DNA from: Opitutales bacterium
GTDB lineage: Bacteria; Verrucomicrobiota; Verrucomicrobiia; Opitutales; Oceanipulchritudinaceae
Direction of reading: 5' to 3'
Length of the DNA stretch: 46,743 bases
NCBI GenBank assembly: GCA_020831585.1
Contig: JAFIGE010000025.1
Span: forward strand, 1-46,743
Of the stretch, positions 1-46,743 are shown piece after piece. Under the pieces are notes generated by a model. That model was not told the origin of the DNA and searched no databases. It saw nothing but the letters and a program-made list of their open reading frames with translations. The translations under genes were made by a program, and so were the position numbers. Numbering within the stretch: position 1 is the first letter of the stretch; each line of letters begins with the position of its first letter.

Positions 1-144
1 GAGGAGGCACGGCCTTTCGGTCCACGCTTTGGCAAGCGTAGCTACGGGGATTCTTTGAGGGAAATCCCGTGTGGCGATGGTCACATTGATGCGGCGGGTC
101 GGCGGCCGGAAGACCACGCCCACGTGGGCAGCTTCCACCGGTGG
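1..144 (-). pseudogene. Remnant of a VLYLENF-type N-terminal module
   Basis: On the minus strand, in the same frame as and directly after the stop codon of the upstream lyase gene, the translation reads GVVFRPPTRRINVTIATRDF. This matches the stretch GAVFWGPTASVNVTIATQEF in the N-terminal module of the lyase, and GVAFWSPTSIFNVSIATQEY in the PEP-CTERM protein at 3478. No start codon is visible, and similarity fades toward the window edge. It looks like a broken third copy of this module, from a tandem duplication or a degraded gene continuing outside the window. Confidence 0.5.
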
Positions 145-3102
145 CTAGTCCGGAAGCGTATGGCGGTGACTGACCAGGGTGAGGCTGCTCATCTCCGGCT
201 GGATGTTGCCCTGCCACGTGGTGTTGAGCCGCAATTGGGCGATACCAATGGCGCGGGCATTTTCCAGAACAAGCGCGGGGTCCAGTGCCGCTCCGGCACC
301 GGAGTTGAGCGATGTCAGGTCAACGCTGCTCCAAGTGAAGTTGCTCATGTGCCAGGACCCGGGCACGGGCGTTACGGCCTGCCAACCGCCTGAGGTCGTC
401 TGTATTCCCTGGTTCGATACCGCCCACTGCAGGCCGCTGCCGTCGTCGTAGCCCAAGAGGACCCGGATGATCGGGTGACTGTTGCCGTTCCGGTGGATGC
501 CGGTAGTCGAGAGCGTGGCGTCGGTGATGTTCTCGCGGTAGGTAAACATGCGATAATGAGCCGTCGATTGGATCGAAGAATCGCCCTGGTGGTGCCCGCG
601 GGCGGTGAGCACGCTGGTTGCGAGACGGTTGCCCGGATTCATCCAGCGCCGCGTGGGTTTGTCGGACGCGTCGGAATCGGAGACGAATCCCCAGATCGAG
701 CCTGGATCGCTGCTGAAGTCCTCGTCAACGATGGTGCCCCCAGCCCCTCCTTCGTAGACGGTGAGGATCCAGGACTGTTCGCTCGTTTGACCGTTGGCCT
801 GCGCGATCAGGGTGACCGGATAGGCTCCCGGCGTAGTGGGAATGCCGGCCAGCGTGGCGGTGCCGTTGCCATTATCGGTCAAAGTCAATCCGTCGGGAGC
901 ACCGCTCACGCCGAGAAAAGTGGTGCCGCTTCTGGTCGATGCCAATGCCGTGTAAGAGAAGGGCCAATCGAGGACGGCCGCGGATGGCGGAGTGGAAAGG
1001 AAGATCGGCGGGGCCGGGGTAGCGTTGGCTGGCACCGACGACCGTGGCCGAATCAAGGTGGGAGCGGCCCAGGAGAAGTGGTGCCAGTCGTTCATGATGG
1101 GGCGTGAATCTTCCACCCAGGCGGCATAGTCGGCATCGCCGTAAATCTCGGCCATGGCTTCGAAGAGCGTGCCATAGAAGGTATCGGGCGAAGGCGGATT
1201 GACCAGACCCCATTGATGGTGCGGCCAGGATCCCGGATCGAGACAGTAGGTGAAGAGGTAGTCCAGGGCCAGGCGAAGCCCCCCGCCGCTCTCCGGCACG
1301 TAGTTGAAAAAGTCCGCCAGTTGCGCATTGTAGAGAACGTTCGCGGCCGCTGTCAGGGGAGCGAGCGAGAAGTAGGTGTACCAGAGCCCCGCTGAGCCCC
1401 GATGCACCTCCTCGGGCAAGATGCCTTCGGAGTTAATGCGTCTATCGATCTTGTTGCGCAGTTGGGTGGCGTCGGCTTCGAGGGCAAACCGCTCGCCGAG
1501 GAAGTTGTGCGCGGTGATGGCCCCGAAGATACCCCAGTCGCCCCAATTGTTGCGCCGGCCCCGGATAGCCGAGCACGAGCCCAGAAAGACGGTGCGGACC
1601 CAGCTTTCGAATTGTTGCCGGTCGGGATCGCTCCAAAGGCTGGATGACCGCATCAACTGGGCCGCGTGGAGCAGCCCGACGCCCCCGTAGGCCATCATGA
1701 GGTGGCCATCGCCCCCGGTCACACTGTGATTATTGGAGGCCCAGGCATTCAGGACTTCGAGAGCCTTGTTGCCATAGATTTCGCGGCCCGGGGAGTGATC
1801 CAACCGATAGAGGAGCGCCATGGCATAGGCTGCCCAGACGTCGCCGCCGAGGAGAAAAAAGGCATCCTGGTGGCCTTGGTTATCAACGGAAATCGCGGGC
1901 GCGTCGAAGATTGCGGGCGCTTGCGGGACATGGGCAAGGAGGGCCGGGGCCTCATCTGCGATCGCCCAAAAGGCGGCCGTGGCCTCCGGGTCTCCCCAGT
2001 CCAGATAATGAAACGTTGCCGCGATCTCCTCAGCGTCATGGAGGCCACCGGTGATCTCCTCGCCGTTGGAGACCCGCACCCGGTAGAAGACATGGCCCGT
2101 TGCCGGGCGGCCACCGTGATCAACAAAGGTTTTCAAGCCGTCGTTACCGGCCGCCATTTCGCCTACGGCATGGAACGAATGCATCCCATCGGTCGATTTG
2201 AACATCTGATAGGTGAGGCTAGCCGACGATTCAAAGCTCACGTGGACGTCGTTGCCCTGGACTTGGATGGAGAGGGTGGGCGCTGGCCCTGTGGGAGCTC
2301 CCGAAGGCTCCGAGGCTCCCAGAATGGTGTAATTGTCTATCCAGAAATTGCCGCCGCGGCGTTGATCGATGAGTATGCCGAATCCATGGACCACGCCGTC
2401 CGGCAGGGGACCTTTGTAGAAGGTGTAACCCTCGTACCCGGCGAAATTGCTGGCCGTCTTGGCGATGCCGGTGCGCGGCCAGGTGAAGGTGCGGTTGGCA
2501 TAGTCGTAAAACGGCACCCGGATCCAATTGCCCGCAGCGGAAACAGCCGTCTGTTCCCAGCGTGCCTGGAAGAAACCGTTTGGAGGTTCCCCGTTCGAGA
2601 GAGTGGCCGTATGAAAAACGATCATTGGATCCGAGACATACCAATTGTCCGTATCGCTGGCGCTTCCGCCCACTTGCACGAGCGCCCGCTTGTGGAACTC
2701 GGCCCCCTCACCGCCGGAGGGGGAGTCCACACTGTAATCCCAGGTGAACCCAAGAAGTTCACTGGACTGCAGAACTCCGGCAAATTCCTGCGTGGCGATG
2801 GTTACGTTGACGGAGGCTGTGGGGCCCCAGAAGACGGCGCCAAACTCAGCCCCCGGCACGGGGTTATTGTTCACGCCCTCCGGATTTCCCAGGGGCGAGT
2901 TGAACTGCTGGCCGTTGGGATCGGCCACCTCCCACAAGTGCGAGTCCGGATTGTCGTCCCGGAAGGCTTGCCAGCCTGTCTGTGTGGCCGGGCTGCTGAA
3001 TTCCTGAAGGTTTCTGAAGTTTTCGAGATAGAGCACGGTGTGCCCCGACAAGGCGCTGGTGGCGGTGGCTGCGACAATTAGTTGCAGGAGTTTCGAAGGC
3101 AT
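145..3102 (-). CDS. Secreted modular alginate-lyase-superfamily protein
   Basis: Exported protein of 985 residues. The order is signal peptide (about 1-24), VLYLENF module (22-262), a fibronectin-like linker, a helical alginate-lyase-type domain (about 385-685), a putative Ig domain (701-785), and a C-terminal module (789-980) that recurs in two other genes here. The lyase domain carries RRNNWGDWG and, 48 residues later, HRGSAGLWY. The Asn pair and the Arg/Tyr spaced seven apart resemble the PF05426 active site (Asn, His, Arg, Tyr), but Trp replaces the usual His, so activity is uncertain. I chose the second ATG because the signal peptide then matches the length of its relative at 4356; an ATG five codons earlier (3117) is possible. 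Unlike that relative it has no PEP-CTERM tail. Likely role: binding and cleaving an acidic polysaccharide outside the cytoplasm; substrate unknown. Confidence 0.75.
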   Translation of the reverse strand: MPSKLLQLIVAATATSALSGHTVLYLENFRNLQEFSSPATQTGWQAFRDDNPDSHLWEVADPNGQQFNSPLGNPEGVNNNPVPGAEFGAVFWGPTASVNVTIATQEFAGVLQSSELLGFTWDYSVDSPSGGEGAEFHKRALVQVGGSASDTDNWYVSDPMIVFHTATLSNGEPPNGFFQARWEQTAVSAAGNWIRVPFYDYANRTFTWPRTGIAKTASNFAGYEGYTFYKGPLPDGVVHGFGILIDQRRGGNFWIDNYTILGASEPSGAPTGPAPTLSIQVQGNDVHVSFESSASLTYQMFKSTDGMHSFHAVGEMAAGNDGLKTFVDHGGRPATGHVFYRVRVSNGEEITGGLHDAEEIAATFHYLDWGDPEATAAFWAIADEAPALLAHVPQAPAIFDAPAISVDNQGHQDAFFLLGGDVWAAYAMALLYRLDHSPGREIYGNKALEVLNAWASNNHSVTGGDGHLMMAYGGVGLLHAAQLMRSSSLWSDPDRQQFESWVRTVFLGSCSAIRGRRNNWGDWGIFGAITAHNFLGERFALEADATQLRNKIDRRINSEGILPEEVHRGSAGLWYTYFSLAPLTAAANVLYNAQLADFFNYVPESGGGLRLALDYLFTYCLDPGSWPHHQWGLVNPPSPDTFYGTLFEAMAEIYGDADYAAWVEDSRPIMNDWHHFSWAAPTLIRPRSSVPANATPAPPIFLSTPPSAAVLDWPFSYTALASTRSGTTFLGVSGAPDGLTLTDNGNGTATLAGIPTTPGAYPVTLIAQANGQTSEQSWILTVYEGGAGGTIVDEDFSSDPGSIWGFVSDSDASDKPTRRWMNPGNRLATSVLTARGHHQGDSSIQSTAHYRMFTYRENITDATLSTTGIHRNGNSHPIIRVLLGYDDGSGLQWAVSNQGIQTTSGGWQAVTPVPGSWHMSNFTWSSVDLTSLNSGAGAALDPALVLENARAIGIAQLRLNTTWQGNIQPEMSSLTLVSHRHTLPD

Positions 3103-3160
3103 GTGGTTGCTTATCATGGGGGGATTGGGATTTCGGAGAGGGAAGGCGGGGGGAAAAGAG

Positions 3161-3220
3161 GGGGCGCACGCATCTTGCGTGCAGCCGGGGCGGTGCTTTC
3201 ACGCTGGAAGCGTGAGCCCC
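3161..3220. repeat. Family B double-hairpin palindrome
   Basis: Begins GGGGC and ends GCCCC, enclosing two inner hairpins: GCACGCATCTTGCGTGC and TCACGCTGGAAGCGTGA. The same layout recurs at 4418, 16921-17170 and 42929. It is a REP-like intergenic element between minus-strand genes. Confidence 0.85.
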
Positions 3221-3269
3221 ATTGTTGGGGACGGCTCATCCAGCTGAAGCTGTCCGAAACTAATCTTTT

Positions 3270-3399
3270 AACCACTGATGCACACCGATGAACACTGATT
3301 TCAGGGACTTCCCCAATCGGGCGGATTTACCTTTCGAGGGAAGCCGGATATTTCCGGAAGCTATTTATTATCAGTGGCTATCAGTGCATATCAGTGGTT
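3270..3399. repeat. CACTGAT-type inverted repeat
   Basis: AACCACTGATGCACAC on the left faces TGCATATCAGTGGTT on the right about 100 bases later, with extra ACTGAT/ATCAGT copies inside. A related stretch (CCACTGATACACAT) lies at 11483, where it overlaps the start region of a PEP-CTERM gene. No gene is visible in 3221-3477. Confidence 0.6.
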
Positions 3400-3477
3400 C
3401 AACTGCGGAATGTAGGGCCGTCCGAGCGAAGGACGGGGCGAAACGAAAAGGGGCCGGTTTCCGCCGCCCCTCGCTCC

Positions 3478-4356
3478 TTACCGACTGCGGCGGCGGCGCA
3501 GCCAGACCAGCCCCAACGCGGACAAACCGGCCAGCAGGGCGAACGCCCGTGGCTCGGGGATCTCCGTGATGGTGTAGTTGTCCATCCAGAAATTCGGGCC
3601 CACCCGGTGGTCCATGTGGATGCCAAAGCCATGGACAATGCCGTCCGGCAGAGGTCCGCTGGAGAATGTGTAGTCCGCGAAACCGACGAAGTCCGCTTCC
3701 GTCTTGGGATTGGCCGAGGATGGCCAGGCCATGGCTTGATTGGCGTAGTCGAAGAAGGGCATCCGGATCCAGTTGCCGGAGGCTTGGACCGTGGCCGTTT
3801 CCCAGAGCCCGACGTTGAAACCTTCACCGCCTCCGGCGTCGAAAGCTGTCGTGTCGACAACGATGTAGGGGTCGGACACATACCAGTTATCCGTGTCGGA
3901 GGCACTGCCGCCCACCTGAACGAGCGCACGTTTGAGAAGGTCGCCCTGAAGGCTGCTCGGGGCATCGAGACTGAAATCCCAGGAGAAGGAGCCAATTTGT
4001 GAGGACTGGATGTTGCCGGCATACTCCTGCGTCGCAATGGACACATTGAAAATCGATGTGGGCGACCAGAAGGCAACCCCCACCTCGGCGCCGGGAACGG
4101 GGTTGTTGTTGACCCCGGCAGGGTTGCCGAGCGGTGAGTTGCGGCGCGCACCATCGGGATCGGCCAGTTCGGCAAGGTTCCATGCCGGTCCCGGAGTGCC
4201 CCCGATCCAGAAACCTTTCCACCCCACGGCGGTGGCCGGTCGGTTAAATTCAGCCAGATTGCTGAAGTTTTCGAGGTAAAGAACGGATTGAGCCGACAAG
4301 GTGCATGTCGCCGCCGCACCCAGGATTACTTGAACGATAGTCTGTGTTTTTTTCAT
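3478..4356 (-). CDS. PEP-CTERM protein with VLYLENF module
   Basis: Exported protein of 292 residues. Signal peptide about 1-23, then a single module (residues 24-265) closely similar to the N-terminal module of the lyase at 145-3102; both contain NSPLGNP.GVNNNPVPGAE, RALVQVGGSASDTDNWYVSD and GPLPDG.VHGFGI. It ends in a canonical PEP-CTERM tail: EIPEPRAFALL, a hydrophobic helix and RRRRSR. That tail is the sorting signal recognised by exosortase, so the protein is probably processed and anchored or released at the outer envelope. The ATG at 4356 was chosen because the signal peptide begins there; the open frame extends 20 codons upstream. No exosortase is encoded in the window. The module may bind carbohydrate, an inference from its fusion to a lyase. 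Confidence 0.85.
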   Translation of the reverse strand: MKKTQTIVQVILGAAATCTLSAQSVLYLENFSNLAEFNRPATAVGWKGFWIGGTPGPAWNLAELADPDGARRNSPLGNPAGVNNNPVPGAEVGVAFWSPTSIFNVSIATQEYAGNIQSSQIGSFSWDFSLDAPSSLQGDLLKRALVQVGGSASDTDNWYVSDPYIVVDTTAFDAGGGEGFNVGLWETATVQASGNWIRMPFFDYANQAMAWPSSANPKTEADFVGFADYTFSSGPLPDGIVHGFGIHMDHRVGPNFWMDNYTITEIPEPRAFALLAGLSALGLVWLRRRRSR

Positions 4357-4417
4357 GGTGATCAGTTTTGGTGTTTGATGGGAAAAATCATGGCCGGGGC
4401 CATCGAGCGGGGCCAAT

Positions 4418-4474
4418 GGGGTGCACGCATCCTGCGTGCAGCAGGCGATGCTTCACCCTGGAAGCGTGAGCCCC
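4418..4474. repeat. Family B double-hairpin palindrome
   Basis: GGGG...CCCC outer arms enclose TGCACGCATCCTGCGTGCA and an imperfect TTCACCCTGGAAGCGTGA hairpin. It lies just upstream of the PEP-CTERM gene at 4356 and downstream of the large gene ending at 4507. Confidence 0.8.
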
Positions 4475-4506
4475 CTCTTCCTGCGAAATGCGCATGGTTG
4501 TGAGCT

Positions 4507-7500
4507 TTACCATCCATACGTATAGTTGATGCGGAAAAAGCGGGGCTGCCCGACACTGAGAGTCTCCTCGTGCGACATCATTTCGCTGGCCCCGGGGCGC
4601 ATGGGGCCAAGGTCGGACCAGTTTTGCAGGTCATCTGAAACCTGCAACTGGTATTGGATACCCGGATACCCGAACCATTCCATGCGCAGGCCGCCGGGAA
4701 CCTGCGTCAGGCTCATGTTGTAGAACGGGGGGTGCGGGTCGAAGGGGGCGTCCGTATCATCAATCTGCAGGAGGAAGGTGTAGTAGGCCGGGCCTACCTC
4801 ATCCGTGGAGGCTTGCAGGCGGATCAGGAGATCTTCCGAGGTCCCGGCAGGCGGGGTGCCGACCAATTGCGCCATGCCGCCGCCGAGGTTTTCCAGCGTC
4901 AGCCAGGCGGGCAATGGATCGACCACATCCCAGGTGACCCCGTAACCATTCGGACAGGTCGCGGAAAGCATGTGACTGAACTCCCCGCCCGCTGGAACGA
5001 CGCCCGTGAAGGGTGCCGAGGTCACTTCGGGGAAAGCCTCGTGCGGGGCATACAGTTCCAGCGAGGGCATTTGCAGCCCACTTTGGTTCAACCAGGTGCC
5101 TTCGATGCGGCTGTAGACACCAAAACTGACCGCGTTGCCCAGCACATCGGCGGTGAGGACCGGATCGCCCCGTCCCGTAAACGGGTTATCCCAATCCAGG
5201 GCGCGCCAATTGAAGTTATTCAGAGCCCAACTCCGGCGCGCCGCCACGACACCGCCCCCCGTGATGCGTTGGATGACATTGGTGGACGTGATCGCCCACC
5301 GCGTTTCCCCGTCGACCTCGTATCCGATCAGAAACCCATTGACGTTTGATAAGTTGTTTAGATTCGCATAGAGGCCGTCACTGAAGACCATCGCGCCGCT
5401 CAGACTCCCGCGATCAAAGTTCTTCCAAACCTTGTGCATGTGAAAGTGATTGTCGCCGTTATGGCTGGGGACGACCCGCAACACGCCTGGCTCATCCAAA
5501 CCGGTGGTGTCGAGGTTGTTCTGCCCGCTGGCGGACCAGGTGAAGTTGGAGGCCCGTCCGGCTTGGTCAAAACCGCGCGTGTTCCACTGCGAAACCGTGT
5601 TCGTGGCGAAATCGTCCCAGATGAGCGTGGGACCCAGGCTCCCGGGCACCCGCACGGAGATGTCCACCGTGGTGGAATCCGTTCCGCCGCGGTCGTCGGT
5701 AACGGTGAGCTGGACCGTGTATTTGCCCGGTTCCGTGAAGATAAAGGAAACGACTGGCCCGCTGGCCGTGCTGCCTTCGCCGAAGCTCCAGTCATAGGCG
5801 GTGATCACCCCGTCGGGATCGCTGGAAAGATTGCCGTCGAAGAACACTTCGAGCGGTGCAAAACCGTCTGTGATGGAGGGTAGAAGAGCGGCCGTGGGGA
5901 GAATGTTCGGGGGCATCTCCTCGACCTCAAGGGTGAAGGCATGCGTTGTCTCCCGCACTCCATCGGAAGCCACCAGGGTCAGCGCATACGAACCTTCAGC
6001 TTCCGGGGCTGTCCCTGCAAACTGACCAAAGCCGTTGCCAAAATCATAGAAGTCCAACCACGCGGGCAAGTCCAGGACCGTGAGCTGAAGCAGCGAACTG
6101 TCGATACTGGAAACGGCCCGCACGGGGTGGTTGTAGTGACCGCCCACATACACGCTGGAGGGCGGCAAAACAGTGAAAACGGGTGCTTCGGAGGCGACGA
6201 CCGAGATGGCGAAGGATTGCCAGGACTGGGCTCCGGCGCTGTTGGTCGCGACCAGCGTAACCCAGTTCATCCCCGCATCCGCCTCGTCTGGAGTTCCTGA
6301 AAGGATGTGGACACCTCCGTTTTCCGACAAACTCAACCAACCCGGAGCCGATCCGGCAAACGTTACCGCCACCGGCAAATCCGCCGGATCATCCAGTGCG
6401 ATTGCATAGCTGTAGAGTTCATCGATAACGGCTGCGGTCGGGGGCACGGAAGTGAACACGGCAGGCTTGTCAGGAAGTGTTTCGCGATGGCTGACCAGTG
6501 TCAGGCTGCTGATCTCCGCCTGGCTCTCGGCCTGCCAGGATGCGGTCAAGCCAACGTGGGCCACGCCGATGGCGCGGGCATTTTCAAGAACCAGCGCCGA
6601 ACTCAATCCCGCGCCGACTCCGCCATTGAGATTGTCCAGATTCACGCTGCTCCAGGTGAAGTTGCCCATGTTCCAGGCCCCGGGCACGGGCGTGACGGCC
6701 GTCCAACCGCCCGAAGTAGTGTGTATCCCCTCGTTAGATACAGCCCACTGCAGGCCGCTGCCGTCGTCATAGCCCACGAGGGCGCGGACGATCGCGTGAT
6801 CGTTGCCGGGCCTGTGAATGCCAGTGGTCGAGAGCGTGGCATCGGTGATGTTTTCGCGAAACGGGAACGAATAATAGTGGGCCACCGATTGAGTCGAAAC
6901 TGCCTGCTGATGGAATCCGCGGGAACCGATGGTGCTCAATGTGGTGAGCCTTCTTCCACTATTCAGGTAGCGAAAGGTCGGCTTTCCGGCTGCGTTGGAG
7001 TCGGAGACGAAATTCCACTCAGCCGGGTAATCGATGAAAGGATCGTCCAGCAGAACACCGCCGACGCCCCCGTCATACACCGTCAGCACCCAGGACTGTT
7101 CCTTCGTGACCCCATTGGCCTCAACGAGCAGGGTCACCCGATACGTTCCGGAGGCGGTGGCTGCTCCCGCCAGCGTGGCAGAGCCATCGCCGTTATCGGT
7201 CAAGACCAAGCCGGCCGGTGCCCCGCTGACACTCACGAAGGTGCTGGCACTGCCGGTCGAAACCGTGGCGGTGTAGGAGAAGGGCCAATCCTTCACCGCA
7301 ATGGAGGGGGGGCTTGTCTCGAAACGGGGCAGGAGCGTGGGTGATCCACTGGTCACATATATCCGGGTTTGGCTTGTGTCCGATAGCCCCAGGCTGTCCG
7401 TCACGGTCAGGCTGATGTTGTAGGCCCCCTCGGGAAGGTTCAGCGATGCGGTCGCCTGGTGGGAAAGAATCCGGTCGGTATCCAAATCCCTCCAGGTCCA

Positions 7501-9288
7501 GGAGGTCAGGTAGCCCTCCAGTGAGAAGGAGCGGGAGCCGTCCAATACAACCGGGCTTGCCGGGTCGTTGACCTCGTCCGCATCAATGAGCGCGCGCACC
7601 TGCGCGTCCTCGCCCTGGACAAAGGCGAACCATCCGTTGGTTCCGTCATCCGGCCCCAGGCGACTGGACTGGACGGGGTTCACCAGGTGTACTCTGTTGA
7701 CCACGGGATTGGGATTGGGTCCGGTCCAGCCGCCCCAAACGAAGTTTGCCGTCTGTTGCGTATCAAGTGTGCGCACGGCGAGGGCGCGCCCCTGCCCGCC
7801 GGCCACCCGTGTGGAATAGAGGCGGGTGCGGAAATCCGGACTGTAAACCAGCAGATAGGCACCGCCGGTGTAGAATGGATCGTCATCCTGGAACGGGTCA
7901 AAGGCAACTTCGCCCGCCCGGGGAATGGAGAAATTGGGAAAAGTGTTATTCGGCAGGTAGAAACCGAAGAAGGAACGGCCCGTGATGTAGACACGGCCTG
8001 TTTCATCCGCATCCAAAGCACCCCCACGCATGTGGATGGTGTTGTCGGTGGTGCCGCTGCTGCTCCGCCGGTTGGTGAATCCAAGGGTGCGCAACCAGGT
8101 CACGGAGTCATCGTGCAGCTCATAGACGCTGACTGAGATCTTCGGCACCGTACTGGTGTTCGCAAAAAGATCGAAGGTGCCGTCGGTGATGGTCCAGGGG
8201 GCGCTGACACCCAGATCCTGACTACTATAGCGCAGAGGTGTGTTCCCCCCGTCCGGCTCCGAACCGATGTAGAGCTTGCCATCCTGCCCCACCGTGACCC
8301 GGTAGGAGCGCGTGTCGGCCATGTTGTTATTGAAGGTCTTGGGCATGCCGAGAAGGTATTGATACCAACCGGTCACGGTTCCCTCGGCGGCTTCCCTCGC
8401 ATCAATTTCTTCCTGGGTGTAGAGGTTGGAAGGGGCGGTGGAAAAGGGATAGTTGATCCAGCGCGGATTCGGGATGCGGGCATCCTTGTCGAGCCACACA
8501 TCTCTGCTCCAACCGTGCAGCCGCCACTTCATGGGCACGCCGGGTTGACCGTAGTTGAAAGGGACACCGGTGGTGAAGGGAACGTCCACGGGCGTGTCAA
8601 TGCGTCCATTGTAGCCGCGGCTGTAGGGACCGTTGTAGGTGAAAAAGTTATACCAGCCCGTGAAGATCAGCGTTTGTGTGCGGCTGTCCACGGCCACATC
8701 GAGCAGGTTGCCGCCCACGCCAAAGGAGGTCAGGGGGTCGCCATTGGGGGCGAAGAGGTGGACCGTTCCAGCCCCGGGATTGTTGTCGCGGGTATTGCCA
8801 TCCGTGACTACGACCGCGCAATGGCCATCGTCCCCCGCGTCCACCCGCCACACCATGCTCCCCGCCAAACGGGTCCACAGCACCTCATCCGCCGTGGGGT
8901 TCAGCTTCATCAAGCCAAAGGTGCCGGCGGCGACGTAAAGGTTGTCATACTGGTCGGAACTGAGGTCGTGCACCACCTCCGATAGATGCGTCACCGACAA
9001 AATGCTTCTTCCGTCGGCACTCAGCCGGACAATCGCCCCATTGCTCCCCAAGCCAATCGTGGTCGTCACCGGTGCCGCCGGTTGGGCAAAGGCCAGATTG
9101 GTCGCCAGCACAATTGTCCCATCCGATAGAATGACGGATCCCGCCACACGGGAACTGTTATCGGAACCCCCCAGATAGGAAGACGCGTGGATATCGAACT
9201 GCGCGCTGAGGCCGGTGGCGGCGGCAAGGAAACTCGTGAGGGCCAGAAGTAGGAGGTTGCGGGGGCTCGGGGAGAAACAGGTTTTCAT
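4507..9288 (-). CDS. Large secreted propeller / PKD / Ig adhesin-like protein
   Basis: Exported protein of 1593 residues. Signal peptide 1-30; a propeller-like N-terminal half (about 31-550) with repeated DGTIVLA, DNLYVA and GKLYIG strands; PKD domain 553-648; putative Ig (He_PIG-type) domains at 652-738, 942-1032, 1033-1124 and 1420-1512; a second PKD at 1130-1214 containing YDWSFGEG; and a C-terminal LQVSDDLQNW-type domain from about 1515. Residues 745-940 repeat the module also found at the C-terminus of the lyase (145-3102) and as the whole body of the PEP-CTERM protein at 13623. A more diverged copy spans about 1222-1415. The N-terminal half is paralogous to the protein at 36358-40029. 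No catalytic motif was seen. A role in surface binding or glycan capture is inferred from the domains. Confidence 0.8.
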   Translation of the reverse strand: MKTCFSPSPRNLLLLALTSFLAAATGLSAQFDIHASSYLGGSDNSSRVAGSVILSDGTIVLATNLAFAQPAAPVTTTIGLGSNGAIVRLSADGRSILSVTHLSEVVHDLSSDQYDNLYVAAGTFGLMKLNPTADEVLWTRLAGSMVWRVDAGDDGHCAVVVTDGNTRDNNPGAGTVHLFAPNGDPLTSFGVGGNLLDVAVDSRTQTLIFTGWYNFFTYNGPYSRGYNGRIDTPVDVPFTTGVPFNYGQPGVPMKWRLHGWSRDVWLDKDARIPNPRWINYPFSTAPSNLYTQEEIDAREAAEGTVTGWYQYLLGMPKTFNNNMADTRSYRVTVGQDGKLYIGSEPDGGNTPLRYSSQDLGVSAPWTITDGTFDLFANTSTVPKISVSVYELHDDSVTWLRTLGFTNRRSSSGTTDNTIHMRGGALDADETGRVYITGRSFFGFYLPNNTFPNFSIPRAGEVAFDPFQDDDPFYTGGAYLLVYSPDFRTRLYSTRVAGGQGRALAVRTLDTQQTANFVWGGWTGPNPNPVVNRVHLVNPVQSSRLGPDDGTNGWFAFVQGEDAQVRALIDADEVNDPASPVVLDGSRSFSLEGYLTSWTWRDLDTDRILSHQATASLNLPEGAYNISLTVTDSLGLSDTSQTRIYVTSGSPTLLPRFETSPPSIAVKDWPFSYTATVSTGSASTFVSVSGAPAGLVLTDNGDGSATLAGAATASGTYRVTLLVEANGVTKEQSWVLTVYDGGVGGVLLDDPFIDYPAEWNFVSDSNAAGKPTFRYLNSGRRLTTLSTIGSRGFHQQAVSTQSVAHYYSFPFRENITDATLSTTGIHRPGNDHAIVRALVGYDDGSGLQWAVSNEGIHTTSGGWTAVTPVPGAWNMGNFTWSSVNLDNLNGGVGAGLSSALVLENARAIGVAHVGLTASWQAESQAEISSLTLVSHRETLPDKPAVFTSVPPTAAVIDELYSYAIALDDPADLPVAVTFAGSAPGWLSLSENGGVHILSGTPDEADAGMNWVTLVATNSAGAQSWQSFAISVVASEAPVFTVLPPSSVYVGGHYNHPVRAVSSIDSSLLQLTVLDLPAWLDFYDFGNGFGQFAGTAPEAEGSYALTLVASDGVRETTHAFTLEVEEMPPNILPTAALLPSITDGFAPLEVFFDGNLSSDPDGVITAYDWSFGEGSTASGPVVSFIFTEPGKYTVQLTVTDDRGGTDSTTVDISVRVPGSLGPTLIWDDFATNTVSQWNTRGFDQAGRASNFTWSASGQNNLDTTGLDEPGVLRVVPSHNGDNHFHMHKVWKNFDRGSLSGAMVFSDGLYANLNNLSNVNGFLIGYEVDGETRWAITSTNVIQRITGGGVVAARRSWALNNFNWRALDWDNPFTGRGDPVLTADVLGNAVSFGVYSRIEGTWLNQSGLQMPSLELYAPHEAFPEVTSAPFTGVVPAGGEFSHMLSATCPNGYGVTWDVVDPLPAWLTLENLGGGMAQLVGTPPAGTSEDLLIRLQASTDEVGPAYYTFLLQIDDTDAPFDPHPPFYNMSLTQVPGGLRMEWFGYPGIQYQLQVSDDLQNWSDLGPMRPGASEMMSHEETLSVGQPRFFRINYTYGW

Positions 9289-9449
9289 TGTTGAGGGTAA
9301 TGGGTGGACGAAAAATCGCCTCCCCGTCCGTCGGCGCGGCGCTATTCAAGCCGCGCACCGCAGAGTCGGAGGAGGAAACAGGGTAGGAGATATTGTGCCT
9401 AAAATCATCCTCCCGGTCTACCCTGAATTGGGCTTTATATTTTGCTTTT

Positions 9450-9640
9450 TGCGCCAACGTGCTCGGCAGCAAGCTGCCTTCGCGGAAAGCGGCAGTCCCG
9501 TCCAAACGGGACCGCAGTTCAAAGACGGCTTGCACCGGCGGGGCGGAAGTCGTGCGGAGCACCTTGGACTGCGGCAAGCTCTTGCCGCTTTTTCCAGCCG
9601 CAGCCTGCTGCGGCGTTTTCGGCTGGCCGCAGGCCGGTGA
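9450..9640. repeat. Cluster of short perfect hairpins (family G)
   Basis: The stretch between 9289 and 9710 has no convincing gene. It holds successive palindromes: GGCAGCAAGCTGCC, GTCCCGTCCAAACGGGAC, GCGGCAAGCTCTTGCCGC (9571-9588) and GCCGCAGCCTGCTGCGGC (9598-9615). They look like remains of one or more REP-type elements. Open frames across them are by-products of the palindromes. Confidence 0.6.
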
Positions 9641-9710
9641 CTGACGGCCCAAATCCTTTGCCACGGGGGCTAGCGCCGACGCCTTCCGCATCGCCCCGAC
9701 CTGGCTTTGA

Positions 9711-9812
9711 TCACCCCCGGTATTCGAGCACCGTCAACCCGGGGATACGCCGGAATTCGAGCACATTTTGAAGGTCGATCAGGAAGGTCGTGTCGAGGGC
9801 GATGCGTTCCAT
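9711..9812 (-). pseudogene. VapC-type PIN toxin reduced to head plus tail
   Basis: A 33-codon frame reads MERIALDTTFLIDLQ, the usual start of a VapC-type PIN toxin with its first catalytic Asp, then directly NVLEFRRIPGLTVLEY, which resembles the usual VapC C-terminus. The roughly 100 residues between, including the other acidic catalytic residues, are missing, yet the frame and stop codon are kept. This is best read as an in-frame internal deletion. A possible antitoxin frame lies just upstream (9979-9779, ending PPADPWNAS...) but is not convincing. Confidence 0.55.
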
Positions 9813-10004
9813 GGATCAGCGGGCGGTTTGTCTTCCCTTTGCGCCGCTTCCAGGCGCTCCAGGACCTCGCCCGGCAAGGGCGTCCTGAGGGTGGGAGAGC
9901 TGGAGCCATCAAAGGCCGCCCGGCTGCGGGTTGATGGCCGACGACTCGTCGATGGGCGCACGGGGGATCTTGACACCACCGGGTGCTACCATTTTGCTAA
10001 CATC

Positions 10005-10247
10005 ATGAAAGCATTACACATCCGCGGGCTCGATGAAGCTGTGGTGGAAGGCTTGAAGCGGCGGGCGCGGCGGCATCGGCGATCCCTGCAAAAGGAAGTG
10101 GAGGTTGTCCTGACGGAGGCCGCGCAAATGGTCCCGGAGGATACCGCAGCCCCCGTCAGCCTGAAATCCCTGCTGCGGACAGTGTCGACGGGGCGGAGTG
10201 CCGATTATTGGTCACGGGACGAAATCTACGGGGATGACGGTCGATAA
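10005..10247 (+). CDS. FitA-type ribbon-helix-helix antitoxin
   Basis: 80 residues. The N-terminus MKALHIRGLDEAVVEGLKRR followed by ARRHRRSLQKEVEVVL is the FitA/VapB ribbon-helix-helix DNA-binding fold. The C-terminal part (SLKSLLRT... DYWSRDEIYGDD) is the acidic tail expected to wrap the toxin. It probably binds and neutralises the PIN toxin encoded by the next gene and represses the shared promoter. The ATG at 10005 was chosen because the RHH begins exactly there; the open frame extends far upstream without homology. It overlaps the toxin gene by 14 bases. Confidence 0.85.
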   Translation: MKALHIRGLDEAVVEGLKRRARRHRRSLQKEVEVVLTEAAQMVPEDTAAPVSLKSLLRTVSTGRSADYWSRDEIYGDDGR

Positions 10248-10668
10248 CCGATACTTTGTGGATACCAACGTCCTCCTTTCGGCGACGGACAAGGATCGGG
10301 CACATCACGCGGAGGCCCTTGCCTTTCTGGATGAGGGAATGGCGGGACGTTTGAGTCTGTATGTGAACGGTCAGGTTCTGCGCGAATACCTTGTCGTGGC
10401 GACCCGGCCCCAAGCGGCGAACGGGTTGGAAATGGAGACCGCCGATGCCCTCGCAAACCTTCGCCATTTTCGCAAATGCCTTGCCCTCTTGGCGGAGGAC
10501 GGGGAAACCGCGTCCTGCCTCGCCGCTCTCGTGGACCAGCATGCCCTGGTGGGGAAGCGCATCCATGATGCGAACATCGTGGCCACCATGCGCCAGACCG
10601 GTCTGCGCCGTCTGAAAACCTTCAATCCCGATGATTTCCGTCCCTTTGCGCACCTCCTCCTCGAGTAA
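10234..10668 (+). CDS. VapC-type PIN-domain ribonuclease toxin
   Basis: 144 residues. PIN acidic residues are visible: Asp10 in YFVDTNVLL, Glu51 in VLREYL and Asp112 in RIHDANIVATM. VapC toxins cut tRNA or rRNA using Mg2+; the target here cannot be read from sequence. The start at ATG 10234 overlaps the end of the antitoxin, as is normal for co-translated pairs. An earlier in-frame start at 10198 would add residues unlike the family. The pair seems intact, in contrast to the broken modules on both sides. Confidence 0.85.
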   Translation: MTVDNRYFVDTNVLLSATDKDRAHHAEALAFLDEGMAGRLSLYVNGQVLREYLVVATRPQAANGLEMETADALANLRHFRKCLALLAEDGETASCLAALVDQHALVGKRIHDANIVATMRQTGLRRLKTFNPDDFRPFAHLLLE

Positions 10669-11008
10669 CTGCCCGGCCAGTGCCCCGCCCCCAAAAACGT
10701 GACACAACATTCTGTCTGTGCTCCCGCCTCAACCGGGGCGCAGACAATATCACCACGGCTCAACAAGCAACCGCCGCCACCCACCGTAACCGGGCTGGTT
10801 TCCGCTCCCTGCCATCTTGGCCTCCAAAGCCCGGAGAGGCGGCGGTGGAAGCCCGCAGGTCGACGGCGGAGATCGCCCAACATTCCGCAACGTCCCACCA
10901 GCCGCCGAGCGGGCTTGTAAGAACCCGCGCGCCGTCAAACCCCTCAAGGGCCAATACTTTCCAGCTTGAAACATATTGGAAGATATACATTTTTACTTAT
11001 TTACCCTT
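10669..11008. other. No recognisable gene
   Basis: Several short overlapping open frames on both strands, none resembling a known protein. The last 60 bases become AT-rich, and the run before 11009 could hold the promoter of the former AbiE pair. Confidence 0.5.
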
Positions 11009-11098
11009 ATGAAATTCACCGATCTTCGCATTCTCATTCGAAAGACCGAGTATTTTGATTTTGCGACTGTGCTTCAACTGAGCGGGGAGGAATTATGA
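11009..11098 (+). pseudogene. AbiEi-like antitoxin, N-terminal stub
   Basis: A 29-codon frame reading MKFTDLRILIRKTEYFDFAT then VLQLSGEEL and a stop. This resembles the first residues of AbiEi-family antitoxin/regulators, where a winged-helix domain normally follows. The stop overlaps the ATG of the AbiEii fragment (ATGA), so the stub keeps the normal coupling while the body of the gene is gone. The assignment rests mainly on the neighbouring AbiEii sequence. Confidence 0.5.
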
Positions 11099-11304
11099 GA
11101 GAGGAAGCATTGGAACTGGCCCGCCGAGCGGGGGATCCGTCCGCCGCGCTCAACCGCCTGCGGGAATTCGTCCAAGCCTTGGTTTTGCGCTCCTTGCACG
11201 ACGGTCAGGCTTTTCTGAACCTCGCCTTCGTCGGCGGCACGGCCCTGCGTTTTCTCTATGATTCGCGGCCGGTGAACCCAGGTTGCCCCAAGCATTCGTC
11301 GTAA
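11095..11304 (+). pseudogene. AbiEii/AbiGii nucleotidyltransferase toxin, truncated
   Basis: The start MREEALELARRAGDPSAALN and the later LAFVGGTALRFLYD are characteristic of AbiEii-type nucleotidyltransferase toxins; GGTAL is the nucleotidyltransferase motif. Family similarity stops after about 60 residues, and the remaining ~200 residues with the catalytic Asp pair are absent. The end (NPGCPKHSS) comes from unrelated sequence. With the stub before it, this is a dead type IV (AbiE) toxin-antitoxin or phage-defence module. Confidence 0.75.
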
Positions 11305-11411
11305 AGAAATACCGCAACCCCCGGGGGAGGTGCGGGCTTCTTTCCCGTGCGCAAAACGCTGAAGACGAGGTGTCACACCGTACGCTTCAACCACGCGCCG
11401 CAAGCCAAATT

Positions 11412-11476
11412 GGCGCAAAAACCAAAATTTTTCGCCCACTGGAGGGTAGATTTCCACAGTCGTTCCTGTGTATGCT
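11412..11476 (+). promoter_or_regulatory. Conserved PEP-CTERM promoter block, copy 1
   Basis: Begins with an imperfect dyad, GGCGCAAAAACC... TTTTTCGCC, then GGAGGGTAGATT (TAGATT at 11447-11452), exactly 18 bases, and TATGCT (11471-11476). The same block with identical 18-base spacing precedes the genes at 12504 and 13623. It reads as a -35/-10 promoter with an upstream regulator site. Confidence 0.7.
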
Positions 11477-11502
11477 GACCACCCACTGATACACATCCAA
11501 AA

Positions 11503-12327
11503 CTGATCTGCTTAACCCCCGCCGCCGTCCTGCTCGGTCTCGCGCCGTTGGGTGCCGCGATTATTGTTGTGGAAGAGGATTTTACGGGATACGCCAACAA
11601 CACGCAATTGGATGGTACTGCGGCTCAAGGATCGGGATTGACCGGGGACTGGTCTGTCGCAGGCGCATCCGAAGGAGTGCGGTCCTTCACGGGTACCATC
11701 TCCTATTCCGCTTTTGATGCCGTCGGCACGGTGTCGGGAGGTCACGCTAGGCCGGGGAATCATTGGCAGTCACCCACCCTTAGTGGCGATATGGCTACAT
11801 CGGTTTCCGAAGACGTGTTTGTTCAATATCTATTCAGAATCCCGTCGTTGCCGACCGATACCAGCAACACAGACATCGGCATCCGCATGAACATCGGAAG
11901 CAGCGGTTTGGGCTTCTACATCCCCGGTACCACCGCTGGAAGCAACGGGGAAGGCAATATCTTCGTCGGCGGCGGTTGGGGAGGAGCGAACTCCGCGAAT
12001 TTCACGTTTTCCACCAACACCGCTTATATGTTACTCGGCAAACTGGAGCACGACGGCAACAATTATACCAAGGCATCCCTTTGGCTGAATCCCGTAGGTT
12101 CCGAGTATGAGGACATCACCGGCTCCGCCGCCTCGGTAACGGGGATCGATATTTCCGGCATGGCTCTGTCCTCGCTCTCCGAGATTTCCTTCTCATGGAA
12201 CGATCGGCGAGCCGGTTCCGGTTCTCCGGAACTGGGAAATGTCACCGTCATCCCCGAGCCGCGCACCTACGCCGCGGTTTTTGGTTTGATGGCCCTTGGA
12301 TTGATCCTCTGGCGCCGTCGCCGATAA
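11503..12327 (+). CDS. PEP-CTERM secreted protein lacking a normal start codon
   Basis: About 274 residues if begun at CTG 11503. A hydrophobic signal peptide (LICLTPAAVLLGLAPLGAA) is present in frame, but no ATG, GTG or TTG lies before it; the nearest TTG (11548) falls at its end, and an in-frame TGA sits at 11476. The body has short glycine-rich beta strands (GGGWGG, GIRMNIGSSGLGFYI) suggesting a concanavalin-like jelly roll. It ends with a full PEP-CTERM tail (VIPEPRTYAAVFGLMALG..., RRRR) nearly identical to the next two genes. Either an unusual start codon is used, or a CACTGAT-type repeat at 11483-11508 has overwritten the start and silenced the gene. The start given is a placeholder. 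Confidence 0.6.
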   Translation: MICLTPAAVLLGLAPLGAAIIVVEEDFTGYANNTQLDGTAAQGSGLTGDWSVAGASEGVRSFTGTISYSAFDAVGTVSGGHARPGNHWQSPTLSGDMATSVSEDVFVQYLFRIPSLPTDTSNTDIGIRMNIGSSGLGFYIPGTTAGSNGEGNIFVGGGWGGANSANFTFSTNTAYMLLGKLEHDGNNYTKASLWLNPVGSEYEDITGSAASVTGIDISGMALSSLSEISFSWNDRRAGSGSPELGNVTVIPEPRTYAAVFGLMALGLILWRRRR

Positions 12328-12355
12328 CCCATCCAACTGTTTCGCAATCCCCTTC

Positions 12356-12388
12356 AATGCCCGCCCTTTTTTGGGGTGGGCATTTTAT
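12356..12388 (+). terminator. Rho-independent terminator, cassette 1
   Basis: Stem TGCCCGCCC / GGGTGGGCA around a T-rich loop, followed by TTTTATT. Homologous terminators follow the next two PEP-CTERM genes. Confidence 0.8.
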
Positions 12389-12409
12389 TAAACCCTAAAA
12401 ACCCCTTTT

Positions 12410-12474
12410 GGCGCAAAAACCAAAATATTCCGCCCATCAGAGGGTAGATTCTTGGGGTGTTTCCGGTGTAAACT
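12410..12474 (+). promoter_or_regulatory. Conserved PEP-CTERM promoter block, copy 2
   Basis: GGCGCAAAAACCAAAATATT then CGCCC and GAGGGTAGATT (TAGATT 12445-12450), an 18-base spacer, and TAAACT (12469-12474). The ATG at 12504 follows about 30 bases later. Confidence 0.75.
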
Positions 12475-12503
12475 AATCTTCCTTCAATCTACCACATGAA
12501 ATT

Positions 12504-13337
12504 ATGAAACAAAACCATACCATGAATGATTCACTGGTTCGCTCTCCCTGCTTGATCGCCATCTTCTGCCTGGCCCTCCCCTTCGGTTTACCCATCAACC
12601 TTCAAGGCGCCATCCTTCCTTCATCCTGGGACTTCGGTAGCGATAAAGACGACATTTCGGATTTTTCTCAGTTCAATAACTGGAGCTTGGAAACCAATTC
12701 GGCTCGAATCAGTATGAACACAGGCCCGGATTTCCAGACCTTTGCAAACGTTGTTTCCTTCTCGGATCTCGGGGGAACGACTCCCAACAACTTTCAAGCC
12801 AACCTCACCTTCACCCTCACAGATGCAAACATTGGGGACTTTGCCCGTTTTTCTTTGATCGCATTATCGGATGGAGCATCTTTTGACGAAGCAAATGACA
12901 CAGGGATCACCGCCGAATTTCTCAAAAATGCAAATCCTGCGGTTAATGCCTACGATATTGCTTTGCGAACGGGTTTGAACGACACCCGGATTGCCGGGGC
13001 CAGCGCTATTTTTCCCGGCATTGGCATTGATGATGATCTTACGGGCTACATCTTTACCATGCAACTCACCGGATCCTATGTCGGACCCGACCTCATTCTA
13101 AATCTTTCGGTTTTTGATAACAACAATAACTCGCAGACCCTTTCCAACATCACGGTAACGGCCGCAGATTACAGCGGAACGTATTTTGGCATGGGGACTA
13201 GAATGACTTCCAGTGGCAATAATGAGCTTCTCACCATCGACTTCAATAACTTCAGTGTCATCCCCGAACCCAGCACCTACGCCGCGGTTTTTGGTTTGAT
13301 GGCCCTTGGGATGCTCCTCTGGCGCCGTCGCCAATAA
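12504..13337 (+). CDS. PEP-CTERM secreted protein
   Basis: 277 residues. N-terminal signal peptide with hydrophobic core CLIAIFCLALPFGL; a second Met at codon 7 is also a possible start. The body is acidic, rich in Asn, Asp and Ser, and predicted to be mostly beta strands, with no catalytic motif recognised. The C-terminus VIPEPSTYAAVFGLMALGML plus WRRRQ is a canonical exosortase signal. The promoter block at 12410 and the terminator at 13375 make this a free-standing transcription unit. The interior shares no clear similarity with the flanking cassettes, although the first promoter part and the last ~26 codons do. Confidence 0.85.
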   Translation: MKQNHTMNDSLVRSPCLIAIFCLALPFGLPINLQGAILPSSWDFGSDKDDISDFSQFNNWSLETNSARISMNTGPDFQTFANVVSFSDLGGTTPNNFQANLTFTLTDANIGDFARFSLIALSDGASFDEANDTGITAEFLKNANPAVNAYDIALRTGLNDTRIAGASAIFPGIGIDDDLTGYIFTMQLTGSYVGPDLILNLSVFDNNNNSQTLSNITVTAADYSGTYFGMGTRMTSSGNNELLTIDFNNFSVIPEPSTYAAVFGLMALGMLLWRRRQ

Positions 13338-13374
13338 AACATCCACCGGTTTCCCAATCCCTCAAATCCCTCTG

Positions 13375-13413
13375 AATGCCCGCCCTCTTTTGGGGTGGGC
13401 ATTCTTTATTTTT
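13375..13413 (+). terminator. Rho-independent terminator, cassette 2
   Basis: AATGCCCGCCC / GGGGTGGGCATT stem followed by CTTTATTTTT. The ~65 bases from the stop codon through the stem are nearly identical to those after the gene ending at 14336. Confidence 0.85.
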
Positions 13414-13510
13414 AATCCCAGCAATCTCCCCCCCCTCCACGGCAACAGGCAAACCGAAGGCATAACCGGAGAGGGCGTAGCCATGTCCGTTTCACATTGG
13501 GCGAGGGTTT

Positions 13511-13575
13511 GGCGCAAAATCCAAAAATTTCTGCCCGCTGGAGGGTAGATGGTTGGGGCCTTTTCGGCATATACT
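13511..13575 (+). promoter_or_regulatory. Conserved PEP-CTERM promoter block, copy 3
   Basis: GGCGCAAAATCCAAAAATTT then CTGCCC and GGAGGGTAGAT (TAGATG 13546-13551), an 18-base spacer, and TATACT (13570-13575). The ATG at 13623 follows 47 bases later. Confidence 0.75.
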
Positions 13576-13622
13576 CAAATCTGAATTCACTTTCCTTCTA
13601 ACATCAAGACTACCCAGAGAAC

Positions 13623-14336
13623 ATGAGAAAATCCTCCCCTCTTCAATTGATGACCGCAGCTATTCTGCTTCCCTTCGCTTCGTTGGGGGCCTCGATTGTC
13701 CTGATCGATGAAACCTTCTCCACCAACACGGTGTCGAATTGGACCGTTGCATCGGCCTCTACCCTCACCGACGCGGGTTCCGTGCAACACATTTCTGCGG
13801 GAAGTCAGTTTGACTACGGGCCCCATGATGGGGTTATGCGCTGGCGTCCGAACCACCTCGGAACCGCGTCTGATCAAGCAACCCTGATTTACCAAATCTC
13901 CGGGGTCACTGAAAATGCCAGCGGCTTCACATTTTCGACGACGGGCATCCACGCGCAAAACAACAATGTGGCCATTCGCCTGGCCATCCAGTTTGTTGAT
14001 AACTCTGTGACCCAATGGGCGGTGAGCAATCAAAGTATTCGCACAAGCACGGGCACCTCCGCGCCTGTTCCGGGAAGCTGGGCACTCTCCTCCCTGACGT
14101 TCTCCTCCTTGAATATCGGCAACCTTAACGCCGGTCCGGGATCTGCCCTCGACACGGCAACCGTCTTGGAGAATGTCACGGGCATCGGGGTCTACAGCCG
14201 ATTCGTTAACCAGCAATGGCAGGCGGACCGGGCGACTCAAATCGACTCGTTCACGGTCATCCCCGAGCCCAGGACCTACGCAGCCATTTTCGGTCTGATG
14301 GCCCTCGGGTTGATCCTCTACCGCCGTCGCCGATAA
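13623..14336 (+). CDS. PEP-CTERM protein consisting of the WAVSN module
   Basis: 237 residues. Signal peptide about 1-23 (LLPFASLGAS). Residues 24-210 form one copy of the module also found in the two large proteins at 145 and 4507. Shared landmarks are STTGIH, QWAVSN, VPGSW followed by TFSS, LNAGPGSALD, TVLENVTGIGV and QWQA. It ends VIPEPRTYAAIFGLMALGLI plus YRRRR, the exosortase signal. Having the module alone in a surface-sorted protein defines its borders and suggests an independently folding, probably ligand-binding beta domain. Promoter block at 13511; terminator at 14374. Confidence 0.85.
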   Translation: MRKSSPLQLMTAAILLPFASLGASIVLIDETFSTNTVSNWTVASASTLTDAGSVQHISAGSQFDYGPHDGVMRWRPNHLGTASDQATLIYQISGVTENASGFTFSTTGIHAQNNNVAIRLAIQFVDNSVTQWAVSNQSIRTSTGTSAPVPGSWALSSLTFSSLNIGNLNAGPGSALDTATVLENVTGIGVYSRFVNQQWQADRATQIDSFTVIPEPRTYAAIFGLMALGLILYRRRR

Positions 14337-14373
14337 AACATCCACCGGTTTCCCAATCCCTCAAATCCCTCTG

Positions 14374-14410
14374 AATGCCCGCCCTCTTTTGGGTGGGCAT
14401 TCTCGTTTTC
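14374..14410 (+). terminator. Rho-independent terminator, cassette 3
   Basis: AATGCCCGCCC / GGGTGGGCATT stem, then TCTCGTTTT. It separates the PEP-CTERM cassette from the glycan operon that starts 16 bases later. Confidence 0.8.
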
Positions 14411-14426
14411 CATTGTAGTTTACGCT

Positions 14427-15596
14427 ATGGCCCAACCACTTCCCTCTCTTTATCCAAACCTCTACCGCTACTCCCGGCCGGCCCTTTTCCGTGCTGCCGC
14501 AGCGGCGGCCGACCCGAAAAGCGCCGACCACGCGGAACTCGCGCGGTCCCTCGCCCACCTGCGCGAAGAGGCGAAAAGGGCGGCGGGTTTTGCCCCGGTC
14601 TCGGTCACCGACAAGGCCGCGCCGCCTCCCTCCGGCGACCCGAAGGACTACCAGTCGATCGCCACCTATGTCTGGCCCGATCCCAAGAGCGGGGACGGGC
14701 TGCCCTGGATCGAAATCGACGGCAAACGGAATCCCGAATGCGACAACTACGATCAGGAGCCCCTGCACCGCCTCTCGAACGCCGTCACCACCCTCGCCCT
14801 CTCCGCCTTCCTCTTCCGCAACCAGGAGCACGGACGCCACGCCGCCCGCCTCCTCCACCACTGGTACCTCGATCCGGCGACGGGCATGAACCCGAACCTG
14901 AACTTCGGCCAGCACGTCCCCGGTCAGTGCCACGGCCGCCCCTGGGGCATCATCGAGTCGGCCCTCTTCATTCCGCCCATGCTCGAATCGGCCGAACTCC
15001 TGGAGTGGACCGGCGATCTGCCGAAGGTCGATGCCGACGCCCTCCGCGGGTTTCTCGCCCGCCTCCTCGACTGGCTGCAAAGCCATCCCTACCCCCTCTA
15101 CATCGCCACCTTTCACAACAACCACGGCGTCTATTTCGACCAACTGGTCGCGCGCATCGCCCTCTACGTGGGCCAGCCCGCCGTGGCCCGCGCGGTCCTC
15201 GCACGGGTCCCCCACAAAATCCGCGAGCAGATCGAACCCGACGGTTCCCAGCCCCGCGAACTGCGCCGGGCCAACGCGCTCATCTACACAACCATGAACC
15301 TCCGCGGCTTCCTGCAGCTCGCCGACATGTCCGCCCGCCTCGGAATCGACCTTCACGCCTACCGCACCCCCGAGGGCAGCTCAATTCGCGGCGGGGTCGA
15401 TTTTCTGCGCGATCTCGCCACCGGTGAACGCGACGTCAGCTACAAGGAACATGCCAACTGGCAGCCGAATGCAGCCGCGCTCCTGGCCATGGCCGGCTAC
15501 AAGTTTGGCGACCCGGCCCTCCTCAAAACCGCCGCCACCATTGATCCCGACCTTCCCGCTCACTGCGTCCACCTCACCCACTCGGCCACGCCATGA
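14427..15596 (+). CDS. Cytoplasmic alginate-lyase-fold polysaccharide lyase
   Basis: 389 residues. The sequence fits the (alpha/alpha) barrel alginate lyase family (PF05426). FHNNHGVYFDQ holds the catalytic Asn232-His233, and PRELRRANALIY holds Arg280 and Tyr287, the same seven-residue Arg-Tyr spacing as in A1-III alginate lyase. These enzymes cleave uronic-acid polymers by beta-elimination; alginate, glucuronan and related substrates are known in the family, so the substrate is open. No signal peptide is visible, so it should act in the cytoplasm on imported oligomers. The gene overlaps the next by 4 bases (ATGA), indicating translational coupling with the GH28-like enzyme. Confidence 0.8.
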   Translation: MAQPLPSLYPNLYRYSRPALFRAAAAAADPKSADHAELARSLAHLREEAKRAAGFAPVSVTDKAAPPPSGDPKDYQSIATYVWPDPKSGDGLPWIEIDGKRNPECDNYDQEPLHRLSNAVTTLALSAFLFRNQEHGRHAARLLHHWYLDPATGMNPNLNFGQHVPGQCHGRPWGIIESALFIPPMLESAELLEWTGDLPKVDADALRGFLARLLDWLQSHPYPLYIATFHNNHGVYFDQLVARIALYVGQPAVARAVLARVPHKIREQIEPDGSQPRELRRANALIYTTMNLRGFLQLADMSARLGIDLHAYRTPEGSSIRGGVDFLRDLATGERDVSYKEHANWQPNAAALLAMAGYKFGDPALLKTAATIDPDLPAHCVHLTHSATP

Positions 15597-16912
15597 CCGC
15601 TTTGACTCCCCCTGAAACCCACGACATCCGCGCCTTCGGGGCCTTGCCCGACGGACACCGCGTCAACACCACCGAGATCCAGGCGGCCATCGATGCCTGC
15701 GCGGAGGCTGGCGGGGGCACCGTCCTCATCGCCGGCGGCGTCTTTCTCACCGGCACCCTTTTCCTCAAGAGCCGCGTTCACCTGCGCGTCGCCTCCGGGG
15801 CGGTCCTGCGGGGCAGCCCCGACTTTCGCGATTACGCCGAGGGCTGCGGCAAAAACATGTACCGCGGCGAACCGGAAATGGACCGCTGCCTCCTCTTCGC
15901 CCGCGACGCCGAACACATCACGTTTTCCGGCGGCGGCATGATCGACGGCAATGGGGCCGCTTTCCCCAATGCCGACGATCCGGGGCGCAACCGCCCCATG
16001 CTCCTCCGCCTCATCGACTGCCGCGATCTCGCCCTCCGCAACCTCATCCTGCGCGACCCCGCCGGTTGGACGTCCGCCTGGCTCTACTGCCGCCACATCA
16101 CCGTCGACGGCATCCGCATCCACAGCCGGGTAAACGACAACGGCGACGGCCTCGACTTCGACGGTTGCGAGGACGTGCGCGTGGCCAACAGTTCCTTCGA
16201 TACGAGCGACGACTGCATCTGCCTGCAAACCTCCCGTCCGGATCGCCCCTGCCGCGACATCGTCGTCACCAACTGCACCTTTTGCAGCAAATGGGCCGGC
16301 CTGCGCATCGGCCTCCTCTCGCGCGGCGACTTCGATGGCGTCTGTGTATCCAACTGCACCTTTCGCGACATCGGCGACGCCGGACTCAAGATCCAGGTCT
16401 GCGAGGGCGCGGACATGCGCAACATGGCTTTCTCGAATCTCGTCATGCGGCGCGTTCCCCGTCCGGTCTTCATGACCCTCGGGCGTCAGCGCTGCTGCGT
16501 GGACGCGCCGGAGGGGCTGCCCCCGATGGGCCGGTTGCGGCAAATGCGCTTTGAAAACCTCCTCATCGACAACACCGTCGGCGGTGCCGACAGCCACCTC
16601 GTCATCACAGGCGTTCCCGGCGGCCTCATCGAAGACGTTTCCTTCTCCGGCATCCGCCTGTGGAGCGCGGGCGGGGTTGCGGAGAACGCCGTGCAAGCGG
16701 ACGCTATCCCCGAACTGATCCCGGAAAACCTCGGCGGACACTGGCCCGAGTATTCCTGCTTCAAGCAGGTCCTCCCGGCGAGCGGACTCTACGCCCGGCA
16801 CATCCGCAACCTCAGCCTGCGCGACCTCGACCTCCGCACCGAGGCACCCGACGCCCGCGCCCCCATCGTGCTCGACGACGTCACTTCAACTCAGGAGGAG
16901 GCCCGGCCATGA
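15593..16912 (+). CDS. GH28-like right-handed beta-helix glycosidase
   Basis: 439 residues. DIRAFGALPDGHRVNTTEIQ followed by AAIDAC is the usual start of GH28 polygalacturonase-type proteins, followed by a beta helix. The canonical NTD motif appears as NDNGDGLD (181-188) and the DD motif as SDDCI (Asp206-Asp207). Where GHG is expected the sequence reads KWAGLRIG, so the His is absent, and RIK appears as LKIQ. The Asp residues for acid/base chemistry remain. It is probably a glycosidase of a GH28 subgroup acting on uronic acid or related sugars. No signal peptide. Overlapping with the lyase upstream and preceding the sulfatase, it fits a pathway that trims sulfated uronic-acid oligosaccharides. 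Confidence 0.8.
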   Translation: MTALTPPETHDIRAFGALPDGHRVNTTEIQAAIDACAEAGGGTVLIAGGVFLTGTLFLKSRVHLRVASGAVLRGSPDFRDYAEGCGKNMYRGEPEMDRCLLFARDAEHITFSGGGMIDGNGAAFPNADDPGRNRPMLLRLIDCRDLALRNLILRDPAGWTSAWLYCRHITVDGIRIHSRVNDNGDGLDFDGCEDVRVANSSFDTSDDCICLQTSRPDRPCRDIVVTNCTFCSKWAGLRIGLLSRGDFDGVCVSNCTFRDIGDAGLKIQVCEGADMRNMAFSNLVMRRVPRPVFMTLGRQRCCVDAPEGLPPMGRLRQMRFENLLIDNTVGGADSHLVITGVPGGLIEDVSFSGIRLWSAGGVAENAVQADAIPELIPENLGGHWPEYSCFKQVLPASGLYARHIRNLSLRDLDLRTEAPDARAPIVLDDVTSTQEEARP

Positions 16913-16920
16913 ACCCGGAA

Positions 16921-17170
16921 GGGGCTTACGCATCCTGCGCGGGGCAACGCCTTCACGCTGGAAGCGTGAGCCTCCTCAGCCGGAAGGGGCGCACGCATCC
17001 TGCGTGCAGCAAAGGCTTTCACGCTGGAAGCGTGAGCCCCCTCAGCCGGAAGGGGCGCACGCATCCTGCGCGGGGCAACGCCTTCACGCTGGAAGCGTGA
17101 GCCCCCTCAGCCGGAAGGGGCGCACGCATCTTGCGTGCGGCAATGCTTTCACGCTGGAAGCGTGAGCCCC
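16921..17170. repeat. Four tandem family B palindromes
   Basis: Four copies of the GGGGC...GCCCC double hairpin start at 16921, 16986, 17052 and 17117, a period of 65-66 bases, joined by CTCAGCCGGAA. Two copies have a second-arm change (CTGCGCGGGG instead of CTGCGTGCAG) that breaks the first hairpin. The array fills the gap between the GH28-like gene and the sulfatase. There are no unique spacers, so it is not CRISPR. Confidence 0.9.
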
Positions 17171-17217
17171 CTCGTTCCTGCCGATCTCCCGCACTCGATT
17201 CTCCATGCGCCCACGCC

Positions 17218-18582
17218 ATGAAAACGAAGCCCAACATCCTCATCATCCAGACCGACGACCAGCGATTCGACACCCTCTCCGCCCTGGGTAACAACGAAAT
17301 CGAAACGCCCAACCTCGACCGCCTCGTGCGCGGGGGCACCGCTTTCACCCACGCCCACAACCTCGGTGCCGACCACGTCGCCATCTGCATCCCCAGCCGG
17401 GCCATGATGCTCACCGGGCGCACCCTTTTCTCCCTCGAAGACCGGGGCGAGCGCATTCCCCCCGAACACACCGCCCTCCCCGAATGGTTCCGTGCCCGCG
17501 GCTACACCACCGCCCACATCGGTAAATGGCACCAGGACCGCGCCGCCCATGCCCGCTGTTTTTCCACCGGGGCCCGCATCTTCGGTTTCAAGGAAAAGGA
17601 CGGGTGGTATGAGGCCTGCAACGGGCACTGGCACATCCCCGTGCACGACTATGATCCGCAGGGTCGCTACGATCCCAACGGCGGCTTCCACGATCCACCC
17701 CTCGCGCCCTTCACCGCCCCCTTCGAAACCTGCAAGGAAGGCGGACGCCACTCGGCCGAGGTCTTCACCGATGCGGCGGTGGACTTTCTCCGCGACTACC
17801 CGGCCTCCAGCGAAGGCCGCACGGGCAAACCCTTCCTCCTCTACCTCGCCCACATCGCTCCCCACGATCCCCGGCAGTATCCCGCCCGCTTCCGCGAGCG
17901 CTACAACGCCGGCACCGTCACCCTCCCGCCGAACTTCGCCATCGAGCATCCCTTCGACAACGGCGAACTGCTCGTGCGCGATGAACTCCTCGAAGCCCAC
18001 CCGCGCCAACCGGAACGCATTCGCCAGCACCTCGCCGACTACTACGCCCTCATCGCCTATGTCGACGAACAGGTCGGCCGTGTCCTCGACGCCCTCGACG
18101 AAAGCGGGCAGGCCGACAACACCCTCGTCGTCTTCTTCGCCGACCACGGCCTCGCCGTCGGCCAACACGGCCTCATGGGCAAGCAGAACCTCTACGACCA
18201 CAGCCTCCGCGTCCCCCTGATCTTCCGCGGCCCCGGCGTGCCGGAAAATCAAAGAGCCGCCACCCTCTGCGCCCTCGCCGATGTCTTCCCCACCCTCTGC
18301 GAACTCGCCGGAGAGGATACGCCCGCAACCGTCGAAGGCCACAGCCTCGTTCCCGCCTTGCGCGACCCAGCCATGTCCATCCGTGACGTCCTCCACTTAG
18401 CCTACAAAGACGTGCAACGCGCCGTGCGCCGGGGCCGGTTCAAACGCATCGATTACCACGTCTCGGGCGTGCATACCACGCAGCTTTTCGATCTCGAACA
18501 GGACCCCCACGAAACCCGCAACCTCGCCGACGATCCCGCCCACCGCGAAACCTTGGACCGTCTGGGCCTCTTCCTGCCCTGA
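17218..18582 (+). CDS. Type I (formylglycine) sulfatase
   Basis: 454 residues. Starts KPNILIIQTDDQRFDTL, with the metal-binding Asp13-Asp14. CIPSRAMMLTGR at residues 57-68 is the C-x-P-S-R signature whose Cys becomes formylglycine. FFADHGLAVGQHGL and the late FDLEQDPHETRNLADDP are also typical of the family (S1). It removes sulfate esters from carbohydrates. There is no signal peptide, matching the two enzymes upstream. The ATG at 17218 was chosen because family similarity begins there; the open frame before it runs through repeat DNA. The last residues (GLFLP) and the stop codon lie within a 200-base repeat unit, so the natural C-terminus appears to have been replaced. An activating enzyme (FGE or anSME) is not in the window. 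Confidence 0.9.
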   Translation: MKTKPNILIIQTDDQRFDTLSALGNNEIETPNLDRLVRGGTAFTHAHNLGADHVAICIPSRAMMLTGRTLFSLEDRGERIPPEHTALPEWFRARGYTTAHIGKWHQDRAAHARCFSTGARIFGFKEKDGWYEACNGHWHIPVHDYDPQGRYDPNGGFHDPPLAPFTAPFETCKEGGRHSAEVFTDAAVDFLRDYPASSEGRTGKPFLLYLAHIAPHDPRQYPARFRERYNAGTVTLPPNFAIEHPFDNGELLVRDELLEAHPRQPERIRQHLADYYALIAYVDEQVGRVLDALDESGQADNTLVVFFADHGLAVGQHGLMGKQNLYDHSLRVPLIFRGPGVPENQRAATLCALADVFPTLCELAGEDTPATVEGHSLVPALRDPAMSIRDVLHLAYKDVQRAVRRGRFKRIDYHVSGVHTTQLFDLEQDPHETRNLADDPAHRETLDRLGLFLP

Positions 18583-18960
18583 GCGGGCCGAAGGGGTGTC
18601 TCCAGCGACCTGTCCGCCGATGTGCTTTACAGGGGATTTTTCACCACGGAGGCACGGAGACACGGAGGAAGCAGGGAAGGCTCAGCTGTGCGCCCTTGGT
18701 GCCTCCCTCCGTGCCTCCGTGTCTCCAGCGGAAGCGGGTGGTAAAACCCAACAGAGCCCGAGCCTCTTCCTGCCCTGAGCGGGCCGAAGGGGTGTCTCCA
18801 GCGACCTGTCCGCCGATGTGCTTTACAGGGGATTTTTCACCACGGAGGCACGGAGACACGGAGGAAGCAGGGAAGGCTCAGCTGTGCGCCCTTGGTGCCT
18901 CCCTCCGTGCCTCTGTGTCTCCAGCGCAGCGGGTGGTAAAACCCAGCCGAGCCGGAGCCA
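18570..18960. repeat. Family E ~200-bp repeats, two copies
   Basis: Each unit reads CTGCCCTGAGCGGGCCGAAG, then CAGCGACCTGTCCGCCGATG, then CACCACGGAGGCACGGAGAC, and ends with the inverse, CCTCCGTGCCTCCGTGTCTC, plus GGTGGTAAAACCCA. The inner part is a large imperfect palindrome. Two more full copies and a partial one lie on the far side of the GxxExxY gene. The first copy provides the end of the sulfatase reading frame. Confidence 0.9.
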
Positions 18961-18982
18961 CCCACGGAGGACTCAGCGACAC

Positions 18983-19366
18983 CTAAAGGACGAGTCGTTT
19001 GATTCCATTCTTCAATACAGGAACATTGAAATTTATCAACAATCCGACACGGCACTGTGTAAGCCGCATATAAGTCAGCAACTGAGCCTCGAAAATCGGG
19101 GCAAGATCCCGGACGACCTTTAACTCCACGACCACATTTTTCCCGACAATGAGATCCAGGCGAAAGTCTTCATCCAAAACAACGCCTTTGTAATTCAACA
19201 ACAGTTTTAACTGTCGCTGGAAAGGAATGGCTCTCTGCTCAAGCTCTACGGCCAAGCTCTTTTCGTAAACGCTTTCAACCAATCCCGGCCCCCAGTAGCG
19301 GTGCACCTCAATCGCCGCACCGATGATTTTCTTCGTCAGCTCCTCCTCAATCAGTGAACCTGCCAT
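18983..19366 (-). CDS. GxxExxY family protein
   Basis: 127 residues. The name motif is present as GPGLVESVYE. DFRLDLIVGKNVVVELKVV has the D...ExK pattern of a PD-(D/E)xK nuclease fold, and the C-terminal LLTYMRLTQCRVGLLINFNV plus RLVL is typical of PF13366. Function is unknown; a nuclease role is inferred from the fold. The gene is framed on both sides by family E repeats, which suggests that gene and repeats travel or amplify together. Length is normal for the family. Confidence 0.9.
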   Translation of the reverse strand: MAGSLIEEELTKKIIGAAIEVHRYWGPGLVESVYEKSLAVELEQRAIPFQRQLKLLLNYKGVVLDEDFRLDLIVGKNVVVELKVVRDLAPIFEAQLLTYMRLTQCRVGLLINFNVPVLKNGIKRLVL

Positions 19367-19424
19367 ATCGAACAGCGTTTTGTTTTTTTCATGAAAGACA
19401 AGTCTCCCTCCGAGCCACAGCCTG

Positions 19425-19872
19425 CCCTGAGCGGGCCGAAGGGGTGTCTCCAGCGACCTGTCCGCCGATGTGCTTTACAGGGGATTTTTCACCACGGAGG
19501 CACGGAGACACGGAGGAAGCAGCGAAGGCTCAGCGGTGCGCCCCTGGTGCCTCCCTCCGTGCCTCCGTGTCTCCAGCGCAAGCGGGTGGTAAAACCCAAC
19601 CGAGCCCGAGCCACAGCCTGCCCTGAGCGGGCCGAAGGGGTGTCTCCAGCGACCTGTCCGCCGATGTGCTTTACAGGGGATTTTTCACCACGGAGGCACG
19701 GAGACACGGAGGAAGCAGCGAAGGCTCAGCGGTGCGCCCCTGGTGCCTCCCTCCGTGCCTCCGTGTCTCCAGCGGAAGCGGGTGGTAAAACCCAACCGAG
19801 CCGGAGCCACAGCCTGCCCTGAGCGGGCCGAAAGGGTGTCTCCAGCGACCTGTCCGCCAATGTGCTCTACAG
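19425..19872. repeat. Family E ~200-bp repeats, two full copies and a partial
   Basis: Full units begin near 19425 and 19617. A third starts near 19813 and breaks off at 19870, after the TGTCCGCCAATGTGCTCTACAG equivalent. They differ from the left-hand pair by only a few bases. The reading frames inside are palindrome artefacts. From 19873 to 20076 nothing recognisable is present. Confidence 0.85.
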
Positions 19873-20076
19873 CCCACCGGGACACCCATCATATGCTTGG
19901 AAACGATCTGGAGAACGCATTTTCCTTGCCAAGGCGGAATCGAGTGAGCAAGTGAATAAGAATACCTATTTCCTGTTCTAGCACCGCTTATAAATGCGAC
20001 CTCTGTTGGTTCCATGAGTGGTCCGGGCGATCAGGCATTCGTTCGCTTGACCTCAACCAAAACCCAAGGATCCATC

Positions 20077-20172
20077 ATGCCGACAATCATCGCCCACCAC
20101 ACAATCGAAGATCAGGCCCGCTGGCTTGCTTTGCCCAAACGCAAAGAACTCCAATTGAACAAACGAAAATGA
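20077..20172 (+). pseudogene. Possible cyclase-like N-terminal remnant
   Basis: A 31-codon frame, MPTIIAHHTIEDQARWLALP followed by KRKELQLNKRK. The start resembles small dimeric cyclase/monooxygenase-like proteins (HH..D...W), but the body is missing. It overlaps the next remnant by ATGA. The family call is weak. Confidence 0.3.
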
Positions 20173-20324
20173 AAATGACTGCGGTGATTACCGGATGCAG
20201 TTCCGGATTTGGCAAAGATCTCGCTTTAAAGGGGGCGCGGCGCAGCGAGCCCTTCGATGCGGCGGTGCTCGCAGCCTTTGGTATGAGCGCATTCGCCACG
20301 CTCGCACCGGGCCGCTCGACTTAA
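20169..20324 (+). pseudogene. SDR dehydrogenase remnant (NAD-binding start only)
   Basis: A 51-codon frame. MKMTAVITGCSSGFGKDLAL is the start of a short-chain dehydrogenase with the TGxxxGxG dinucleotide-binding loop. It is followed by unrelated or distal sequence (GARRSEPFDAAVLAAFGMSA). The NNAG, Ser and YxxxK elements are gone. It lies just upstream of an intact SDR gene. Confidence 0.55.
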
Positions 20325-20364
20325 GCTATCCCGCCGCCAATCCGCCACTCCCAAGGAAAAAACC

Positions 20365-21228
20365 ATGACCACTGTTCTCATCACCGGTGCCAGCAAGGGC
20401 ATCGGCCTCGCAACCGCCCTGGCGTTTGCCCGGTCCGGCCATCGGGTCGTGGCCGGGATGCGCAATCCCGCCCAAGCGCCCGAACTCGGTGAGATCGCCG
20501 CGCGGGAAAAACTGGATGTCCGCATCGAAACGCTGGATGTCGACGATGACATTTCGGTCAACCGCGCAATCGAGCGCATCGAGCGGAATATAGGCGCAAT
20601 CGATGTTCTCGTGAACAACGCCGGCATCGAGCGGGTCGGTGCGATCGAAGATATTTCGATGGACGATATCCGCGCCGTGATGGAGACCAACTACTTTGGT
20701 GCCCTCCGGTGCATCAAGGCCGTGGTGCCAGGCATGCGACAGCGGCGCAGCGGTTGTATTGTCAACGTCACCTCCATTTCCGGTCGCCTGGCCGGATCCC
20801 CGATGGGGCCCTACGCTGCTTCCAAGTTCGCCCTCGAGGCCGTCTCCGAATGCCTCGCGCAGGAAGTCAAGCCCTTCAATGTGCGCTTGGTGGTGGTTGA
20901 GCCCGGGATCATCGACACGGCCATGGCGACGCGGATCAGCACCGATGCAGCCCCGTCTGTCTACCCAAATCGCAACCGCATGGCCGCCCTCTTCAGAGGC
21001 TCCCTGCAACAGCCGACTCCGGCAACGCTCGTGGCTGACCGGATCGTTGAAATCGTGGTGACCGACACAGGGCAACTCAGGCATCCCGTCGGGCCGGATG
21101 CGGAACCCTTCCTCGCCTGGCGGCAGGCCATGGGTGACGAGGCCTGGGTAGCCTGGGGCGCGCTGGACGACGATGCCTGGTATGCGGCGGTCCAGGCCGA
21201 CTTCGGAATGAACCTGCGCCCACACTGA
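20365..21228 (+). CDS. SDR-family NAD(P)-dependent oxidoreductase
   Basis: 287 residues. The Rossmann signature TGASKGIG is at the start, followed by VLVNNAGIE, the catalytic Ser in NVTSISGR and YAASK (Tyr-x-x-x-Lys). This is a classical short-chain dehydrogenase/reductase whose substrate cannot be read from sequence. It begins at ATG 20365, closely after AAGGAAA. It is the first intact gene of a same-strand group (SDR, SnoaL/SMP-30 protein, SDR) that may work on one small-molecule pathway. Confidence 0.9.
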   Translation: MTTVLITGASKGIGLATALAFARSGHRVVAGMRNPAQAPELGEIAAREKLDVRIETLDVDDDISVNRAIERIERNIGAIDVLVNNAGIERVGAIEDISMDDIRAVMETNYFGALRCIKAVVPGMRQRRSGCIVNVTSISGRLAGSPMGPYAASKFALEAVSECLAQEVKPFNVRLVVVEPGIIDTAMATRISTDAAPSVYPNRNRMAALFRGSLQQPTPATLVADRIVEIVVTDTGQLRHPVGPDAEPFLAWRQAMGDEAWVAWGALDDDAWYAAVQADFGMNLRPH

Positions 21229-21287
21229 ACCTGCGCCCAATCACGGGGAATCCATTAAACATCGGTAATCACAATCAACTGACAGAC

Positions 21288-21359
21288 ATGAAGGACAAAG
21301 TTGCCCTCGTCACCGGCACCACGCTCACGCCGAATGGCGGCCTGACATTGACGGTTTGA
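21288..21359 (+). pseudogene. SDR reduced to first and last residues
   Basis: A 23-codon frame reads MKDKVALVTG followed by TTLTPNGGLTLTV and a stop. The first part is an SDR N-terminus. The second resembles the end of an SDR (…VTG..L.PNGG). The sequence at the junction (GTCACCGG) would encode VTG in both places, suggesting deletion between short direct repeats. It lies between two intact genes. Confidence 0.5.
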
Positions 21360-21390
21360 GCACCCCGGAAATCACACAAGGAACTTCACC

Positions 21391-22887
21391 ATGAAACGAA
21401 TCCATTGCACTCTGTTCGCCCTCGCCCTGGCCGTCTCCGCTCATGCGGACACTTCGGCATCGGCAAACCCCCGCGCCGTCGTCGAGAGCGTCTATACGCT
21501 GGTCGCTGCCGGCGATGTGGAGGGCTTTGCCGCCTTGATGGCACCGGATATCGTCTGGCACCAGGCTGACGGGAACCCCTACGCGGACTTGAATCCCTAC
21601 ATCGGGCCGGAGGCCGTGCTGACCGGTCTGTTTGCCCGCCTCTCGAGAGATTGGGAGAACAAAACCGCAACGCTGAACGAGTTGGTTGTCGAAGGCAACC
21701 GCGTGGTCGTCTTCGGTCGCTATGTCCAGACCTGGAAGAGCACCGGCCGGGTGCTCGACATTCCGTTTGTCCATTCGTGGACGGTGCGGGATGGCCGGCT
21801 CGTGGCCTTCGAGCAATTCACCGACACGGCGGCTCTGGTCGCTACCATGACCGCTGACTCAGGCGCGGCCCGTCCTGGCCCGGATTCACAGGCAAACGCG
21901 TACGAGCAGGTCGCCCTCTTTCCGACCGACCGCACCCTCGTGCGCCCGGAAGATGGCGTGATGCTGGCCGACGGCACGCTGCTGGTTGCCGACCAGGTGC
22001 ACGGCCTGGCGGCGCTGGCCCCGGACGGAGCCAAGCGACCGTTCGGTGATTTCGCCGCCGCGGGGTATGTCCATGAGCCGCCCGAGCGCAGTGCCGGCCC
22101 GAACGGGGTGGCGCTGGAGCCCGACGGGATTCACGTCCTGGTCGCCGATATCTTCACCGGCGCCATTTATCGCGTGAATACCGAAAGCGAGCAGGTGGAA
22201 CTGGCCTATCAGCATGAATTCGGCGCCAACGCCGCGCGCAGTGACAGCAGCGGCGCGATCTGGTTTACCCAGTCGACGGAAAACAGCGGGCCGGACTCGG
22301 AAGCGCGGATGTTCGCGGCGGTCGACATGCGCTCGCTCGACGGCGCGCTGTTCCGGGTGCCACCACCGGGGGCGGATGGATCGCGGCCGGCGGCCGAGCG
22401 CAAGGTGCCCGGCATGGCGTTTGCCAACGGCCTGGCCATCGACGAGGCGCGCGGCCAGATTTACGTGGCCGAAGTGATGGCCGATCGCATCAGCGGCTAC
22501 CGCCTGGACGTCGAATCGGGTGAACTGACCGAAGGCCGGGTGGTCGCCGAACTGCCGACCCCGGACAATATCGAACTCGACGCCTCGGGCCGCCTGTGGG
22601 TCGCCTCGCCGATTGCCAACGCCCTGCTGGTGGTCGATCCCGACTCCGGCCACTGGTCAACGGCCTTTTATCCCGAAACCCCCGAACACCAGGCCCTCTT
22701 CGCCGAGTGGCAGCGGCGTGGACAAACCGGCGAATCACGCCTGGAACTGATCGGGCCGGACATGTGGTCGCCCCTGCCGGGTCTGCTCACCGGCCTGATC
22801 CTGACCACCGAGGGTGGTCCGATCTACCTGACCGGGCTGGGCGACACGCTGGTGAAGCTTGAGCCTTCTCCCTTCAACAAACCATAG
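21391..22887 (+). CDS. Exported SnoaL-like / SMP-30 fusion protein
   Basis: 498 residues. Signal peptide 1-20 (ALALAVSAHA). Residues about 25-150 form a SnoaL/NTF2-like cone domain (YTLVAAGDVEGFAALMAPDI followed by VWH). Residues about 160-490 form a six-bladed SMP-30/gluconolactonase-like propeller (ADGTLLVADQ, GPNGVALEPDGIHVLVADIF, FANGLAIDEARGQIYVAE, DNIELDASGRLWVASP), as in strictosidine-synthase-like and lactonase proteins. The combination suggests a periplasmic hydrolase or lactonase with an added small-molecule pocket. AAGGAA precedes the ATG. Its stop is 9 bases before the next SDR gene, indicating co-transcription. Confidence 0.8.
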   Translation: MKRIHCTLFALALAVSAHADTSASANPRAVVESVYTLVAAGDVEGFAALMAPDIVWHQADGNPYADLNPYIGPEAVLTGLFARLSRDWENKTATLNELVVEGNRVVVFGRYVQTWKSTGRVLDIPFVHSWTVRDGRLVAFEQFTDTAALVATMTADSGAARPGPDSQANAYEQVALFPTDRTLVRPEDGVMLADGTLLVADQVHGLAALAPDGAKRPFGDFAAAGYVHEPPERSAGPNGVALEPDGIHVLVADIFTGAIYRVNTESEQVELAYQHEFGANAARSDSSGAIWFTQSTENSGPDSEARMFAAVDMRSLDGALFRVPPPGADGSRPAAERKVPGMAFANGLAIDEARGQIYVAEVMADRISGYRLDVESGELTEGRVVAELPTPDNIELDASGRLWVASPIANALLVVDPDSGHWSTAFYPETPEHQALFAEWQRRGQTGESRLELIGPDMWSPLPGLLTGLILTTEGGPIYLTGLGDTLVKLEPSPFNKP

Positions 22888-22896
22888 ACATCCAAA

Positions 22897-23658
22897 ATGA
22901 ATCTGAATCTTTCCGGAAAAGTCGCCCTGGTCACCGGGGCCAGTCGGGGTATCGGGCGGGCCATCGCCGAAGGGCTGGCCGCCGAAGGTGTCCGCTTGGT
23001 GATTGCGGCACGTGGTGTCGAAACACTTGAGGAGGCCAAACGCTCCCTCGAAGCCAAAGGTGTGGAGGTGCTCGCTGTGCCAACGGACGTCGGGGATGAC
23101 GCGAGCGTGGAAGCGTTGGTGGCGAAAGCCCGCGAGCACTTCGGAACAATCGACATCCTCATCAGTAACGCGTCGGCGCTCGCCGTGACGGGAGATCGGG
23201 CAAGCTGGGAGGCGAGTCTGAACGTGGATGTGATGGGTGCGGTTCGTCTGGTTGAAGCGGTATTGCCGATGATGAAAGCGGGGGGCGGGGGCTCGATACT
23301 CTTCGTGTCATCGACCTCGGCGATCGAGGCCGCACCCATGGATGATTTCGGCTACACCGCTGGCAAGGCCGCCCTCAATGCCTATGCCAAGAAGCTGTCC
23401 GTGGTCGAGGGAGCGAACGGCATTCGGGCCAATGCGCTCCTGCCGGGCTCGACGGAGTTTCCCGGCGGCGGTTGGGAGCAGATGCGGGAGCATCAACCGG
23501 CGATCTACGAAATGGTCCGCAAAAGTGTGCCTTCGGGAAGGCTCGGCACCCCTCAGGAGGTGGCCGATGCAGCTGTCTGGCTGGTCTCGCCGCGGGCCGG
23601 ATGGGTCAATGGGGCCGCTCTTGTCGTGGACGGTGGCCAATCCAAGGCGATCCCTTGA
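22897..23658 (+). CDS. SDR-family oxidoreductase
   Basis: 253 residues, normal SDR length. TGASRGIG nucleotide loop, ILISNASAL in place of the usual NNAG, Ser in FVSSTSAIE, and YTAGK as the catalytic Tyr-x-x-x-Lys. The end NGAALVVDGGQSKAIP is the typical classical-SDR C-terminus. It is probably a dehydrogenase acting with the genes upstream; the substrate is unknown. Its last 147 bases are duplicated at 33081-33227. Confidence 0.9.
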   Translation: MNLNLSGKVALVTGASRGIGRAIAEGLAAEGVRLVIAARGVETLEEAKRSLEAKGVEVLAVPTDVGDDASVEALVAKAREHFGTIDILISNASALAVTGDRASWEASLNVDVMGAVRLVEAVLPMMKAGGGGSILFVSSTSAIEAAPMDDFGYTAGKAALNAYAKKLSVVEGANGIRANALLPGSTEFPGGGWEQMREHQPAIYEMVRKSVPSGRLGTPQEVADAAVWLVSPRAGWVNGAALVVDGGQSKAIP

Positions 23659-23699
23659 GGCCCTCCAGAAGGTGCCTGTGCCAAGGGGTGCCATCCGCG

Positions 23700-23940
23700 A
23701 CGCGACGTCCTCCACTTCGCCTACAAGGACGTGCAGCGGGCTGTGCGCCGGGATGGGTTCAAGCGGATCGATTACCACATCAACGGCGTCCACACCACCC
23801 AGCTTTTCGATCTCGAGCAGGACCCCCACGAAACCCGCAACCTCGCCGACGATCCCGCCCACCGCGAAACCTTGAACCGTCTGGGCCGGATCAAGACCAC
23901 GGAGGGAGCGTCGGGTTCACCTGATGAATGCGGAGCATGA
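23700..23940 (+). pseudogene. Sulfatase 3-prime fragment
   Basis: In frame from about 23701 it encodes DVLHFAYKDVQRAVRRDGFK, then RIDYHINGVHTTQLFDLEQD and PHETRNLADDPAHRETLNRL. This matches the last 60 residues of the sulfatase at 17218-18582 at close to 90% DNA identity by eye. No start and no formylglycine motif are present. After this it continues into its own C-terminus (GRIKTTEGASGSPDECGA), which differs from the GLFLP end of the intact gene. It is the tail of a second, lost sulfatase. Confidence 0.8.
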
Positions 23941-24015
23941 GCAAGACGCCCGGAGCGAGCGGCGACTGAAGTCGGCGCTGCCCGCAGCAGGGGTGTGATT
24001 AAAACCGCAGGGAAA

Positions 24016-24072
24016 GTAGCAGCGGCTTCCAGCCGCTTTCCACATAAAATTGCGGCAAGATGCTGCGGCTAC
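24016..24072. repeat. Family A double-hairpin palindrome, intergenic
   Basis: GTAGCAGCGGC ... GCTGCGGCTAC outer arms enclose AGCGGCTTCCAGCCGCT and a TGCGGCAAGATGCTGCGG hairpin. This is the same element that occurs in frame inside the restriction-modification gene starting 82 bases downstream. Confidence 0.85.
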
Positions 24073-24153
24073 TTTTGATCAAAACCCTGCGGCAGGCCAT
24101 CTCCGCTTCGGCCTTGCCAAGGCTGGGCGGTGTTCCTCATATCGTTCTTACCC

Positions 24154-27100
24154 ATGTCGTCCGCCTCCACGTCAGCTCCCGGCGAGTCCTCCGAAGCCGC
24201 GTCCCAAGAGCGGGCCGCCGCCTTCATTGCGCGCTGGAAGGCATCCTCCGGGAGCGAGCGCTCAAACTACGTTTCTTTCCTCAACGAACTCGCCGACCTC
24301 CTGGAGGTCCCGCGACCGGATCCGGCCACGACCGACAATGCCCGCAACGCCTACGTCTTCGAGCGCGCCATCGAGATGACGCAGCGCGGCACCACCGGCT
24401 ACATCGACCTCTATAAGCGCGGGTGTTTCGTCTGCGAAACCAAGCAGGGCGTCGAGCGCGACGAAGAAAGTTCCGCGCTCAGCGAAAAGCTCCGTGAGCG
24501 CCGCCGCGCCCTGCGTAAAGGCCACGGCATTCGCGGCACGGCCGGTTTCGACCAGGTCCTCATCAAGGCCCGCAACCAGGCCGAGGGCTATGCCCGCAAC
24601 CTGCCCGCCGACGAGGGGCGGCCTCCCTTCCTCATCGTCGCCGACGTCGGGCACAGCTTCGAGCTATTCGCCGAATTCACCCGCAGCGGCGGCGTCTACA
24701 CCCCGTTTCCCGACGCCAGCTCCCACCGCATCCACCTCGCCGACCTCCAGCGTCCCGAAATCCGCGAGCGTCTCCGCCTCGTTTGGACCGACCCGCTCGC
24801 CCTCGACCCCGCCCGGCGCACCGCCGCCGTCACCCGCGAGGTCGCGGCCAAGCTCGCCGCGCTCTCCCGCTCCCTCGAAGCTTCCGGGCACGACCCGCGG
24901 GCCGCCGCCTATTTTCTCATCCGCTGCATCTTCACCATGTTCTCCGAGGATGTGGAGCTGCTCCCCAAGGGCTCCTTCAGCGAGCTGCTCAAGAGCCTTC
25001 GCGGCCAGATCCACATCGTCCCCTCCATGTTGGAGCATCTCTGGAAGGCCATGGACCGGGGCGACTTTTGCCCCCTGCTCTGGTTCCGCCAAAAGCTCCT
25101 GCGCTTCAACGGCGGCCTCTTCCGCGAGCCCTCCGCCCTCGCCATCAACGAGGACCAGCTCGAACTCCTCATCGAAGCCGCCGCCTGCGATTGGCGCGAC
25201 GTCGAGCCCGCCATCTTCGGCACCCTCCTCGAGCGCGCCCTCGAACCGACCGAACGCCACAAACTCGGGGCCCACTACACCCCCCGCGCCTACGTCGAAC
25301 GCCTCGTCCTCCCCACCGTCATCGAGCCCCTCCGCGCCGACTGGCAGGCCGTCCAGGCCGCCGCCGCCCAACTCGCCAACGAAGACAAAGAAAAACAGGC
25401 CCGCAAGGAGATCGAAACCTTCCACCGCCACCTCTGCCACATCCGCGTCCTCGACCCCGCCTGCGGCACGGGCAATTTCCTCTACGTCACGCTCGAACAC
25501 CTCAAGCGCCTCGAAGGCGAAGTGCTCGACACCCTCGAACGCTTCGGCGGCAACCGCCGCCTCGAAATCGATACCGCCACCGTCCGCCCCAGCCAGATGC
25601 TGGGCATCGAGATCAATCCGCGCGCCGCCGTGATTGCCGAACTCGTCCTCTGGATCGGCTACCTCCAATGGCACCTCCGCACCAGCGGCGACGTCCGCAC
25701 CGTCTCCGAACCCGTCCTCGAAGACGCCCAAAACATCGAGACCCGCGACGCCATCCTCGCCTACGACGAGAAAGAGTTTGTCCTCGTAGAAGCGGCTTCC
25801 AGCCGCCCAAAAAGTGTAGAAGCGGCTTCCAGCCGCTTGTCCGAAACAAACAAGCGGCAAGATGCCGCTTCTACCGTTGCAGCGGCTTCCAGCCGCTCGC
25901 CCTCTCCGGAAAAGCGGCAGGATGCCGCTTCTACCTCAGCCTCCACCTCAGCTTCCACCCAAGACCCCTACCGCTACTTCAATCCCCACCGCGAAATCCA
26001 AATCACGCAGGGCAACCTGCCCCATTGGCGGCAGGAAGACGTCACCTATTTCGTCACCTTCCGCTTGGCCGACTCAATCCCGCAAGAACGCCTCGAGAAA
26101 TGGCGCACCGAACGCGACGAGTGGCAGGCGCTCAACCCACCGCCCCACACGGATGAGCAAAAGGCGGACTACTTCGACCGTTTTTCTGCCCGCATGGAAG
26201 AGTGGCTCGATGCCGGCCACGGGTCTTGCTGCCTCAAAGACCCGGAATGCCGCGCCATCGTGGAGGGTGCCCTCCGGTATTTCGACGGCAACCGCTACAC
26301 CCTCGGCAAGTTCACCGTCGCGCCGAACCACGTTCACGTTCTCGTCACGCCCAAAGCGGGCCACGAACTCTCCGCCATCCTCCACAGTTGGAAGTCGTAT
26401 ACCGGCAACGAGATCAACAAACGCCTCAACCGCGGCGGTGCCCTCTGGCAAAAAGAGTTCTACGACCACATCGTCCGCTCTCCCGGCGCCGCCTACCGCA
26501 TTGAGCAATACATCGCCAACCACGACCGCTCTTCCGAAAGCAAGCGGCAAGATGCCGCTTCCACCGTAGCAGCGGCTTCCAGCCGCTCAATCAGCGCGGA
26601 TCCCGCTTACAGCCGCCCCGAAAGTGTAGCAGCGGCTTCCAGCCGCTCGTTCGATCCAAACAAGCGGCAGGATGCCGCTTCCACGGGCCACCCCATTTAC
26701 CTCACCCACTGGGACGGCCGCACCACCAAACCCCATCCCGTCACCGGTCGACCCGTGCCCGACGAATCCGCCCAAATCCCCGTTTACCACTACAAAAATC
26801 CCCGCCCCGCCCAATGGCCCAAAGCCGACTTCATCGTCGGCAACCCGCCCTTCATCGGGGCCTCCCGCATGCGCGACGCCCTCGGCGACGGCTATGTCGA
26901 GGCCGTGAGAACGAGCATCCAAGCCGTCCCCGAGAGCGCCGACTTCGTCATGTATTGGTGGAACCACGCCGCCGACCTCGTCCGCTCCGGCCAAACCCGC
27001 CGCTTCGGCTTCGTCACCACCAACTCCATCCGCCAAACCTTCAACCGCCGTGTTTTGGAAAGCCACCTCACCGTAGCAGCGGCTTCCAGCCGCTCCTCAT

Positions 27101-28737
27101 CTTCGGAAAAGCGGCAAGATGCCGCTTCCACACGCCCCCTCTCCCTCCTCTTCGCCATCCCCGATCACCCCTGGGTCGACGACCTCGAAGCGGCCGCCGT
27201 CCGCGTGGCCATGACCGTCGCCGAAGCCGGCAACGCCAGCGGGCTCCTGCAAACCGTGGAATCCGAAGAACCGGGCGATGAGGCTTACAAGGTGACGTTC
27301 CGCGAAAAGGTCGGGAAGATTGCAGCGGATTTAACTATTGGCGCGGATGTGACCTCGACAGGTCCCGTCCTGGCGAATTCGAATCTGAGCAGCCGCGGAG
27401 TGATGCTTTTTGGTAGCGGGTTTATCCTCACGAAGAGTGAAGCCAAAAGTCTCGGATACGGAAAAGACCCATCACATAGCCTCGTCATCCGGCCATACTT
27501 GAATGGTCGGGATCTCACCGCAAAACCACGCAACGTCCTCGTCATCGATCTATTTGGTTATGAACCCGATGAAGTTCGGCAGCAGTTTCCCGAGATCTTC
27601 CAATGGATTCTTGAAAGGGTTAAGCCCGAGCGCGATCAAAACCGAGACGAAGCGATCAAGAAGAATTGGTGGTTGCACGGGCGCCCCCGAGTTGAACTTC
27701 GGGAATACGTGAAAGGTCTCCCTCGCTACATCGCCACCGTCGAAACCTCCAAGCACCGCTTCTTCCAGTTCCTCGACGCCTCCATCCTCCCCGACAACAA
27801 GCTCGTCAATATCGCTCTCGACGACGCCTACTTTCTTGGAATTCTGTCGAGCCGCATTCATGTCGCGTGGGCCATGGCCAACCGGAGTAATCTCGGCTAT
27901 GGCAACGATCCCGTGTATGTGAAAACCCGCTGCTTCGAAACCTTCCCTTTCCCCGACTGCACCGAGGCGCAAAAGGCCCGCATCCGCGAACTCGGCGAGG
28001 CGCTCGACGCGCACCGCAAGGCCCGTCAGGCGGCCAACCCCGACCTCACGATGACGGGCATGTACAACGTCCTCGAAAAGCTCCGAGATGTAGAAGCGGC
28101 TTCCAGCCGCTCTTTCGGCAGAACCCGGCGGCAGGATGCCGCGGCTACACCGGTGGAAGCGGCTTCCAGCCGCTTTTCCTCCCAAGACAAGCGGCAGGAT
28201 GCCGCTTCCACTTCCCTCACCGCCAAAGAAAAGACCATCCACGAACACGGCCTCGTCTCCATCCTCAAGCAACTCCACGACGACCTCGACGCCGCCGTGG
28301 CCGACGCCTACGGCTGGCCCGCCGACCTCACCGAAGAAGACATCCTCACCCGCCTCGTCGCCCTCAACCACGAACGCGCCGCCGAAGAAAAGCGCGGCCA
28401 CATCCGCTGGTTGCGCCCGGAATATCAAGCAAAGGGCGAAGGGCGAAAGGCGGAGAGCCAAGCCGAGCAAGGCGAGATCCCCGGCATGGAGGGCACCCCC
28501 TCCACGCCCTCTGCTCCCAGCTCCATGCCCTTTGCCAAAGCCCCCTGGCCCAAGGCCCTGCCCGACCAGATCCGCGCCGTCCGCACAGCCCTCGCAACCC
28601 TCGCCGTCCCCGCCAACGCCTCCGCGATCGCCCAACTCTTCACCGGTGCCCGCAAAGACCGCATCGAAGCCATCCTCGAAAGCTTGCAAGCCCTCGGCCA
28701 TGCGCAGGAGGTGGAGGACGGGAGGTATTCGGCGTGA
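24154..28737 (+). CDS. MmeI-like type IIG restriction-modification enzyme with in-frame RAYT and palindrome inserts
   Basis: 1527 residues from ATG 24154 (a GTG 8 codons earlier is possible). One polypeptide should cut and N6-adenine-methylate DNA. N-terminal PD-(D/E)xK nuclease: GYIDLYKRGCFVCETK (Asp85, Glu95, Lys97). A helical spacer follows. Methyltransferase motif I is DPACGTGNF (434-442) and motif IV is GNPPF (896-900). A target-recognition region (about 1060-1270) and a C-terminal helical part follow. Three inserts interrupt this order: residues 545-844 (palindromes, a RAYT domain, palindromes), 973-993, and 1313-1353. All keep the frame, fall between recognisable conserved blocks, and encode repeated VEAASSR...KRQDAAST peptides. 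A weaker, differently repetitive insert may lie at about 1427-1462 (AKGEGRKAES...). Relatives would be about 350 residues shorter. Whether the enzyme is still active cannot be told. Confidence 0.85.
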   Translation: MSSASTSAPGESSEAASQERAAAFIARWKASSGSERSNYVSFLNELADLLEVPRPDPATTDNARNAYVFERAIEMTQRGTTGYIDLYKRGCFVCETKQGVERDEESSALSEKLRERRRALRKGHGIRGTAGFDQVLIKARNQAEGYARNLPADEGRPPFLIVADVGHSFELFAEFTRSGGVYTPFPDASSHRIHLADLQRPEIRERLRLVWTDPLALDPARRTAAVTREVAAKLAALSRSLEASGHDPRAAAYFLIRCIFTMFSEDVELLPKGSFSELLKSLRGQIHIVPSMLEHLWKAMDRGDFCPLLWFRQKLLRFNGGLFREPSALAINEDQLELLIEAAACDWRDVEPAIFGTLLERALEPTERHKLGAHYTPRAYVERLVLPTVIEPLRADWQAVQAAAAQLANEDKEKQARKEIETFHRHLCHIRVLDPACGTGNFLYVTLEHLKRLEGEVLDTLERFGGNRRLEIDTATVRPSQMLGIEINPRAAVIAELVLWIGYLQWHLRTSGDVRTVSEPVLEDAQNIETRDAILAYDEKEFVLVEAASSRPKSVEAASSRLSETNKRQDAASTVAAASSRSPSPEKRQDAASTSASTSASTQDPYRYFNPHREIQITQGNLPHWRQEDVTYFVTFRLADSIPQERLEKWRTERDEWQALNPPPHTDEQKADYFDRFSARMEEWLDAGHGSCCLKDPECRAIVEGALRYFDGNRYTLGKFTVAPNHVHVLVTPKAGHELSAILHSWKSYTGNEINKRLNRGGALWQKEFYDHIVRSPGAAYRIEQYIANHDRSSESKRQDAASTVAAASSRSISADPAYSRPESVAAASSRSFDPNKRQDAASTGHPIYLTHWDGRTTKPHPVTGRPVPDESAQIPVYHYKNPRPAQWPKADFIVGNPPFIGASRMRDALGDGYVEAVRTSIQAVPESADFVMYWWNHAADLVRSGQTRRFGFVTTNSIRQTFNRRVLESHLTVAAASSRSSSSEKRQDAASTRPLSLLFAIPDHPWVDDLEAAAVRVAMTVAEAGNASGLLQTVESEEPGDEAYKVTFREKVGKIAADLTIGADVTSTGPVLANSNLSSRGVMLFGSGFILTKSEAKSLGYGKDPSHSLVIRPYLNGRDLTAKPRNVLVIDLFGYEPDEVRQQFPEIFQWILERVKPERDQNRDEAIKKNWWLHGRPRVELREYVKGLPRYIATVETSKHRFFQFLDASILPDNKLVNIALDDAYFLGILSSRIHVAWAMANRSNLGYGNDPVYVKTRCFETFPFPDCTEAQKARIRELGEALDAHRKARQAANPDLTMTGMYNVLEKLRDVEAASSRSFGRTRRQDAAATPVEAASSRFSSQDKRQDAASTSLTAKEKTIHEHGLVSILKQLHDDLDAAVADAYGWPADLTEEDILTRLVALNHERAAEEKRGHIRWLRPEYQAKGEGRKAESQAEQGEIPGMEGTPSTPSAPSSMPFAKAPWPKALPDQIRAVRTALATLAVPANASAIAQLFTGARKDRIEAILESLQALGHAQEVEDGRYSA
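25786..26685 (+). mobile_element. RAYT domain flanked by family A palindromes, in frame inside the type IIG gene
   Basis: A 900-base, 300-codon insert between methyltransferase motif I and motif IV. Left flank (25786-25959): palindrome copies encoding VEAASSR and KRQDAAST. Centre (about 25960-26520): a Y1-type REP-associated tyrosine transposase domain with YRYFNPHREIQITQGNLPHW at its start, the HUH motif in PNHVHVLV (His726-Val-His728 of the fusion), LHSWKSYTGNEIN, WQKEFYDHIVRS and IEQYIANH with the candidate catalytic Tyr786. Right flank (26530-26685): more palindrome copies. It has neither its own start codon nor a stop, and the usual end after the tyrosine helix is replaced by repeat-encoded sequence. 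RAYTs move or shape REP elements in bacterial genomes. Confidence 0.85.
27070..27132 (+). repeat. Family A palindrome, in-frame insert 2 of the type IIG gene
   Basis: A 63-base insert just after the block ...NRRVLESHL. It holds one complete element: GTAGCAGCGGCTTCCAGCCGC ... AAGCGGCAAGATGCCGCTTC, coding TVAAASSRSSSS and EKRQDAAST. The methyltransferase frame resumes with RPLSLLFAIPDHPW, which would naturally follow ESHL. Confidence 0.85.
28090..28212 (+). repeat. Family A palindromes, in-frame insert 3 of the type IIG gene
   Basis: A 123-base insert holding two elements back to back. It encodes VEAASSRSFGRTRRQDAAAT followed by PVEAASSRFSSQDKRQDAAST, placed between MYNVLEKLRD and SLTAKEKTIHEHGL, which would be contiguous in relatives without the insert. 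Confidence 0.85.
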
Positions 28738-28801
28738 GGGGCTGATGAAAGCGTCTTGGGATTAGCGGGGCCGCCGGACCCGTAGCACCAGCCAAGGCGG
28801 G

Positions 28802-28918
28802 TTAGAACCCACAATCGCCGCAATCACCACCGCCATCTGAATCATCTCCGCCAAAAACCCAACCGATGAATTTCCAGAACATCCACCCGGCGAAAAAGAA
28901 GAACAGCAACTCTAACAT
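28802..28918 (-). CDS. Small single-helix membrane peptide with Cys/Gly/Asp tail
   Basis: 38 residues: a hydrophobic helix (MLELLFFFFAGWMFWKFIGW) followed by VFGGDDSDGGGDCGDCGF. AAGGGGG lies just before the ATG, which supports this start over the longer frame reaching 29101. The tail with two Cys resembles small bacterial peptides of unknown function. It is flanked by a direct repeat (GGGGCCGCCGGACC at 28769 and 28973). Confidence 0.5.
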   Translation of the reverse strand: MLELLFFFFAGWMFWKFIGWVFGGDDSDGGGDCGDCGF

Positions 28919-28959
28919 ACCCCCTTGAAACCCGCTATCCTTTGCGGCTTCAACGAAAA

Positions 28960-29264
28960 AAGCGGGGCCGCCGGACCGAAGGGTGTGATTGCGAAGTTTG
29001 TCAGTGGCGAAACGAGAACGCTGCGGACCGGTAGCTGACGTAGCCGGGGTGGCTTCAGCGCCCGGCTTGTGGCGGCGGGCGTGTCGCGGATTGACGAACA
29101 TCCCGGCGTCGCGGAAAGCGAGCGATTGTTGCCGACTGCTTGCCGTTGCGATGTCGGGGGATGAATCCCTCCGACTACTTTTCGCCCTCCGGTCGGCGAG
29201 GAAGGGTTGAACCTGTCCGCGTCCGATGACAAGCTACGTGTTCACACTCCGGACGGTATGCAAA
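28960..29264. other. No recognisable gene; repeat-like sequence
   Basis: GC-rich sequence with blocks that look like dispersed repeats (GGGGCCGCCGGACC; GGCTTCAGCGCCCGGC). The open frames here on both strands resemble nothing known. Confidence 0.4.
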
Positions 29265-29321
29265 GTGGCGGCGGCATCTTGCCGCTGAACTTGGGCAGAA
29301 GCGGCTGGAAGCCGCTTCTAC
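29265..29321. repeat. Family A double-hairpin palindrome, intergenic, inverted
   Basis: GTGGCGGCGGCATCTTGCCGC ... AGCGGCTGGAAGCCGCT ending TTCTAC. The order of the two hairpins is reversed relative to the copy at 24016, so it is the same element on the opposite strand. Confidence 0.85.
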
Positions 29322-29356
29322 AACCCGGCACGGCATCCAAGGACAGGGCTGAAAAT

Positions 29357-29572
29357 TCAAACTCGTCCGAGCAAGGTCCATTTGCGGTCGTTGTATTCGC
29401 TCTCGCTGAGGGCGCCCTTGCGATAGAGGGCAAAGAGTTCGGAGAGCTGGCGCAAGGGGTCTTCCCGTTCGGGGGCGAGTTTGGCGAGAAGGGCCTTGCG
29501 CAGGGTTTCGAACTCTTCTTTTATAAGAACGGCGCGTTCCGTTTCCGTGAGGTCCTGTGCCAGCGGTTTCAT
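29357..29572 (-). CDS. Small SHOCT-domain protein
   Basis: 71 residues. The second half, DPLRQLSELFALYRKGALSE followed by SEYNDRKWTLLGRV, has the pattern of SHOCT (short C-terminal) domains: leading helix, Gly, [IL]SExEY, then KxxLL. The first half is a charged helix (ERAVLIKEEFETLRKALLAK). The ATG at 29572 fits better than the upstream in-frame start, which adds a Cys-rich run. It is the last gene of a three-gene minus-strand group with the SIMPL protein and an unknown protein. Function unknown. Confidence 0.65.
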   Translation of the reverse strand: MKPLAQDLTETERAVLIKEEFETLRKALLAKLAPEREDPLRQLSELFALYRKGALSESEYNDRKWTLLGRV

Positions 29573-29620
29573 GGTGATGAACGGAAGTAAACAGCAGGTC
29601 TCCTCACAGGTCTCCATCGC

Positions 29621-30250
29621 CTATGCTCCCTTCTGTAATTGCCAGGTGACGGTGACCGAGCGCGTCACGCTGATGGAATGGGGCGTGAGGGGAGCCAGCG
29701 ATCCGGAAGGAACCTCCTCCTGAATGAATAAACCGGCACCGTCCACTTCTGCATCTGACTCGATGCGGAGAATTGCCCCGAGTTGACAACCGGCTGCCGT
29801 GGCCAAAGCCCGCGCGCCCGCGCGAGCATTTTCAAACGCTGCGGCGAAAGCATGGGCATTCAAACCATCTGGATTAGCCAGTTCGTAATCGAGGTGAACC
29901 TCGGGTGTGGCCGCACTGTCCCAGATACAGCGTAATACATTATCGAACCGGGAGTCGCCCATAGAAAAAATCAACTCAGAGGTTTCGGTAGCGCGGAAAC
30001 CGATCTGGCGAATCCGCCCATCAACATATTCAGTCTCAGGCTGAATCCGGCGACCGGAACTTTGTAGCTCGGACGGGTCCAAACTCGCCTGACTTATGGC
30101 TTTATGCAGGCCCTTGATTTTTTGATCAAGCTCCTTGGTAGCATCTTGATGGCCAATCCGGATTGCAGAGAGTTTGATATGAATACGGGCTTGGTCGGCG
30201 GGCTCCAAAATCGTGCCGTCGGCACGGATACGCAGGGTGGGTGGTTTCAT
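29621..30250 (-). CDS. SIMPL/DUF541-like protein
   Basis: 209 residues. The pattern of short strands and helices, IRADGTILEPADQARIHIKL, FRATETSELIFSM, then NARAGARALATAAGCQLGAI and the final SISVTRSVTVTWQL, is that of SIMPL (PF04402) proteins. Most of these are periplasmic, but no signal peptide is seen with the ATG at 30250. The longer frame (to 30337) adds a non-hydrophobic stretch. Role unknown; linked to its neighbours by spacing (20 bases to the gene upstream, 48 to the one downstream). Confidence 0.7.
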   Translation of the reverse strand: MKPPTLRIRADGTILEPADQARIHIKLSAIRIGHQDATKELDQKIKGLHKAISQASLDPSELQSSGRRIQPETEYVDGRIRQIGFRATETSELIFSMGDSRFDNVLRCIWDSAATPEVHLDYELANPDGLNAHAFAAAFENARAGARALATAAGCQLGAILRIESDAEVDGAGLFIQEEVPSGSLAPLTPHSISVTRSVTVTWQLQKGA

Positions 30251-30270
30251 TTTGGGTAGGGGGAAGGGGT

Positions 30271-30912
30271 TTACATGTTCCACAAACCGAAAAGGGCTCC
30301 GGCGATGGCTCCGGTGGTGATCGGGCGACGCTGCCAAAAGGGAGCGGATCGCTTTTGGGCGTCGTCCACCATCTCACGAAAGGCCGCATTCAACATGGGC
30401 GGTGAGGTCAAACGCGGATTGAATACCTTTTGGGTGGGTGCGGTGGTATCGGTCAAGGTGCGTGTGAGGAAATCCGGCAGCGCCGCCAGCTCCTCAAACC
30501 AACCCCGTGTGCTCCCCTGCATCTTGCGGAAGACCGGCGTCCAGATGTCTTTCGGGTCGTAGGCCGCCGCCACCTCCTTCTCCCAATCCACCAGCACCCG
30601 CAGTGCATCGGCATAGTCCGAGCACGCGGCGTCGATTTCGCCAGCATCGCCCTCCGCGCCACCGCGCCCCCAGGCATCGCTGAGTTGTTCGAGGACGAGC
30701 GGAGCAGCCAAATCGATCCAACTCACAAGATAGTTGATCCGCCTCTCCACAAAGGTTGAGGCGTCTTCGCCACTGAGGTGTGTCAGCCGCACGGCACCGG
30801 GACGGCACGCGGCTCCGTGCTCGCGGCGCAGTCGCTCAATCGGCGGTGTGAGGCGGGCCAGGGTACGCCGGTATTCCCAATGCGGGCTTCCTTTTTCGGG
30901 GAGGGTTTCCAT
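30271..30912 (-). CDS. Hypothetical protein with C-terminal hydrophobic segment
   Basis: 213 residues, not recognised. Mostly helical and charged, with many Trp and Arg. It ends with PITTGAIAGALFGLWNM, a short glycine-zipper-like segment that could insert in a membrane. AAGGAA lies 3 bases before the ATG, so the start is well supported. First gene of the group followed by the SIMPL and SHOCT genes; co-occurrence with these suggests an envelope-associated role, which is inference only. Confidence 0.6.
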   Translation of the reverse strand: METLPEKGSPHWEYRRTLARLTPPIERLRREHGAACRPGAVRLTHLSGEDASTFVERRINYLVSWIDLAAPLVLEQLSDAWGRGGAEGDAGEIDAACSDYADALRVLVDWEKEVAAAYDPKDIWTPVFRKMQGSTRGWFEELAALPDFLTRTLTDTTAPTQKVFNPRLTSPPMLNAAFREMVDDAQKRSAPFWQRRPITTGAIAGALFGLWNM

Positions 30913-31026
30913 GGTTTCCTTTCTTGGGTATCGTTAAAGGAAAATACCTCAATATCCCCCTATGTCGATCTTCAGATTGGCCGGAATCTCGACCGGGTGT
31001 GATTCAAACGGCGGGTTTGATCAGAA

Positions 31027-31147
31027 GTAGAAGCGGCATCTTGCCGCTGATCAAAGGTAGATGCGGCATCTTGCCGCGATGAAAGGCGGAAAGCGGCTGG
31101 AAGCCGCTGCTACCTAACTCGGGAAAGGGGCTGGAAGCCGCTTCTAC
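31027..31147. repeat. Family A palindrome cluster, intergenic
   Basis: Two CATCTTG hairpins (GCGGCATCTTGCCGC at about 31032 and 31063) followed by two TTCCAG-type hairpins (AGCGGCTGGAAGCCGCT at about 31092 and a partial one at about 31129), with GTAGAAG and GCTTCTAC ends. It fills the gap between the gene starting at 30912 and the one ending at 31165. Confidence 0.85.
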
Positions 31148-31164
31148 TTTCCGCGCATTTTTAA

Positions 31165-32952
31165 TCACGACCGGTCGACCACCGGGTAGCGCGGGCGGTG
31201 GAGTTCAGTGCCGAGGGTCGCGGCCATGTCGGCTTGTCGACAGGCGGAAACGTCCCGGCGTCGGCGGGGCAGGGGAGCCCCACCGGGATACCATTGGATG
31301 ATCCGATGGTTGGCCCGCCGATCCGCGATGTCCGCGAGCAACGCCTCCAGGAGCCCCTCCGCCCCCGCCGCCTTTTCCTCTCCCGGCACGACGATGGTAA
31401 GGAGTTCCGGAGCGCGAATGGCTGCAAAGAGGGCCTCTCTGGAAGCGACAAAGCGGACCCGCACACCGGCCTCTCGCACCCCGTGCGCTTCGGCGGTGAA
31501 TCGCTCCGCGTCCGGTGCGAACCACACGACCTCGGCCCGGCACGGTTCAAAGGGGGCGAGTACACGTTCGGTCTCCGATGGGTCGGTGATCCACGCGGAC
31601 CCGCGCGCGGCGGGATCGACGAAGCGAGCCTGAAGGGTTTGCACACTTCCCCTGGCAAAGAGATCGAGCCAGTCCGTCCAGTGCTCCTGCCATGCGCGGA
31701 TGGAGGGCAGAAGCCCCTCCGGTGGCTCATCGACAGACCGCCGTTCCCGCTCCGCCGCCAGATCGTTCCACAACCAGACCTGCATCGAGAGGCGCAGAAG
31801 CGCCCACAAGCGTCCGGATCGAACGGGCAGAAAAATGTCGGCCAGATCATCGGCCACAACCGTTTCCTCGAAAACCCGCGGACGCCAACGGCGCAGCCGC
31901 ACAATGCGGCCATCGCACAAACGCGCCGCCTCAACCTCCGCGAGGAGATCGGGTATATGGGGCTTCTGCCGGCCGAACAACCCGCATTTGATGAACCGGA
32001 TGCGCTCCTCACGAAAAGCCGAGAGGCAAGGGGGTTCCGCCCTCGGATCATCCGAGTCAAGCGCGGGCGAAAAAGGGAAGAGCCGCACTTCGGCCGTGAA
32101 CTCGCCGCCGGAAACGTAGAAAAGCCGCAAGGAGGGATGCGCGCCTTCCGCCCAATCGCAGCCAGCAAAACGGAAGTGCGGGGGTGCGTCCACACAGTCC
32201 GGCACGGGAACGGGCGACGAAGGCATGGCTCTCCCCGCATAATGCCGCTGCACCCACGCCCTCGCACGGGCGCGGAGATAGGCCACGACCGTGGCTGCCG
32301 CCTGCTCCTTGCTCGGCAAGATGGTGCCCTCTGGTGCCGGAGTTCCCTTTTGGTCCACAATGCGCTGTAGGGTGGGCTGGCCCAGACAGCGCACACGATC
32401 CGACAGCTCCATCAAACCCCAGTCGCAAAGGAGGATGAGCGTGTTGCGGGAGACCGGTCCATATTCATTCCCCGAATCCTCGGGATCGGGCAGCATCCAT
32501 AAATCCGGAGCGGCCCGCGCTTGGGCGGTGAGCCGTGCGTTGCGCAGCGCGGCCAATTCGGTGTACTCATACTCGCCAATGGGGCGGTCCAAATCCTTCC
32601 GGCGGAAGCCGTGTTTGTCCCCAAACCACTTTGTCGGTCGCCCCTCGACAAAGACCGACGCGGACGGAGGCCAGAGCGAACGCAGATCCGGGCACTCGAC
32701 CTGTTTCCCATCCGGGCCAAACACGCGCACGGCCCGGCGACAGGAGACCAAATGCGTGTGCACAAGCGACGGATCGGCCTGTGTATCCATCAACTCGATG
32801 CGCGCGTTCGGGAGACTCCGCGCGAAAGCCTCCAGCGGCAACAAGATGCCGTGGTCGCCCTCCGACAAAGCTCCGCCGCCCGGAGAAAACCAACCGAAAA
32901 CCCGAAAGATCACCGCTCCCTGCCAAAACGGATCATCCAATGTCACGACCAT
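31165..32952 (-). CDS. Large hypothetical protein
   Basis: 595 residues, not recognised. No signal peptide, transmembrane segment or known catalytic motif. Composition is rich in Trp, Arg and Pro, and the C-terminal third has a Rossmann-like alternation (CRAEVVWFAPDAERFTAEAH, ELLTIVVPGEEKAAG, ADRRANHRIIQWYPGGAPLP). ATG 32952 (MVVTLDDPFWQGAVIF) was chosen over a TTG 16 codons earlier. It stands alone between palindromes and gene fragments. The unbroken length and strong third-position GC support it as a real gene. Confidence 0.65.
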   Translation of the reverse strand: MVVTLDDPFWQGAVIFRVFGWFSPGGGALSEGDHGILLPLEAFARSLPNARIELMDTQADPSLVHTHLVSCRRAVRVFGPDGKQVECPDLRSLWPPSASVFVEGRPTKWFGDKHGFRRKDLDRPIGEYEYTELAALRNARLTAQARAAPDLWMLPDPEDSGNEYGPVSRNTLILLCDWGLMELSDRVRCLGQPTLQRIVDQKGTPAPEGTILPSKEQAAATVVAYLRARARAWVQRHYAGRAMPSSPVPVPDCVDAPPHFRFAGCDWAEGAHPSLRLFYVSGGEFTAEVRLFPFSPALDSDDPRAEPPCLSAFREERIRFIKCGLFGRQKPHIPDLLAEVEAARLCDGRIVRLRRWRPRVFEETVVADDLADIFLPVRSGRLWALLRLSMQVWLWNDLAAERERRSVDEPPEGLLPSIRAWQEHWTDWLDLFARGSVQTLQARFVDPAARGSAWITDPSETERVLAPFEPCRAEVVWFAPDAERFTAEAHGVREAGVRVRFVASREALFAAIRAPELLTIVVPGEEKAAGAEGLLEALLADIADRRANHRIIQWYPGGAPLPRRRRDVSACRQADMAATLGTELHRPRYPVVDRS

Positions 32953-33080
32953 GGGGTGATTTTCACAGAGGCTCGCGCACTTTGCCAAGACATTGCGCAA
33001 AAAAAGTCGGGGGGACGCGGCAAAGTCCTCCGGCTATTGCCCACTGTTGGCGAGGTTCCCATAGCCCCCGCGAAGCCTCC

Positions 33081-33227
33081 AAAAGTGTGCCTTCGGGGAG
33101 GCTCGGGACCCCTCAGGAGGTGGCCGATGCAGCCGTCTGGCTGGTCTCGCCCCGGGCCGGATGGGTCAATGGGGCCGCTCTTGTTGTCGACGGTGGCCAA
33201 TCCAAGGCGATCCCTTGAGGCCCTCCA
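33081..33227 (+). pseudogene. SDR 3-prime fragment
   Basis: Encodes SGRLGTPQEVADAAVWLVSP, then RAGWVNGAALVVDGGQSKAI, P and a stop. It is about 95% identical by eye to the last 147 bases of the SDR gene at 22897-23658, including bases past the stop codon. Nothing of the first two-thirds of the gene is present. Confidence 0.85.
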
Positions 33228-33341
33228 CGCCTTAGCCCGGAGCTGTGCGGGCATTTTGGATACACCGGAGAGGAAGAATTCCATACCCCTCATTGATCCC
33301 GCTGCCCCTGTCGTCGCCCCGCGCGCGTGGCCCGTCCAAAT

Positions 33342-34052
33342 TCAGGCACCGCTCTCCAAAGGATTTCTCTCGGGAAACCACCAGGGATAGGTCACTTCTT
33401 TTTCGCTTTGGCACACAGTGGAGGCCAGGACTTCGCGGTGGAGTTGTTCGGTTGGATACGGGATCCCCCGGAGAGAAATGTTTCCGTCCTGAATGACGGC
33501 GTAGTGCGCGCCGCGCCAACGCTCGTCGGTGCGGCGGTAGGAGAGGCTGCCGGGGTTGATCCAGCAGTCCTCGTCGGAGAGGAAGGTGATGCTGCGGCGG
33601 TGGGTATGTCCGAAAATCATGCGCTGCAGGCTCTGGCCAAAGCGTTCCTCGCCGAAACGCTGGAACTCTTCGAGGGACCGGATGATTTCGTAGCCCTGAT
33701 AGGCATGGGTCAGTCCGTAGGGAATGCCGTCCAGTTCCACGACCCGCTGGAGAGGGAGGTCTTTCAGATACGCGAGATGCCGGGGGGACAGTTTCCCGGC
33801 GTTGTCGGTTCGCCAGGTGTCCGGCGCGTGTTCCGCCGGTCGCTCTGCCGCCGCCACGACCAAATCGTCGTGGTTGCCGCGCACCGCCAGCGCCTTTTTT
33901 TCCATCATCCACTCCACACACTCCACGGGATAAATGCCGTAATCGACAATGTCACCGATACAGAGAATCAGGTCCGCATCGGACTCCCGCTTCCACACGG
34001 TTTCCAGTGCGATGAGATTGGCATGAATATCGGAGATAACCAGCGTTTTCAT
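33342..34052 (-). CDS. Calcineurin-like metallophosphoesterase
   Basis: 236 residues. All metal-binding blocks are present in order: SDIHAN (Asp8, His10), GDIVDYG (Asp34), GNHDD (Asn60, His61) and FGHTHR. This is the YfcE/MJ0936-like small phosphodiesterase fold, which acts on phosphodiesters with Mn2+ or similar metals; the substrate is unknown. The start MKTLVISDIH is typical. Its last ~45 codons exist as a separate fragment at 43254-43386. Confidence 0.9.
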   Translation of the reverse strand: MKTLVISDIHANLIALETVWKRESDADLILCIGDIVDYGIYPVECVEWMMEKKALAVRGNHDDLVVAAAERPAEHAPDTWRTDNAGKLSPRHLAYLKDLPLQRVVELDGIPYGLTHAYQGYEIIRSLEEFQRFGEERFGQSLQRMIFGHTHRRSITFLSDEDCWINPGSLSYRRTDERWRGAHYAVIQDGNISLRGIPYPTEQLHREVLASTVCQSEKEVTYPWWFPERNPLESGA

Positions 34053-34141
34053 AAGAAGCCTTTCGGGTAGGGAACCCTCAAGGTATTCTTCGGCTTTGTC
34101 ACCCGAAACTCTCTTTCTGCCGATACGCCAAAACGCGCTGC

Positions 34142-34191
34142 CGGCTTACGGGGCAACCGAAGAAACATAGGCCGCGAGCTCGTCTCGTGCT
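34142..34191. repeat. Family D palindrome
   Basis: CGGCTTACG ... CATAGGCCG arms about 15 bases apart, then CGCGAGCTCGTCTCGTGCTC. Related copies lie at 40298 (end of the AraC gene) and 45013. On the minus strand it encodes ARDELAAYVSSVAP and a stop, matching the AraC C-terminus ARDQLAAYVSSVGP. It can therefore be seen either as a repeat or as an AraC gene tail. Confidence 0.7.
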
Positions 34192-34387
34192 CGGGGGTGT
34201 GAGGAGTTGAAGAGCATCTCCATCGATCGGGAGAACCCGATAGCCTCAGGACTCCTTACCCCGGTGAAGGCAGACTGACATCACTGGCGGAATTCGGCAG
34301 GAAGAAGGGGAAAGGGTTGAGCACCAAAGGTGCGGCTGCATATCAGCCCAGGCCAGCGCCTTGGGACATTCAGGCATCCCCCATCCG

Positions 34388-34448
34388 GAGGGCTGAAAGC
34401 CCGATATATGCCCGTAGGCGAGGCGTTTGGGTCGGGCTTTCAGCCCTC
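34388..34448. repeat. Family C long inverted repeat
   Basis: GAGGGCTGAAAGCCCGA (34388-34404) faces its perfect reverse complement TCGGGCTTTCAGCCCTC (34432-34448). Outer arms AGCCCAGGCCAGCGCC (about 34346) and GGGCGTTGCCCTGGGCT (34474-34490) continue the symmetry. The left half is repeated at 43389-43444. Nothing gene-like is visible from 34192 to 34387. Confidence 0.85.
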
Positions 34449-34495
34449 ATTCCGGCGGGGTTGAGCCCACCCAGGGCGTTGCCCTGGGCTGGTAT

Positions 34496-34838
34496 AGTCT
34501 GGGGCCGTTGGCCCGCAACCGGGATCTCCCAAAGGACAAACGGTGTCAGCCTCATTTTCACACTGTGTAGGCACGCGCGCGATCTTTCGCGATCACAACT
34601 TTATCGCAATCAGCGTTTTCCGCTAAGGCCCGCCATTTTCGAGAGACGATGGATCAAGAGTCCTGAGTCTGGGGCCGTTGGCCCGCAACCGGGATCTCCC
34701 AAAGGACAAACGGTGTCAGCCTCATTTTCACACTGCGTAGGCACGCGCGCGATCTTTCGCGATCACAACTTTATCGCCATCAGCGTTTTCCGCTAAGGCC
34801 CGCCATTTTCGACAGAGAATGGATCAAGAGTCCTGAGG
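34496..34838. repeat. 170-bp tandem duplication
   Basis: Two head-to-tail copies, starting AGTCTGGGGCCGTTGGCCCG at 34496 and 34666, differing at only a few positions (for example CACTGTGTAG versus CACTGCGTAG). Each contains GCGCGCGATCTTTCGCGATC and ends ATGGATCAAGAGTCCTGA. No plausible protein is encoded. From 34839 to 35091 nothing recognisable follows. Confidence 0.85.
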
Positions 34839-35091
34839 CAGCGCCACCTCCGCGCTGATTTACTTGTTACTGTTTGGTCGCAATCGGTTTCTCTTGGAGG
34901 GGAAGGACCCTTTCTTGGCCCGTTTGAGACGCTGGTTCTGCAGTGGATGAACTTTTTAACGGAAATTCCAGCGAGGGCATGGCAACCCGAATAGGGTTTG
35001 GCCTTCCACCCATGGCGGTGAAAGATGAGGGTGGCGTATTTATTGCAACGCGGTCCGGCGGCCTGTCAGAATCCCTCAAGCGAATGCCGTC

Positions 35092-36245
35092 TTATTGATT
35101 CGTCCGGCTGGACCGATCAATCTCGTCCATCAGGATCTGCGGTAAGGCGTAGCGGCTCTCCTCCGGCCAATCGGCGGTTGGATCCGGCACCTCCCAGGGT
35201 TCCTGGTGATAGGCATCAACGGCCCGGGCCATAGCCTCATCAATATGCCAAAAGGCTTTAGCGCGGTCGCCCGCATACTCCGGGTAGGGAGCGGCACTGA
35301 CCGAGGGGTTTTTAATATCCGCATCGGTCAGCCAGCCTTCGAAGGCGCGAACCGGAAGCAGGCGAGCAGGTGCTTCCGCAGACTCCTCGCCAACCTGACG
35401 CATCTTTACGACACTGCGGATGAATTGGGCCACGAGCACGGAAAGCGAATGGTCCCAATCGGTATGATCGCCTCCCCGATGAACGACCAAAGACAGGGCA
35501 TTATCAGGGTTGCGGGTACGCCGTTCGATCTTCTGGGCCCGGATCAATATCCACTGGGTCTGATTTTGAAGGCTCGGATTGGTTTCATGCAAACTCAACT
35601 CCGCGCGCAGCCCACCCCGCAGGTCCCCCCCGGCTGGTCCAAATTCCTCAAATTCACCATTGATGGAGAGCAAAGGTGTTCCTGCAAATGAAAGAGAATT
35701 ATCGGGTATATGATCTTGGAAGTTTCCACTCTTCAGATGAACCACCCCGAAAACCCGTTCCGGCTTCCAATAAGCCACATTTCGCGCAAAGATACCTCCG
35801 GTGGAATGCCCCATGGTGAGCCAGGGGACCAGCTTCAACTCGGGCCGTCCACTAACTTGGGCGGCTTGATCAAGGGCGGTTAACAACCGTTCCCCGGCGT
35901 CGGAGCGCTGGACATCAAAGGTCCCGCTAAAGTGCGGCTGAAAAAACAGAATCGCCATCCCGGCATGAGCGCACGCCTCCCGGATGAGAGGATCCCGCAC
36001 CAACTTTCTCTCCAGTTGAATCTGACCGGCAAGAAGAACTCCCCTGATCGTTTCCAGCCCTTCCGGAATCCAGAGATGGCCACCGCCGGATCCCGCGGTT
36101 CTTCCCTGCGGCGATCAGTGAGAGGAACCGCAAAGGTGTAATCCCACGAGCCCTCCGCGACCGCAAGGGGAGCGCCCTCCCCTTGGACAAGGCATCCGCT
36201 GGAAAAGGTCATGAGGACAAGCAGGAAGCTACGGAAAGCGAGCAT
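35092..36245 (-). pseudogene. Alpha/beta hydrolase, frameshifted
   Basis: The first part (from ATG 36245) encodes a signal sequence with a possible lipobox Cys (MLAFRSFLLVLMTFSSGC) and SWDYTFAVPLTDRRREEPRD followed by PAVA. The frame then shifts near 36070-36110; the next part reads GGHLWIPEGLETIRGVLLAG, VRDPLIREACAHAGMAILFF and continues to the end. TMGHSTGGIFA is the nucleophile elbow (Ser in GHSTGG), and GGDHTDWD may carry the catalytic His. This is an exported hydrolase of the alpha/beta superfamily, probably an esterase, split by one frameshift. An in-frame TGA just upstream of the shift rules out a simple longer frame. A sequencing error cannot be excluded. Confidence 0.7.
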
Positions 36246-36357
36246 CTTGACCAAGACAATGAAGCGGCACGGTAACCTTGCCGACAATGAAAACGCGCCA
36301 CAACGCCAACGCCAACGCCAAGGGGCAGGCGTCTCAAGGAACCGCGTAAACAGTGCG

Positions 36358-39300
36358 TTAATCGCTCTCCCACACCACCTGCAGGCGGAAGAAGAAGCGG
36401 GTTGTGTCCATCTCAAGAAAGATCGGAGTGGGTCCAAAACCGACGCCACTCCACACAGGTGAAGTTCCCCAATCCTCCAGATCCGGGCTCCACCAGATTT
36501 CGTAGGTCAGGGCGGAATCGTCCACACGGGGGAAATCAAGCAGAACCCCTTCCGGTGTGGTATCCATATGAAGCTGTAGAGCATTGGCGGGGGTGCTTGC
36601 GTTGCCGCCGAGTGCATAGCGCAGGAGGTTGGGCGCACCACCGAAGGTATGGGTTTTCGAGCGTTGGCCCACGGGCAACTGCAGTGCCCAGGCATCGTAG
36701 CCAGAAGAGGCTGCAGACTCGGTATGGATCTCGATCAGGTTGATCTTATTGTTCTCAGAGGCAGGTGCATTCGAGACGGTGAGCCGCCCGTCGGTGACCT
36801 CGACGGTGGCTTCTCCCTCGATCCAGCGGTTGCCTGAGGTTGGGGTTCCATGCACCACCGGGCTATCCTCAACATTGATCCTGTAGACGCTGTCAAAGTG
36901 TCCGGGATCGCCGGCAACGATGCGCACCTGATAGCTTCCGTTGGGCACGGCGATTTCCCATGTATAGGTGCCCTCCAACTGCATGTGGAGGAGCGTGTCG
37001 TGTTGGAAGTCTGTCGAGTTCGGCAGGTTCCGCCTCCGCGCGGCGGCGGTATTGTCGCCGTTCCAGCCGTAGTGGAACCCGTTGCCGCGATCCCCGAAAA
37101 CCTGCCCGATGTCCCGCAACCAGCCTTGGGGGGCATCGACATCGTTCTGAAAATTGATGCGTGCGAAGAGCTGCGCACCCGGTGGCGGCACGGTGGCCTC
37201 CAGCCAGATCGGATCGCTCTGGGCATAGCCTTCGGAGTTGGTCACCCGCACATGGTATTGAGCCTCGTCCTCGAAGCGGACATTGGAGATCTCCAGCGAA
37301 GCATTGGTGGCACCGGGAATCGGTGCCCCATTGCGATACCACTGATATGTCGGTGCGGGTATGCCGGTGGCGGTCACTGCAAATTGGGCGGTGCCGCCCA
37401 GGGTCACCGTCTGCGGTTGCGGGGTCTGGGTAATCACCGGAGGGGTGTCCACGCTGGAATCGGAATGGGGAACCAGAATGGCAAAGAAGGCACTGTCGGT
37501 TTGTGCGGTCGGGGAGGAAGAGCCCCAGTTGGGAGGATTGGCAGTCGGGAGAGGGTTCCCGGACGCCTCGGCGTGGTATCCGCTCACCAGAATCTTATCG
37601 CCCAAGGGCCAGATGCCCCCAATTTCAGCACTCCGCCAAACTCCAGCGCCATCGACCGGATTTATTTGGCTGGATAAGAGGGTGGAATACTCCAATCGGC
37701 TCAAGTCGCTACTATAGACCCGGACGAAGTTGCCCCAATTTGCCACGCCCTCGTCGACTCTAAAATCCGCACCAATGGCTGGAACAGCCGGGAAGGGCTG
37801 ATCGACAGTGATTTCTCCGGTGTCATTGTCGAAGGCGATCACATTCCGGATTTGACCATTCAGCCGGACCCGGCAATTGGTCAGGATCAGATTTGCCCCG
37901 ATCATGTTCTGGGCCGTAAATCGAGTGGTTGATACGGCTCCACTCACCGTTCCAGAGATAAAGGGACGGATGTTCCGGTGAAAGGCATTAGCGGTCGTCT
38001 GCACGGTGCGTCCAAACCCATAGATCATCACCTGCCCTTGTGCGTTCACGCTCATTTGTGCGCCGATACCGGTGGTGTTGCGGTTCGGCCAGCCGCCATT
38101 CTGATTGGGCCAAAAATCGTGATTCGGATTGGAGCGATCCGTTTGCCCCAGGCTATCGCCATCGCCAAAATCGGAGGTCATGACATACTCGGCAACATAA
38201 GTGGCGGCAAGGATGGTGGACCGGTCCCCCTCATCCCGGTATTTTCCCAACCAGGATTGATGAATATTGCCCGAGCTGCCGGTGAACTGGTTCACAAAGC
38301 CGTTTCCACCGGGATTGGCTGTTATCTCATTCCCCCTCCAAAAATTAACGACATTGTTGCCGTGCGCCCGGGCTCCGACGAAGACGATGCCTTGATGACC
38401 CTCATCATCCAACGGGGTGCTGTAGTCGATCGCGATGGCGTCAATGTACTGGTCGGGGGTAGATGTATGGGTGCGGGTCATCTCGGTCCCATCAATCAGG
38501 AACGGATCTCCGGGCTGTATGGCGTGGTCGGGCGCATTCACGAATGTCAGCGTACCGGTAGCTGAGTCGAACCCACTGATCTGACTGTAAACACGCCGAT
38601 GATTGGCCGCCCCGTCCATCCAGTAGAGTCTTCTGTAACCATTGATATAACCGTCCGAGCCAGAGGTCTTTCGGTCGATATTCAACGACTGACCAATCAG
38701 GGCATTGACTTGAATCTGATTGCCAGAAGGAACCTGATCAACCGCTCCGGGAATGTTTTGCGGACCTTCATCGGAGGTGTCACCATACTCCCGATACATC
38801 CGTGCCCACCAAATCATGTAACCCTCACCGTCCAAAGCAATCAGGGCGGGCTCGAAGTCAGGGTTGTTGGTGGCGGGAAGGCGGCTTTGCCAGTTGAGCC
38901 CAATGTAAGCATGGTTGTTGCGGCGGTCAACCGTAATCGCGCCTACCCGGGGTGTGTAGGGGGCACCTTCAGCATTGCCAACACCAGCGAGCCGATATCC
39001 TGTGTAGCCGCGGGAGTGATAAGCCCACTGGTTGTTTTCGCCGCCGGACGGCACCCACCAGTAATCCCACCAGAAAGCGTCCAAGGGATAGGTGCCGCGA
39101 CGCCAGAAGCCATTTTCATCCTTTTGCCAGCGATGAAAGTCCTCTGGGTTGAAGGAGCGTTGCATGCCGGGAATTCCGGTTCGCTGGGTTTTGAGGACCA
39201 TGCGACTGTCCACCGCGCTGAATCCCGGGGGGAAGTCCTTCTCCGTGCCCCAAAACCACTCGATGGTTTCATTGCCATCACTAATCGTATGGACACGAAA

Positions 39301-40029
39301 CCCTGGCATCCCAGTCTGCGGAATGAGGGGGAAATGATCCGGTAAGGTCAATTCCGGCCCCGGGTCTGCCGCCAGGACGATGATTTCCGCCCAGCCATCC
39401 TCGTAAGGCCTCCCCGTTTGAGCGATGATGCGCCCGTCATTGTAGACGTCCCATGGCTGACGAACCCCATGATCATTACCCCGGCCCCGCGTGTTGATGT
39501 TCCAGAAGTATCGAGCCGCAGAAGGCGTGCCCGTGATGAAGTTTGCGTTCAACCGGGCAATGAAATAGCCGCCCGTCCCGCCTGTCCCTCCCCTTTGCCC
39601 GGAAAGATAGATGTTACCGGTCGGATCGGTCGGGGCGGTGTCGGTCTTTATATGGGTGACATTAAACGCCGACCCGTGCGGGAAGTGGATCAGCCGCAAA
39701 ACTTGGGAAGCATCTTGACTCACATGGAGCACAAATGCGGTAACGTTCGAGTTCACGCTTTCTGTGTGGAGGATGGTGCCATTTTCAGCCGTGAGGCCAA
39801 TCTGCGTAACCGGAGTGCCCTGAGGAACCCAATCCAAATTGCTGGCAGCACCACCGATGAGAATGGTTCCATCCGACAGAGGCAGGTTCCCGAAAAAGCG
39901 CGTCGCACCTGATTGCCCTGCATAGAATACTCGATCCATCGCTGCGGCAGAGACCGGGAAGATCCAAAAGCAAATTAAAGCGGTAAATAGATTGCTAAAA
40001 AGGGCGGGGGTAGGTTTTGACGCGTTCAT
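36358..40029 (-). CDS. Secreted propeller / Ig / carbohydrate-binding protein
   Basis: 1223 residues. Signal peptide 1-30 (ALICFWIFPVSAAA). Propeller-like domain to about 855 with LPLSDGTILIGG, GNIYLSGQ and NHAYIGLNW strands, paralogous to the N-terminal half of the protein at 4507-9288. Ig domain 863-946 (PTYQWYRNGAPIPGATNASL). Malectin-like carbohydrate-binding domain 955-1105 (FARINFQ, DRGNGFHYGWNGDN, NGSYQVRIVAGDPGHFDSVY). C-terminal LRYALGGNA... YEIWWSPDLEDW domain typical of Verrucomicrobiota. GGAGAA just precedes the ATG. It is probably a surface or periplasmic glycan-binding protein; no catalytic residues were recognised. Confidence 0.8.
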   Translation of the reverse strand: MNASKPTPALFSNLFTALICFWIFPVSAAAMDRVFYAGQSGATRFFGNLPLSDGTILIGGAASNLDWVPQGTPVTQIGLTAENGTILHTESVNSNVTAFVLHVSQDASQVLRLIHFPHGSAFNVTHIKTDTAPTDPTGNIYLSGQRGGTGGTGGYFIARLNANFITGTPSAARYFWNINTRGRGNDHGVRQPWDVYNDGRIIAQTGRPYEDGWAEIIVLAADPGPELTLPDHFPLIPQTGMPGFRVHTISDGNETIEWFWGTEKDFPPGFSAVDSRMVLKTQRTGIPGMQRSFNPEDFHRWQKDENGFWRRGTYPLDAFWWDYWWVPSGGENNQWAYHSRGYTGYRLAGVGNAEGAPYTPRVGAITVDRRNNHAYIGLNWQSRLPATNNPDFEPALIALDGEGYMIWWARMYREYGDTSDEGPQNIPGAVDQVPSGNQIQVNALIGQSLNIDRKTSGSDGYINGYRRLYWMDGAANHRRVYSQISGFDSATGTLTFVNAPDHAIQPGDPFLIDGTEMTRTHTSTPDQYIDAIAIDYSTPLDDEGHQGIVFVGARAHGNNVVNFWRGNEITANPGGNGFVNQFTGSSGNIHQSWLGKYRDEGDRSTILAATYVAEYVMTSDFGDGDSLGQTDRSNPNHDFWPNQNGGWPNRNTTGIGAQMSVNAQGQVMIYGFGRTVQTTANAFHRNIRPFISGTVSGAVSTTRFTAQNMIGANLILTNCRVRLNGQIRNVIAFDNDTGEITVDQPFPAVPAIGADFRVDEGVANWGNFVRVYSSDLSRLEYSTLLSSQINPVDGAGVWRSAEIGGIWPLGDKILVSGYHAEASGNPLPTANPPNWGSSSPTAQTDSAFFAILVPHSDSSVDTPPVITQTPQPQTVTLGGTAQFAVTATGIPAPTYQWYRNGAPIPGATNASLEISNVRFEDEAQYHVRVTNSEGYAQSDPIWLEATVPPPGAQLFARINFQNDVDAPQGWLRDIGQVFGDRGNGFHYGWNGDNTAAARRRNLPNSTDFQHDTLLHMQLEGTYTWEIAVPNGSYQVRIVAGDPGHFDSVYRINVEDSPVVHGTPTSGNRWIEGEATVEVTDGRLTVSNAPASENNKINLIEIHTESAASSGYDAWALQLPVGQRSKTHTFGGAPNLLRYALGGNASTPANALQLHMDTTPEGVLLDFPRVDDSALTYEIWWSPDLEDWGTSPVWSGVGFGPTPIFLEMDTTRFFFRLQVVWESD

Positions 40030-40297
40030 TTCTCCAGGATACGAGAATTTCCCGAACCCGGATACCCTCTGGCGGGCATTTTATTTTGTTATCTGCGCCA
40101 TTGCCGCAGCAAAGCATGACGGCGTATTCGCTGTCGCGCTTGGTGTCCCGATCGACAGCGGGCGGTAGACCCCAGACGAGCAGGAGCCAACCTATTCACG
40201 GATTTCCACAGCCGGGGGGGGGCTCGTTCAGGGCGGAAAATTTTTGTGTCTTTCGCGTGGTTTGTGAACCCCAAACACCGTGCGGAAGACGAACTGC

Positions 40298-40345
40298 CGG
40301 CCTACGGGCCAACAGAAGAAACGTAGGCCGCGAGCTGGTCTCGCG
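40298..40345. repeat. Family D palindrome forming the end of the AraC gene
   Basis: CGGCCTACG (40298-40306) faces CGTAGGCCG (40322-40330), followed by the hairpin CGCGAGCTGGTCTCGCG. The AraC stop codon (40302-40304) and its last ~14 codons lie inside. The same sequence recurs without the rest of the gene at 34142 and 45013. Confidence 0.75.
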
Positions 40346-41255
40346 CTTCGGGGTCTGAGGAAATGCGCCAGCGCAAGGGAGTTTGTCCGTGGAACTTGCG
40401 GAAAACCCGGCCGAAGACCGAAGGATCGGAATAGCCGACCATCGCGGCAATATCTGAAACCCCCAGATCCGTCTCCAACAATAGCCGCTCCGCTTGACGT
40501 ATTCGCAGCTCACGCAAAAACGATCCAGGGGTCCGTCCGTTATGCCGCTGATAGAGAACACTGAACCGGGATCGACTCAGTCCAGCGGCGGCCGCCCATT
40601 CCGTGACCCCGAAATTACCCCCCAACCGTTCCCGGGCGACATTTTCCGCCCGCCTCAAACGGTCCGCCAGATCGGGACGCGTTTCCTGCCTGGAGTGATT
40701 CCAAACCTCCGCAACCAGGTTTAAGATCAACCCGGCCAGCATGTGATGCGCCTCCAGGGTGGACAATGGGTGATGCTTTTTCCATAACCGGACCACTTCC
40801 GGGACGGTTGCGCTGAAGTGCGGACACAGGGACGGCGGAATCCGCACTGGCAAATCCACCCCCCAGACCTCCTGCGGCAAGGGTTGGGCGGTCGTCGAAA
40901 GCTCCGCCCATTCGTCCGGGTGACAAGTCCCTTCGACGGTTCCTCGCCGTCCTCCTTGGTCAACGACCTCGAAATGTATCCAGGCAAGGGTATTTCCTTC
41001 GTTCGATCCAATCTCGCAGCGGGCTCCGGGCGGAATCAGATAGGCTTCCCCCGGACCAATCCGCTTTGTCTCTCCATTCACGCGAAGATTCTCTTCTCCC
41101 TCCAGGTTACCAACGAGCAGATACCAGGGCATTCGACGCACCGGTTTAAGCCACCGCTGGTCGCGTTGCTCATGGTCGCATCCGATCACATGCACCCGAT
41201 AGGGCCCGGTCAGGGAAATCATGATTTCAAAACAGAAAAACCGTTCGCCGATCAT
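40302..41255 (-). CDS. AraC-family transcriptional regulator
   Basis: 317 residues. N-terminal cupin-type sensing domain (LRVNGETKRIGPGEAYLIPP). C-terminal double helix-turn-helix: GNFGVTEWAAAAGLSRSRFS, FLRELRIRQAERLLLETDLG, VSDIAAMVGYSDPSVFGRVF and RKFHGQTPLRWR. This arrangement binds sugars or other ligands and activates nearby genes. ATG 41255 was chosen; TTG 41261 and ATG 41222 are alternatives. It is divergent from the ADP-ribosylglycohydrolase gene (116 bases apart), its likely target. The last residues (ARDQLAAYVSSVGP) come from a palindromic repeat. Confidence 0.9.
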   Translation of the reverse strand: MIGERFFCFEIMISLTGPYRVHVIGCDHEQRDQRWLKPVRRMPWYLLVGNLEGEENLRVNGETKRIGPGEAYLIPPGARCEIGSNEGNTLAWIHFEVVDQGGRRGTVEGTCHPDEWAELSTTAQPLPQEVWGVDLPVRIPPSLCPHFSATVPEVVRLWKKHHPLSTLEAHHMLAGLILNLVAEVWNHSRQETRPDLADRLRRAENVARERLGGNFGVTEWAAAAGLSRSRFSVLYQRHNGRTPGSFLRELRIRQAERLLLETDLGVSDIAAMVGYSDPSVFGRVFRKFHGQTPLRWRISSDPEARDQLAAYVSSVGP

Positions 41256-41371
41256 GGGCAAGGTTCTTCACACCCGTGAATCCGGAGAGATAAAACAAAA
41301 AGTCGAAACAAGGAAACAACGAATCCAACGCCTTTTTCCTCCAATTGCGGTAATCTTGAGGTTCAATTTTT

Positions 41372-42823
41372 ATGAAACATTCCATCAACCCAACCCGCTC
41401 CCTCCCCGATGACGAGGTGATTCAGTGGATCAACCGTCATGTCTGGACAGATGGGGCCGAATTGGCCACCGAATGGCGGCAAGCCCGCGAGGAAGGACGC
41501 GACCTGACCAGTGTGGACAGTGATTTCGCTCGCCTGCTCGCAGTTCCCGCCCCTGACGACTCCTGGCATCAACACCTCGGCGGGGAGCGGAATCTCCGGT
41601 GGTGGGCGGAGGCCGTCGCCCTGGTCGATCGCGTCCAAACCTTGCCCCTGCGCAAGGACTTTTGCTTCGTCGAACCCGATGATCTTGCGGCCATCCGGAA
41701 GGAGCGTCCACCGGAGATCAACCGACCGTCGTGGTCTGGAAACCGGGATCTTTTCGAGGAAAAACTTCACGGTGGTCTCCTCGGGCGAATCTGCGGATGT
41801 ATGCTGGGCAAACCGGTTGAAAGCTGGACCCGGAAGAGCATTGAAGTGACCGCCCGCCTGACCGGCAACTGGCCCCTTTCGGATTATCTCCGCATGCCCA
41901 CCGAAGAGGAGCAAAAGAAAATTGCCGCCGAAAACCCGTCCCATTATTTCCGCAAGCCCTCTCCCGGCGTCTTGCGCGGAACCATTGATGGCATGGTCAT
42001 TGACGACGATATCAACTACACCGCGCTCGGGTTTGTTCTGGTCGATCAATTTGGTCCTGATTTCACCCGTCAGGATGTCGCCACCGCATGGTGCGGCTAT
42101 CTCCCCATTTTGCATACCTGCACCGCTGAACGGGTGGCCTACCGCAATTTCGTCAACAACGTCCTGCCCCCGCTCAGCGCAACCTACCGCAATCCCTACC
42201 GGGAATGGATTGGGGCCCAGATTCGGGCAGACTATTTTGGCTACGCCAATCCGGGCAATCCGGAGCGCGCGGCTGAATGGGCGTGGCGGGACGCCTCCAT
42301 CAGTCACACCCGCAACGGTATCTACGGGGAAATGTGGGTTGCCGCGATGCTGGCCGCCGCCTACGTCGAAACCGATTGGCCCACCATCATCGAGGCCGGC
42401 CTCGCCCAAATCCCCGCCCGTTGCCGCCTCGCTTCCGACATCAGGGAGATTCTCGCCGCCCGGCGCGGCGGTCAAAGCTGGACCGCGGTAATCAACCACA
42501 TCCACACCCGTTGGCAGGAAACCTCTCACCACGATTGGTGCCACACCAACAGCAATGCCCAGGTCGTTGTTGCGGCTCTGCTCTATGGCAATGACCAATA
42601 CGGTGAAACCATCAGCAAAGCGGTGATGGCTGGCTTCGATACCGATTGCAATGGCGCAACCTGTGGAAGTCTTTGGGGTGTCGTTCACGGCCTCACCGCC
42701 CTTCCGGAACAATGGACCTCGCCCATGAATGACATTGTCCGAACGGGAGTGACCAAATACCCCCGAACCAGCATCAGTCACCTCGCTGGCAAAATGGCCG
42801 AAACGGCCTGGAAGAATTTATGA
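41372..42823 (+). CDS. ADP-ribosylglycohydrolase family protein
   Basis: 483 residues. A ~125-residue N-terminal extension precedes the ADP-ribosyl-GH domain: KLHGGLLGRICGCMLGKPVE is the usual opening, MVIDDDINYT (Asp211-213) and GFDTDCNGAT near residue 427 are the two metal-binding clusters. Known members remove ADP-ribose or hydrolyse related N- or O-glycosidic bonds with Mg2+. Bacterial relatives beside AraC regulators are often suspected of handling nucleosides or sugars, so the substrate is open. No signal peptide. It is probably controlled by the divergent AraC protein. Confidence 0.85.
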   Translation: MKHSINPTRSLPDDEVIQWINRHVWTDGAELATEWRQAREEGRDLTSVDSDFARLLAVPAPDDSWHQHLGGERNLRWWAEAVALVDRVQTLPLRKDFCFVEPDDLAAIRKERPPEINRPSWSGNRDLFEEKLHGGLLGRICGCMLGKPVESWTRKSIEVTARLTGNWPLSDYLRMPTEEEQKKIAAENPSHYFRKPSPGVLRGTIDGMVIDDDINYTALGFVLVDQFGPDFTRQDVATAWCGYLPILHTCTAERVAYRNFVNNVLPPLSATYRNPYREWIGAQIRADYFGYANPGNPERAAEWAWRDASISHTRNGIYGEMWVAAMLAAAYVETDWPTIIEAGLAQIPARCRLASDIREILAARRGGQSWTAVINHIHTRWQETSHHDWCHTNSNAQVVVAALLYGNDQYGETISKAVMAGFDTDCNGATCGSLWGVVHGLTALPEQWTSPMNDIVRTGVTKYPRTSISHLAGKMAETAWKNL

Positions 42824-42928
42824 CGACCCCCTCAACAACTTTTCGGTTCTTCGGGAAAGTTTGTGAAAACACCCTGTCAACAAGGCGCGTCGGCATGGGG
42901 CAGAGATAATTTGGCCGCTGAATCCAAA

Positions 42929-43002
42929 GGGGCGCATGCTTCCAGCGTGCAGCAGGGATCCCGCTTTCGCCGGAATGCTTTCACGCTGGAAGCGTGAGCC
43001 CC
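42929..43002. repeat. Family B double-hairpin palindrome, expanded spacer
   Basis: GGGGC ... GCCCC arms. The first hairpin is GCATGCTTCCAGCGTGC, the second TCACGCTGGAAGCGTGA, so both carry the TTCCAG-type loop, and the spacer is longer than in other copies. Nothing gene-like is visible from 43003 to 43250. Confidence 0.8.
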
Positions 43003-43253
43003 TTCAACGCTGAGGGAATCGGATCCCATTGCAGTCATGACCTCTGCGTTGTTCGCACCCATAGGCATCCCTTTCCACAGAAATCGCCGAGGAACCAACT
43101 TTTCTTTCCCTCGATGCGCGAATCGATGGAGCTTGCTCCGGCCCGGCGGAGGGTAGGCGGCGACACGGCACCGGATGCTCCGCGAGCGCGATCAGGAGAC
43201 CCGATTGGCTGCCATTAGCGCTTTGCGCTGTCCATACAGGTCTCTCGAAGAAG

Positions 43254-43386
43254 GGATAGGTCACTTCTTTTTCTCGTTGGCACACAGTGGAAGCCAGGAC
43301 TTCCCGGTGGAGTTGTTCGGTTGAATACAGGATCCCCCGGAGAGAAATGTTTCCGTCCTGAATGACGGCGTAGTGCGCGCCGCGCC
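43254..43386 (-). pseudogene. Metallophosphoesterase 3-prime fragment
   Basis: On the minus strand it encodes WRGAHYAVIQDGNISLRGIL, YSTEQLHREVLASTVC and QREKEVTYPF. This corresponds to the end of the phosphoesterase gene at 33342 (33385-33518) with roughly 92% DNA identity by eye. The metal-binding domains are absent. A family C half-repeat abuts its upstream edge. Confidence 0.85.
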
Positions 43387-43388
43387 AG

Positions 43389-43444
43389 GCATTCAGGCAT
43401 CCCCCATCCGGAGGGCTGAAAGCCCGATATATGCCCGTAGGCGA
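43389..43444. repeat. Half copy of family C repeat
   Basis: GCATTCAGGCATCCCCCATC followed by CGGAGGGCTGAAAGCCCGAT and ATATGCCCGTAGGCGA is identical to the left half of the inverted repeat at about 34370-34421. The right half is missing; GGCTGAAAGCC remains a short palindrome. Confidence 0.85.
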
Positions 43445-43535
43445 TGCGTTCCAACCGTTCATCGGCATCCAGATCAACCGGCATTGTTTTCGGTTTGGGT
43501 TTGACCTCGGAAAGTATGCGTTAAAAATATGCGTG

Positions 43536-43778
43536 ATGAAGACGATACCCATTATGCAAGCGCAGCACAACCTTTCCAAGGTCTTGCGCTCGATGGCACC
43601 CGGCGAGCGTGTGGCCATCACCCGCAACAAAAAAATTGTCGCCGAATTGGTCGCGCCGCTTGAGCAGAAAGCCCTTACCTTGCCCGATTTTGCGGCCCGG
43701 GCGCGAGCGACCTGGGGCGGTGCATGGCAAGGCCGTTCGAGTGATGCACTCCTGGAAGAAAGCCGCGGGAGCCGGTGA
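43536..43778 (+). CDS. Phd/YefM-type antitoxin
   Basis: 80 residues. KTIPIMQAQHNLSKVLRSMA and PGERVAITRNKKIVAELVAP have the Phd/YefM antitoxin layout: beta strand, helix, then a strand pair with 'ItrnkK.vA.LvP'. It binds DNA with its N-terminus and the PIN toxin with its C-terminal tail. The ATG at 43536 marks the start of similarity. A direct repeat TATGCGT (43515 and 43528) just upstream is a possible operator. It overlaps the toxin start by 4 bases. Confidence 0.85.
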   Translation: MKTIPIMQAQHNLSKVLRSMAPGERVAITRNKKIVAELVAPLEQKALTLPDFAARARATWGGAWQGRSSDALLEESRGSR

Positions 43779-44215
43779 GCTATTATTACGATACCGGCGT
43801 ATTGCTCAAACTCTACACGGAAGAACCGGAGTCGGACGCCGTCCGCAGTTTTTTCATCAAATGCGCCGAACCGATCCCATTTCTGGGATTGCACCACGCG
43901 GAGTGCACCACCGCGCTTCACCTCAAGGCCTTTCGCGGCGAATGCTCGGTCGCGCAAGCAAATCGCGCCCTCTCCGATCTGGCCGAGGACGTTCGTTCGG
44001 GTGTGCTCCATTCGATCAACCCGGACTGGTCGGCGATTTGGGGAAAATCGGCTCACTTGGCTCAATCCTATGCAGCGATTACGGGGTGCCGGACGCTTGA
44101 CGCGCTCCATGTTGCCTGCGCCCTTGAGCTTGGCTATGGTCGGTTCGTCAGTTCCAATATGCGGCAATCCAAACTGGCTGAGCTACTCGGCCTTAAGGTT
44201 TTTTCCCTGGGTTGA
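43775..44215 (+). CDS. VapC-type PIN-domain toxin
   Basis: 146 residues with a GTG start overlapping the antitoxin stop (GTGA). PIN acidic residues: Asp6 in YYYDTGVLLKLY, Glu43 in HHAECTTAL and Asp109 in RTLDALHVACAL. The order and spacing fit an intact ribonuclease toxin; the RNA target is unknown. The ending FVSSNMRQSKLAELLGLKVF is usual for this subgroup. Confidence 0.85.
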   Translation: MSYYYDTGVLLKLYTEEPESDAVRSFFIKCAEPIPFLGLHHAECTTALHLKAFRGECSVAQANRALSDLAEDVRSGVLHSINPDWSAIWGKSAHLAQSYAAITGCRTLDALHVACALELGYGRFVSSNMRQSKLAELLGLKVFSLG

Positions 44216-44221
44216 GGCTCG

Positions 44222-44250
44222 ACAGGGGAATTTTCCACCACGGAGGCACG
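44222..44250. repeat. Fragment of family E repeat
   Basis: ACAGGGGAATTTTCCACCAC followed by GGAGGCACG matches the middle of the ~200-bp units at 18570-19872. Confidence 0.7.
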
Positions 44251-44292
44251 CCATTACCCCCTAAGCCGATGCGTTCACCCCCGAACGCACGC

Positions 44293-44715
44293 TCAGACGA
44301 ACGGATTGCGGACCTCCAATTTTCCGAACTGCCGTCCTCCCTGCAGGTCTTCGCTGTAGAGGACTTTGGCACCGCACTGCAAAGCGGAAGCCACAATCAA
44401 GCTGTCGTAGAAGCGGTATTGGCTCTGGATCTGGAGCGAGAGTGCACTGCGCCACAGAGTCGCCGATGGAAAAACGCCACAGAGCGGTTCCAGTATACCG
44501 TTCAGGTATTCATTCGCGTCTTCCACGCCCATCGGTTTTTCCCACTTGTGCAGAGCGACGTTCATAAACTCCTGCACGACTTGCCAACTAATCACGCCGC
44601 TGCCCTGACGGAGGGCGACGGCAATCAGATGCCGGGCGGTATCCCGCTTAGCTGGCGCATTCTCGTCAAAAGAGTAAACCAATACATTCGTATCGAGAAA
44701 GTAATCAGCGCTCAT
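44293..44715 (-). CDS. PIN-domain toxin
   Basis: 140 residues. Asp8 in YFLDTNVLVYSF, Glu49 in VVQEFMNVAL and Asp104 in YRFYDSLIVASAL are the PIN catalytic residues, and YSEDLQGG near the end is also typical. It shares an 11-base overlap with the antitoxin gene upstream. Appears intact. Confidence 0.88.
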   Translation of the reverse strand: MSADYFLDTNVLVYSFDENAPAKRDTARHLIAVALRQGSGVISWQVVQEFMNVALHKWEKPMGVEDANEYLNGILEPLCGVFPSATLWRSALSLQIQSQYRFYDSLIVASALQCGAKVLYSEDLQGGRQFGKLEVRNPFV

Positions 44716-44935
44716 TCATCTCCTCTCTCGTGAATTTGCGCTGCCCCACACGGACACGTCCCTCCATCCGATTCATCAGCCGGTGGTAGGCCTGCTCCCG
44801 GAGTTCCCCCTCGTCCAGTTGTTCCAACCAGTTCCGGAACAGCCCGTTCAGCGTGGTTTTCCGGCTCCGTGCCACCTGACGCCCTTTTTCGATGGCTTCC
44901 TCGTTCGCACTCAAGGTGATGTTCTTCAAGGCCAT
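44705..44935 (-). CDS. Ribbon-helix-helix antitoxin
   Basis: 76 residues. MALKNITLSANEEAIEKGRQ and VARSRKTTLNGLFRNWLEQL form an RHH-type DNA-binding domain; the rest is a charged tail (RVRVGQRKFTREEM) likely to cap the PIN toxin. Pairs with the gene at 44293-44715. A perfect palindrome lies one base before its ATG. Confidence 0.8.
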   Translation of the reverse strand: MALKNITLSANEEAIEKGRQVARSRKTTLNGLFRNWLEQLDEGELREQAYHRLMNRMEGRVRVGQRKFTREEMNER

Positions 44936-44936
44936 T

Positions 44937-44951
44937 ACACTGATTCAGTGT
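44937..44951 (-). promoter_or_regulatory. Palindromic operator of the antitoxin gene
   Basis: ACACTGATTCAGTGT is a perfect 15-base dyad ending one base before the antitoxin ATG (44935, minus strand). Its size and place suit an RHH dimer binding site for autoregulation. Confidence 0.55.
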
Positions 44952-45012
44952 GCAATTCCTTAGCGTGTCAAGTCAAGGACCACAGAACCCAACCGAAAAC
45001 GGCTCCAAGGTG

Positions 45013-45055
45013 TCGGCCTACGGGGCAACAGAAGGACGTAGGCCGCGACCGCGCC
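45013..45055. repeat. Family D palindrome
   Basis: CGGCCTACG (45013-45021) faces CGTAGGCCG (45036-45044), then CGACCGCGCC. A one-base deletion relative to the AraC copy shifts its reading frame. It ends the DUF2283 fragment that follows on the minus strand. Confidence 0.75.
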
Positions 45056-45193
45056 ATCGCCCTAAAGTGTTACTTTTACTTCGACGGCTGGGGTGCTCCA
45101 CCGTGATCGAAACGACATGCCCGGCCTCGTCCAAATCCAGGTAAACGTCTTCGGAGAGTTCGCGGGTCTCGGTCGGCGGGCCAAAGGGAATCC
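45017..45193 (-). pseudogene. DUF2283 C-terminal fragment
   Basis: On the minus strand: RIPFGPPTETRELSEDVYLD then LDEAGHVVSITVEHPSRR. The E..EDVYLDLDE.G.VV.I... pattern is DUF2283. No start codon is found before it. The frame then runs into the family D palindrome and stops there (SVAP). A toxin-antitoxin link is sometimes proposed for this family. Confidence 0.5.
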
Positions 45194-45232
45194 GTGAACT
45201 ATTTGGCCCCGACGAGCAATTTTTCTTGAAAA

Positions 45233-45251
45233 TTCGGATTTGTAATCCGAA
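45233..45251 (+). promoter_or_regulatory. Perfect inverted repeat upstream of the ATPase gene
   Basis: TTCGGATT TGT AATCCGAA, eight-base arms around a three-base centre, ends 9 bases before the ATG at 45261. It is suited to be an operator, or a hairpin at the ribosome-binding region. Confidence 0.6.
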
Positions 45252-45260
45252 AATGCAACA

Positions 45261-46418
45261 ATGCTTGAGCGTGCCTTCTATGAACGACAGGTCGAGGCGG
45301 CGCTGCGGCGTTCGCCGATCTGCGCGTTGCTCGGCCCGCGGCAGTGCGGGAAGACGACCTTGGCGCGGAAGATTGCGGGCTCACGGCCGAGCCACTTTTT
45401 CGACCTGGAGTCGCCGCGGGACCAACTGCGGATGCAAAACCCGGAGATGGCTTTGGAGCATCTGGAGGGGCTCATCGTCTTGGATGAGGTTCAGCACACG
45501 CCGGAGTTGTTTCCTGTCCTGAGGGTCCTCGCGGACCGCTCCTCTGCGGACCGGCGTTTTCTCATTCTCGGCAGCGCGTCGCCCGAACTGATTCAAGGCT
45601 CCTCAGAGACCTTGGCCGGGCGGGTGGAATTCGTCGACCTGCACGGGTTCGGTTTATCGGAGACGGGCCCCGGGACCGGGCACCGGCTATGGCTTCGCGG
45701 GGGTTTCCCGCCGGCCTATCTGGCGGTGGACGACGAGGACAGTTTCACGTGGCGCGAGGGCTTCGTGCGCACCTTCCTCACACGGGACATCCCGCAACTG
45801 GGCATCCGCACGGGCGCGCCCGCCATGCGGCGCTTCTGGACCATGCTGGCGCACGCCCACGGTCAGCTCTGGAACGCGTCCGAAATGGGCCGGGCCATGG
45901 GGCTGACCGATAAAACGGTTCGCCGGTATCTGGACGACCTGACGCAAACCTACATGGTGCGGCAACTCCAGCCTTGGTTCGAGAACCTGGCAAAGCGCCA
46001 GGTAAAATCTCCCAAGATTTACCTTCGGGATCCGGGCCTGCTTCACCTCTTGCTTGGTTTGCCCACTTGGAGAGCGCTGGAAGGCCACCCGAAAGTCGGT
46101 GCCTCCTGGGAGGGATTTGCCCTCGAAGAGGTATGCCGCCTGACCCGCGCAAACGATCCTTATTTCTGGGCCACACAGAGTGGAGCGGAGCTGGATCTTC
46201 TGCTCTTCCTCAACGGAAAACGCATCGGATTCGAGTTCAAGTTCACCGAAAATCCGCGTGTGACCCGTTCCATGGGCGTGGCCATGGAGGATCTACGGCT
46301 CGATCACTTGTTTGTCATCGTCCCCGGCGACATCACATCGCGCTTGGCGGACTCCATCGATGTCGTCGGGCTGGAGACATTCGTGAAGCGACCGCCCCCA
46401 GAGGTGCGGAACCCGTAG
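45261..46418 (+). CDS. AAA ATPase with DUF4143 domain
   Basis: 385 residues. Walker A GPRQCGKTT (25-33), Walker B LIVLDEVQ (71-78), sensor-like ILGSAS, then the DUF4143 domain with its winged-helix part (WNASEMGRAMGLTDKTVRRY) and a nuclease-like end (SGAELDLLLF... FEFKFTENPRVT). Such AAA_14/DUF4143 proteins are widespread, of uncertain role, and often sit among toxin-antitoxin genes, as here. The start is set by the usual MLERAFY opening and the palindrome just before it. Length is normal, and it appears intact. Confidence 0.9.
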   Translation: MLERAFYERQVEAALRRSPICALLGPRQCGKTTLARKIAGSRPSHFFDLESPRDQLRMQNPEMALEHLEGLIVLDEVQHTPELFPVLRVLADRSSADRRFLILGSASPELIQGSSETLAGRVEFVDLHGFGLSETGPGTGHRLWLRGGFPPAYLAVDDEDSFTWREGFVRTFLTRDIPQLGIRTGAPAMRRFWTMLAHAHGQLWNASEMGRAMGLTDKTVRRYLDDLTQTYMVRQLQPWFENLAKRQVKSPKIYLRDPGLLHLLLGLPTWRALEGHPKVGASWEGFALEEVCRLTRANDPYFWATQSGAELDLLLFLNGKRIGFEFKFTENPRVTRSMGVAMEDLRLDHLFVIVPGDITSRLADSIDVVGLETFVKRPPPEVRNP

Positions 46419-46743
46419 CGGAAGAGGGTGACTTACGCCATAATCTCCTTCAAAAATCAACCATCAGCATTCGGCAATCAGCAATCAGAAAGCCTCCGCC
46501 AGCCCGGAAGCGTTCATCGACGCTCGCGCGCACGAAAATCCGCAACGCCCCAACCGCAGCCAACCGGGGGCTTCCTCCTTCGCTCTTCGAGCTATGGCGG
46601 ACAGGAAAGCACCCCGGCTACGGCTATCGCACCGTCGGGCTGATTCATCGCCCTACAGGATACGGCAGGGAATCCCCGGCGATCCGCTAGGCCGCAGCGA
46701 CGCCGCGCGCGCACGAAAATTCGCAACGCCCCATCCGCCACCA
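46419..46743. other. No gene; direct repeat
   Basis: The segment GCGCGCACGAAAATYCGCAA followed by CGCCCCA occurs twice, at about 46527 and 46707. A CAATCAGCAATCAG-type simple repeat is near 46465. No open frame resembles a known protein. Confidence 0.6.

Follow-up and report, generated by a model that had tools for sequence, protein, structure and literature searches.

A conserved, probably activator-type promoter of one polysaccharide-degradation regulon in Opitutales, with a XylR-like protein as its plausible regulator

In a 46,743-nucleotide stretch of DNA from an Opitutales bacterium (the window), three genes for PEP-CTERM proteins are each preceded by the same block of about 65 bases, which raises the question of whether this block is a promoter, which genes it serves and what kind of regulator acts on it. 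The regulation of PEP-CTERM (exosortase) cargo outside the Proteobacteria was left open in 2006, and according to Haft et al. (2006; PMC1569441), Proteobacteria alone among the species discussed share the motifs described, with other regulators and motifs still to be found. Here, the block is interpreted, with a probability of roughly 0.62, as a promoter of the sigma-70 type that depends on an activator, a XylR-like regulator, and serves one polysaccharide-degradation regulon. The block and its register, the -10 hexamer, the downstream genes and the linkage, co-occurrence and architecture of the regulator were all read directly from sequence. This gives a concrete, testable proposal for one bacterial group, comprising a promoter element, a regulon, a named regulator gene and a class of ligand.

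The block was present exactly as first described, on the forward strand at 11412-11476, 12410-12474 and 13511-13575 (copies 1 to 3). A strict block pattern, for which the original prediction had expected hits before PEP-CTERM genes, matched these three places, all of which do precede such genes, but nothing else in the 5.28 Mb of the organism's own genome; the reversed control gave no match. A 26-base part of the block, with up to 3 mismatches, matched four times in the window compared with 0.02 expected in shuffled sequence. Two extra copies lie on the reverse strand of the window, copy 4 at 9455-9391, recovered by a relaxed search, and copy 5 at 40099-40036, recovered by a profile model (E 1.7e-11). 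Copy 1 consists of half-site GGCGCAAAAACCAAAA, the second half GCCC...GGGTAGAT and the proposed -10 TATGCT, the corresponding hexamers being TAAACT in copy 2, TATACT in copy 3 and TATCCT in copy 5. The last of these stands 6 bases before the ATG at 40029, and the mRNA from copy 5 is possibly leaderless. Copy 4 has CACAAT at the usual -10 place and no TAnnnT, and the related gene in the relative G010 also carries a block.

Profile models of the block, R1 from 10 sites (sequence only) and R2 from 13 sites, were used to follow it beyond the window. At E <= 0.001, and with stricter filters at the cost of weak matches, R2 returned 13 sites in 4 of 372 genomes sampled from the order, these being the same sites from which R2 was built. 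The own genome accounts for six of them, of which five lie in the window and one on contig C170; G010 has three, and G009 and G008 have two each. When the pattern without the -10 was run against 84,980 species genomes, nine stretches were obtained, three from G009, G010 and G008, three from Verrucomicrobia bacterium BM_Day0_Bin.15 (G372), and three (L138 Sulfurovum, L140 Bacteroidia and L144 Prosthecobacter) judged to be chance by their sequence and single occurrence. R2, built without any G372 sequence, found nine sites in G372 at E <= 8.8e-4, and G372 itself is the one genome among 11 of its family with the block. The total over five genomes is 22 sites: the own genome has six, three relatives of one genus have seven together, and one genome of another family has nine. 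From sample names, the family of the window may be the soda-lake family of PMC13274419. Weak model matches were left out of this count, namely those on C34 (E 0.015), C179, C132, C52 and C70 of the own genome, those in G002, G004 and G012, and three in G372 at E 0.16 to 1.4 (C85, C8 and one more on C218). Plasmid records gave chance matches only (E about 3).

Alignment of 19 sites gave a consensus of about TGnCGCRnAWAnCAAAA, six bases, GCCC, six bases, GGGTAGAY, 18 or 19 bases, and TAnnnT. The gap between GAGGGTAGAT and the TAnnCT hexamer had been given as 18 bases; it was measured as 19, and a pattern with 18 matched nothing. Of 20 scorable sites, 16 have TAnnnT 18 or 19 bases past GGGTAGAY, and the six G372 sites from the pattern search that did not specify a -10 are all among these; the four sites without it are copy 4, its G010 counterpart, one G009 site and one G008 site. 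The block is thus promoter-like, as proposed, but GAGGGTAGAT is not a consensus -35 and is better explained as an activator half-site covering the -35 than as a -35 box. Between 9200 and 15000 of the window, two sigma-70-like pairs were found compared with 2.4 expected by chance, and in none of blocks 1-4 does such a pair end at the proposed -10, which indicates that the -35 is poor, with GGGTAGAY standing in its place. A weak sigma-70-like pair at 13491-13520 ends inside block 3. A downstream half-site over a poor -35, with the -10 at the usual distance, is the arrangement looked for in AraC/XylS-type promoters, and the geometry of the block fits a site for an AraC-type activator that covers a weak -35. 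Promoters of this type also have tandem half-sites about two helical turns apart; in the block, the GC(G/C)CA start is weakly repeated 21 bp on (0.079, compared with 0.061 at lag 19 and with 0.113 at lag 29, which has fewer columns), and its first half, GCGC-N6-CAAAAT, presumably resembles AraC-family half-sites such as the mar/sox box. The dyad GGCG...CGCC, from which a regulator had originally been suspected, is present in copies 1 and 2 but absent from copy 3, and a palindromic operator was rejected since its arms are complementary in 5 of the 19 aligned sites. A sigma-54 element, in which GG of the -24 and GC of the -12 are 10 apart, was likewise rejected, the distance here being 8 and the GC occurring in 4 of 19 sites only. 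With the TAnnnT register described above, control by a dedicated regulator, although predicted only, is still the likeliest reading of the block.

A candidate for this regulator was found in G010 as a 412-amino-acid ORF lying 680 bp from the gene cluster syntenic with the window. It combines a Peripla_BP_3 (PF13377 match) and an HTH_18 (PF12833) domain in one chain, that is, a LacI/GalR-type ligand domain followed by a C-terminal AraC helix-turn-helix (HTH), which is the architecture of XylR, and it aligns over nearly its full length with E. coli XylR (PDB 4fe7; E 3e-21). The ortholog in the own genome (G000:C131:7784-9013; 85% identical) is 178 bp from the end of its contig, and possibly lies just left of the window. 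In G009 the ortholog (82%) has a contig end at a distance of 119 bp, and in G372 the ortholog (59%) shares a contig with six of the nine block sites of that genome. The remaining matches in the 372 genomes at E <= 1e-40 have identities of 30-42%. The segments SRRTLDRKFS and KQDTLSTxFR, which we take to occupy the positions of AraC-type recognition helices, do not vary among the four orthologs, and none of 15 other XylR-like proteins used for comparison carries both; over its full length, the HTH is conserved only a little more strongly than the sensor when the G010 and G372 proteins are compared (57/88 and 157/280). A second XylR-like gene is found near one G372 site, on C253. A sugar-sensing regulator probably turns the block on, and the enzymes of the locus suggest that its sugar is other than D-xylose. 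For the AraC gene within the window (40302-41261), a search of the 16 other family genomes gave no match at E <= 1e-20, and this gene is unlikely to encode the regulator of the block.

It could be envisaged that the block is the target of another regulator, such as an AraC/XylR paralog, a LacI-type protein or an alternative sigma factor, in which case the promoter and the regulon would be unchanged. The own genome has 52 HTH_18 matches (51 over cut-off), and a search with the candidate gives 34 at E <= 1e-10. Furthermore, no ortholog of the candidate was found in G008, which has two sites and is 93% complete (best match 32%), and no block was found before the regulator gene itself or, in G009, before the PEP-CTERM gene divergent from it. 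Against this, the candidate, present in four of the five block genomes, shows linkage to the cluster in two families, and its distribution is nested within that of the block, all three regulator genomes among the 372 having the block (hypergeometric 5e-7, a value that ignores relatedness and uses an identity limit picked after inspection of the list, the co-occurrence being phylogenetically dependent in that three of the four regulator genomes represent two genera of one family). Another regulator is a serious but rather unlikely alternative; the promoter itself appears to be real and the XylR-like protein a plausible regulator of it.

In the preferred reading, that of an activator-dependent promoter under the XylR-like candidate, the cytoplasmic regulator encoded at G000:C131:7784-9013 would bind tandem half-sites, TGnCGCAAAAAnCAAAAT and, 21 bp on, GCCCA...GGGTAGAY, and from the second half-site, which lies over the non-consensus -35, it would recruit RNA polymerase to the -10 TAnnnT. 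In the presence of the sugar, the cell would produce surface-sorted PEP-CTERM proteins along with lyases, glycoside hydrolases and sulfatases. Binding, activation, the ligand, the sugar and the binding of glycan by the PEP-CTERM proteins are the predicted parts of this scheme.

The genes downstream of the block are consistent with a regulon of this kind. A same-strand ORF was called 49-233 bases past the site start for 21 of the 22 sites, the remaining site (G009b) meeting a contig edge. PEP-CTERM genes 1 (11503..12327), 2 (12504..13337) and 3 (13623..14336), all on the forward strand, follow copies 1 to 3 and score 22.0, 25.6 and 21.6 bits with the TIGR02595 PEP-CTERM domain (cut-off 16); an NCBIfam scan at E <= 0.001 matched gene 2 alone among them. 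Gene 1 has no ATG, GTG or TTG ahead of its signal peptide, and may use a CTG start at 11503 or be a decaying gene. On the same strand they are followed by genes for an alginate-lyase-family protein (PF05426; 14427..15596), a GH28 family protein (15593..16912) and a sulfatase (PF00884; 17131..18582), and in G009 a gene with an N-terminus similar to that of the GH28 protein has the block directly upstream of its start. On the reverse strand, copy 4 precedes a gene for a secreted protein of 1593 amino acids with Ig/PKD domains (4507..9288), behind which lie a fourth PEP-CTERM gene without a block of its own (3478..4416; 18.3 bits), probably part of the copy-4 operon from its strand and spacing, and a gene for another alginate-lyase-family protein (PF05426; 145..3117), the probable end of that operon. 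Copy 5 precedes a reverse-strand gene for a secreted protein of 1223 amino acids (36358..40029) with no NCBIfam family match, and the secreted proteins after copies 4 and 5 both lack a PEP-CTERM. The window genes from 145 to 18582 are largely syntenic with 3568-20250 of G010 contig C87, the main genes being 60-94% identical. PEP-CTERM genes 1 and 2 have only short matches of 26 and 29 amino acids in the G010 cluster, and thus the PEP-CTERM set evolves faster than the enzymes.

The repetition of neighbouring PEP-CTERM units also allows that the three copies are mere leftovers of the tandem duplication of a PEP-CTERM gene with its flanks, with no regulatory role. Genes 1-3 do share 3' ends and terminators (repeat D4); terminator-like hairpins lie after gene 2 (13374..13404, forward strand) and, in similar form, after gene 3 (14373-14402). 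A similar hairpin after gene 1 was noted by reading of the sequence. However, the gene bodies have diverged while the block has been kept, copies 4 and 5 stand on the opposite strand before unrelated genes, and the block keeps a fixed register across species and in one other family. As a full explanation, duplication is thus refuted, and a block devoid of regulatory function is very improbable, while duplication may have multiplied the PEP-CTERM units.

The original prediction had further held that the block may be the signature of a PEP-CTERM regulon, which would be called into question if no further copies preceded other PEP-CTERM genes. Such copies exist, as 9 of the 22 sites over the five genomes precede PEP-CTERM genes, but the own genome gave a different picture. 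Here, a search at E <= 1 gave 87 PEP-CTERM matches, of which 86 exceed the family cut-off, and when the DNA upstream of 86 of the 87 genes was scored with the block matrix, three genes scored 53-61 bits and the next best 7.2, no other gene exceeding 20 bits. The other 13 sites precede other, truncated or unclassifiable genes, among them those for Ig/PKD proteins of 1593 and 1606 amino acids, the secreted protein of 1223 amino acids, a GH29 fucosidase, the beginning of a GH28-like protein in G009, a G372 relative of the window's alginate-lyase-family protein, and a protein of 694 amino acids whose gene is followed by a sulfatase-like gene (35% identity to the window's sulfatase over 182 amino acids). 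The block therefore marks one polysaccharide-degradation regulon and not PEP-CTERM genes in general, a role that is refuted as stated and has next to no probability left. A de novo motif search of 82 PEP-CTERM upstream regions returned C-rich repeats only and short-word counts gave no single common word, and hence no genome-wide PEP-CTERM box was found. A structured RNA leader or a small upstream reading frame (LAQKPK..A..RVD in the first copies) was rejected as scarcely credible, for while copies 1-4 are open in the LAQKPK frame across the conserved part, two G372 copies (BM2 and BM3) have stops in it after 6 codons, Rfam has no match in the window, L168 or L049, the consensus fold has 4 pairs and no compensatory change, and the -10 lies downstream of the conserved part.

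The promoter of the polysaccharide-degradation regulon can be compared with several known systems. E. coli XylR (PDB 4fe7 and 4fe4), like the candidate, carries a LacI-type sensor and an AraC-type HTH in one chain, but in contrast to the xylose promoters of E. coli, the regulon here consists of polysaccharide lyases, hydrolases and PEP-CTERM proteins. At PmtlE of Pseudomonas fluorescens, the site of the AraC/XylS-type activator MtlR lies upstream of the -35 and consists of two direct-repeat blocks of 15 bp each, 22 bp apart (PMC4514859). That system differs from the present one in regulator subtype, in genes and in sequence, and here the second half covers the -35. The PrsK/PrsR and sigma-54 PEP-CTERM promoters of Proteobacteria likewise have a conserved upstream site common to PEP-CTERM genes, and PMC1569441 follows the same logic of pairing a site with a regulator across genomes. 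The present block, however, has no -24 GG/-12 GC, its candidate regulator is a one-component XylR-like protein, it belongs to one locus, and it includes enzymes. By its name, the NCBIfam family TIGR04094 (YSIRK surface-protein regulator) would, like the candidate, regulate genes of sorted surface proteins. The candidate matched it in the HTH only, with 38 bits against a cut-off of 200, and is not a member. In Gram-positives, regulators of the TIGR04094 type adjoin YSIRK surface-protein genes, as the family name also indicates.

The PEP-CTERM proteins of the regulon, a class whose roles are mostly unknown, are tied to polysaccharide use by promoters common with degrading enzymes and by one predicted fold resembling carbohydrate-binding modules (CBMs). 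A domain like that of PEP-CTERM gene 3 occurs at the end of the alginate-lyase-family protein encoded at 145..3117 (38% identity) and twice in the 1593-amino-acid protein (34% and 27%). The AlphaFold model of the gene 3 protein (mean pLDDT 74.8) had a complex-I assembly factor as its top structural match (Z 12.5, 4.3 A over 176 residues), followed by meprin; it also aligned with CBM11 (Z 10.6, 4.1 A over 159), a hyaluronan-binding module (Z 10.2, 3.6 A over 144) and CBM22 (Z 9.8, 3.3 A over 139). Foldseek TM-scores were low, a sequence search of the gene 3 family against solved structures gave nothing significant, and likeness of fold is no demonstration of function. The PEP-CTERM proteins of the regulon would probably bind the same glycan that the enzymes degrade, and the block suggests a way in which a cell may fit its surface proteins to the sugar at hand.

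Beyond this block, PEP-CTERM genes are linked to AraC/XylR-type genes through many different regulators, and this pairing is a more interesting lead than the single block. In the own genome, 23 of the 87 PEP-CTERM genes have an AraC-family (HTH_18) gene at a distance of no more than 500 bp, compared with 2.6 expected (Poisson 1.4e-14; uniform placement was assumed with no other gene family as control, and gene ends are stop-to-stop estimates). These neighbours involve 22 regulators, and 16 are divergent, 6 tandem and 1 convergent, where one in four would be expected to be divergent (9e-6). The pairing also occurs in other families: among 19 XylR-like loci of 14 genomes, picked by similarity to the regulator, 11 have an adjoining PEP-CTERM ORF, 10 of them divergent, after six ORFs that match the PEP-CTERM pattern without a PEP-CTERM-like tail had been excluded by eye (L180, L185, L188 twice, L190 and L192). 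The other 8 loci have no PEP-CTERM neighbour, including the candidate regulator in G000, G010 and G372. No report of a link between PEP-CTERM and AraC/XylR regulators was found in the titles and abstract starts of the best literature matches.

We give even odds to the wider proposal that, in Opitutales and neighbouring Verrucomicrobiota, XylR-like one-component sugar sensors are standing local regulators of exosortase cargo, many PEP-CTERM genes making up a divergent cassette with a XylR paralog of their own and a tandem 21-bp operator, the block of the window being one regulator's operator set across a whole degradation locus. If so, a cell with dozens of such cassettes would dress its surface in the binding protein suited to the sugar that it senses. 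The pairing seen in the own genome may also let neighbouring enzymes hint at the sugar for other PEP-CTERM genes. In the 82 upstream regions (86 retrieved minus four with too short a stretch), 21 bp is the most prominent self-repeat among lags 10-44 (mean 9.39 compared with 8.81), and five regions reach at least 13 of 17 at this lag compared with 0.2 expected, other lags giving at most two; the signal is thus carried by few strong cases. The 21-bp score was not significantly raised in the 22 AraC-paired regions over the 60 unpaired ones (P 0.13). In 14 regions of other genomes, lag 21 again gives the highest mean, with a lead too slight to count, and no region attains 12 of 17. Examples of the 21-bp repeat in the own genome are found on C255 and C130, and one strong case ends 2 bases before an ATG.

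In the genome to which the window belongs (G000), genes for XylR-like/AraC-type regulators were found to adjoin PEP-CTERM genes, 23 of the 87 PEP-CTERM genes having such a neighbour (contigs C70, C71, C72, C75, C106, C126, C130, C132, C143, C180, C255 and others). The two were also neighbours in 11 of the 19 loci fetched by likeness to the candidate regulator (L175-L182, L186, L189 and L190; 14 genomes in the fetched set), and in both sets most pairs were divergently oriented. A carbohydrate-binding-module-like domain is common to three window proteins, occurring as a PEP-CTERM protein (13623-14336), appended to an enzyme of the alginate-lyase family (145-3117) and in two copies inside a 1593-aa protein (4507-9288).

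On the minus strand at 40029-40041, only 6 bases separate the -10 of promoter block copy 5 from the ATG of the 1223-aa gene, and because of this spacing the gene's mRNA may be leaderless. At 11476-11560, no ATG, GTG or TTG precedes the signal peptide of PEP-CTERM gene 1, while a gene with a similar signal peptide in G010, a related genome, starts with ATG. PEP-CTERM gene 1 may either have a non-AUG start or be in decay.

Gene tails are duplicated in the window, namely those of an SDR (23520-23667/33080-33227), a sulfatase (18382-18568/23701-23887) and a metallophosphoesterase (33383-33518/43252-43387). Together with a tandem 170-base repeat (34496-34835) and a 300-base repeat in four copies (18558-19901), they mark a heavily rearranged region. 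An MmeI-type restriction-modification gene (24130-28737, plus strand) contains an IS200/Y1-transposase-like domain and many REP-like palindromes, which read in frame as linkers EAASSR...KRQDAAST.
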